Source: an uncultured archaeon (lineage in GTDB: Archaea > Halobacteriota > Methanosarcinia > Methanosarcinales > Methanoperedenaceae). From it: 32,718 bases of DNA. The stretch spans positions 1 to 32,718 of the forward strand of contig CABMII010000121.1 in the NCBI GenBank assembly GCA_902386255.1. The letters are read 5' to 3'. A program made the translations under genes and the position numbers. Each line of letters begins with the position of its first letter. The stretch's first letter is position 1. Shown here piece by piece: positions 1 to 32,718 of the stretch. A model generated the notes under the pieces. The model was not told the origin of the DNA, ran no database searches, and saw nothing but the letters and a program-made list of their open reading frames with translations.

Positions 1-718
1 CCTGAAGTTTTTTACAGACTGCAAGCTGGTTCTTAAGTTCTCCTTCGTAAAGAGGTGAAAACACCTCCATCGTGTAGCGAAGTCGCTTTACTGCAATACG
101 CATGGCATGGTGCTCTTTTATATTTTCTGGGATGTAGACAGAAGCTTCATGAGCGAATATCTCCTCAAGCCTCGATTTTATGTGAGCTAGCGCTTTTTGA
201 TAGGTATCAGGAGAATTGACAGGAGTTTCCTGCCTTCCCTTGCGCATTTTACGGGACAACTTTTCCATATCTTCCACCACGCAGCTCTCAAGAAGCCTGT
301 CAAGGGCTTTGTTTACACGCGGCTGCACCCTGTCCCGGTGCTGTTTCAGGCGCAGAAGGAAGCGCTGTGCACCGGGGCGAAGGCTTTCGTCTTCAAGCTT
401 ATCAGTATAAGTCTTAAGGAAAGCCATCTGCACATCCGCATCCCGCGCCTCCCTGAGAGCACGTGTGATATTGCGGATCTCTTTCCTCCATTCCCTGTAC
501 TTTCTGGAAGGAAAACACTCCTCAAAGAGCGGGAGGCAGGAGCGGATACGCCTTGATGCGACACGCATTCTGTGAATGAATTCAATATCCAGAGCCTCAC
601 GCACGCCTTCTGTCTCTCCGGCAAAAGACCGAAGGAGCGGAAAAAGCGTATCTGCCCCGAAATGGCAATATTCGCTACAGTTTTTTTCAGGACAAACTTT
701 CCTCTTAGAAGTAACCAT
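1..718 (-). CDS. CHAD-domain protein, 3' end cut by window edge
   Basis: The reading frame stays open from the ATG at 718 to the window edge (239 codons). It carries two CHAD (conserved histidine alpha-helical domain) signatures: FIHRMRVASRRIRS near residue 40 and HAMRIAVKRLRYTMEVF near the edge. Arg/Lys/His-rich helices between them fit the family. CHAD domains are known to bind polyphosphate and are often encoded beside polyphosphate enzymes. Here the gene lies directly downstream of ppk1 on the same strand; its ATG falls 14 bp inside the ppk1 3' end, so translational coupling is likely. An N-terminal cysteine cluster (CPEKNCSEYC) precedes the domain and is unexplained. Domain identity is seen in the sequence; the polyphosphate role is inferred from family and neighbour. 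The C-terminus is unknown. Confidence 0.88.
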   Translation of the reverse strand, partial: MVTSKRKVCPEKNCSEYCHFGADTLFPLLRSFAGETEGVREALDIEFIHRMRVASRRIRSCLPLFEECFPSRKYREWRKEIRNITRALREARDADVQMAFLKTYTDKLEDESLRPGAQRFLLRLKQHRDRVQPRVNKALDRLLESCVVEDMEKLSRKMRKGRQETPVNSPDTYQKALAHIKSRLEEIFAHEASVYIPENIKEHHAMRIAVKRLRYTMEVFSPLYEGELKNQLAVCKKLQ

Positions 719-2891
719 GCCACAATCCCCGGTTCTCTATCAGCCATTCCTGTGAATCAAGCTCTTTCTCGCCGGGAGATGGCACGACACGCTCGTATGT
801 CTCATCACTCAACAATCGTCTTGCTTTCACATTATCTTTCAGGTGGACATTGAGTATATCCTTTATTATTGCAGATTTTATATCAGCATCATCCACCGGG
901 AAGAGCGTTTCTACCCGCTCATCAAAGTTACGCGTCCGCAGATCAGCACTTCCGAGCAATATCTCTTCATCCCCGCCATTTCTGAAATAGTAAATGCGGG
1001 CGTGTTCGAGAAAGCGTCCCACGATGGATGTAACCGTGATATTCTCGCTTATTCCAGGAACGCCGGGGCGAAGGGCACACAGGGCACGCACGTTCAGGTC
1101 GATTTTTACACCTGCCTGAGACGCCCGGTAAAGAGCCATGATTATCTCCATATCAGTTAAGCCATTGTTCTTGAATGCCATATATCCGTCCCCGTGCTCT
1201 TTGTGGCGTTCAATCTCTCTTTCGATGCGTCCCAGGAATTCCCGCCGCAAATTGTAAGGCGCAACAAGCAGTTTGTGATACCTCTGCTTTCCGTAATATC
1301 CGGTGAGTGCATTGAAGAGGGTAGATATATCTTCACAGACCTGCGGGTTGCAGGTAAAGTAGCCAAGGTCGCCATAGATCCTGCTCGTGACAGCATTGAA
1401 GTTCCCCGAACTGAGGTATCCATATCGAATTATTTCCTTTCCCTCTCTCCTTACCACAAGGCACAATTTGGCATGAACCTTCAGTCCCGGGCTGCCGTAT
1501 ACTACATGCACACCCGCATGCTCAAGTGTATGCCCCCACCCGATATTTTTCTCTTCATCAAAGCGTGCGGTCAGCTCCACGACCGCAGCCACCTGCTTAC
1601 CATTCCGCCGTGCCTTAATAAGGGCATCAATGACAGGGGATTTGGCGTCGATCCTGTAGAGTGTTATCTTTATAGCCAGCACACCAGGATCCTGTGCTGC
1701 CTGATGTAAGAATTTGATAAAAGGCAGGAAACTGTCATAAGGGTAGTAGAACAGAACATCCTGATTGCGGACTGCAGGGAACATTTTTTTTTCTTTATCA
1801 AAAAATGTTGGATTTGAAGGAACAAACGGGGCATCTTTCAGGTCCGGGCGGTCCAGTCTCGTCAGTTCCCATAAATCTACCGTTCCCATGATACCCTCTA
1901 TCTCACTGACCAGGTATGAAGGGAGTCCAAGTTTATCAGCAAGCATATGACGGATGTGCTCAGGCATGGACATGTCCACTTCAAGCCGTACAGGCGGCCC
2001 GGTGCGGCGAGACTCCAGGCTCTCCTCTATCTGGTTCGCAAGGTCATCTGCCCCATTCAGATGAGCCTTAATTTCAGCATCGCGCGTGATGCGGAAAGAA
2101 TATGATGCTACTACTTCCATACCCGGGAAGAGCATGTCCAGATTTGAGGCTATAAGGTCTTCAAGCAGGACGAAGCGGCTGGTTTTCTTGCTGGAAGCAC
2201 TGCGCTCCGTATTTTTATCATTTTCCACTTCCGGCACAGCGATAAAGCGTGAGAATAAACCAGCGGGCACCTTGACGCGCGCAAACATTTGTTTTTCAAA
2301 GTTACCCTGAGTTATCCTGACCACAACAGCAATGTTAATTGTGAGATTGGAAATAAATGGAAAAGGATGAGCAGCATCGAATGCCAGAGGTGTGAGGGTC
2401 GGAAATATCTCATGTTCGAAGAAGCGCCGAAGATGTGCCTTCTGTTTTTCCTCCAGGTCGCTATATCTGTTGATATGGATACCTTCGCTGCTGAGCTTTG
2501 GAAAAAGTTCATACCAGCAGCGTGCATGATCTGCGATAAGTGGAATTAACTCTTTGCGGATGGCTTCCATCTGTTCCGATGGCGACATCCTGTCAGGGCG
2601 TGCTTTGACCGCCCCTGTGGCGAGCTGGCGCCGCAGGGACGAAACCCGAACCATGAAGAACTCATCAATATTGCTTCCGCAAATTGCCAGAAACTTCACC
2701 CTTTCCAGGAGAGGCTGGCGCTCATCCATTGCCTCCTCAAGCACCCGCCGATTGAATTTGAGCCAGCTTAGCTCGCTGTTGATGAAGTTTCCGGGATCGT
2801 CAAGGGAAACCCCTTCTTCAGTAGTAATATTCTTCGATTGTTCCATTAGAGGCGTTTTGTTTAAATCAGTAGAAAATGTGCGACATTGCAT
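705..2891 (-). CDS. ppk1: Polyphosphate kinase PPK1
   Basis: Full-length PPK1 (about 728 aa; family usually 690-740), which reversibly transfers the gamma-phosphate of ATP to polyphosphate. The N-terminal PPK domain is clear (NSELSWLKFNRRVLEEA, then GSNIDEFFMVRV). The catalytic half has VHAKLCLVVRR with the phospho-accepting histidine near residue 473. A second conserved histidine lies in RFLEHARIYYF near residue 630, followed by GSADLRTRNFDERVE. The chosen ATG at 2891 shares one base with the upstream stop (TGATG), which suggests translational reinitiation. A GTG nine bases further upstream (2900) and an internal ATG at 2846 are alternatives. The operon is 165-aa protein, ppk1, CHAD protein. 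The function is secure from motifs; the direction of net flux in the cell cannot be judged. Confidence 0.96.
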   Translation of the reverse strand: MQCRTFSTDLNKTPLMEQSKNITTEEGVSLDDPGNFINSELSWLKFNRRVLEEAMDERQPLLERVKFLAICGSNIDEFFMVRVSSLRRQLATGAVKARPDRMSPSEQMEAIRKELIPLIADHARCWYELFPKLSSEGIHINRYSDLEEKQKAHLRRFFEHEIFPTLTPLAFDAAHPFPFISNLTINIAVVVRITQGNFEKQMFARVKVPAGLFSRFIAVPEVENDKNTERSASSKKTSRFVLLEDLIASNLDMLFPGMEVVASYSFRITRDAEIKAHLNGADDLANQIEESLESRRTGPPVRLEVDMSMPEHIRHMLADKLGLPSYLVSEIEGIMGTVDLWELTRLDRPDLKDAPFVPSNPTFFDKEKKMFPAVRNQDVLFYYPYDSFLPFIKFLHQAAQDPGVLAIKITLYRIDAKSPVIDALIKARRNGKQVAAVVELTARFDEEKNIGWGHTLEHAGVHVVYGSPGLKVHAKLCLVVRREGKEIIRYGYLSSGNFNAVTSRIYGDLGYFTCNPQVCEDISTLFNALTGYYGKQRYHKLLVAPYNLRREFLGRIEREIERHKEHGDGYMAFKNNGLTDMEIIMALYRASQAGVKIDLNVRALCALRPGVPGISENITVTSIVGRFLEHARIYYFRNGGDEEILLGSADLRTRNFDERVETLFPVDDADIKSAIIKDILNVHLKDNVKARRLLSDETYERVVPSPGEKELDSQEWLIENRGLWHGYF

Positions 2892-3388
2892 CAGGCGCAC
2901 ACACCCAGGATATCTGCTGGGCTTTGCGTCCCGGATTCATACTCTTCTCTTACAGACTCTTTTGAGACCTCAAACAATTCAGAAAGCCATTTTTTACCAT
3001 TATCCTGAAACAGTATGGGAAACCTTGATCCCATCGGTTTAAGCTTTGTTAAGAACTGCGGAACTGTCTCGCATTCAATCAGCATCTGGCAGAAGGGGTG
3101 TTCCGGATATGATACGCTGACCGACTTAAGATAGACTAAAGGATCGCCGCTGTTCTCAATGAACTTACACATCATCTTAATGGGCGTGAAATCCATCTTC
3201 GCCGCTTCTTTGCCATTATCCGGATCGCTTTCCACCTTTCTGACAAAGCCATCCCAGGCGCTGCCCTTCTCCCATTTTTTTAACCTCTCTTCAATGAGTA
3301 ACATGTCTCTTTTGCGAATATTTTGAATGAGTTGAAGATCTTTTCTGTGTATCTCTTCTCTGAGTAGCTCGATATTATCGAATTTCAT
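2891..3388 (-). CDS. Unknown 165-aa protein, first gene of the ppk1 operon
   Basis: I do not recognise this soluble, charged, mostly helical protein. It has an N-terminal Lys/Glu-rich stretch (roughly residues 10-45, possibly coiled coil) and no signal peptide or membrane segment. The start is well supported: GGAGG lies five bases before the ATG at 3388. Its stop overlaps the ppk1 start by one base, so it is almost certainly co-expressed with the polyphosphate kinase. AT-rich palindromic elements at 3503-3524, upstream on the same strand, resemble those before other phosphate genes here. A role as a PPK1 accessory factor is only an inference from position. Confidence 0.75.
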   Translation of the reverse strand: MKFDNIELLREEIHRKDLQLIQNIRKRDMLLIEERLKKWEKGSAWDGFVRKVESDPDNGKEAAKMDFTPIKMMCKFIENSGDPLVYLKSVSVSYPEHPFCQMLIECETVPQFLTKLKPMGSRFPILFQDNGKKWLSELFEVSKESVREEYESGTQSPADILGVCA

Positions 3389-3502
3389 ATACCTCCGCTC
3401 CAGTTTATTGTATGTCGTTCATATATTATATCTTTTTTTTGCAGTGAAAAACAACTGACTGCGAAGTATTTTGGAATCTTATGAAATATACCTTATCTCA
3501 AT

Positions 3503-3524
3503 AATCTATATAGAACTATATAGA
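3503..3524. promoter_or_regulatory. AT-rich CTATATAG double element upstream of the ppk1 operon
   Basis: Two CTATATAG motifs stand 11 bases apart (3506-3513 and 3517-3524). They resemble elements before pstS-pilin 2, the pilus operon and both phoU genes. They could be TATA boxes, a regulator site or both. The distance to the ATG at 3388 implies a leader of roughly 90 bases if they act as the promoter. Confidence 0.4.
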
Positions 3525-3667
3525 AAAAAAAAGTATTTTCACTTTTTTCTCTTAATTTAATTCAACTAACCTTTCCGAAAAATAATATCGCTATATATAC
3601 TATAGAGATAATTTTTATATGTTAATTGAGCATTCAGTAATATTGCACGTCAAAGGGCGGGTAAACC

Positions 3668-3760
3668 ATGTTCAGTGAAGTATTCAATATACTGTTAGCT
3701 AAAATCCTCAAATCGTTTGAATTTGATGATGAGAAAAAGATAGAGGAAAAAGACAAATAA
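3668..3760 (+). CDS. Possible 30-aa small protein
   Basis: An ATG at 3668 follows a GGGCGGG stretch that could act as a ribosome site. It opens a 30-codon frame ending at TAA 3760. The peptide has an amphipathic/hydrophobic first half (FSEVFNILLAKILKSF) and a very acidic/basic tail. A CTATATATACTATAG element at 3591-3605 lies upstream on the same strand. There is no homology I can name. It could be a real small protein or chance in a 486-base gap; the rest of that gap (3389-3874) holds only promoter-like AT-rich sequence. Confidence 0.3.
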   Translation: MFSEVFNILLAKILKSFEFDDEKKIEEKDK

Positions 3761-3796
3761 CAATCTGAGGCCACTCTGACAGGTTACACTTTCACT

Positions 3797-3838
3797 TCTA
3801 TATATTCTATATTCTAATCCTATAAATATTATATAGAG
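3797..3838 (+). promoter_or_regulatory. AT-rich promoter region of the first TraB-family gene
   Basis: Repeated CTATATATTCTATATTC and ATTATATAGAG motifs lie 37-78 bases before the ATG at 3875. They match the general TATA/palindrome style of this locus. No Shine-Dalgarno sequence is visible before that ATG. Confidence 0.35.
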
Positions 3839-3874
3839 TCTTTTAGTTAAAAAAGGATATAACATTGAAATAAT

Positions 3875-5125
3875 ATGAATAATGTAGCATCCACAAGTCC
3901 TGCCACTTCCTATGCCGGAGATAGAATTATCCTGGTCGGAACCGCCCATGTTTCCGACAGAAGCGTAGCCGAGGTTAATGAAGTAATCGAAAGAGAAAAG
4001 CCTGACATTGTGGCTGTAGAGCTCTGCAATGGAAGGTATCGGGCTCTAAAAGGTGAGAGTGAAGTTAAAGTAGTAAATATTAAAGAGTTGCTCAGCGGAA
4101 GCAAGTTCTATTACTTCTTAGTCCAGTTGCTTCTCTCTTATGTCCAGAAAAAAATCGGTGGGGATCAGGGTACAAAGCCGGGCGCGGAAATGCTGTCTGC
4201 CATTCAAAAAGCCGAAAAAACCGGGGCGCGAGTGGCACTTATCGACCGGGATATCCAGGTCACACTTGAGCGCTTCTGGAATAAAATGTCCTTTTTTGAG
4301 AAACTCAGGCTATTTGGCTCTCTCGTCGGGGCAGCGCTTGGTTTTGGTACAAAAGACATAGACATCGGCGCAATCACGAACGATGATGTTGTAACCCAGC
4401 TTGTCTCAGGATTAAGGAACTTTGCGCCAGGCGCAGCGGTTGTCCTGCTGGATGAGAGAAATGCCATAATGGCTAAGAATTTACTTGACATATCCAGAGA
4501 AGGAAAAGTTGTGGCTGTTGTAGGTGCAGCTCATTGCGAAGGTATCCGGAAGTATCTTGAAAACCCTGAATCCATCCCTCCGATCGGGGAATTGACGGCG
4601 CTTCCGAAGAAGGGTTTTGGCTGGTTTAAGGCTGCAACTATCCTGTTCATGGCAGTGGTTGCGGGATTACTGGCTCTTCTTGTATATTCCGGTACTGTCT
4701 CATTATCAAATCTCCTGACCGTGCTGTTAATTTTATTCATTACCAAGGGAATACTCTCAGCGGCAGGCGTTCTTCTTGCACGGGGACATTCTCTTTCGGC
4801 AGTAACTGCATTCAGCCTTGCCTGGTCGGGATTCCTGCATCCTTTTTTGCCTATCGGATGGCTTGCGGGGATTGTTGAAGCGCATTTCCGTCCCCCAACG
4901 ACTGAGGATTTCAAGACCATAACGAAAGCTGAAACAATAAGAGAATTAATGAAGAATAAGCTCTTTCGAATCCTGCTTGTGGCAAGCTTTGCCGATATAG
5001 GCAGTATGCTCGGTACTTTTATAGCCATACCTTTCATGATTCATTACCTGGGTATTTCCAATCCGCTTGAAATGCTTAAGACTGCATTGGACACCGCGCT
5101 CAATTTATTAAAAAACATGCTTTAG
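3875..5125 (+). CDS. TraB/PrgY/GumN-family membrane protein (copy 1)
   Basis: A 416-aa protein of the TraB/PrgY family. The N-terminal domain (about residues 15-235) has the family opening IILVGTAHVSDRSVAEVNEVIEREKPDIVAVELC, here cut by conserved His and Glu positions, and later VVLLDERNAIMA and VVAVVGAAHCEGI. The C-terminal part (about 250-416) has several hydrophobic segments typical of archaeal members. PrgY proteins are proposed peptidases or pheromone inhibitors; the archaeal function is not established. A close paralogue of 422 aa lies at 29543-30811 on the opposite strand. The start matches the paralogue (MNNV). The following gene is separated by 75 bases. Confidence 0.88.
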   Translation: MNNVASTSPATSYAGDRIILVGTAHVSDRSVAEVNEVIEREKPDIVAVELCNGRYRALKGESEVKVVNIKELLSGSKFYYFLVQLLLSYVQKKIGGDQGTKPGAEMLSAIQKAEKTGARVALIDRDIQVTLERFWNKMSFFEKLRLFGSLVGAALGFGTKDIDIGAITNDDVVTQLVSGLRNFAPGAAVVLLDERNAIMAKNLLDISREGKVVAVVGAAHCEGIRKYLENPESIPPIGELTALPKKGFGWFKAATILFMAVVAGLLALLVYSGTVSLSNLLTVLLILFITKGILSAAGVLLARGHSLSAVTAFSLAWSGFLHPFLPIGWLAGIVEAHFRPPTTEDFKTITKAETIRELMKNKLFRILLVASFADIGSMLGTFIAIPFMIHYLGISNPLEMLKTALDTALNLLKNML

Positions 5126-5200
5126 CTCGTAAGCTTATTTTATCCTCTGTAAAATTAATCCATGCATAAGAGCAATAAACATATTCGTGAATGAAGGACC

Positions 5201-5600
5201 ATGAAGAATAAATGCCTATGCGAATCAAGAACCTCAGAGCTGTGCTGCCCGGGCGATGAAAAACTTCGCAGGGAATGGCTCCTGAAACTGGAAAAAGAGC
5301 ATAAATCCCTAAGGCCTTCTTCAAAGGAAATCGCCAGGAAGTTAAGGCTTCTCTCAAATCCGAACAGGGTTGAGATTCTGCTGATGCTTATCGCTCAGGG
5401 AGCACTGTATGGACGAGATGGCAAAAAAAATGAAGATTCAAAAATCGGCTATTTCCTATCATCTGGCATTGTTGAAAGACAATGACATGGTATGTGTAAA
5501 AAAGCGCTCTCGTTTCGCTTTTTATGCACTTTCCCAGAGCGGAAAGAAGGCGATACTGGCTTTTGGAGATATACAGTCAAATTTTCGGATCTTTTCGTAG
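5201..5600 (+). pseudogene. ArsR-type winged-helix regulator broken by frameshift(s)
   Basis: The frame from the ATG at 5201 encodes a cysteine-rich N-terminus (CLCESRTSELCC) and the first HTH helices (ARKLRLLSNPNRVEILLMLI). At about 5408 the reading must shift by one base to continue into MDEMAKKMKIQKSAISYHLALLKD and the wing (FAFYALSQSGKKAIL). Removing one T near 5408 restores a continuous ArsR domain of about 130 aa. After 5583 the downstream sequence reads on in the original frame (FVVSPVDEPDISSP), so a second, compensating indel is possible. The Cys pairs suggest a former metal or redox sensor. Sequencing error is an alternative to real decay. No programmed-slippage heptamer was seen. 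Confidence 0.7.
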
Positions 5601-5661
5601 TGTCCCCTGTTGATGAACCGGACATCTCAAGTCCCGATGATGAGCATTTATTGCAGGGTTT

Positions 5662-6240
5662 TTATGAAAAAAATGTTAATTTTCTCTGCGGCATGGAACT
5701 CCTATTGAAACCTATGTTTGTCCACCCCTTCCCGAAAAAACCTTCACATTCCATCTTTTTTCGCTCAAGAATATCATAAAAGACAAAAATCATACCTATT
5801 ATTTTATTCCGGTCATCAAGAACAGGAGTGCCAATTATATCAACCGGAATCTCCATCCCATACCTGTTATGGAGGGCTGCGTGTTCGGAAAGACCAAAAA
5901 ATGCGCCTTCCCGCCAAACTTTTATCACAGGATTTTCTGCTTCTTTGCCTGTTTTCTCATCGATTATGTTAAAAATCACTTTCAATGGTTTTCCGACCGA
6001 ATCATTCTTGCTCCACCCCGTTAAAGCCTCAGCAAAGGGGTTTATAAGTTTGATAATCCCTTTTTCATCAGTGGCAATTACTGCATCCCCTATGTTATTT
6101 AGTATGGCAGCCTGCCATTTTTCGCTTTCTATTAATTTTCTTTCCATAATTGAAGAATAGCCATAACTTTTAAGCCTGTTCTGGCCATCCTTAACAACGA
6201 CCATCTCATCATCCACAACGAGTATTTTTGTTTCTGCCAT
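5662..6240 (-). CDS. Truncated receiver-PAS sensor protein
   Basis: A 192-aa product that starts like a response-regulator receiver (KILVVDDEMVVVKDGQNRLKSYGYS, quoted here as two parts: KILVVDDEMVVV and KDGQNRLKSYGYS). It loses the rest of that domain and passes straight into a PAS domain (AAILNNIGDAVIATDEKG through IFVFYDILERKK). No histidine kinase or output domain follows. The last 30 residues lie antisense to the decayed ArsR 3' region and look like run-through. The product is probably a remnant of a longer REC-PAS-kinase sensor. The ATG at 6240 is preferred to a TTG nine bases upstream. A perfect TAGAAT-GTAT-ATTCTA dyad lies about 70 bases upstream. Confidence 0.7.
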   Translation of the reverse strand: MAETKILVVDDEMVVVKDGQNRLKSYGYSSIMERKLIESEKWQAAILNNIGDAVIATDEKGIIKLINPFAEALTGWSKNDSVGKPLKVIFNIIDEKTGKEAENPVIKVWREGAFFGLSEHAALHNRYGMEIPVDIIGTPVLDDRNKIIGMIFVFYDILERKKMECEGFFGKGWTNIGFNRSSMPQRKLTFFS

Positions 6241-6308
6241 AATTGTCAACCATCGTTTTTACTGGCGAATATAAATTATGATATTCATGATTAAATATAT
6301 AATCGACA

Positions 6309-6329
6309 TAGAATGTATATTCTATATAG
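6309..6329. promoter_or_regulatory. TAGAAT-N4-ATTCTA dyad followed by TATAG
   Basis: A perfect inverted repeat with 6-base arms and a GTAT centre, flowing into a TATATAG motif. It lies between the start of the PAS gene (6240) and the 3' end of the prepilin peptidase gene (6361), so it most likely serves the PAS gene. Confidence 0.4.
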
Positions 6330-6360
6330 AATTTCAGGTTATTGGATTCTTGTGCCCGGC

Positions 6361-7107
6361 TCACAGGAGAAATTTAATCAATGCAAATATCAGGTCGCCA
6401 TAGAACGCAGCCGTGAAAAACCCCAGGGTTATGGAAATCATAAACGGCAAGCCCGGTGTAACCCAGACTTCATCTTTAATTAAACCTTTTTCTAACAGAC
6501 CATTAAGCTCCCTGATTTTTTTCTCGTTAATTTCTACACCGCCCCATTTAAAACGGGATTGAACCCTGTTCTCTACCACTTCAAAATCCTGAATCAGCCG
6601 GATATGTCTATCTGCAAGCTTTGAAATCTTAGTCTTATAACCCATGAAGATGTAAACGGGATTATCAATATGCCAGCCCATTTTCGTTATATTAAATATT
6701 GCTAACCCGATGGGAACGACAATTGTCAGCAGGGCTGAGTTGCCAAGTATACTCAGGGCAAAAATATCATACAGAGGCTTATGCAATGGAAGGGCATATC
6801 CGAAAGCATGGAATGCCGGATAAGCCGGGAAAATCATCGACAGGACAATAAGCGATTTGGCGTCAGCACCACCGAAGGCGCCGATTTTAAAAAGGATGTA
6901 AACAAGCAGGAACATGAACACTGCTGAAATAAATAAAGGATGAAGGGAAGATATCTTGTATATCGAGTAATCGTATGAGAAAAAAAAGATGCTGCCGACA
7001 AGCATTGTTAACCATACATTGTTGGATACGCTGCGCTTTTTGATATCAGAATAACATGCGTAAAGCAAAAATGGTATGCAGAATAAAATCTTTAAAGTTT
7101 CGAGCAT
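6361..7107 (-). CDS. Archaeal type IV prepilin peptidase (FlaK/EppA/PibD-like, A24 aspartic protease)
   Basis: A 248-aa polytopic membrane protease predicted to cut the N-terminal leader of type IV pilins before assembly. The two catalytic aspartates of the A24 family are visible: D21 in CYSDIKKRSV after the first membrane helix, and D82 in GGADAKSL (the GxGD-type motif). The C-terminal VTPGLPFMISITLGFF segment matches the archaeal A24 C-terminal region. A hydrophilic loop of about 60 residues lies before it. The ATG at 7107 is 20 bases after a small zinc-ribbon gene, so the two are probably co-transcribed. Likely substrates encoded nearby are the PstS-like pilin fusions (7583-8701 and 12147-13109) and the pilin at 20442. 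The enzyme class is seen in the sequence; the substrates are inferred. Confidence 0.9.
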   Translation of the reverse strand: MLETLKILFCIPFLLYACYSDIKKRSVSNNVWLTMLVGSIFFFSYDYSIYKISSLHPLFISAVFMFLLVYILFKIGAFGGADAKSLIVLSMIFPAYPAFHAFGYALPLHKPLYDIFALSILGNSALLTIVVPIGLAIFNITKMGWHIDNPVYIFMGYKTKISKLADRHIRLIQDFEVVENRVQSRFKWGGVEINEKKIRELNGLLEKGLIKDEVWVTPGLPFMISITLGFFTAAFYGDLIFALIKFLL

Positions 7108-7126
7108 TATCTATTCCATCATTTCC

Positions 7127-7297
7127 CTAACAGCTTCTCAGCGCAATTTGCCTGTGCTGCACTACCCTTGTTCTGGGTATTTCAAATTCGGCTTTGCACG
7201 AGTGACATTTGTATTTTTTTGTGGATTTGGAACGGACGGATATGCTCAGGCTGCTGCATTCAGGGCAGAGTTTGCGTAACCGTTCTTTCAGTTTCAT
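7127..7297 (-). CDS. Small zinc-ribbon protein (56 aa)
   Basis: A 56-aa basic protein with two CxxC knuckles, CPEC (residues 11-14) and CHSC (31-34), spaced as in a rubredoxin-like or transcription-factor zinc ribbon. The tail (PRTRVVQHRQIALRSC) is basic. The ATG at 7297 is 27 bases after the preceding 58-aa gene, and its stop is 20 bases before the prepilin peptidase. Nucleic-acid binding or a scaffold role are both possible; I cannot name a family member. Confidence 0.7.
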   Translation of the reverse strand: MKLKERLRKLCPECSSLSISVRSKSTKKYKCHSCKAEFEIPRTRVVQHRQIALRSC

Positions 7298-7324
7298 GAT
7301 TTTTCCGGATGTCGCCGACCGGAT

Positions 7325-7501
7325 TTATTTTCTTGGAACCCTTGCTATAATCCTGTCTCCAGGTACCCTGTCCCACCTGTTAAAGCTGCTTATGTACAGT
7401 ATATCCTCATTGCGGCTCGTTTCGATGAACTGGACATCTCCTTCCATGATTTCGCCTGATTCGAGTTTGAATTTTACTATGTCTCCTGTTGAAATTTCCA
7501 T
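7325..7501 (-). CDS. Unknown 58-aa protein, first gene of the prepilin peptidase operon
   Basis: A short acidic/basic beta-type protein (MEISTGDIVKFKLESG at its N-terminus, ending VPGDRIIARVPRK). GGTGG lies six bases before the ATG at 7501. The alternating pattern suggests a small beta-barrel such as an SH3/Sm-like fold, but that is only an impression. It is followed by the zinc-ribbon and prepilin peptidase genes on the same strand with gaps of 20-27 bases, so all three should be one operon. A hairpin/U-tract terminator separates it from the pstS-pilin gene upstream. Confidence 0.6.
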   Translation of the reverse strand: MEISTGDIVKFKLESGEIMEGDVQFIETSRNEDILYISSFNRWDRVPGDRIIARVPRK

Positions 7502-7533
7502 AAATCCACCGGCCTTTTTTTTATGGCTGCGCT

Positions 7534-7570
7534 TGAAAAAAAGTAATTATGAGGATTTCTCCTCATAATT
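7534..7570 (-). terminator. Hairpin plus U-tract terminator of pstS-pilin 1
   Basis: Perfect 11-bp stem AATTATGAGGA / TCCTCATAATT with a TTTC loop (7545-7570). On the minus strand it is followed by ACTTTTTTTC. It lies 13 bases after the pstS stop codon and before the next gene on that strand. The bacterial-style hairpin is unusual in archaea, where U-tracts alone often suffice. Confidence 0.7.
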
Positions 7571-7582
7571 GAATTTGTTTAT

Positions 7583-8701
7583 TTAATTCTGGTAGTAGCC
7601 TGACGACTCTACGATCTTCTGCCCATCAGGGCTCAGTACAAAGTCAAGGTATGCTTTGACAGCGCCTGCTGGTACGCCCGGCTGGCTGTAGTAGTAAAGG
7701 TCTCTTGCAAGTCCTTTATTGCCGCTTACGCTCTTGCTTGATGCATCGTAGGTTCCGCCTACGCCCTTGTTGAGCTTGCTTGCTACAGTGCCGTTCTGTG
7801 CGGCTGGGATGACCGCAGCGTTTCCATTAATTCCACCTGCTGCAAATCCAATATCAACGAAGCCGATTGTGTTTTTAGTTGTTGCAATGTAGTCTCTGAT
7901 TCCCTGGTTGCCCGATTGACCGATTGCCTTAACGCTTGACTGGAACTGTGTGGTTGCGCTATCGCGAAGACCCATATAATCTGAAAATACATCTTCCGTA
8001 CCGCTGTCATCTGAGCGCTGGACTGTTGTGATGTCAGCTGTCAAACCACTTACGTTGCCTTTTGGTATAGTACCGGTTACGTACCCTTGTTTCAATTCAC
8101 CGTAGGTCAGATTAAGTACTCCACCAGCAGACAGACTTTCATTGGTGCTGTCATTTATGGTGCCTGGGACAATGTTTATAGAAGTAGCGCCGGCTATATT
8201 CCCTGCGACTACAATCAAGCCGGTTCCGATCTTTGTCTCATAGACGAATGCATTCGCTCCTGTTCCCTGGATGACTGCTTCGGTCCTGCTGGGGTAATTG
8301 AGAGTTGTACCTGTGGACGAATCTGAACCGCCAGCAGGATCCCATATAGACGAGCTTGCGCCTACATCAATCAATTTGTTATAGACAGCCGCCTTGCCAT
8401 ATCCTGAGCCTCCGCCGCCGAGGGTAATTGTTACACTGGGGTATATCTTACTGAATGCCTGGATTTCGTTCTGGGAAACTGGTAATACGGTAGTACTGCC
8501 CTTGATGACGAAATCTCCCGATACGCTCAAGTCTTTGTTTGACGATTGCGCTTCTGCATTCTTCTGCGAGCTCTGGACAAGTATGCCCACGCCCGCTGCT
8601 GCTACCACTGCAATCACGATTAATATCAGTGTTGCTATGGCAGGGGAAATGGCTTTAGAGTCCTGCAGGAACGCTTTTATTCCTTTAGTATTTATTTTCA
8701 T
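7583..8701 (-). CDS. PstS-like phosphate-binding protein with type IV prepilin N-terminus (pstS-pilin 1)
   Basis: A 372-aa protein joining two modules. Residues 1-42 form an archaeal prepilin signal: a basic, hydrophilic leader ending DSKA, then ISPAIATLILIVIAVVAA as the hydrophobic helix, with probable cleavage after A17. From about residue 62 the protein is a PstS-type periplasmic binding protein: IKGSTTVLPVSQ (68-72 core), GGGGSGYG (95-102), DVGASS (112-117) and RSDDSGTEDVF (229-239). These are the loops that hold phosphate in PstS. It should be processed by the peptidase at 6361-7107 and either built into a pilus or anchored by its helix. GGAGG lies before the ATG at 8701. Its promoter is the last member of the 220-bp tandem array. 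No pstCAB genes are nearby. Domain content is seen; pilus incorporation is inferred. Confidence 0.92.
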   Translation of the reverse strand: MKINTKGIKAFLQDSKAISPAIATLILIVIAVVAAAGVGILVQSSQKNAEAQSSNKDLSVSGDFVIKGSTTVLPVSQNEIQAFSKIYPSVTITLGGGGSGYGKAAVYNKLIDVGASSSIWDPAGGSDSSTGTTLNYPSRTEAVIQGTGANAFVYETKIGTGLIVVAGNIAGATSINIVPGTINDSTNESLSAGGVLNLTYGELKQGYVTGTIPKGNVSGLTADITTVQRSDDSGTEDVFSDYMGLRDSATTQFQSSVKAIGQSGNQGIRDYIATTKNTIGFVDIGFAAGGINGNAAVIPAAQNGTVASKLNKGVGGTYDASSKSVSGNKGLARDLYYYSQPGVPAGAVKAYLDFVLSPDGQKIVESSGYYQN

Positions 8702-8852
8702 TTTCTATCCTCCAATCTTTTTTGGTTTAGTGATGCTGACCGGTATTTGCCCATATTATTTTCATCTATCTTCCATTGAAGTTTGGCGGACACGGATTTA
8801 TAGCACCACCAGCATACCCCTAATTTCATAAACTATTTTAGTGAAACCCTCA

Positions 8853-8878
8853 TAAACTATATAGAGTAATATAGTCTA
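8853..8878. promoter_or_regulatory. Palindromic promoter/operator 1, pstS-pilin 1 promoter
   Basis: First copy of the array palindrome, slightly diverged: TAAACTATAT, six bases, ATATAGTCTA. Read on the minus strand it precedes a second box (ATAGTTTATG) about 20 bases on, then the roughly 120-base leader of pstS-pilin 1. The palindrome includes a CTATATAG core that could be the TATA box, so a bound protein would compete with TBP. Confidence 0.6.
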
Positions 8879-8881
8879 TTT

Positions 8882-9057
8882 TTATTCTCCACAGAATGAA
8901 ACAAGTGCCCTCTGGTTGGAGCTCGAAGGGGCTGAGGGCACTTTTTCATAGTTGGTGAAGCCCTCTACTAAGGCAAAAAAAGTGAGATATGTTAAGGGCT
9001 TCATGTTCCTCCTACGGGTCGTGATTTAGCGGCATGGTCCTATTGCCGCCAGATTAC
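8882..9057 (-). ncRNA. Array unit 1: structured leader/small RNA with mini-ORF (40 codons)
   Basis: Read on the minus strand, the unit starts about 25-30 bases after palindrome 2. It has a 14-bp hairpin at 9057-9021, then AGGAGG, then the ATG at 9004 of a 40-codon frame starting MKPLTYLTFF and ending at 8882. The start (ATGAAGCCC) pairs with GGGCTTCA at 8956-8963. A second strong stem, 8903-8943, follows. The mini-ORF could be a leader peptide, a tiny protein or incidental. Homologous units follow at about 220-bp intervals, in which the structure is kept better than the peptide. Confidence 0.5.
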
Positions 9058-9080
9058 TCTAATTCCATAAACTATCCCCA

Positions 9081-9106
9081 TAAACTATATAGAGCCATAT
9101 AGTTTA
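9081..9106. promoter_or_regulatory. Palindromic promoter/operator 2
   Basis: Perfect inverted repeat TAAACTATAT, spacer AGAGCC, ATATAGTTTA. The second conserved box ATAAACTAT (plus strand, 9067-9075) lies beside it, as in the other copies. Both strands carry a CTATATAG core. Confidence 0.65.
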
Positions 9107-9114
9107 TTTTTTTG

Positions 9115-9267
9115 GGAAAAGAAACTGGTGCCCCTGTGATAGGATTGGGATTTTTGGGGCACCGTTTTTTACTGAAGCCCTGTATTAGAGGAAAAAAGTA
9201 CGATTAAGGGCTTCATATTCCTCCTGCGGGGTGATTTAGCGGCATGGTCTTATTGCCGCCAGATTAC
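9115..9267 (-). ncRNA. Array unit 2: structured leader/small RNA with 15-codon mini-ORF
   Basis: Same order as unit 1 on the minus strand: hairpin 9267-9231, GCAGGAGG ribosome site, ATG at 9216 opening a 15-codon frame (MKPLIVLFSSNTGLQ), start codon stem 9173-9180 with 9208-9215, then the stem GGTGCCCC/GGGGCACC at 9127-9163 followed on the minus strand by AGTTTCTTTT, a possible terminator. On the plus strand that last stem is followed by GTTTTTT, so transcription from either side could stop here. Confidence 0.5.
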
Positions 9268-9301
9268 ACTAATTCTATAAACTATTTCATGGTAATCCTC
9301 A

Positions 9302-9327
9302 TAAAGTATATAGAGCCATGTAGTTTA
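9302..9327. promoter_or_regulatory. Palindromic promoter/operator 3
   Basis: TAAAGTATAT, spacer AGAGCC, ATGTAGTTTA: the array palindrome with one change in each arm. The neighbouring ATAAACTAT box is at 9277-9285. Confidence 0.6.
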
Positions 9328-9334
9328 TTTTTTA

Positions 9335-9484
9335 GGAAAAGAAACTGGTGCCCCTTGTATAATGGATAGGACTTGGCTTTATGGGGCACCGTTTTTTAAT
9401 GAAGCCCTTTTAGAGGAAAAGGAGTACGGTGAAGGGCTTCATATTTCTCCTCTGTTTGTGGGCTATTCTCTTTGAGCCACAGAC
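9335..9484 (-). ncRNA. Array unit 3: structured leader/small RNA with 10-codon mini-ORF
   Basis: The minus-strand hairpin at 9484-9454 sits where units 1 and 2 have theirs, but with different bases on both sides of the stem. AGAGGAGA and ATG 9442 follow, with only 10 codons (MKPFTVLLFL). The start stem pairs 9400-9407 with 9434-9441. The stem GGTGCCCC/GGGGCACC spans 9347-9390, followed on the minus strand by AGTTTCTTTT. The mini-ORF length is not conserved between units. Confidence 0.5.
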
Positions 9485-9521
9485 TGTTGTAATATCAGAA
9501 ACTATTTTATTATAATCATCA

Positions 9522-9547
9522 TAAACTATATAGAGTCATATAGTTTA
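9522..9547. promoter_or_regulatory. Palindromic promoter/operator 4
   Basis: TAAACTATAT, spacer AGAGTC, ATATAGTTTA, a perfect 10-bp-arm palindrome. The second box is diverged (AGAAACTATT at 9497-9506). Confidence 0.65.
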
Positions 9548-9548
9548 T

Positions 9549-9697
9549 TTATCTTAAAGAAAAAGAGCAGGCTTTCCGTCCGGGTAAAAGAGAGGTATTA
9601 TGAGCGGGAAGCCTGGTATGAAGCCTCTGGAAAAATATGATTGAAGGCGGTTTTATGGGCTTCATGAACCATTGAACATCTGCCAGGATAATAAAAC
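9549..9697 (-). ncRNA. Array unit 4: diverged member with 38-codon mini-ORF
   Basis: Keeps the start stem (9618-9625 with 9658-9665) and a 12-bp terminal stem (9568-9579 with 9604-9615, CAGGCTT/AAGCCTG type) followed on the minus strand by CTCTTTTTCTTT. The 5' hairpin and the ribosome site before ATG 9665 are missing. The frame (MKPIKPPSII...) is 38 codons. It is probably the oldest or most decayed copy. Confidence 0.4.
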
Positions 9698-9701
9698 ATG
9701 C

Positions 9702-9732
9702 TCCTATAGAAAAAATAGGACTATATAGTTTA
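9702..9732. promoter_or_regulatory. Half-site and hairpin at the ppk2 end of the array
   Basis: TCCTAT (9702-9707) pairs with ATAGGA (9715-9720), and a half palindrome CTATATAGTTTA follows at 9721-9732. It is the likely promoter of ppk2 on the plus strand and may also drive unit 4 on the minus strand. Confidence 0.45.
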
Positions 9733-9819
9733 AATTATTTCCTAAGACCGGGGTGAACATGACGAAGATTTATGCCTGAAACCAACATATAGAGCTTGAG
9801 ATTATCATAAGTGATATGG

Positions 9820-10686
9820 ATGAAAATCAATTCCAAAGATTTCCTTGTGCAGACAGGTGAAAAGCTCAGGCTCAAGGAGAGGCCGACGATTGTATTGCCC
9901 GAATATAAGTCAAAGGAGCAGTACCAGCAGATTCTCAGAGAACACATTGAAGAACTGAGGTCGTTGCAGAGTCTTCTTTACGCATCAAACCGCCATTCTA
10001 TATTGCTGATTTTCCAGGGAATGGATTCCGCAGGAAAAGATAGCGCCATCAAGCATATCATGTCCGGTGTCAATCCGCAGGGCTGCCAGGTTTTCAGTTT
10101 CAAACATCCCAGCGCCATGGAACTTCAGCATGATTTCCTGTGGCGTACGACCATTTGCCTGCCTGAACGGGGGCGAATTGGCATCTTCAATCGTTCCTAT
10201 TATGAGGAAGTTCTGATTGTTCGTGTACATCCGGAGATTCTACAGAGCGAAAATCTTCCGGATGGGTTTGATAAGAAAACCATCTGGCAGGAGCGCTATC
10301 GTTCTATCATGGACCTGGAGAACCATTTATATTGCAACGGAACGCGAATCATCAAATTTTTCCTTCATCTGTCGAAGGAGGAACAGAAAAAGCGTTTTCT
10401 AAAACGCATCGACGATCAGGAAAAGAACTGGAAGTTCAGCCCGGATGATATCGAGGAGAGGAAATTCTGGAAACGTTACATGAAAGCCTATGAGGCCTGC
10501 CTGAGTGCGACAAGCACCACTAATAATCCCTGGTATATCATCCCGGCCGATGACAAAGAAAACGCTCAGTTGATAATTTCCCAGATTATTCTTGACATGC
10601 TAAAAGGCTTAAAAATGACTTATCCCAGGCTTGGCAGAAAACGCCGAAAGGACTTAAAATCAATCCGCAAACAGCTCACTTCATGA
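9820..10686 (+). CDS. ppk2: PPK2-family polyphosphate:nucleotide phosphotransferase
   Basis: A 288-aa cytosolic kinase of the PPK2 family (P-loop fold), which moves phosphate between polyphosphate and nucleotides. Walker A is [13 protein letters not shown] (residues 67-79), followed by [10 protein letters not shown], then [33 protein letters not shown] carrying the Walker B region (key residues F-N-R-S-Y-Y-E). Also visible are the [18 protein letters not shown] strand-lid segment and [15 protein letters not shown]. Length and motifs match single-domain PPK2 proteins that phosphorylate AMP/ADP; the exact subclass cannot be assigned by eye. The ATG at 9820 is preferred to an in-frame GTG at 9811; neither has a strong ribosome site. 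It is divergent from pstS-pilin 1 across the tandem array, so joint regulation is plausible. Confidence 0.93.
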
Positions 10687-10781
10687 AAAAAAACAACACT
10701 ATACGTTAAGAAAGCCCAGCCCTCCTAATACAAATTGACAGAGAAAGAGACACAGCAATAAAAGTGACACTGTCAAACCTT

Positions 10782-11075
10782 TTAATCCAATCTTGATATA
10801 ATCTTCCCGAATACTAATTTACTTATTTGCCGGGCAAAATCCCTTGCTGGTTCTCTTGTATCTATCATGGGGTTACAATAGCTCACCAAATCAAGTTTAT
10901 CATGTGAATCTAAATCTCCGCCAGGTCTCCACAGTCTCATTCTTGCTGCTAAGTTTGCTGTTCTACTATGAGATGCCTCAAATAGATTAATCAAATTATT
11001 CAGTTGCACTTGATTGAAGTTTCCTAACTTTGTTATTGACATATTGCCAAATCCTGTTTGGAACTCTATTAGCAA
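10782..11075 (-). CDS. Uncharacterised small protein, possibly a fragment
   Basis: An open frame of 97 codons from a TTG at 11075. An internal ATG at 11042, preceded by AGGA, would give about 86 residues. I see no known motif, membrane segment or cysteine pattern. It follows the small membrane protein at 11069-11245 closely on the same strand. It may be the remnant of a longer gene. I do not recognise it. Confidence 0.35.
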   Translation of the reverse strand: MLIEFQTGFGNMSITKLGNFNQVQLNNLINLFEASHSRTANLAARMRLWRPGGDLDSHDKLDLVSYCNPMIDTREPARDFARQISKLVFGKIISRLD

Positions 11076-11245
11076 AAGGATCTCTTTTTAGCAGCAAGAA
11101 TTATTATGCCAAGTGCACCCATCACAGGAAAGACCGCAAAAACCGCAGCTGGAAGATTTGCTGATGGGGAATACCATGATATAGAAGCGGCGCTGTACAA
11201 TGCAAGAATAAAAAGCAAGACTGCACCTACAGATTCGTTTCGCAT
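11069..11245 (-). CDS. Small membrane protein with two predicted helices
   Basis: A 58-aa hydrophobic protein from the ATG at 11245 (a GTG at 11284 would add 13 residues). There are two likely membrane helices, about residues 8-22 (AVLLFILALYSAASI) and 32-50 (AAVFAVFPVMGALGIIILAA), and a basic end (KKRSFC). No family was recognised. A TATAG-type element at 11284-11307 lies upstream. Confidence 0.45.
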   Translation of the reverse strand: MRNESVGAVLLFILALYSAASISWYSPSANLPAAVFAVFPVMGALGIIILAAKKRSFC

Positions 11246-11386
11246 AACCCAAATTAAGTTGAACCACAGGATAAAACCTTTCACTATAGAAACAATAGAG
11301 GTATATAGCTGGTTTTAGTAATTATATTTTATATTCATTAATTTTATTTCTGGATATGTCATTTTCATCAAAGGAGGTTATCAATC

Positions 11387-11497
11387 ATGCAGAACAAAAC
11401 AGCTAAAAAAATAACAATGGAATCCCACAGTATCTGGCTTGATTTGCTTAAGATTCCCAAAAAAATTCAATCTAATGTGAAGAAACAGCCCCAGTGA
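11387..11497 (+). CDS. 36-aa basic small protein with a strong ribosome site
   Basis: A near-perfect AAAGGAGGT (11371-11379) stands seven bases before the ATG at 11387. The 36-codon product is lysine-rich and amphipathic (central SIWLDLLKIPKKI). AT-rich promoter-like sequence lies upstream (11318-11345). It is unrelated to anything I can name, but the ribosome site makes translation likely. Confidence 0.55.
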   Translation: MQNKTAKKITMESHSIWLDLLKIPKKIQSNVKKQPQ

Positions 11498-11528
11498 TGT
11501 TGCAGGCGCTGAAATCGGGAAGATATGC

Positions 11529-11966
11529 TCAACTTACATTCCTTTTTTGCAAAATAGACCACCCGAATAAAAATATCGCCATCATTATTGTTATTGCTGA
11601 AATTGCAAGGATAGCATTGGAATAGGCATTGTTCTTGAAATACCACGACAAGCCGCCAAAAGTATGTGCCAGCGAGAGCAGGATAAGAATGGCAGATGCA
11701 GGATAGAAGAGCTTTTCATCCCCGGAGAGCAGTTTCAGGACAAGATAGGAAGCGGAGAAGGAGAATATCACGGTAAACACAAAATAAGGTATCAATAAGT
11801 CGTGCCTGACCGCATATACCAGCAGCGGGCTGAATTCGTTCTGCATAAGGTTCTCCTTCGTGCCTGAAAGCAGGAATGTAAAGTAGTAGTCCTGTATCGC
11901 CGAGATTGCAAAAAAGAAAGGTATGGCTATCAGGAGCTTTTCAATCCTATCATTTTTCGACATCAT
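11529..11966 (-). CDS. Four-helix membrane protein of unknown function
   Basis: A 145-aa protein with four hydrophobic segments near residues 12-30, 58-78, 85-103 and 115-137. A loop between the first two carries LLSGTKENLMQNEFSPL. It resembles the general layout of small archaeal DUF membrane proteins, but I cannot assign a family with confidence. The start could be the ATG at 11966 or the adjacent ATG at 11963. It stands alone, with 180 bases of featureless AT-rich DNA separating it from pstS-pilin 2. Confidence 0.65.
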   Translation of the reverse strand: MMSKNDRIEKLLIAIPFFFAISAIQDYYFTFLLSGTKENLMQNEFSPLLVYAVRHDLLIPYFVFTVIFSFSASYLVLKLLSGDEKLFYPASAILILLSLAHTFGGLSWYFKNNAYSNAILAISAITIMMAIFLFGWSILQKRNVS

Positions 11967-12146
11967 GACATGTTAAGCGTGTGTAACATATAAAATTAAT
12001 TAGCACATTTTGATGAAACCCTGGCGAATAACGCGAAGATGAGCTATTTTTTAGTAAGTTCATTATACTATCTTCTTTTCAGTTCCCTTTTTTGCCTTAT
12101 AATTCCAGCCAATATATTCATTCCTGGAACTCTTCGGATTGGGCTC

Positions 12147-13109
12147 TTAATTGAATTCCCTCGTATAACTTATGTATCCATTCTTCTCTATAATATCCTG
12201 TCCTTCAAATGACCTTGCCCATTTTATGAAGGAATCCGAAAGCGAAGGATTGCCTCTTGTAATAAAGTAGAGCGGGTGTGCAAGCTCCAACGGGTAATAG
12301 GAGTTGTTCACATCGCCGCTGGTAGCCGCCTGTGTGAAATTGGAATAGCTCATGTTTGTGTATGTTTGGTTATTATCCTCATCGATGAGACCTGCTATAG
12401 AAACGCTTCCAGGATTAGCTTGAGCATAACCATATTCTATAAATCCTATAGCCGTATTATCATTTTTCACGGCCTCAAGCATGCTGGCGCTGCCTGAAAC
12501 CGCATTAATGTTCGGGCTGATTGAAGTAGTATTGATATTGATGTACTGCATAAATGCCTGTTGTGCGCCAGAAGAACCTGCCATTTTATAGGCTGTAATT
12601 GAGGGATTTGTCCCGTTGTAAGTTCTCCACAGGTCGCTTTTATTAAAGATGCAAACCAGGGCGCATTGATTCTTATTGACAATGACCACAATTCCCGAAT
12701 AACCAAGATTTTGAGCTACAAGGTCTGGGTATTCCCCCATTTCATCCTGAGAAGGCAATCTATCCGAGACTCCTATATCTGCTATCCCTGTACCCACCTC
12801 GCCTATGGAGATATTCGAAGTCGCATTAATTGTTGCACTCTTCTGTAACTGGAGAAACACGCCGAGGCTCTTATCATTATAAGCGTTCACAAGAGGCTCC
12901 ACTGCAGCTTCGGCGAGGTCTGAACTTATGATATTTATCTTCATGGATGTACGATCTGCACTGTTACTCTTGCCTGTCACCTTATCGGTCTGGGAATTCA
13001 TACTCTGCATCATGCCGGAGAGAAATGCCACGCTTCCAGCCACTACCATAATAAGCATCAAAGAGGCGACCACCGGCGATACTGCATTTGTGTCCTTAAT
13101 AAGCTTCAT
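12147..13109 (-). CDS. Divergent PstS-like binding protein with type IV prepilin N-terminus (pstS-pilin 2)
   Basis: A 320-aa protein with the same architecture as pstS-pilin 1. Leader MKLIKDTNA with probable cleavage after A9, then VSPVVASLMLIMVVAGSVAFL as helix, then a substrate-binding domain (GIADIGVSDR near the middle, KNDNTAIGFIEYGYA, and a C-terminal FIKWARSFEGQDII). Several phosphate-contacting loops differ from PstS: no GSTTV or GGGSG, and AGSSGAQQAF replaces RSDxSGT. It may bind another anion or a phosphate ester, or bind weakly. The ATG at 13109 is chosen because a perfect ATCTATATAGAT promoter element at 13146-13157 lies inside the longer frame (to 13190). It stands next to an exported protein gene with its own promoter region. 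Confidence 0.85.
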   Translation of the reverse strand: MKLIKDTNAVSPVVASLMLIMVVAGSVAFLSGMMQSMNSQTDKVTGKSNSADRTSMKINIISSDLAEAAVEPLVNAYNDKSLGVFLQLQKSATINATSNISIGEVGTGIADIGVSDRLPSQDEMGEYPDLVAQNLGYSGIVVIVNKNQCALVCIFNKSDLWRTYNGTNPSITAYKMAGSSGAQQAFMQYININTTSISPNINAVSGSASMLEAVKNDNTAIGFIEYGYAQANPGSVSIAGLIDEDNNQTYTNMSYSNFTQAATSGDVNNSYYPLELAHPLYFITRGNPSLSDSFIKWARSFEGQDIIEKNGYISYTREFN

Positions 13110-13145
13110 AATGATTTCAGTGTATTTTTTTCTCTGATATAACTT

Positions 13146-13157
13146 ATCTATATAGAT
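13146..13157. promoter_or_regulatory. ATCTATATAGAT palindrome before pstS-pilin 2
   Basis: Perfect 12-bp palindrome 37 bases before the ATG at 13109. The identical 12-mer is found at 15785-15796 before the pilus operon, so it may be a shared operator, a shared TATA box, or both. Confidence 0.55.
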
Positions 13158-13202
13158 TATAGAGTCCTCGTACCAAACCGCACCCGACAACGTTATAGTG
13201 GC

Positions 13203-14597
13203 TCAATCCCCTCCAGAATAAGCGGGCTGGTTGCTGGGAGCAGTCTGCCCTGACGTTTTCCCTGCGCCCCCCAGCATTTTCAGGAGCTGCGCTGGAATGT
13301 TTTTCAGTTCTGCCACTATAGATTCAAAGAATCCAGGTGTGCCAGAAGTATTTTTAGGATTTTCGATTGAGGAAGAGGCAGAATTATCAGTAGACGTTGC
13401 ATGAACATCCGCGGAAGCGGGCTTTGCAAATGTTATTTCCGCAGGATTTGACATGCCAGAACCTGTAATATTTTGCACACCTTGAGGATTTGCTTCGGGG
13501 GAGTTCCCAGGCTTGTATTCTTTAAATGTGAACTTGGCCGGCGGCAATGATATGTTATCCGAAATATCATTTAGTTTCAACATATAACTGTTGTTGTAAA
13601 AGTCTCCAGGCTGGAGAACTCTGCTGAAGTTCATCTCCCCGTTAATAATCTCTGTTCCGGGAGGAAGAGAATCCCATACTTTTACCAGCGCTGCCCTGCT
13701 TCCATTGTTCTTCAAAGATAGATTTACTGTTACATTGTTTACCACCCTGTCGGCTGTTTTTGATAAAATAATATCTGAAGAACGCAAAGTGAAACTTATG
13801 TTGCCTGTGGACAGGTTATATGTTTTATTACCAAAGACTATATAAAGCGTTGCAGGAGGGAGAGTATATTCCGTATCAGGTGTAGGTTTTTGCGGCTTGA
13901 TTAAATACTGGGCCTGCCACAACTCGCCACTGTGCAGGGATATGCTCCACTTCAAATCCTGCGGTTCTGATACAAAGCCATCTCCAGCTTCGTCTACCAT
14001 CCTGATATATGAAAAATTTAATTTTCCAATATTTTCAATAGCTATAGTTACGGGAATAAACGGATAGGATGGAAATACATTAGCCGGATCGGGTACAACC
14101 TTGGTTATCGTCAGGTTATTTACAATATCAAGTTCAGTACTTACATTCTGTACTATCGTTATATCAAGACTTACTGAAGGCGTAGTTATATAATAACCGG
14201 AAGTGATATCCAGTACACCTATTTTGATCGAACCTTCGTTGTCTTCATATGTAGTTTCATTGGTAAATTCGGCGCCGCCGATTGTGCGGTTCACCTTTGA
14301 TAATAAGGCGTCCATTACATGGCTGCCATCCCTGGAAACATTCAAAAAGACATAATCATTACATCCATAACTTGTTCGAACATAATTAGTAGTATGTTCG
14401 TCGTTGTACCATGTTCCATTGTTGCATATTTCAGGGTGTTCTTCTACAGTTCCGGGACTGAAATCAACAGCTGTTATATTATAAGGGGGAAAACTTGCGC
14501 TCTCACCCCATTTAAGAGTTATACTGTTTTCTTCCCCGGACGCCGCAGCCACCAGAATTATATTCAGCCCAATAATAAGCAACAGGATAGCCCTCAT
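13203..14597 (-). CDS. Exported glycoprotein-like surface protein
   Basis: A 464-aa protein with a Sec-type signal peptide (MRAILLLIIGLNIILVAAASG). The body is beta-rich with many N-x-S/T sequons, suggesting an N-glycosylated extracellular protein. Segments such as IENIGKLNFSYIRMVDEAGDGF and LKNNGSRAALVKVWDSLPPGTEI resemble repeated CARDB/DUF11-type adhesion modules. The C-terminal 80 residues are low-complexity (Ser/Pro/Ala/Gly) with no clear anchor. It lies between pstS-pilin 2 and the AbrB-PhoU gene on the same strand. A pilus-associated or S-layer role is inferred from context only. Confidence 0.75.
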   Translation of the reverse strand: MRAILLLIIGLNIILVAAASGEENSITLKWGESASFPPYNITAVDFSPGTVEEHPEICNNGTWYNDEHTTNYVRTSYGCNDYVFLNVSRDGSHVMDALLSKVNRTIGGAEFTNETTYEDNEGSIKIGVLDITSGYYITTPSVSLDITIVQNVSTELDIVNNLTITKVVPDPANVFPSYPFIPVTIAIENIGKLNFSYIRMVDEAGDGFVSEPQDLKWSISLHSGELWQAQYLIKPQKPTPDTEYTLPPATLYIVFGNKTYNLSTGNISFTLRSSDIILSKTADRVVNNVTVNLSLKNNGSRAALVKVWDSLPPGTEIINGEMNFSRVLQPGDFYNNSYMLKLNDISDNISLPPAKFTFKEYKPGNSPEANPQGVQNITGSGMSNPAEITFAKPASADVHATSTDNSASSSIENPKNTSGTPGFFESIVAELKNIPAQLLKMLGGAGKTSGQTAPSNQPAYSGGD

Positions 14598-14634
14598 TGC
14601 CTGAAAATAGAATCAAGCCCTACTAAGCTTTTTT

Positions 14635-14659
14635 GTATATAGTGTATATAATCTATATA
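14635..14659. promoter_or_regulatory. TATATAGTGTATATAATCTATATA element
   Basis: An AT-rich repeated element (halves TATATAG and CTATATA) upstream of the exported protein gene (ATG 14597). It overlaps the very end of the AbrB-PhoU gene on the same strand, so the exported protein probably has its own promoter. Confidence 0.4.
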
Positions 14660-15669
14660 CTTTTAGAGAAGTCGATGGCTAACTCGGCAATGTTTGCAGC
14701 ATAATCCCCAATCCTTTTCACGCTGTCTGCTATAAGCCCTATGGACATGACTGCATCAGGATCCAGAGTTGTTGCCATGTGTCTTATTCTGTGCAACTCA
14801 TCACCTATTTTTTTATGTTCTTCGATAACCCTGTTTGCAAGCTCTACATTGCATTTTGCAAAGGAACTGACAGAATCATTGACAAGCTTATCAGAGATGG
14901 TACCAATTTTTACGAACTCATCGAGCGTTTCATGAGGAATTTTTTCCCGGGATTCCAGCATTATGCTGGCAATCTTACCCGCATGGTCTGATACGCGCTC
15001 TAACTGGTCACTTGCCAACCTGTAGTAGAAGGCACCTGCCAATCCCAGTTCACTCTTTTCGGATATTCTTGAATGGAGCAGGATATCCATGAACTGTTTT
15101 GATATCAACAGATGAAGGCGGTCTATCTCATCGTCCTGCCTTATGACCTCAGAGGCGATTGAAACATCCCTCGTCTTCATCGCCTTGATGGTATTATCAA
15201 GCATCCACTGCGTTTTTATATGCATGCGCCGGAAACTCATATCGATAGGCATATCTCCCGGATTCAGGATATCCTGGATAACTATCCTCTCGTGTGTTTC
15301 TTCGATAATCTCAATACCTATCAATTTTTTGACGATAGCAGTTATATCTTTTCTCTGCTCCAGTGTGATATTTTTGGCTTTAAGCTCGATCACGCGATAC
15401 CCTGCAACATAGGTGGCTATTATATCTCTTATCAGCGGCTCGCCCGTCCTCCCATCTATGGTTAAAGTCTTTGGACCCTGAGGAGCAAAACCGCCGTTTG
15501 AAGTTAAAAGAAGAGTTCCATCCTCCTGGGGATGCATGTGAACAAGGGAACCGGAGGTTATCCCGGTACTGGCAGCCCACTTCTTGGGAAGGGAAACAAC
15601 GAATGTTGATTTGCCAGTCACCTGGACTTTTCTTATCTCTGCATTTGTTTTTCTAATTTTATCACTCAT
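14653..15669 (-). CDS. AbrB-PhoU fusion regulator (copy 1)
   Basis: A 338-aa protein. Residues about 8-50 form an AbrB/SpoVT-like DNA-binding swapped hairpin (VTGKSTFVVSLPKKWAASTGI). The rest is alpha-helical with two PhoU-type repeats (RDVSIASEVIRQDDEIDRLHLLISKQF and GLIADSVKRIGDYAANIAELAID at the end; key D/E and R residues of PhoU metal sites are present). PhoU proteins couple phosphate status to transport and regulation; the archaeal AbrB fusions are thought to act directly on DNA. The ATG at 15669 is preferred to a TTG at 15711. It is divergent from the pilus operon. A paralogue lies at 21307-22308. Regulation of the local palindromes is inferred, not shown. Confidence 0.88.
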   Translation of the reverse strand: MSDKIRKTNAEIRKVQVTGKSTFVVSLPKKWAASTGITSGSLVHMHPQEDGTLLLTSNGGFAPQGPKTLTIDGRTGEPLIRDIIATYVAGYRVIELKAKNITLEQRKDITAIVKKLIGIEIIEETHERIVIQDILNPGDMPIDMSFRRMHIKTQWMLDNTIKAMKTRDVSIASEVIRQDDEIDRLHLLISKQFMDILLHSRISEKSELGLAGAFYYRLASDQLERVSDHAGKIASIMLESREKIPHETLDEFVKIGTISDKLVNDSVSSFAKCNVELANRVIEEHKKIGDELHRIRHMATTLDPDAVMSIGLIADSVKRIGDYAANIAELAIDFSKSI

Positions 15670-15715
15670 CTTTACATAAGCTTGCCGGGGACTATTTATG
15701 TTTTCTCCCAAGAAT

Positions 15716-15731
15716 CTATATACTATATATA
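15716..15731. promoter_or_regulatory. AATCTATATACTATAT element before AbrB-PhoU 1
   Basis: CTATATA-type promoter element 47-62 bases before the ATG at 15669. It lies in the 163-base divergent region shared with the pilus operon. Confidence 0.4.
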
Positions 15732-15784
15732 AAATCAGTAGAATCCATTTTAATTTTATTATGTTTAAAAAAATAGTGTATATT

Positions 15785-15796
15785 ATCTATATAGAT
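15785..15796. promoter_or_regulatory. ATCTATATAGAT palindrome before the pilus operon
   Basis: The same perfect 12-bp palindrome as at 13146-13157. It is placed 36 bases before the ATG at 15833, which would give a leader of only 10-20 bases if it is the TATA box. No ribosome site is visible before that ATG, which fits near-leaderless initiation. Confidence 0.55.
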
Positions 15797-15832
15797 AAAT
15801 TATTAATCTAATTCACGCACTCACGCACTTTA

Positions 15833-17590
15833 ATGAAATCATTGGTTGAAGGTTTTAATCTTGGCAGTTTATCTCAATATCCAAAACGCATTGGGGGGCA
15901 TCTTTTTCCAAGCCGAACACGAGGAAATGGAAATGGCAACGGGAAGAAACATAATGGGAATGATGGGCTTGAAGTGCATCTTAAGCAGCTTGAAGAACAA
16001 ATCATGGGCAAGCGGGAGGAGAGTAAACAAAATATCAGTGAAATACTCAACTCCTTCAAAGAAAAGCCCATCCGTGAATTAAACATAACCTATCCGATCA
16101 ACCCGCCTTACCAGTTTGTTCAAATCGCATTTGATAGCAATGCCGAAGAACTTCTGTATATACCACATGAGCCTGTTCTTGATAAAGCAGAGAAGGCGCT
16201 CTTCCAGAGAATAAAGGGTATCTTTGAGAGAGAATTGAATTCGGAGAGCTTACAGGAAAACCGGGAGATGTATATCGAAGAAAGGGCAGCAGAAATTATT
16301 GACACATATAGCATAAGAGCAGGCAAGGTTGCCCAGAATAAAGTGCTTTATTTTCTCAAGAGGGATTTCATAGGCTTTGGCGAGATAGACCTGTTGATGA
16401 ACGACCCTTTAATAGAGGACATAAGCTGCAACGGTCCAAACAGACCTGTTTATTTGTATCACCGCGTCTTTGAGTCCCTGCGGACACAGTTAAGTTTTGA
16501 GAGTGAATACAGGCTAAACTCTTTTATATTGAAAATGGCCCAGATTTCAGGAAGACATATATCGGTGCTTGACCCCATAACAGACGCTACCTTGCCAGAT
16601 GGCAGCAGGGTTAACCTCACCTACAGCAGCGAGGTGACCAGGAAAGGCTCGTCCTTCACTATCCGGCGGTTCAAGAACGAACCAATCTCCTTTGTAGATA
16701 TAATGAAATACGGTACCTTAAATGCAAAGCAGCTTGCCTACCTGTGGTTGTTGCTGGAATACAACAGGTCAATACTTGTCTCGGGCGGCACCGCCTCAGG
16801 GAAAACAACATTATTAAACGGCATCTGCCTTTTCATAAAACCCGAGGCAAAGATTGTGAGCCTTGAAGATACAGCAGAGATAAATATACCCCATGAGAAC
16901 TGGATACAATCTGTAACGAGGAGCGGTTTTGGAAGAGGGGAGGGGTCGTCCAAACGCGGGGATATCGGTTTATATGAGCTGTTAACCGCCGCATTGCGGC
17001 AGCGTCCTGAATACATAATAGTCGGAGAAGTCCGGGGGGCTGAGGCGAGCACTCTTTTCCAGGCAATCTCAGTCGGTCATGCCGCTATGGGTACAATACA
17101 TGCAAGCTCTATTGGAGAGCTCGTTAATCGCATCGAATCACCGCCCATGAACGTTCCCCGCAGCCAGCTTGCAAGTCTTGATCTTGCGATATTTATAAAC
17201 AGAATCCGTATTAACAACAGCTATGCCAGGCGGATTGTGAACATGGTGGAGATACATGGGATTGATTCCACGACAAGGAATCTCGTCACGAATAATGTTT
17301 TTTCTTGGGACCCTTATAGCGATTCTTTCAACTACAAAGGGAAAGGCTCTCTTCTGGAAGATATAGCCGGTGAACACGGAATCAAACTTGAAGATTTAGA
17401 GAAGGAGATGGAACAGAGGGAGAAGGTGATTGAGTGGATGTCCAGGCAGGGAATTACCCATTACAGGGATGTGTCAAAAAACCTCAAGGCATATTACAAT
17501 TCTCCGAGTGATTTCATGAAAAAGATAATAATGCCAAAAAAAGTACGCAAGCCGAAGGCCTTAAAGTCTGGTAAAAACGTCAAACCATGA
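15833..17590 (+). CDS. Type IV pilus assembly ATPase (GspE/TadA family)
   Basis: A 585-aa secretion ATPase that powers pilus extension or retraction from the cytoplasmic face. The N-terminal 150 residues are variable, with a Gly/Asn-rich stretch near 30-45. Then the NTD2 segment (GFGEIDLLMNDPLIEDISCNG), arginine-finger region (TLPDGSRVNLTY, SSFTIRRF), Walker A GGTASGKTTLLN (about 317-328), Asp box SLEDTAEI, Walker B RPEYIIVGEVRG (about 391-402) and His box AAMGTIHA are all intact. It opens a three-gene operon; the stop overlaps the next start by four bases (ATGA). The family cannot be split cleanly into pilus versus archaellum, but the lack of archaellum genes nearby favours a pilus. Confidence 0.95.
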   Translation: MKSLVEGFNLGSLSQYPKRIGGHLFPSRTRGNGNGNGKKHNGNDGLEVHLKQLEEQIMGKREESKQNISEILNSFKEKPIRELNITYPINPPYQFVQIAFDSNAEELLYIPHEPVLDKAEKALFQRIKGIFERELNSESLQENREMYIEERAAEIIDTYSIRAGKVAQNKVLYFLKRDFIGFGEIDLLMNDPLIEDISCNGPNRPVYLYHRVFESLRTQLSFESEYRLNSFILKMAQISGRHISVLDPITDATLPDGSRVNLTYSSEVTRKGSSFTIRRFKNEPISFVDIMKYGTLNAKQLAYLWLLLEYNRSILVSGGTASGKTTLLNGICLFIKPEAKIVSLEDTAEINIPHENWIQSVTRSGFGRGEGSSKRGDIGLYELLTAALRQRPEYIIVGEVRGAEASTLFQAISVGHAAMGTIHASSIGELVNRIESPPMNVPRSQLASLDLAIFINRIRINNSYARRIVNMVEIHGIDSTTRNLVTNNVFSWDPYSDSFNYKGKGSLLEDIAGEHGIKLEDLEKEMEQREKVIEWMSRQGITHYRDVSKNLKAYYNSPSDFMKKIIMPKKVRKPKALKSGKNVKP

Positions 17591-18447
17591 ATACTTTCTA
17601 CAAGAAGCTATGCTACCGCATACTGGGGAGATACATAGAAGGAAGCAGTCTGGAAAATGAATTCTCAACGCTCCTTTTCCAAGCAGAAATTAAAATGAGC
17701 GGAGGGATGTTTCTCTCAATCCTGTTAACAAGTTCTCTCATACTGTCCCTTGCAGTTGGAGCTGTTTTTTACATTCTTTCCATCAATCTGGTTCCTCCTC
17801 TTTTTGCTGCCCTGCTGGCTTTTGCAGCTCCCGCAGGGGTCGTCTATTTCCAGCTCACCTCAAAAATACAGGATAGGCGTCTTGCCATCGACAGCAATCT
17901 ACCATTCGCTATCAGTCACATGTCTATTCTGGCTTCGATAGGTACGCCCCCCTTGAATCTTTTGCGTATGGTTGCTGCTGCCGACCACGGCGCTGTCTCT
18001 GCTGAGCTAAAAAAGATTCTATATTCTGTGGATACCCTGGGCAAGGATGTTATAGCTGCCATCCTGGATGTTGCGAGAACTACCCCTTCCCCGCACATGC
18101 GCTCCCTGCTAATAGAAATCACAAGAATGATCCACACCGGCGGGGGCATGGAAATATACTTGCACAACAGGCTTGATCAATTACTGGATATAAAACGGCA
18201 GGTGCAAAAAGAACTCAACGAGTCCCTTGCCCTTTTCAGCGAGATGTATATCACGTTTATAAGCACGGGTGTTATCATGGCCGTGCTTGGCGTAACTGTA
18301 GGGAGCATTCTTATGGGAGGGCAGATAGGACCGTTCCAGGCAAGTGATCTCTTTGGCATATTCGTATATTTCATTATGCCTGTAACAAATGCTCTCTTCT
18401 TTGTGCTTCTGATGGTAGTATATTCGCCTCACGGGGAGCAGAAATGA
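17587..18447 (+). CDS. Pilus platform protein, TadB-like (T2SSF domain)
   Basis: A 286-aa membrane protein with a type II secretion F domain. Two hydrophobic helices lie near residues 42-85, the cytoplasmic helical bundle (NLPFAISHMSILASIGTPPLNLLRMVA through LLDIKRQVQKELNESLALFSEMY) follows, and C-terminal helices lie near 205-280. It is the inner-membrane platform that the ATPase turns or pushes. Together with the next gene it corresponds to the two halves of a FlaJ-like double T2SSF protein. ATGA overlaps on both sides show tight translational coupling. Confidence 0.9.
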   Translation: MNTFYKKLCYRILGRYIEGSSLENEFSTLLFQAEIKMSGGMFLSILLTSSLILSLAVGAVFYILSINLVPPLFAALLAFAAPAGVVYFQLTSKIQDRRLAIDSNLPFAISHMSILASIGTPPLNLLRMVAAADHGAVSAELKKILYSVDTLGKDVIAAILDVARTTPSPHMRSLLIEITRMIHTGGGMEIYLHNRLDQLLDIKRQVQKELNESLALFSEMYITFISTGVIMAVLGVTVGSILMGGQIGPFQASDLFGIFVYFIMPVTNALFFVLLMVVYSPHGEQK

Positions 18448-19415
18448 TAGATTTAAAAAAAATATATAACAAATATAACTTAAAAAGAGAATACATTATC
18501 CTGCTTCTTCCGGCATTAATAGCGGTCATCTTGCTTGTAATAATAATTGTGCTCCCTTCCGGGCAGGAAAATACCGGATATATATCAGAAGAAGGTTTTA
18601 CAAATGCATCAAAAGAAGTAACAATCACAAAGGACCAAGGGGTGTACAAAAATCTTGACCAGGTGTTAGTATTTGCTGTCCTGATAGCGATAATACCATA
18701 CAGCATAGATGTTTATCTTGCCAGGAGAAGGATTAGAAGATACGAGGAAGAGTATATCGGCTTTCTATATGAGCTCTCTGAACTCCTGCGCGGCGGTCTT
18801 GACCCCCTGAACGCCATAAAGGAGATTGCTTCTCCAGCAATAGAGACAGAACGCGGCCTGCACGCCCTCAGTCCTCACTTAAAAAAAGCTGCAGCACAGA
18901 CCGAGTGGGGCGTTTCTTTTGAAAGTGTTATTGCCAGCATGGCGGAATCCCTGAAAAGCCCGCTGATTAGCAAATACAGCAAACTCATCGTCCAGGCATC
19001 GAGGCTTGGGGCTATCAGTCCGGCTATCATCCTGAAAAGTGCAGATGACCTTGAAAAAACCCTGCAACTGGAGCATGAGAAGGAAGCTGCGCTAAAGGAA
19101 TACCTTTTCATAATCTATGCAGCACAATTCATCCTCATCGGCTTGATATATATCCTTAACTCCTCTCTTCTTCCTTCAATCCTCAATATGTTCAAGATGG
19201 GAACTGGGGGCGGAACATCTTTTGGCATCGCGGCTCCGAAAATGAATCTTGCCAGCTTTAAGGTCGGTTTTTTCCATGTGATAATGATTAACGCCTTCGC
19301 AAGCGGCATCATAGCCGGACAGCTCACCGAGGGTAAAGCAAGGTATGGATTAAGACATTCGGTTATATTGATTTTAATAAGCTATACCGCCAGCCTTGCA
19401 TTTCTGCTGAGGTAA
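18444..19415 (+). CDS. Pilus platform protein, TadC-like (T2SSF domain)
   Basis: A 323-aa second T2SSF-type membrane protein. Two N-terminal helices (about residues 15-40 and 70-90) are separated by an exposed loop, followed by the F domain (YEEEYIGFLYELSELLRGGLDPLNAIKEIA) and three C-terminal helices. It completes the ATPase-TadB-TadC core. Its stop is six bases from the stop of the convergent AAA+ gene. No secretin or alignment genes are expected in an archaeon with a single membrane. Confidence 0.88.
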   Translation: MIDLKKIYNKYNLKREYIILLLPALIAVILLVIIIVLPSGQENTGYISEEGFTNASKEVTITKDQGVYKNLDQVLVFAVLIAIIPYSIDVYLARRRIRRYEEEYIGFLYELSELLRGGLDPLNAIKEIASPAIETERGLHALSPHLKKAAAQTEWGVSFESVIASMAESLKSPLISKYSKLIVQASRLGAISPAIILKSADDLEKTLQLEHEKEAALKEYLFIIYAAQFILIGLIYILNSSLLPSILNMFKMGTGGGTSFGIAAPKMNLASFKVGFFHVIMINAFASGIIAGQLTEGKARYGLRHSVILILISYTASLAFLLR

Positions 19416-19421
19416 TAAAAA

Positions 19422-20333
19422 TTATCCAAAACTTTTTGCAATTATAGGCATACCGGCATTGCATGCCTTGGATAAGGCATCATCCATGTTTTTAATCAGC
19501 GCCCTCGGATTCCCGTGTACTTGTGAGTTTAAGCTGTAAACAAACTCTCTGGTGAAGGGAAAAAGGAAGTCCATATTCTGAACAGACCTGCTTACTGCGA
19601 GCCTCTTTGCTACAAGAAGCTCAGCCTCCTTATCCTCAAGTCCGTCCAGCATATAAAGCTTGTTTATCCGCTCTATGAAGGATGGATTTGTTTCCCGGAT
19701 GCCTTTGAAAATTTCTTTATTGCAGGTAAAACAGAGCAGGCTTCCAGCCTTCAGGTTGTTCACAAGAGCGGTGAGGAATTCCATGAAATTATTATCACCG
19801 CAATCAATGTTGTCCAGCAAAATATAAGATGGTTTCTTTTCTTTTAGCATCAATGATGCCAGTATCCCAAGTTCGACAGGCTCTTTTTTCTGTTTTAATG
19901 ATTTTTTTATTTCTTTAACATACTGAGGGGGCCGAAGTCTCCCCATAAAACCCATCTTATCATTTATCTGTTTCAGCCCGTTTTCGAATAATCTCTTTAT
20001 ATTTAATGTATATTCATGCTCAACACTTAAAAAAATATGGAAAATACCGCTTTTAATTGCCACCTCCTCAAGCCATCTCAGCCTCTGGGTTTTCCCGATA
20101 CCCAGTTCTCCTACAAAAGCCACCACAGCCCTCCCTCCCTCCGACAACTCCCCGACTATACCTGCCAATTCCCTGTCCATCTTCTGGTTCACGTGCAATA
20201 AGTAGATGCCCTCTATCGCCTCAGCCGATACCTCCCTGAAAGGATTCGAATTCAAACCATACAGCTTATATTCATTCGGTTTTCGTATCTCGGCTATATT
20301 TATGCCGCTTTTTTTTAACTGAGGTGCCATCAT
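19422..20333 (-). CDS. AAA+ ATPase of Orc/STAND-like type
   Basis: A 303-aa P-loop ATPase. Walker A is GELGIGKTQ (about residues 75-83), Walker B is YILLDNIDCGD, a sensor-1-like LCFTCNK follows, and a C-terminal lid has GNPRAL (sensor 2). An N-terminal NSNPFREV motif is typical of ExeA/Cdc6-like ATPases. It is divergent from the pilin gene across a 108-base region and convergent with the pilus operon. A role in pilus assembly or surface secretion (as ExeA has) is possible, but only by position. The start may be either of two adjacent ATGs (20333 or 20330). Confidence 0.78.
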   Translation of the reverse strand: MMAPQLKKSGINIAEIRKPNEYKLYGLNSNPFREVSAEAIEGIYLLHVNQKMDRELAGIVGELSEGGRAVVAFVGELGIGKTQRLRWLEEVAIKSGIFHIFLSVEHEYTLNIKRLFENGLKQINDKMGFMGRLRPPQYVKEIKKSLKQKKEPVELGILASLMLKEKKPSYILLDNIDCGDNNFMEFLTALVNNLKAGSLLCFTCNKEIFKGIRETNPSFIERINKLYMLDGLEDKEAELLVAKRLAVSRSVQNMDFLFPFTREFVYSLNSQVHGNPRALIKNMDDALSKACNAGMPIIAKSFG

Positions 20334-20371
20334 GCAGAAGAGTCCTTTCAGAATGGTTAATTAATTTACCC

Positions 20372-20403
20372 CTATAGTCTATATACCCCCCTATACTCTA
20401 TAA
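20372..20403. promoter_or_regulatory. Divergent promoter region of AAA+ and pilin genes
   Basis: Tandem CTATAGTCTATATA and CTATACTCTATA elements separated by a C-run sit between the two divergent starts (20333 and 20442). One may serve each gene; the motif type is that of the rest of the island. Confidence 0.45.
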
Positions 20404-20441
20404 AAGGATACTTTATTGTTTCATGGGGGTAAATCGGATGC

Positions 20442-21188
20442 GTGAAACTGCTTGAAGATGAGTCAGGGCTATCTGTAATAGTTGGCACATTGCTATTGAT
20501 ACTGATTGTGGTAGCTTCGGCATCCGCCCTTGCCATAATGGTAAACGAGGCGCAGAAGAAAGATATGGAGCAAAGGAGCCTTCGTGCTGCTGTGGAAAGC
20601 GAGAACTTAAAGATTCTTTCATTGGCTCTCAATGATTCGGATGGCAGCGTAAACTGGACTAACATGATAATAACGGTTGTGAATCTGAACATTGAGGAGG
20701 CAAAGATTGTTGGTCTCAATATTAATGGCATGAATGCTGCAAACTATACAGATAAAGTAAAAGTTTACAATTTCCAGAACCAATTCCCTGTGCCACCTGC
20801 AGGAAGCAGGCAGATATTCTTGAACCTTAGCACTAACTTTGCCTCTCCTCTTAACATTTCAAGGAATGATCCCATAAAGTTAATTCTATTTACCAGCCTG
20901 ACAAACAACTTTGAGCGTGTCTTTCTCCCCCCTGTACCAATCATAAAAGTAAGTTCAGAATCTGATGTTGGATTTGGAAATGTGCTTGTCTTGGACGGGT
21001 CAGATTCTATTAGTCATGAAAGCACGATTATTAACTATCAATGGCAAGTCCCCGCTATCAATTATTATAAAACAGGACAGATGGTGAGGATACCATTCGA
21101 TTTTACTAATACAACTAATTTCTCTGTCAACCTTAACGTGACTGATAGTAATGGGATGCAAGGTTCTGCCCAGTGGGAATCTCCATAA
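20442..21188 (+). CDS. Type IV pilin with C-terminal PKD-like domain
   Basis: A 248-aa protein from a GTG start. The leader MKLLEDESG ends at a likely cleavage site, followed by LSVIVGTLLLILIVVASASAL as assembly helix, the same layout as the two PstS-like fusions (G, A and A at the cleavage position). The middle domain is beta-rich with N-x-S/T sites. The last 80 residues (VLVLDGSDSISHES, then YQWQVP, then VNLNVTDSNG) match a PKD fold. It may be the main structural pilin or an adhesive minor pilin. Close proximity to the pilus motor operon and its own promoter support membership in the system. Confidence 0.82.
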   Translation: MKLLEDESGLSVIVGTLLLILIVVASASALAIMVNEAQKKDMEQRSLRAAVESENLKILSLALNDSDGSVNWTNMIITVVNLNIEEAKIVGLNINGMNAANYTDKVKVYNFQNQFPVPPAGSRQIFLNLSTNFASPLNISRNDPIKLILFTSLTNNFERVFLPPVPIIKVSSESDVGFGNVLVLDGSDSISHESTIINYQWQVPAINYYKTGQMVRIPFDFTNTTNFSVNLNVTDSNGMQGSAQWESP

Positions 21189-21199
21189 AATCTAGATTT

Positions 21200-21232
21200 C
21201 TGTTTTTTTAATTTCTTTTACTTTTTTGATAT
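21200..21232 (+). terminator. U-rich terminator after the pilin gene
   Basis: Successive T-runs (CTGTTTTTTTAATTTC then TTTTACTTTTTTG) begin about 15 bases after the stop codon. This is the form typical of archaeal factor-independent termination. No strong hairpin precedes it. Confidence 0.55.
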
Positions 21233-21265
21233 TTCTTACATGAGAGATATATATTTTATTCCAAT

Positions 21266-21290
21266 AATCTATATATATTATAAACTATCA
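21266..21290 (+). promoter_or_regulatory. Promoter/operator of AbrB-PhoU 2
   Basis: AATCTATATATATTA runs into TATAAACTATC, which holds the TAAACTAT half-site of the 8.8-9.7 kb array. It lies 17-41 bases before the ATG at 21307, so the leader must be very short. Confidence 0.45.
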
Positions 21291-21306
21291 GTAGAGTAGA
21301 GATAAT

Positions 21307-22308
21307 ATGGAAGCACGTAAAGTTTACGTAAGTGGTGGCTCAACCTATGTAATTTCACTGCCTAAAAAATGGGTTAATAAGACTAATTTAAAGGCAGGTG
21401 ACTCTCTGGTGGTTACTGAACATGGCAGTTCATTACAGATCGAGACAGGTGTAATTGAAAAAGAGTCAAAAACTAAGGATATTAAAATCTCACAAATAAC
21501 ATCAAGTGAAGCCCTTGAGCGTATATTAATTGCTTTTTATCTGGTGGGTTATGATACGATCAAGATAAAGCTAGACAGAAAGGATCATCTTGCATATAGA
21601 GAGATCATACGGAATATTCTGGATTATCTGATAGGGGTGGAAATAGTCGAGGACACTAACGAAGCAATGACCCTTGAAATAATGCTTGATTACAAACGCA
21701 TGAGTACCATGCAGATACTCCAGCGAATGTTTTCCATAGACAAATCGATGCTTCTTGATCTTGGCAAGGCTTTAAAAAACATGGATATCGGGCTTGCAAA
21801 AGATATAATAATAAGAGAGAAAGAAATCGACCGTCTCTATTTTTTAGTTGTCAGGCAACTTAAGAGTGCTGTAGAATACCAGCAGGTAGCGGAAAAACTT
21901 GGAATAATATCTCAAAAAGATTGTCTTGGGTACAGGATTGTAGTTAAAGATCTTGAAAGAATCGCAGACCATATAGAAAACATAGCAAAGAGTTACATCA
22001 AGTTAATTGATTTTCAAAAAGCAATGCAACTGAACGATTTTATAGATCTCAACAATAATATAGTTGCGACTTTCGAAAAAGCAGTTCAGGCATTATTTAC
22101 AAGAAATGATGAAATGGCCGAGATAGTTTTCCATGAGTTGAAAAAGGTTGAGAAATCTCAATCCGATATTTCAAAAGAATTGTTTAAGATAGAAGATATT
22201 CAATCTGCCATTTTAATGAAAGCAATGTTTGATAGCCTTGGAAGAATAGCGAGTTACAGCGGAGATATAGCAGAGGTAGCTATCAATATGTCCACTGAAA
22301 TATCTTAA
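21307..22308 (+). CDS. AbrB-PhoU fusion regulator (copy 2)
   Basis: A 333-aa paralogue of the protein at 14653-15669. The N-terminal SpoVT/AbrB hairpin is VYVSGGSTYVISLPKKWVNKTNL, given here by its ends VYVSGGSTY and SLPKKWVNK. The helical PhoU repeats end in MFDSLGRIASYSGDIAEVAINMS, matching the copy 1 C-terminus. Acidic and Arg residues of the PhoU repeats are kept (EKEIDRLYFLVVRQL). It is likely a phosphate-status regulator, either of the pilus/pstS genes or by heteromerisation with copy 1. It stands alone downstream of the pilin gene with its own promoter. Confidence 0.88.
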   Translation: MEARKVYVSGGSTYVISLPKKWVNKTNLKAGDSLVVTEHGSSLQIETGVIEKESKTKDIKISQITSSEALERILIAFYLVGYDTIKIKLDRKDHLAYREIIRNILDYLIGVEIVEDTNEAMTLEIMLDYKRMSTMQILQRMFSIDKSMLLDLGKALKNMDIGLAKDIIIREKEIDRLYFLVVRQLKSAVEYQQVAEKLGIISQKDCLGYRIVVKDLERIADHIENIAKSYIKLIDFQKAMQLNDFIDLNNNIVATFEKAVQALFTRNDEMAEIVFHELKKVEKSQSDISKELFKIEDIQSAILMKAMFDSLGRIASYSGDIAEVAINMSTEIS

Positions 22309-22471
22309 GTTTAAGAATCAAATCATGTGTTCTATCCTCTTTCCGGTATCACGTATCTATTTGAGGTTCATACAAGTGCAAGAACTACAACCTTATAACA
22401 GAAACTGCCGGTTTAGAGTTATTTTAGGCCGAGAAGACCGAGTGATTAAGGAATGAAAGAGGTACAGGGCA

Positions 22472-22633
22472 TTGATAAAACAGAGGACGAGACGGCGTCC
22501 GCAGAAGAATCTTGAGAAAGTAATTGAATCCATCAACCTTATGATTCGGGCTTGCGGGAACTACAAGAATTTAACTGCGACGAAGCGGTTCGGGGAACTC
22601 GATGGATATATCGGAGAAGAGGCGAACCCTTAA
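22472..22633 (+). CDS. Possible 53-aa basic protein or gene remnant
   Basis: In the 495-base gap between the second phoU gene and the AbrB-like gene, a TTG-initiated frame gives a basic peptide (KQRTRRRPQKNLEKV, then IRACGNYKNLTATKRFGELDGY). AGAGGT lies about 15 bases upstream. An overlapping 20-codon frame starts at ATG 22453. The composition differs from the neighbours and could come from a decayed mobile gene. Nothing else is evident in 22309-22803. Confidence 0.25.
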   Translation: MIKQRTRRRPQKNLEKVIESINLMIRACGNYKNLTATKRFGELDGYIGEEANP

Positions 22634-22803
22634 GTTCCTTGTGTTCGGGGATTCATCCTTCAGAGTTTGCTATGTTGGATATGTTTCGCTTCTTCGGTGC
22701 TGGATGATACCTGCAATGGGATATATACCGAACAAAAGCCGTTAACAAGAGAATTTTTTTTCACAGTTTGATGAGGAGATAGCAGAATGCCGATGATAAC
22801 GTC

Positions 22804-22950
22804 TTATTCATGGGAACTCAGTTTGACCTTTTTAATCATTACTTCTATATAATCCTCTTTTTTCAGCCCTTCTTCGTCCCACACCTTTTTATCAATAACG
22901 ATACGCCGCTGCTTATCATCTTTTATCTGCACAATAAATGATTTAGACAT
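22804..22950 (-). CDS. AbrB/SpoVT-like small DNA-binding protein
   Basis: A 48-aa protein with the pattern of a swapped-hairpin AbrB domain: SFIVQIKDDKQRRIVIDKKVWDEEGL (ends SFIVQIKDD and KKVWDEEGL) then KKEDYIEVMIKKV. Such proteins are antitoxins or small repressors. It is divergent from the Cas4-like nuclease gene, and a nested inverted repeat lies between them, a plausible operator. No toxin partner lies downstream. Confidence 0.65.
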   Translation of the reverse strand: MSKSFIVQIKDDKQRRIVIDKKVWDEEGLKKEDYIEVMIKKVKLSSHE

Positions 22951-23001
22951 GATAACCATTCTAACCAGAATCACCACAAAGATTAAATAGTTTCCGATAA
23001 G

Positions 23002-23035
23002 TAGGTATTATTGGTGATATTACCACTATAACCTA
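23002..23035. promoter_or_regulatory. Nested dyad operator between AbrB-like and Cas4-like genes
   Basis: Two inverted repeats share one centre near 23018.5: outer TAGGT (23002-23006) with ACCTA (23031-23035), inner TGGT (23012-23015) with ACCA (23022-23025) around an ATAT core. This symmetry suits a dimeric or tetrameric repressor such as the divergent AbrB-like protein. Confidence 0.5.
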
Positions 23036-23131
23036 AAAAGGTGATTAATACGAATATGGAAAGCTTAAATCGGAATCTCAAAAACTGGGAATTAAACAAA
23101 CGATTAGATGGACACCGGAGTGGCAATTAAA

Positions 23132-23905
23132 ATGAATAAAACTCTAGCCGATATTACCCAGGACTTTAATCGTTTGGACATAGTTCCTTCGAAGATAGAC
23201 GACATACTTCAAAAAGCATGTCCGTGTGCAGAGAACGGGAATGAGTCAATATCATCGATGTATAATTTCATGCATCAGGTTTTCAACGCAAGACTTGCCC
23301 AGGATCTGAAAAAGATTTTCGCAAAATTAAATGTGCAGCATGAAGTGGTGGAAGGCAATTCCCGCCTGGATATACGCCTCTTAAACGACTACCAGAACAG
23401 GGTAACTGTGGGCGGGAAAAACCTTGTTGTCATTGACATGAAAACCGGGAATGTCAAACTATATCAACTGTGCCTTTACTCGGTAAGGAACCAGTGCCCG
23501 ACAATCATAGTGGAACTGCTTAGCGGCGATGTGCACCTTTTGACTCCTGAGATAGCTTGTAAAATACTTACCAACCTGCCATCGGAAATTGAAAAGATAA
23601 CCGAGATGAAAAGCCTCAAGGCCACTTTGCCCGGACAGGATTGCAGATTCTGCGCGAAAGAATGCAAAGATAGAATTGCAAAATATACCCCCTACAAGGT
23701 TTCAAGCACAAGCTTCGCGGAAAGGGCATTAAAACTGGAGACCAATTACAACAAAGTCAAAGAAAGAATCCAGGAAATAATCCGACCGATGGTCGATGAG
23801 TCAACAGCTAAGGCGGCTAATGAAATGAAAGAGGCTAAAAATGTCCGGGTTTCTGTATCTCCGATGGCGGCTGGCATACAGATCGCACCGGCCATAAAGA
23901 TATAA
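23132..23905 (+). CDS. Cas4-like PD-(D/E)XK nuclease with Fe-S cysteines
   Basis: A 257-aa protein with the RecB/Cas4 layout. Active-site candidates are D80 (in SRLDIRL), then IDMK (D102, K104), with the motif III-like YQLCLYSV (Q112) following. Cysteines fit a Cas4 4Fe-4S cluster: C30/C32 near the N-terminus and C171, C174, C178 (CRFCAKEC) near the C-terminus. The final 60 residues form a helical tail with no assigned role. Cas4-family enzymes are 5'-3' DNA exonucleases. No cas genes or CRISPR repeats are in the window, so it would be a solo Cas4-like protein. The ATG at 23132 has GGAG upstream; an ATG at 23108 is the alternative. Confidence 0.75.
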   Translation: MNKTLADITQDFNRLDIVPSKIDDILQKACPCAENGNESISSMYNFMHQVFNARLAQDLKKIFAKLNVQHEVVEGNSRLDIRLLNDYQNRVTVGGKNLVVIDMKTGNVKLYQLCLYSVRNQCPTIIVELLSGDVHLLTPEIACKILTNLPSEIEKITEMKSLKATLPGQDCRFCAKECKDRIAKYTPYKVSSTSFAERALKLETNYNKVKERIQEIIRPMVDESTAKAANEMKEAKNVRVSVSPMAAGIQIAPAIKI

Positions 23906-24023
23906 TTTATTACCTAACCTTTCCTTGAGATTGTTCACAAATACCGATTAATCTATATTAGTCAACAGTGTAAAAAAAAGGTAAATTTATATTGATGAGC
24001 ATTATGGGGAGAGAAGGTGAAAA

Positions 24024-24224
24024 ATGAAATCCTTTAGTGAAAAATATATGCCACCTGTCAATCCCATGACCTTTACAGCCGGCCATTTTTGTGTAAAAAT
24101 ACAAATGAAAGTCAAAATATGCCGGATGCCTTCTTGCGATACCTTCAAAAAGTGCAAGATTGCGGCGGATATTGAGCCAACCCCAAGACAAAATAAGTTA
24201 AATGCATTAACTATAACTCGGTAA
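24024..24224 (+). CDS. Possible 66-aa cysteine-containing small protein
   Basis: The ATG at 24024 follows GAAGGTGA and an AT-rich promoter-like stretch (23982-23993). The product is basic with four cysteines (CVKIQMKVKIC, then CDTFKKC), which could bind a metal or be oxidised. Hydrophobic segments are absent. I recognise no family, and overlapping frames on the other strand weaken the case. The 368-base gap between the nuclease and the MFS pseudogene holds nothing else I can name. Confidence 0.35.
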   Translation: MKSFSEKYMPPVNPMTFTAGHFCVKIQMKVKICRMPSCDTFKKCKIAADIEPTPRQNKLNALTITR

Positions 24225-24273
24225 GTTCGAAGCTCAAAGATCAATTATTAGTTAATATAAGCAAAATTATATT

Positions 24274-25607
24274 ATGCAAAGCAAGCACGAAGGAATAGTA
24301 CTTTCCATACTTGTACTCGGAACACTAATGGGTGCGCTCGATACAACCATAGTGTTGCTTGCGCTTCCTTCTATGACCGAGGGGCTAAACTCAAACCTCG
24401 GAGAAACGATTTGGGTTATACTGATTTACCTTCTTGTTATTGCTGTAACTACGATGCAGTTCGGCAGGCTTGGTGACCTCTTTGGGAGAAGCAAGGCGTT
24501 CAACCTGGGTTTTGCTGTTTTCACACTCGGCTCTGCGTTCTGCGGTTTTGCGTAACCAAATGGCTCTCTTGTGGGTTTCAGGGCCGTACAGGCTGTTGGC
24601 GGAGCCCTCATGCAGGCAACAAGCGGTGCCATAATCGCAGATACATTTGAGGTTGGAAGACGGGGCAAAGCATATGGTTACATATCAATGGGCTGGAACA
24701 TAGGGGCAATGCTTGGCATAGTGCTTGGCGGTTTGCTGACAACATTCGTAGGCTGGCGTTTCATATTTTTCATAAACGTGCCAATAGGCGGTGCAGCGCT
24801 TTTGCTTGGAATCAGATACCTGAATGATAACCCGAAAGTGAATGCAAAGATGGACCTTGCAGGCATGCTGCTTCTGGGCTCGGCGCTCTCTTTCTTATGT
24901 TACGGCGCAGTGGACTTTGCCTCTGCGGGACTAAGCAGTTTCAATATCCTGTTCAAATTAGCAGGTGTAATTGCAGTTATAGCATTTCTATTTTGGGAAT
25001 CAAGAAGTGCATCCCCCGCGCTTGACCTGCACGCCTTCAGGAACCGGGTGCTCAGTGCTTCCATCTTTGCATCTTTCTTCCAGAGCCTTGGATTTTTGTC
25101 GGTAACATTCCTGATTATCATGTATCTTCAAGGTATCAGGGGCCTGGATCCTTTTACAGCGGCATTGCTGTTAACACTTTCCTTGACCAGTGCAACCAGC
25201 TCGATGTGCAGGGCCTGGATCCTTTTACAGCGGCATTGCTGTTAACACCCGGTTATATAATCAGCAGCTTCCTCTCGCCTTACATGGGCAGGTTATCAGA
25301 CAGGTTCGGCACCAGAGGAATAGCAACTGCGGGCACAGCGCTCATGTGTTTTGCGATATTGATGTATATGACCCTGACAATCTCAAGTGATTATTCTATT
25401 ATAATTTCAGCTTCAATAATCTCAGGAATCGGAGGCGCTATGTTCTGGCCTGCAAACAGCAGCGCAGTGATGTCAAATGCACATCATGAACATTACGGGA
25501 GCATTTCGGGTTTGCTCAGGCTTATGACGAATGTAGGAACCCTTGGCAGCTTCGTCATTTCGATAACAGCAGCTACCGTAGCAATATCCAGGAGTACAGG
25601 CATTTGA
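24274..25607 (+). pseudogene. MFS drug transporter (DHA2-like), decayed
   Basis: The remains of a 14-helix major-facilitator multidrug exporter: opening VLGTLMGALDTTIVLLALPS, motif A-like FGRLGDLFGRSKAF, then FRAVQAVGGALMQATSGAI (ends FRAVQAVGG and ATSGAI), WRFIFFINVPIG, and LDPFTAALLLTPGY. Three lesions are visible: an in-frame TAA at 24553 in CGFA*PNGSLVG, a 71-bp insertion made of a 38-bp direct repeat (25140-25177 and 25211-25248) that shifts the frame, and truncation at 25607 after about 12 helices. It was probably once functional; it is not translatable as one protein now. Confidence 0.9.
25140..25248 (+). repeat. 38-bp direct repeat causing a 71-bp duplication in the MFS gene
   Basis: Identical 38-base copies at 25140-25177 and 25211-25248 (beginning GGGCCTGGATCC), with a 33-base spacer. 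The offset of 71 is not a multiple of three and breaks the reading frame. Confidence 0.9.
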
Positions 25608-25609
25608 AT

Positions 25610-25782
25610 AAACCATTAATTGATCCGGACACCAGGATTCGTAATCTGGCGATCGAAATGGGTATAAATGTTGAAAATAAAACCCCTGAACAGCTTATGG
25701 AAGAAATTCGCTTGAATATAAACAAGTGAAAGTTCAGGCACTAAAGTGCCCGATAAAAACCCTGTTTCGCATTAAACTCCAG
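25610..25782 (+). pseudogene. 3' remnant of a tatA gene
   Basis: Three bases after the MFS stop, a frame without a start encodes KPLIDPDTRIRNLAIEMG and VENKTPEQLMEEI. This matches the C-terminal tail of the intact TatA at 29195-29518 (KPLDDQDTKIHKLAVEMD, ENKTTEQLIEEI). A one-base indel near 25727 then shifts the frame; the DNA stays alignable (AAAGTTCAGGC, ATTAAACTCCAG) to about 25782. The membrane helix and start of this tatA copy are gone, so the junction at 25607-25610 is a deletion scar. Confidence 0.8.
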
Positions 25783-25898
25783 CCTAAATGCTTTAAACTA
25801 TCTTCCTTTTTTCTTTGCCTTTGCTGCTGGAAGTCTTGTGGCAGTTGTGTAATAAGTTACAATGTTTGTGTACGTATTGATAATCACCATCCTTTAAG

Positions 25899-25915
25899 TT
25901 TGGGGCATGCCCAAA
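25899..25915. promoter_or_regulatory. TTTGGG-N5-CCCAAA operator before the DtxR-like gene
   Basis: Perfect 17-bp dyad with a GCATG centre, just before an AATTATTTATC TATA-like box. It is shared with the cbiM promoter (28127-28143). Binding here would block transcription, so metal-dependent repression by the encoded DtxR-like protein is likely, including autoregulation. Confidence 0.75.
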
Positions 25916-25948
25916 AATTATTTATCCTACATGCGCCTATTTTGTCCT

Positions 25949-26386
25949 ATGAGAAACATTGATGGTTTCGAATTAAGCCCTAAGAAGGGCGAATATTTGA
26001 AGTACATACTGGAAAAAGGGGGTACTGTACACACGACTGATATTTCGCAGCATTTTAACCTCGACCCTTCGACTATTACCAAGACAATACAGGAGATGTC
26101 ATCAACCGACCTTATCGAGCATATTCCGTACAGGGGAGTACAATTAACTCCAAAAGGCAGGGAGTTTGCCGAATTTTTAGTCAGGCGGCACAGGATCATA
26201 GAATTAATGCTATCACATTATGGCCTTACAGCTCAGGAAGCTTGCGGCGAGGCTTTGAAATTCGAAGGACTCGTATCCAAGGGTGTAGTCGATAAGATAT
26301 GCAATTCGCTGGGGCATCCCAACATGGGTATCTGCGGCAGGATTAAGCATGATACGTGCTGCTGCTGTCCTGAAGATGGGGCATAA
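25949..26386 (+). CDS. DtxR/MntR-like metal-dependent repressor
   Basis: A 145-aa winged-helix repressor. The HTH region is ILEKGGTVHTTDISQHFNLDPSTITKTIQEM (ends ILEKGGTVHTTD and STITKTIQEM), the wing is PYRGVQLTPKGREFAEF, and the metal/dimerisation helices follow (RRHRIIELMLSHYGLTAQEACGEALKFEG, with H, E and C as candidate ligands). The C-terminus is unusual, with HPNMGICGRIKHDTCCCC. It is followed four bases later by cbiQ, so it probably senses Co or Ni. The ATG at 25949 is preferred because the operator and TATA box occupy the region of upstream ATGs (25907, 25931). Confidence 0.85.
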   Translation: MRNIDGFELSPKKGEYLKYILEKGGTVHTTDISQHFNLDPSTITKTIQEMSSTDLIEHIPYRGVQLTPKGREFAEFLVRRHRIIELMLSHYGLTAQEACGEALKFEGLVSKGVVDKICNSLGHPNMGICGRIKHDTCCCCPEDGA

Positions 26387-26389
26387 TGG

Positions 26390-27199
26390 ATGAGCGACGA
26401 ATTATCTCCTCATATACCTGATCTTGACCTTATCACATTTTACAGTGAAAAGGGTACCTCGTTATTCTCCAGGATCAGCCCGTGGACAAAGGCGTTGATG
26501 CTTGTGCTCATCGTACTTTTCGTATCGCTCGATAAAAGCCTCATACTGGCTGTTTGCCTTTACCTGATAGTTTTGTCATTATACGGTTTATCGGGTCTGC
26601 CGCTTAAAAAATTATTCCAATGGTACACGATGCCCATTATATTTGTTCTATCGCTGGTGGTCATATTAATGTGGAACGAGCCGGGGAATCCAATATTTTC
26701 TCTAAGTATGCCATACGTTTCGCTCATCCTCACCGATAATGGACTGCTATTGTTGCTTACGCTTCTGTTTAAATCGCTTGCATCCGTTACTTTTTCGTTA
26801 TTTTTCCTTATGACCACGAGGTACAATTATCTCTCTGCCATGATATACCGGGTCTTCCCTTCTCCGATTGACCAGATATTTCTCATGTCGTACCGGTTTA
26901 TCTTTATTACTTTGAAGATGGTCAAATCCATGATTAAAGCACTGAAATCAAGGGGAGGAGGGCTTTTACAAAGCATACGAAAGCAGAGTAAGATGTTTTC
27001 CGAAGTATTTGCGCTGACCATAATACGGTCATACGATAGGGCTGATAGGGTAAATAAGGCAATGGAAGCGAGAGGGTTTACAGGAAAATACGTGGCAGCG
27101 ACCAGGATACCTGTGATAGGCACCTATGAATATTTCACCATGCTATTGGCTACGGTTCTGATGATATATTCCATATGGTTCGTTAAATTGCCGTTTTAA
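26390..27199 (+). CDS. cbiQ: Cobalt/nickel ECF transporter T component CbiQ
   Basis: A 269-aa transmembrane coupling protein of an energy-coupling-factor transporter. It has several hydrophobic helices and the cytoplasmic coupling helices with KALKSRGGG and, later, KAMEARGFTGKY (the Ala-Arg-Gly motif that contacts the ATPase). It lies between the regulator (gap 3 bases) and cbiO (SD 1 base before its own stop region). It conveys ATP hydrolysis by CbiO to the substrate-binding CbiM. Confidence 0.9.
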   Translation: MSDELSPHIPDLDLITFYSEKGTSLFSRISPWTKALMLVLIVLFVSLDKSLILAVCLYLIVLSLYGLSGLPLKKLFQWYTMPIIFVLSLVVILMWNEPGNPIFSLSMPYVSLILTDNGLLLLLTLLFKSLASVTFSLFFLMTTRYNYLSAMIYRVFPSPIDQIFLMSYRFIFITLKMVKSMIKALKSRGGGLLQSIRKQSKMFSEVFALTIIRSYDRADRVNKAMEARGFTGKYVAATRIPVIGTYEYFTMLLATVLMIYSIWFVKLPF

Positions 27200-27211
27200 G
27201 GAGTGACCGGA

Positions 27212-28102
27212 TTGATAATTCCACAACAACTGCATAATGATGCCTGTCGTGTCTGCACGCACGCCGAGAACGAGCTTATACACGTGGATTGTGTGAGCCA
27301 TGTCTATCCGGATGGGAGTCTGGGCATACACGGAATGTGTTTTAAGGTGCTTGAAAAGGAAATCGTGGCTTTATGCGGCCCTAACGGATCGGGCAAGTCC
27401 ACGCTCATCGAGCATTTGAACGGATTGCTCAGGCCGAGCAGCGGCAGTGTTACGGTCATGGGTAAAAATATCGATTTGAGTCATGCACATATCTGGAGAG
27501 AGGTTGGCATAGTGTTCCAGAGGTCGGATGACCAGCTTTTTGCGCCTACGGTATTAGACGATGTGATGTTCGGTCCCATAAACATGGGTGCAAGCTTAGA
27601 ACAGGCAAGGGAGACAGCCATGGAAGCATTAAAAGCAGTCGGCGCAGAAAACCTTTCAGATAAAATGCCAAGCTACCTGAGCGGCGGCCAGAAAAGGCTG
27701 GTAAGCATCGCCGGTGTTCTTGCCATGAAGCCCAGGGTAATCGCGATGGACGAGCCTACATCCGACCTGGATCCGTTACACGCAGAAATGGTGGAGAATA
27801 TAATCCTCAACCTGAAAAATAACCTTGGTATCAGCGTCGTCATAGCAACACATGACCTTGATATGGCAGCGAGGATATCAGACCGCATCTGCATCGTGAA
27901 GGAAGGCTCCATTATAGCAGAGGGTAAGCCTTCATCGATATTCTATGATAAAAATCTTATAGAAATGTCGGGACTGAGGCAGCCAAAAGTCGCACAAATA
28001 TACGAAGGAATAACAAAGAACCTGGGTGTAGATATGGAAAATTGCCCGATAACTGCCGATGAACTTGTAAAAACCATAGCTTCAATGATAAGGCAAAATT
28101 AA
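27212..28102 (+). CDS. cbiO: Cobalt/nickel ECF transporter ATPase CbiO
   Basis: A 296-aa ABC ATPase. Walker A is GPNGSGKSTLIEHLNG, the Q-loop FQRSDDQLFAPTV, signature LSGGQKRLVSIAG, Walker B VIAMDEPTSDLDP and the H-loop ATHDLD. The N-terminus has an additional CRVCTHAENE stretch before the ABC domain. The TTG at 27212 is chosen because AAGGAG lies eight bases upstream; a GTG at 27203 is inside that site. It is the last gene of the regulator-cbiQ-cbiO operon. Confidence 0.93.
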   Translation: MIIPQQLHNDACRVCTHAENELIHVDCVSHVYPDGSLGIHGMCFKVLEKEIVALCGPNGSGKSTLIEHLNGLLRPSSGSVTVMGKNIDLSHAHIWREVGIVFQRSDDQLFAPTVLDDVMFGPINMGASLEQARETAMEALKAVGAENLSDKMPSYLSGGQKRLVSIAGVLAMKPRVIAMDEPTSDLDPLHAEMVENIILNLKNNLGISVVIATHDLDMAARISDRICIVKEGSIIAEGKPSSIFYDKNLIEMSGLRQPKVAQIYEGITKNLGVDMENCPITADELVKTIASMIRQN

Positions 28103-28126
28103 ACGATGATGTCTTTTGGGTTAAAG

Positions 28127-28143
28127 TTTGGGGAATACCCAAA
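28127..28143. promoter_or_regulatory. TTTGGG-N5-CCCAAA operator before cbiM
   Basis: Same arms as at 25899-25915 with centre GAATA, followed by ATATTTATC as TATA-like box. An additional TTTTGGG half-site lies 12 bases upstream. It indicates co-regulation of cbiMN with the regulator operon. Confidence 0.78.
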
Positions 28144-28193
28144 TATTTATCTATGGGTAGCGTAATTACAACTTAGTAGTTGAGAGGTAACGC

Positions 28194-28859
28194 ATGGCAC
28201 ATATACATCTCCCGGATGGAGCATTTTCTGTACAATGGATTATTACATGGTGGATTATAGCCCTCGTAATTTTAGGTTTATGCCTTTATTGGCTGAAAAA
28301 AGTCAAGAAAATAGATAATAAAACAATAACGCTGGCTGCAATGTTAACAGCCGCCTCCTTTGCAATATTCCAGGTCAACATACCTCTTTTTGGAGGGGTA
28401 CACATGAACCTGACCCCGCTTATAGGTATTCTTGCCGGACCGGCGATTGGCGGCCCAATTGTGCTCATCGTAAACATATTATCTGCAGCGATCGGTCATG
28501 GCGGCTGGGGCATGGTAGGCGCAAACATTCTCGTCAATATGACTGAGGTTTCAGTTGCATATGGCACATATAAGGCGCTTGGAAAGATCAATCTCGATAC
28601 ATTCTCCAGAGCCGGAATTGGAACGATAGCAGGACTCCTTTTCGGCAGTGTTACGATGATATTGATAATTCTCATATCGGGAATACAGGGCGTTCATCAG
28701 GATGTTCAGACCACACTCTATGGACTCTCGCTTCTCACAGCCGTCAACATGGGCGTTGCAATCGTAGAGTCCGTAGTCACGGGATATGTGGTGTCATACA
28801 TTTACAGGGTCAGGCCCGACATACTCAGGGAGGCGATTCCGGTTGCAGCAGCAAAGTAA
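28194..28859 (+). CDS. cbiM: Cobalt/nickel ECF transporter S component CbiM
   Basis: A 221-aa membrane protein. The mature N-terminus MAHIHLPDGAF holds the conserved metal-binding His region. A typical sequence (AAMLTAASFAIFQVNIP, GGVHMNLTPLIGILAGPAIG, GHGGWGMVGANILVNM, all short segments in order) covers the helices. GAGGT lies six bases before the ATG. It binds the metal ion and pairs with CbiQ/CbiO. It is overlapped at its 3' end by the CbiN-like gene. Confidence 0.93.
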   Translation: MAHIHLPDGAFSVQWIITWWIIALVILGLCLYWLKKVKKIDNKTITLAAMLTAASFAIFQVNIPLFGGVHMNLTPLIGILAGPAIGGPIVLIVNILSAAIGHGGWGMVGANILVNMTEVSVAYGTYKALGKINLDTFSRAGIGTIAGLLFGSVTMILIILISGIQGVHQDVQTTLYGLSLLTAVNMGVAIVESVVTGYVVSYIYRVRPDILREAIPVAAAK

Positions 28860-29115
28860 TAAAAAGGGAATTATTATATTCGGAGCTATCATACTTATGG
28901 TTCTGGTCGCATGTCTTTTAGCCTATATTGCAACAGGAGATAAAGGAATAGAAGAACGCTTTTCAAACGCAGTAGGATTACCGAGCGAACCTGATCAAGG
29001 AGGAGATAATGGGATTTTTGGCTTCACACTTGAGGGTAACCACTTCTCTTACCTGATCATATTGGTCTTGATCATTGTCGCAACGGCATTAATATATGTA
29101 AAATACAGGGTATAA
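28843..29115 (+). CDS. cbiN: CbiN-like/PDGLE-domain small membrane subunit
   Basis: A 90-aa protein with two membrane helices (residues 9-30 and about 65-85) and an outer loop (GDKGIEERFSNAVGLPSEPDQGG) that resembles the PDGLE domain of CbiN/CbiMN systems, although the PDGLE motif is degraded to DKGIE. GGGAGG stands nine bases before the TTG at 28843, so the gene overlaps cbiM by 17 bases. It probably modulates metal loading of CbiM. Confidence 0.72.
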   Translation: MQQQSNKKGIIIFGAIILMVLVACLLAYIATGDKGIEERFSNAVGLPSEPDQGGDNGIFGFTLEGNHFSYLIILVLIIVATALIYVKYRV

Positions 29116-29194
29116 ATAATATAGACTTAAAATATACTTGTCCATCTACTGTGCAATACAAGAATTTAAATATTGAGCCAATAAAGTATAATAT

Positions 29195-29518
29195 ATGTTT
29201 AGTCCAGAAGATTTAATATTAATTTTGGCCGTAGCACTCCTTTTATTTGGAGCTAATAAACTTCCGGAAATGGCAAGGTCTTTAGGAAAAGCAACAGGGG
29301 AATTCAAGAAAGGACAGTTAGAAGCCGAGAATGAATTAAGGCAGATGAAAAAACCACTTGACGATCAAGACACCAAGATTCATAAATTAGCGGTTGAAAT
29401 GGATATAAATGACGAGAATAAAACCACTGAACAGCTTATAGAAGAAATAGGCACCAAAATAAAATCTAATGAAGGTTCAGGCGCTAAAGTAACGGCTAAA
29501 AAGCCATTATCGAATTAA
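29195..29518 (+). CDS. tatA: Twin-arginine translocase subunit TatA
   Basis: A 107-aa protein with the TatA hallmarks: an N-terminal membrane helix (LILILAVALLLFG), then the hinge FGANKLPEMARSLG and an amphipathic helix (KATGEFKKGQLEAENELRQM). The acidic/basic tail includes NDENKTTEQLIEEIGTKI. It forms the Tat translocation pore with TatC, which is not in the window. It has a decayed sister fragment at 25610-25782, and a T-rich stretch (CCAGTTTTTT) follows the stop. Confidence 0.92.
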   Translation: MFSPEDLILILAVALLLFGANKLPEMARSLGKATGEFKKGQLEAENELRQMKKPLDDQDTKIHKLAVEMDINDENKTTEQLIEEIGTKIKSNEGSGAKVTAKKPLSN

Positions 29519-29542
29519 ACTCCAGTTTTTTAATTGAAGAAG

Positions 29543-30811
29543 CTATAGTATATTTTTTACTAAGTTGAATCCTGTACCTAATGCTATCTTAACTATTTCA
29601 TATGGATTGGGCATACCCAGATAATGAACCATTATAGGTATAGCTATAAAAGTCCCAAGCATGCTGCCAAAGTTGGCAAGGCCTGCTACAAGTAAAATAC
29701 GAAAGAGTCTGTTTTGCATGAAATCTTTCATGGTTTCAGCTTTCATAATCGTTTTGAAATCTTCTGTCATAGGTGGATGATAATGCGCTTCCACAATTCC
29801 GGCAAGCCATCCGACAGGTAACCGGGGATGAAGGAATCCAGACCATGCCAGGCTAAAAGCAGTCAAGACCGAAACTGAATGACCCCGTGCGAGTATAACA
29901 CCAGCAGCCGAAAGTATCCCTTTGGTGATGAATAAAATTAACAGCATTATAAGTAGCGTATATAAAGAAACAGCCCCGGAATAGACAAGAAGAACCAGTA
30001 ATCCTATAACCATTACGGATAATCCAATAGCAGTAGCCTTAAACCAGCTAAAGCCCTTTTTTGGGAGTACCATTAGTTCCTCAACTGGAGGAATAGACTC
30101 AGGAGCGTCCAGATACTTCTGGATGCCCTCACGGTGGGCAGCGCCTACAACCGCTACAACCTTGCATTCCCTTGAAAAATCAAGCAGATTTCTTGCCATT
30201 ATAGCATTTCTTTCGTCCAAAAGAACAGAGGCAGCGGCTGGAGCCACCTTCCTTAACTCAGAGACCAACTGGGTGACAACATCCTCATCTGTCACCCTGT
30301 CCATATCGATGTCTTCCGTCCCAAAACCAAAAGTTGCACTAATGAGAGAACCAAATAGTTTCAGCTTCTCAAAAAAGGACATTTTATTCCAGAAGCGGGC
30401 TAATGTGATCTGGATATCCCTATCGATAAGTGCTATACGGGCATTGTTTTTTTCAGCTATTTCAATAGCAGAAAGCATCTCTGCACCCGGCTTAACCCCC
30501 TGCTCCTTTCCGAATTTTTTCTGGACGTAAGCGAGAAGCCAGTGCATTAAGAAGTGATAAAACTTATTTCCGCTGAGTAAATCTTTAACATTTACTTCTT
30601 TAACTTCTTCTTCCCCTTTTAATGCCTTATATCTTCCTTTACAGAGTTCAATCGCCACAATGTCGGGTTTTTCCCTTTCAATTACTTCATTGACCTCTAT
30701 TACGCTCCTGTCAGAAACATGAGCCGTTCCAACTAGGATTATCCTGCCTGTATCAAACGAAGCAGAGCGACTATTGGAATTGTGACTTGTTGGAGAAATT
30801 ACATTATTCAT
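29543..30811 (-). CDS. TraB/PrgY/GumN-family membrane protein (copy 2)
   Basis: A 422-aa close paralogue of the product of 3875-5125. The N-terminal domain (RIILVGTAHVSDRSVIEV, VAIELCKGRYKALKGEEE), the DERNAIMARNLLDFSREC segment and the C-terminal hydrophobic helices match throughout. The start is set at ATG 30811, which aligns with MNNV of the first copy and has AAAGGA upstream; a longer frame reaches 30859. The biochemical role is not established. It is convergent with tatA; 24 bases separate their stops. Confidence 0.88.
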   Translation of the reverse strand: MNNVISPTSHNSNSRSASFDTGRIILVGTAHVSDRSVIEVNEVIEREKPDIVAIELCKGRYKALKGEEEVKEVNVKDLLSGNKFYHFLMHWLLAYVQKKFGKEQGVKPGAEMLSAIEIAEKNNARIALIDRDIQITLARFWNKMSFFEKLKLFGSLISATFGFGTEDIDMDRVTDEDVVTQLVSELRKVAPAAASVLLDERNAIMARNLLDFSRECKVVAVVGAAHREGIQKYLDAPESIPPVEELMVLPKKGFSWFKATAIGLSVMVIGLLVLLVYSGAVSLYTLLIMLLILFITKGILSAAGVILARGHSVSVLTAFSLAWSGFLHPRLPVGWLAGIVEAHYHPPMTEDFKTIMKAETMKDFMQNRLFRILLVAGLANFGSMLGTFIAIPIMVHYLGMPNPYEIVKIALGTGFNLVKNIL

Positions 30812-31075
30812 TTCATTCCTTTTTTCAAGCTTCACTCTAGTCCGACATTGTAAGACCAATCAAAATTAGTATAATCCCTATCAAGAGTTGAGATTTGGGA
30901 CTCGTCCAGATGTAATGATTTAATGCCGAAATATAATATTTTAACCTGCGTATTTTAATTATCAGCTTCATTATAACTCAGTTTAGTGTTTTTCTGTTCT
31001 TAAAAACCTTTCTCTGATGAAGCTTTGTGTATCTTTTCCCAAAAAAACTTCCTCATTCTAAATAAATGTATATAT

Positions 31076-31618
31076 GTGGTCAAAATCAAGAACAAGCGGA
31101 AGCTAAAAGTTTATTTGAAGGATTATGATTCAGGAAGTATTTCTCAGGATTTGGCAGCCAAGTATCTCGGTATTACACCCAGATGGTTCAGACATATCTA
31201 CAAAATATACAAATCAACCGGATCCATTCCTGCGATTGGCGTCAACCTGGGACGGCCAAAGAAGGAAGTTCCTGAAGAATGGAAGGGAATTGTCAAGCAG
31301 GAATATGAAAAATTCAGACAAAATGCATTGTATCAGGAAAAAACGATTTTTGCAGAATGCAAGATAAGAATACCTCACAATACAATACACAAAATTATGC
31401 TTGAATTCGGATTTGCTAAGGAACAAGAGAGCAAGCAAAAACGAAGGAAGCCCTGGATAAGATACGAAAGGAAGCATTCACTATCAGCAGTTCATATTGA
31501 TTGGCACGAGAGCAAGGTCAATGGAAAACAACTGTGCACTATTTTAGATGATGCCTCCAGAAAAGTGCTGCAGGGTTTCTTTCATTTCATCCGCACTCAA
31601 TTCCTTTTCAGTTTCTAA
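31076..31618 (+). pseudogene. Truncated DDE transposase/integrase (rve type)
   Basis: The N-terminal HTH domain (YDSGSISQDLAAKYLGITPRWF, key residues S, L, G, I) and linker are followed by the beginning of the catalytic core: HSLSAVHIDWHESKVNG (first Asp in HIDW) and CTILDDASRK (second Asp in LDDAS). The homology stops at about 31570, and the frame then reads into the antisense of the AbiE-like toxin gene until 31618. The catalytic Glu region is missing, so it cannot transpose. The GTG at 31076 is the likely start; no terminal repeats were recognised. Confidence 0.82.
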
Positions 31619-31918
31619 ATGAAACTCCTTTAGGTACCTGAATCCGACAGGGACGAAGCCAAGTTCTTCCTCAATAATTCGAAGAGATTTGGCAAACGTG
31701 GATTCACGCATATCTTTTTCGCTCCAACCTTTCTCAAAATGAAATCCCAGGTCAATGTCTCTTGATCCAATGTAATTTCGACCGGTTGTTTTCTTAAAGT
31801 TTTTATTGACATGGTGGTAAACCGCCCATCCACCTATTAAGCAAATTGGTTCTTCGAGTCTGCTAACCACTGTTCTAAGATATCTATAAGAAATTTCTAT
31901 CTCATGCGGTTCATACAT
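31544..31918 (-). CDS. AbiEii-like nucleotidyltransferase toxin, C-terminally truncated
   Basis: A 124-aa protein with the nucleotidyltransferase fold start: CLIGGWAVYHHVNKNF (the GG motif) and YIGSRDIDLGFHFE (the DxD metal-binding pair). These are typical of AbiEii/type IV toxin enzymes of 250-300 aa, so over half is missing. The end of the frame (about 31544-31570) is made of transposase DNA, so the insertion and deletion cut the gene. Its start overlaps the antitoxin-like gene by eight bases. It is likely inactive. Confidence 0.72.
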   Translation of the reverse strand: MYEPHEIEISYRYLRTVVSRLEEPICLIGGWAVYHHVNKNFKKTTGRNYIGSRDIDLGFHFEKGWSEKDMRESTFAKSLRIIEEELGFVPVGFRYLKEFHLETEKELSADEMKETLQHFSGGII

Positions 31919-32492
31919 TTTTCATAACCTTCTCGATAAGCAATTCCGCAGCCTCAACACATACGCCTCCCTCAATCATCAGATCAATGATCAACTGAGG
32001 GGTTGAAACTATTTTTAAACCATCCTTCTCAAAGGACTTATAAAAAACATGCTCTTCAGCAAGCAATAGCCGCAAATTTCCTTTGCCTACCAGTCCCTTC
32101 TTTGAGATAATATCGTGCCACTGTTTCCAATCGCCCTCTTTTATATAGACATCGATTCTGCTTGGAAACAGGTAATTCTGGATGAGATTTTCTGCCTGGT
32201 ATGTGGTTAATGCGTAAGGTAATTTACTATTTTTAAGAAGTTTCAAAGGCTCTTTGACCATGTACTCCCTGTATTTGTGCTTGATATAAACTGACTGCCA
32301 GTAGCGTAACAGGGCAGGGAAATCCAGTACTGTTGTGCCTTTTACCAGTCCCATCTCTTCCAGTTTTAAGAAAAACTCCCTTACCCATGGATAAGTGGCT
32401 CCAGCCTGCCTGGCAATCCCATATTTACTCATATCCTCGGAAAGATTATTTGCGAGAACTCTGAGTATTCTATCTCTTACTTTTCCGCGCAT
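31911..32492 (-). CDS. AbiEi-like antitoxin/transcriptional regulator
   Basis: A 193-aa protein with an N-terminal winged-helix domain (DMSKYGIARQAGATYPWVRE, then FFLKLEEMGLVKG) and a C-terminal domain of the AbiEi type (LPYALTTYQAENLIQNYLFP, DVYIKEG, VSTPQLIIDLMIEGG). In type IV toxin-antitoxin systems, such proteins repress the operon and counter the nucleotidyltransferase. It is still intact, whereas its partner is truncated. A CTATATAG-type promoter element lies at 32528-32535. Confidence 0.72.
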   Translation of the reverse strand: MRGKVRDRILRVLANNLSEDMSKYGIARQAGATYPWVREFFLKLEEMGLVKGTTVLDFPALLRYWQSVYIKHKYREYMVKEPLKLLKNSKLPYALTTYQAENLIQNYLFPSRIDVYIKEGDWKQWHDIISKKGLVGKGNLRLLLAEEHVFYKSFEKDGLKIVSTPQLIIDLMIEGGVCVEAAELLIEKVMKNV

Positions 32493-32718
32493 AATTATGA
32501 ATGTAACATTATGTACTTATTAGTTTAACTATATAGGTAATTCAAGGTATTTATATAGCTTACATTCATATCGGGATGAAATCTTTTGCCATAAAACCGG
32601 AGTTTATAAGAAATCATCAAAATCAAATAGCAGCGCTAAGTAAACTGTGGGTCTAACAAAATCTTTATTCAGTTGGGAATGAATGTTCCAAGCTGAAGTT
32701 TGCCAAAAATTTCCGCCG
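32493..32718. other. Region upstream of the AbiEi-like gene
   Basis: 226 bases to the window edge. It holds CTATATAGG and TTATATAGC promoter-like elements near 32528-32560; no reading frame or repeat that I can support was seen in the rest. Confidence 0.4.

Follow-up and report, generated by a model that had tools for sequence, protein, structure and literature searches.

A conserved tandem array of promoter and hairpin units at the pst locus of Ca. Methanoperedens, a possible family of sibling small RNAs

The window, a stretch of 32,718 nucleotides, is one contig (C121, genome G000) of a 172-contig genome, the host of which is Ca. Methanoperedens, a methane-oxidising archaeon. In the MAG to which the window belongs, mcrA was not detected; it is present in most genomes of the genus, so that the gap probably reflects incomplete assembly. 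Between a pstS-like gene on the minus strand and ppk2, four units with a period of about 220 bp can be found at 8821-9735. The array and its flanking genes comprise the following features.

7583..8701, minus strand: pstS-like gene for a phosphate-binding protein (PBP_like_2), whose presence tracks the array
8827..8879, plus strand: putative promoter/operator of unit 1 (half-site 8827-8836, palindrome 8851-8879 including CTATATAG), conserved among 23 aligned promoters
8896..9013, plus strand: predicted RNA body of unit 1 (hairpin 1 8896-8949, hairpin 2 8956-9003)
9006-9013, plus strand: CU-rich tail UUCCUCCU of unit 1 (R1 match of the unit, 8885-9018)
9029..9049, no strand assigned: hairpin 3, GCGGCA..TGCCGC, leading from unit 1 to the promoter of unit 2, seen in the sequence
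9066..9107, plus strand: putative promoter/operator of unit 2 (half-site 9066-9075, palindrome 9079-9107)
9119..9225, plus strand: predicted RNA body of unit 2 (hairpin 1 9119-9170 followed by U6, hairpin 2 9173-9215)
9218-9225, plus strand: tail UUCCUCCU of unit 2 (R1 match of the unit, 9108-9230)
9239..9259, no strand assigned: hairpin 3, leading from unit 2 to the promoter of unit 3 (direct repeat D4)
9276..9328, plus strand: putative promoter/operator of unit 3 (half-site 9276-9285, palindrome 9300-9328)
9338..9451, plus strand: predicted RNA body of unit 3, a recent duplicate of unit 2 (hairpin 1 9338-9397, hairpin 2 9399-9442)
9444-9451, plus strand: tail UUUCUCCU of unit 3 (R1 match of the unit, 9328-9456)
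9496..9548, plus strand: putative promoter/operator of unit 4 (half-site 9496-9505, palindrome 9520-9548)
9568..9680, plus strand: predicted RNA body of unit 4, terminal class (CAGGCTTTCCG hairpin 9568-9615, hairpin 2 9618-9665)
9666-9680, plus strand: conserved GAACCATTGAACATC of unit 4, the end of the terminal-class body
9702..9733, minus strand: terminal element CTATAGAAAAAATAGGACTATATAGTTT, which resembles an inverted unit promoter
9820..10686, plus strand: ppk2 (polyphosphate kinase 2), adjoining the array on the right here but in none of the relatives examined

The palindromes, of the form CATAAACTATATAGAG..TATAGTYTAT, are spaced by 228, 221 and 220 nt, as an earlier note on this DNA had placed them, and the array has a TRF score of 601. 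Their repetition is far above chance: with at most one mismatch, AAACTATATAG occurs 12 times in the window vs. 0.9 expected, and a scan of the whole 2.6 Mb genome confines the palindrome pattern to the array locus. The likeness of all four units, also claimed in that note, holds for the promoter, which unit 4 has in common with the others, but not for the hairpin body, which in unit 4 carries a CAGGCTTTCCG stem and belongs to a different class (tree support 1.0), while units 2 and 3 are close duplicates. An end consisting of a stem plus U-rich sequence, likewise ascribed to each unit, is clear only in units 2 and 3, where it follows hairpin 1 (GTTTTTTA), and missing in most relatives, so that a terminator is not established.

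Each unit appears to possess its own promoter together with a common operator. This promoter/operator, with three ATARACTATA-type half-sites around a TATA-like CTATATAG, is nearly invariant and confined to arrays, and 23 promoters align as TAATTTCATAAACTATTT.AGG.TAA.CCTCATARACTATAKAGAGT..TATARTYTATTTTTAT. The direct half-site CATAAACTAT lies upstream of the palindrome by 24, 13, 24, and 24 nt in units 1 to 4, i.e., it is 11 nt closer in unit 2 than in the other units, or about one helical turn. The promoter of every intact unit contains CTATATAG or CTATAGAG. On the plus side, A-rich sequence comes before this element, and a T-rich stretch comes after it at a constant distance, where a start site would fall. 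It is plausible that CTATATAG is a TATA box. A canonical archaeal GAAAnnTTTATATA-type motif was recovered from 155 upstream regions, and TATATAG is found 9 times in forward vs. 2 times in reverse orientation between -80 and -25 of predicted genes. With the TATA profile from these 155 regions both strands score, the minus-strand sites being equal or higher at some units; tRNA upstream regions (n = 6) were too few for calibration. Since CTATATAG is self-complementary, the promoter anatomy leans to the plus strand and no further. Regarding its regulation, the operator would be phosphate-responsive, given that it sits at the pst locus. An AbrB/MazE-like DNA-binding domain is associated with PhoU domains in two proteins encoded in the window (14653-15711, minus strand; 21307-22308, plus strand); both fusion proteins are candidate phosphate regulators, and one of them is perhaps the regulator of the array.

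RNA secondary structure is conserved in the array. The body of about 120-135 nt folds into two hairpins, namely hairpin 1, AUGAAAC-GGUGCCCC...GGGGCACC-GUUUCAU, and hairpin 2, UGAAGCCC...GGGCUUCA, which are preserved by two-sided base changes. In a 15-sequence alignment such changes affect 9 of the 25 pairs (15 cells), a level reached by none of 500 shuffles, and 88.9% of the cells are paired vs. 31-51% with slid partners, a control that is biased toward this structure because it was derived from one aligned sequence; this origin has no bearing on the compensatory changes. Mean folding z-scores are -3.2 for the plus and -3.6 for the minus strand. G.U and A.C mismatches are equally frequent in the alignment (17 vs. 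17; wobble counts with loose stems, 45 vs. 40), and base pairing therefore favors neither strand. A GC-rich hairpin analogous to hairpin 3 at 9029..9049 can also be found in relatives.

Three paralogous body classes are common to several species, the tree giving a support of 0.996 to a first class and of 1.0 to a terminal class, with an interior group as the third. The interior group exhibits GGAG or AGGA in the loop of hairpin 1 and UUCCUCCU-like tails, such that loop GGAG could pair with tail CUCC in a candidate pseudoknot. The first class displays CUCUCCC in its hairpin 1 loops, and the terminal class harbors CAGGCUUUCCG in its stems and a conserved tail, GAACCAUUGAACAUC. A candidate anti-Shine-Dalgarno (anti-SD) motif, rich in C and U, is located in the interior tail and in the first-class loop, with a weak tail in the first class and none in the terminal class. 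Against a 16S consensus, the 14-nt tails of units 1-3 of the window, unit 1 of G026, unit 2 of G021, and unit 1 of G028 match the 16S 3' end over 5-6 nt, above shuffled tails.

A lack of similar arrays in related genomes was among the observations that the earlier note counted against its reading. Such arrays are found in eight other species: the operator pattern is present in 9 of the 31 species of the genus, host included, and a DNA search returned related arrays in the same genus with E down to 1e-82. All operator matches of the genus fall within arrays, save one weak match with 3 mismatches in G005, and in a 393-genome sample of the phylum the pattern is limited to the two carriers of an array from this genus that the sample contained. 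The arrays, with 1-4 recognizable units each, are virtually restricted to the pst/phoU locus. The genomes G005, G016, G020, and G021 each have a pst/phoU cluster with a pstS homologue, upstream of which the array is situated, the right-hand gene being convergent or unrelated; because of these convergent neighbors the plus strand leads no gene in the relatives examined. An array is present in 7 of 8 genomes with the pstS paralogue found here vs. 2 of 23 without it (Fisher p = 1e-4, a value that ignores the shared ancestry of the species). G008 and G017 harbor an array without this paralogue; in G019, which has the paralogue, phoU and pstS are separated by one degenerate operator copy, and a hairpin unit is lacking. 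At L130 of G008 (4626-5270) the array is rearranged, a unit promoter being fused to the terminal element and followed by an interior-class body; this arrangement is a recombination intermediate. A functional partnership with ppk2 was considered and discarded, since in the relatives examined different genes, most of them convergent, adjoin the array on the right.

No array was found in viral contigs. The earlier remark that no described family of this form was known agrees with Rfam 15, where positions 8500-10000 of the window match no family up to E = 1, and with the literature, where a limited search of open-access papers yielded no described counterpart and no tandem small-RNA array in archaea. 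The covariance-model search proposed in the earlier note recovered the known loci and otherwise only weak matches (G002, G074, G080, G081, G139), with convincing members in this genus alone and none beyond the training loci. The G002 locus was rejected as a member, both an array-like promoter and the pst context being absent.

We consider it somewhat likelier than even that the locus is a tandem array of sibling small RNAs, encoded on the plus strand, with their own promoters and linked to phosphate. Four sibling genes would be read from left to right, each from its own TATA-type promoter set in the three-half-site operator (a direct repeat plus a palindrome of ATARACTATA). A regulator of phosphate status would bind this operator, so that the RNAs and the divergent pstS would be co-expressed. 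Two hairpins would form in each RNA, with a CU-rich anti-SD tail at the end of the interior class and CUCUCCC exposed in the hairpin 1 loop of the relatives' first class. Such tails and exposed loops make it likely that, when phosphate is short, the RNAs would mask the ribosome-binding sites of their target mRNAs, in the manner of NmsR and LhrC in bacteria and of sRNA162 in Methanosarcina. The data show the repeats, the conserved promoters, the covarying hairpins, the classes, the confinement to one locus, and the association with this pstS; we infer transcription, its strand, the regulator, the anti-SD action, and the targets. A fuller version, in which an archaeal multicopy small-RNA array serves a phosphate-stress regulon and the anti-SD site has moved from the 3' tail to an apical loop or been lost, is given slightly less than an even chance. 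Among the possibilities raised in the earlier note, a small-RNA family is the best supported, by conservation among species, paired changes, one promoter per unit and three classes, though base pairs leave the strand undecided.

With pstS itself on the minus strand, the array might instead be a leader or attenuator of this gene, the transcript starting at the palindromes or the terminal element and passing hairpin 3, then 2, then 1 on its way to pstS; hairpin 2 would enclose the AGGAGG-ATG starts. The interior units do have AGGAGGAAT-ATG on the minus strand, the hairpins fold equally well there, and the inverted, promoter-like terminal element is followed by conservation that continues into the array; this element is conserved at the right array end in five genomes, irrespective of whether a plus-strand gene comes next, and could give rise to antisense transcripts of the array. 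However, the minus-strand ATG-AAG-CCC frames range from 3 to 49 codons across relatives, their conservation ending at the stem-encoded MKP, as expected from the earlier remark that the peptides are unconserved. The AGGAGG-to-ATG spacing is 3 nt, vs. mostly 4-9 among the genes of the genome, where 3 nt is rare, and the terminal class lacks a ribosome site. No conserved short peptide with a usable ribosome site was found, and leader-peptide control is disfavored because the peptides are unconserved and the SD spacing is atypical. Furthermore, the array survives without pstS in G008 and G017, while G019 has this pstS with a single degenerate operator. Attenuation ahead of pstS, as formerly suggested, is weakened accordingly, and we regard a minus-strand leader as unlikely.

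Less probable still is an array of operators that concentrates or sequesters a regulator, cooperatively or by titration, the intervening DNA being a by-product of duplication. This decoy, also among the earlier proposals, accounts for the promoter part: the promoter/operator is far better conserved than the bodies, promoters persist beside truncated bodies (unit 3 of G021, unit 3 of G020, and G008), and the 11-nt difference in half-site spacing is close to one helical turn. It leaves unexplained, however, the compensatory changes in two hairpins and the three body classes across species. A mobile or REP-like repeat, locally expanded and without regulatory function, would fit the recent duplication of units 2 and 3, the copy numbers differing among species, and the palindromes and hairpins reminiscent of REP elements. 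Yet the repeat is confined to the one pst locus of each genome with no convincing copy elsewhere, contrary to the dispersal of REP or MITE elements, and the orthologous classes stay in order, which makes this explanation highly improbable.

As regards a tandem small-RNA array, multicopy paralogous RNAs under one stress regulator, e.g., Qrr and CsrB/RsmZ, occur in bacteria and depend on Hfq or CsrA; GGA in the interior-class loops cannot be taken as a sign of a CsrA-type system here. NmsRA and NmsRB of Neisseria are tandem, near-identical siblings in one intergenic region with annotated promoters, and repress translation via anti-SD motifs (PMC5362039). The array resembles them in its tandem sibling units and putative promoters, and its candidate anti-SD motifs would correspond to theirs, whereas NmsRA/NmsRB are bacterial, proven by expression and reporter assays, present in two copies, and metabolic rather than phosphate-related; no sequence relation was found (no Rfam match). 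LhrC1-5 of Listeria are copies of about 111-114 nt, lhrC1-4 being at one locus, which are co-induced by LisRK and bind targets through redundant CU-rich motifs (PMC4132741). Several copies and a single locus are found here as well, and the CU-rich stretches of the interior and first classes are candidate counterparts of these motifs, but the LhrC copies are nearly identical, in contrast to the three divergent classes of the array, and their transcription, under a bacterial two-component regulator, is proven. In Methanosarcina mazei, sRNA162 masks a ribosome-binding site by an unstructured linker (PMC3510493). It belongs to the same archaeal order and shares the ribosome-site masking proposed for the array; unlike the array, it is an individual gene, not tandem, that controls methanol/methylamine metabolism, and no similarity to it was detected. 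Multicopy small RNAs are thus already known in bacteria, while an archaeal, operator-linked, class-diversified array would be new.

If this interpretation is true, the conserved operator could serve as bait for the phosphate regulator of archaea, and small RNAs would add a layer of phosphate-stress control in uncultured nitrate- and metal-dependent methane oxidizers. To our knowledge, the regulation of archaeal phosphate uptake and its DNA operator are poorly known. The RNA alignment and model allow direct comparison with existing metatranscriptomes.

Several neighboring genes deserve mention. The PstS-like protein (7583-8701, minus strand) has an archaellin/pilin-like N-terminus (KAFLQDSKAISPAIATLILIVIAVVAAAGVGILVQ), which suggests a phosphate-binding protein with pilin-type processing, and a Peptidase_A24 prepilin peptidase gene (6361-7107, minus strand) adjoins its gene, as in several relatives. 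PPK2 (9820-10686) exhibits 92% identity to its homologue in LFW-280_3_1 (CABMIB010000095.1), given as Methanoperedenaceae / Ca. Methanoperedens (PMC8561730); its next best relatives, at about 75%, are a mix of Thaumarchaeota MAGs and Proteobacteria, which suggests horizontal transfer. The MFS transporter at 24274-25607 is split into several frames with an internal near-repeat (GLDPFTAALLLT) and is perhaps a pseudogene or an assembly error. Two similar TraB/PrgY-like paralogues (3875-5125 and 29543-30859) lie near opposite ends of the window.

Follow-up and report, generated by a model that had tools for sequence, protein, structure and literature searches.

The window, that is, the whole stretch of DNA analysed here (32,718 bases of a 2.60-Mb Ca. 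Methanoperedens genome), contains genes for two pilin-like phosphate-binding proteins, PstS1 (7583–8701, minus strand) and PstS2 (12147–13109, minus strand), the latter a solute-binding protein whose N terminus resembles that of archaeal pilins. The N termini of PstS1 and PstS2 match Pilin_N (PF07790) below its curated cut-off, with E-values of 0.0059 and 0.019, respectively. The window also carries a gene for a PilB-type ATPase (pilB, 15833–17590, plus strand), followed by genes for two T2SSF proteins (17587–18447 and 18444–19415), and genes for AbrB-PhoU 1 (14653–15651, minus strand; the longest ORF starts at 15711) and AbrB-PhoU 2 (21307–22308, plus strand). The 12-mer ATCTATATAGAT, the core of which is the short mirror-symmetric word CTATATAG, is present, as the preliminary description had it, in two identical copies, at 13146–13157 upstream of the PstS2 gene and at 15785–15796 upstream of pilB and 5' of the divergent AbrB-PhoU 1 gene; the orthologous promoters, aligned in the case of PstS2, assign these copies to the two genes. 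Their near-equal distance from the start codons was also borne out: 36 bases separate the 12-mer from the ATG at both 13109 (minus strand), a start kept in relatives, and 15833.

Six related elements had been listed in addition, at 3503, 6309, 14635, 15716, 20372 and 21266; these positions are right to about 10 bases, but several of the elements read CTATATAC or CTATATAT and lack the exact core, and exact cores at 8857, 9085, 9526, 9721 and 32529 were absent from the list. Outside the region between pstS1 and ppk2, the candidate operator sites comprise (i) a tandem site, CTATATAG-AA-CTATATAG, with a 10-bp step (3504–3525), upstream of a 165-aa ORF and ppk1 and exact at 3/3 orthologous loci; (ii) a site at 6320–6331, upstream of a PAS-domain gene (5662–6249, minus strand) and likewise exact at 3/3 orthologous loci; (iii) two sites 22 bp apart, AACTATATAGGT and ATTTATATAGCT (32527–32560), upstream of the ORF 31911–32492 (minus strand); and (iv) degenerate sites, namely the tandem site CTATATACTATATATAA before AbrB-PhoU 1 (15716–15735), sites with one mismatch upstream of the ORF 13203–14597 on the minus strand (14637–14662; within one mismatch at 7/7 orthologous loci, exact at two) and CTATATAT at -38 of AbrB-PhoU 2 (21267–21278; within one mismatch at 7/7 loci, exact at none).

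Allowing two mismatches, ATCTATATAGAT has 14 matches in the window, where 100 shuffles that preserve dinucleotides gave 2.5 on average and never more than 8. Genome-wide, the exact 12-mer is found at three places, the third of which (C160:4099) adjoins phosphate genes. The core CTATATAG occurs 33 times in 2,601,349 bases (against 102 places for the same letters reversed), and 10 of these 33 places fall in the window, where 0.29 would be expected from the rate outside it (Poisson P ~1e-12, an optimistic value since the window was chosen for the motif, the gene-anchored tests in relatives being the fair ones). Two intergenic cores of this genome precede non-phosphate genes, and the pst genes on its contig C25 have no exact core.

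Since the word is TATA-like and stands 36 bases before two ATGs, it could be a mere variant of the TATA box that is locally common through long AT-rich promoters. The preliminary description itself had proposed that this reading would prevail if the motif were equally common before unrelated genes. When ORFs of at least 100 aa were considered, an intergenic CTATATAG was found within 250 nt upstream of 7/32 ORFs in the window and of 0/259 control ORFs from 295 kb of the same genome (Fisher P 1e-7), and the plain TATA-box reading was dropped on these counts. Intergenic DNA contains 10.2 cores per 10 kb in the window versus 0.14 in the control stretches, which also argues against an ordinary TATA box; at an equal GC content (0.36), 40 kb of intergenic DNA from the control stretches of this genome hold a single CTATATAG. 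Ordinary TATA words occur at similar rates in window and control, and the usual TATA word TTTATATA lies upstream of 3/32 window ORFs and 4/259 control ORFs. Two features of the sites themselves further speak against the variant-TATA explanation. First, second copies of the motif lie at offsets of 9–10 and 18–21 bp, corresponding to one and two helical turns, with none at an 11-bp offset at up to one mismatch. Second, the aligned pstS2, PHP and phoA promoters display a separate conserved AT-rich, TATA-like block about 10–25 bp downstream of the motif, and the motif may thus be placed immediately 5' of the core promoter. Altogether, we consider the variant-TATA explanation highly improbable.

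The sharing of the motif by the pilus and PstS2 promoters recurs in the relatives, the core lying in most of them at -45 to -47 from both starts. In the PstS2 promoters, it is at -45/-46 in 7/7 orthologues and exact in 6/7; in the pilB promoters, it is exact at -46/-47 in 4/6 orthologues, the remaining two having one mismatch at -49/-51. The core stands at -62 in 6/6 promoters of the PHP gene, and its position is also kept in the phoA promoters of relatives. On 10 contigs found by similarity to AbrB-PhoU 1, i.e. through anchors selected without the motif, there are 29 cores in 145 kb versus 2.5 expected from shuffles. No exact core was found within 200 nt of the ppk1, psiE, bacA and prepilin-peptidase genes (0/3, 0/5, 0/2 and 0/6 loci, respectively); the missing cores at these genes and at the C25 pst genes are perhaps explained by some of the genes being downstream in operons. 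Exact cores are also absent from 18 Methanoperedens loci (L183–L200) whose AbrB-PhoU anchors score like paralogue 2. Across 31 genomes of the genus, the 12-mer is found at 33 places: 20 in promoters of phosphate clusters (one of them, at a contig end, assigned by its flank alone), eight within ORFs and five in intergenic DNA with no known phosphate link. The 13 non-phosphate places look like chance, as the reversed 12-mer has 14 places in the same genomes.

The link to phosphate genes extends to other families of the order, where the core stands before pstSCAB-phoU and before a PhoU-PiT operon; this recurrence supports the earlier proposal of a Pho-box-like operator. Of 29 PstS-anchored regions, 12 have an exact core in the 600 nt upstream (shuffles gave 0.7 on average and at most 3); the pstS bodies (25 kb) and the downstream sequence (18 kb) contain none. 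The same regions are also enriched for ATATATAT (16) and CTATATAT (16); this enrichment, and the restriction of the exact core to 12/29 regions, indicate a looser consensus outside Methanoperedens. In 185 genomes, 7/7 places of CTATATAGNNCTATATAG adjoin phosphate genes: the ppk1 side (two), an LMW-phosphatase/ArsC-like neighbourhood (two), a PhoU-PiT-DUF47 operon (two) and pstSCAB-phoU (one). Among the 24 PstS or AbrB-PhoU genes of loci L201–L220, eight have an exact core and six have none even at one mismatch in the stretch scanned; L211 and L212 had been chosen for cores near PstS places and L202 for a core near an AbrB-PhoU match, the remaining 17 loci having been chosen without knowledge of cores. 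In L211 and L212 (family f4) and in L215 (family f2), exact cores occupy the interval between pstS and a divergently transcribed AbrB-PhoU gene.

The densest use of the putative operator, missed by the preliminary description, is in four tandem units of about 220 bp (8821–9740) between pstS1 and ppk2. Each unit has an operator at its head and folds into two hairpins. On the plus strand, 28-bp operators (ATAAACTATATAGAG..ATATAGTCTAT in the first unit) at 8852–8879, 9080–9107 and 9521–9548 head the putative noncoding RNA units 1 (8895–9011), 2 (9118–9223) and 4 (9565–9672), respectively, and a degenerate operator, GTATATAG (9301–9328), heads unit 3 (9338–9449). Unit 4 differs in its first hairpin, has the same second hairpin and gives a weak match to the covariance model (CM; E 0.27). 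An extra operator (9719–9732) lies past the last unit, 83 bases 5' of the ppk2 ORF. Relatives of the units were found in 9/31 Methanoperedens genomes, at phosphate clusters and not scattered, and the window has no Rfam match at gathering score.

The four units are probably phosphate-controlled noncoding RNAs. In an alignment of nine units sharing one hairpin 1 type, 5/13 pairs of hairpin 1 are changed on both sides, and the covariation score of the whole structure is 0.167, a value attained in 0/500 shuffles, slid controls giving at most 0.092; an alignment of 13 units, in which two hairpin 1 types are misaligned, displayed no covariation. In the CM alignment, 403/444 cells are paired in 20 of 31 matches (11 antisense or weak ones being left out), a count biased by being fitted to the model. 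The tandem units are also matched weakly by the CM on their antisense strand. The tandem repetition, the inverted arms of the operator and the strong folding of the antisense strand would also suit a DNA repeat array, either a binding platform or a remnant of a mobile element, with hairpins that are mere inverted repeats. The compensatory changes in hairpin 1, the covariation above both kinds of controls and the confinement to phosphate clusters in part of the genus make this alternative rather unlikely.

As to what such RNAs would do, a role of the array as a ppk2 leader was rejected as a general rule because the next gene in relatives is mostly on the opposite strand and ppk2 is present in 3/31 genomes of the genus, one copy being a fragment. 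Several of the RNA tails contain CCTCCT after hairpin 2. Its complement, AGGAGGAAT, serves as ribosome-binding stretch for 5/195 ORFs in the phosphate loci of relatives, three of which are phoA, and, among 282 control ORFs from this genome, for a single one, which codes for an ammonium transporter. As sequences of this kind are frequent and the tails vary among units, an anti-Shine–Dalgarno role is a lead only. The RNA accompanies AbrB-PhoU 1 in 9/13 genomes having this paralogue versus 0/18 without it, presence being called by E-value class (one partial); this co-occurrence is confounded because both lie in one cluster.

The AbrB-PhoU proteins are probably the readers of the operator. AbrB-PhoU-like proteins were found in 174/184 genomes of the order. 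AbrB-PhoU 2 scores 31.6 against MazE_antitoxin (PF04014; cut-off 24.7) and AbrB-PhoU 1 scores 21.7, and AlphaFold gives a pLDDT below 50 for residues 1–59, leaving the AbrB fold without structural confirmation. PhoU domains are recognised by PF01895, and the top Foldseek hits are PhoU crystal structures. The PhoB-type winged-helix domain (Trans_reg_C, PF00486) has no match in this genome, which is 96 percent complete, 10 of 14 named control genomes being positive. The operator could belong to a phosphate regulon and be read by another factor of the cluster, e.g. the ArsR-like HTH recognised by eye at 5201–5600, and an LMW-phosphatase/ArsC-like gene is often nearby. However, a frame change interrupts this HTH sequence in the present genome and yet the sites persist, and in L211, L212 and L215 the gene divergent from pstS codes for AbrB-PhoU, not ArsR; a different reader is thus distinctly unlikely.

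The bacterial Pho box, the PhoB consensus, consists of direct repeats with an 11-bp step. The archaeal motif resembles this operator of the PhoB/PhoP regulon in its association with pst, phoA, phoU and ppk and in the helical register of its repeats; it differs in its step of 9–10 bp and in the absence from the genome of a PhoB-type DNA-binding domain. PMC6560208, with reference to Furtwangler et al. 2010, describes a pho-box at the Halobacterium pst promoters as the motif to which PhoU regulators bind. It is likewise an archaeal operator before Pst transporters, in a different class of archaea. The same paper connects the archaeal noncoding RNA sRNA132 of Haloferax with phosphate starvation and with an ABC transporter for phosphate. 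This RNA comes from one gene, which the paper places in Haloferax only, whereas the putative Methanoperedens RNAs are tandem and two-hairpin. Thermococcus TK2245, listed as chromosome-associated in a passage of PMC7325993, is a regulator of the SpoVT/AbrB type that carries a PhoU domain; it shares with the AbrB-PhoU proteins the fusion of an AbrB-family part to PhoU, and that passage assigns it no operator. Phosphate starvation induces phoA and pstSCAB-phoU in Methanosarcina mazei, according to passages of PMC6864096, which state that the regulation of archaeal ppk1, ppk2 and ppx is unknown. We found no description of CTATATAG as an archaeal operator, or of the tandem RNA, in the literature searched (abstracts and passages, mostly from non-subscription sources).

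The local enrichment, the fixed positions in orthologous promoters, the phosphate genes in other families, the helical spacing and the lack of PhoB-type winged-helix proteins make it likely that CTATATAG, extended to ATCTATATAGAT, is a phosphate-regulon operator in Ca. Methanoperedens and, under a looser consensus, in further families of this order, with AbrB-PhoU as its candidate reader. The operator would occur either as a lone site or as groups of sites one or two helical turns apart (9–10 or about 18–21 bp), a spacing at which several protein subunits can share one face of the DNA. The AbrB/MazE-like N-terminal part of AbrB-PhoU would bind the operator, the PhoU part would report phosphate status, and binding beside or over the BRE/TATA region would repress or activate transcription. 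The pilus ATPase, the pilin-like phosphate-binding proteins, polyphosphate enzymes, alkaline phosphatase and the tandem hairpin RNAs would then answer to phosphate together. More tentatively, and as a possibility we would not yet favour, AbrB-PhoU may constitute an order-wide one-component phosphate switch that reads helically phased CTATATAG arrays directly, with no two-component system, and that in Methanoperedens places phosphate-binding pili, polyphosphate enzymes and the two-hairpin RNAs under one operator.

With a defined operator and a widespread candidate regulator, the regulation of archaeal ppk1, ppk2 and ppx becomes directly testable in a tractable methanogen. In this anaerobic methane oxidiser, the locus connects the assembly of type IV pili with phosphate-binding proteins whose N termini are pilin-like, and it brings to light a putative family of structured tandem RNAs that Rfam does not match. 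If the operator reading is right, the phosphate-supply switch of methane-cycling archaea would span the pilus, phosphate-binding genes and RNA-like tandem elements.

We searched the 2,601,349 bases of this Ca. Methanoperedens genome (172 contigs, the window being all of contig C121) and found the palindromic 12-mer ATCTATATAGAT at three places. Two lie in the window, at 13146–13157 and 15785–15796, ahead of the PstS2 gene (ATG at 13109, minus strand) and the PilB gene (ATG at 15833, plus strand), respectively; the near-equal distance from the two start codons pointed out in the preliminary description is 36 bases in each case. The third copy, at position 4099 of contig C160, sits just beyond a Ppx/GppA-type gene, with genes for an ArsC-like low-molecular-weight phosphatase and a PHP-domain protein on either side. 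The core of the 12-mer, CTATATAG, occurs at 33 places, 10 of them within the window. Outside the window, 20 of the 23 cores fall inside an ORF (at least 80 amino acids); if the conserved ATG is taken as the start of PstS2, all ten window cores are intergenic, whereas the longest PstS2 ORF (from 13190) would overlap one of them.

As a control we used 295 kb of this genome, in twenty stretches. With strict ORF masking, the window holds 9 intergenic cores in 6.2 kb versus 1 in 40 kb in the control, at equal intergenic GC (0.36). When 120 nt were allowed for over-long starts, the window had 10 cores in 9.8 kb (shuffle mean 0.33) and the control 1 in 70.7 kb (shuffle mean 1.05). Ordinary TATA-like words displayed no comparable contrast between window and control; CTATATAC, one letter off the core, was raised in the window too (5 intergenic copies, versus 2 in the control). 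The regulatory word first proposed as Pho-box-like is real and its class was guessed correctly.

The core is also well conserved in relatives. Ten contigs (named Methanoperedens, Methanoperedenaceae or 'uncultured archaeon'), found by similarity to AbrB-PhoU 1 with the motif unused in the choice, contain 29 cores in 145 kb, versus 2.5 in shuffles. In orthologous promoters, the core lies at −45/−46 before PstS2 in 7 of 7 (once with a mismatch), at −46/−47 before PilB in 4 of 6 (the other two having one mismatch, at −49/−51), at −62 before the PHP gene in 6 of 6 and, as an exact copy, at −94 to −97 before phoA in 3 of 4; it is present in all three orthologous loci of both the PAS gene and the ORF preceding ppk1. 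It ranks among the best conserved upstream blocks of the promoter alignments, where a second AT-rich block, which could be the TATA box, often follows 10–25 bp downstream.

Across the 185 genomes of the order that were scanned, CTATATAGNNCTATATAG was found at 7 places, in six genomes: before an operon for PhoU, PHO4-type phosphate permease and DUF47 proteins (two places, family f2), before pstS-C-A-B-PhoU (one place, family f5) and, in Methanoperedens (four places), adjoining the ppk1 neighbourhood or a low-molecular-weight phosphatase gene. Of 30 loci anchored on PstS, 29 reached far enough upstream for 600 nt to be scanned, and 12 of these contained an exact core there (16 cores; shuffle mean 0.7, maximum 3); no core lay within pstS itself (25 kb) or in the 600 nt downstream of it (18 kb). 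In loci L211 and L212 (f4), which were picked with the core already seen, and L215 (f2), an exact core separates pstS from a divergent AbrB-PhoU gene. Over loci L201–L220, 8 of 24 PstS or AbrB-PhoU genes have an exact core, and 6 of 24 have none in the stretch scanned, even at one mismatch.

The sites recur with the step of the DNA helix. Around 87 non-identical sites, further copies (at most two mismatches, both strands counted) cluster at offsets 9 and 10 (28 and 29 versus shuffle means of 1.6–1.8), with a lesser concentration at 18–19 (9 and 11), these counts being non-independent because the sites share descent. Exact further copies lie at offsets 9 (2), 10 (14) and 21 (4).

Which protein might read these sites? 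A domain search found no PhoB-type DNA-binding domain in this genome. AbrB-PhoU-like proteins were matched in 174 of 184 genomes of the order, most of the matches listed spanning nearly the whole model, and this genome has three such genes: AbrB-PhoU 1 (14653–15651, minus) and AbrB-PhoU 2 (21307–22308, plus) in the window and one on contig C25. From neighbourhood and distribution, we infer that AbrB-PhoU reads the operator. Paralogue 1 is the better candidate, since an exact core lies near 7 of its 12 loci whereas the other 18 Methanoperedens AbrB-PhoU loci have none nearby. In the structure model of AbrB-PhoU 1, the PhoU part is confident and resembles PhoU crystal structures, and residues 1–59 are without confidence; PF04014 scores above cut-off in AbrB-PhoU 2 only.

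The most unusual part of the locus, absent from the preliminary description, is an array of four tandem units of ~220 bp each (8821–9740) between pstS1 and ppk2. Each unit opens with ATAAACTATATAGAG-N2-ATATAGTTTAT or a variant. The arms of the first hairpin vary by unit with pairing maintained (AGTGCCCTC, GGTGCCCC, CAGGCTTTCC and, in a relative, GGCGCCC), and the second hairpin is nearly invariant (TGAAGCCC..GGGCTTCA). Across nine units, 93.7 percent of cells are paired, both sides change in 6 of 23 pairs, and the covariation score is 0.167, compared with 0.104 for shuffles and no more than 0.092 for slid controls. Single units fold 2.1–4.4 standard deviations below shuffles; the strand assigned to the array rests on the operator's position, because the antisense strand of two units folds strongly too (3.3–3.5 standard deviations). 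Rfam gave no family match in the window. By blastn, the repeat is present in 9 of 31 genus genomes, including this one, and a covariance model built on the nine units matched 15 times, always within the genus, in 8 of the 185 genomes of the order. Since the array in relatives mostly runs toward a gene on the opposite strand, it is a stand-alone element and not, as a general rule, an mRNA leader; its units are probably phosphate-controlled noncoding RNAs. RNA tails after hairpin 2 contain CCTCCT (8997–9030, 9209–9240), whose complement is the ribosome-binding stretch of an ammonium-transporter gene in this genome (L084, position 3728) and, at three loci of relatives, that of phoA.

Several other features of the locus deserve mention. 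The phosphate-type solute-binding proteins encoded at 7583–8701 and 12147–13109 have an archaeal-pilin-like N-terminus, and both genes lie near pilus genes and a prepilin peptidase; they could perhaps form phosphate-binding pili. Two-gene pairs without a Pfam match, at 31544–32492 and in L064 (6703–7844), resemble by eye an HTH/nucleotidyltransferase pair; both lie in phosphate clusters with operator sites upstream. An ArsR-like HTH (by eye) is spread over two overlapping reading frames at 5201–5600, reflecting either a pseudogene or an assembly error. Similar TraB/PrgY-type membrane proteins are encoded toward opposite contig ends (3875–5125 and 29543–30859, the second by eye), and a transporter-like sequence at 24274–25607 (MFS by eye) is seemingly broken into several frames, with one stretch partly repeated.

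For M. mazei, the study PMC6864096 mentions induction of phoA and pst under starvation. Altogether, the sequence evidence makes the CTATATAG-type word the probable operator of a phosphate regulon that spans families.
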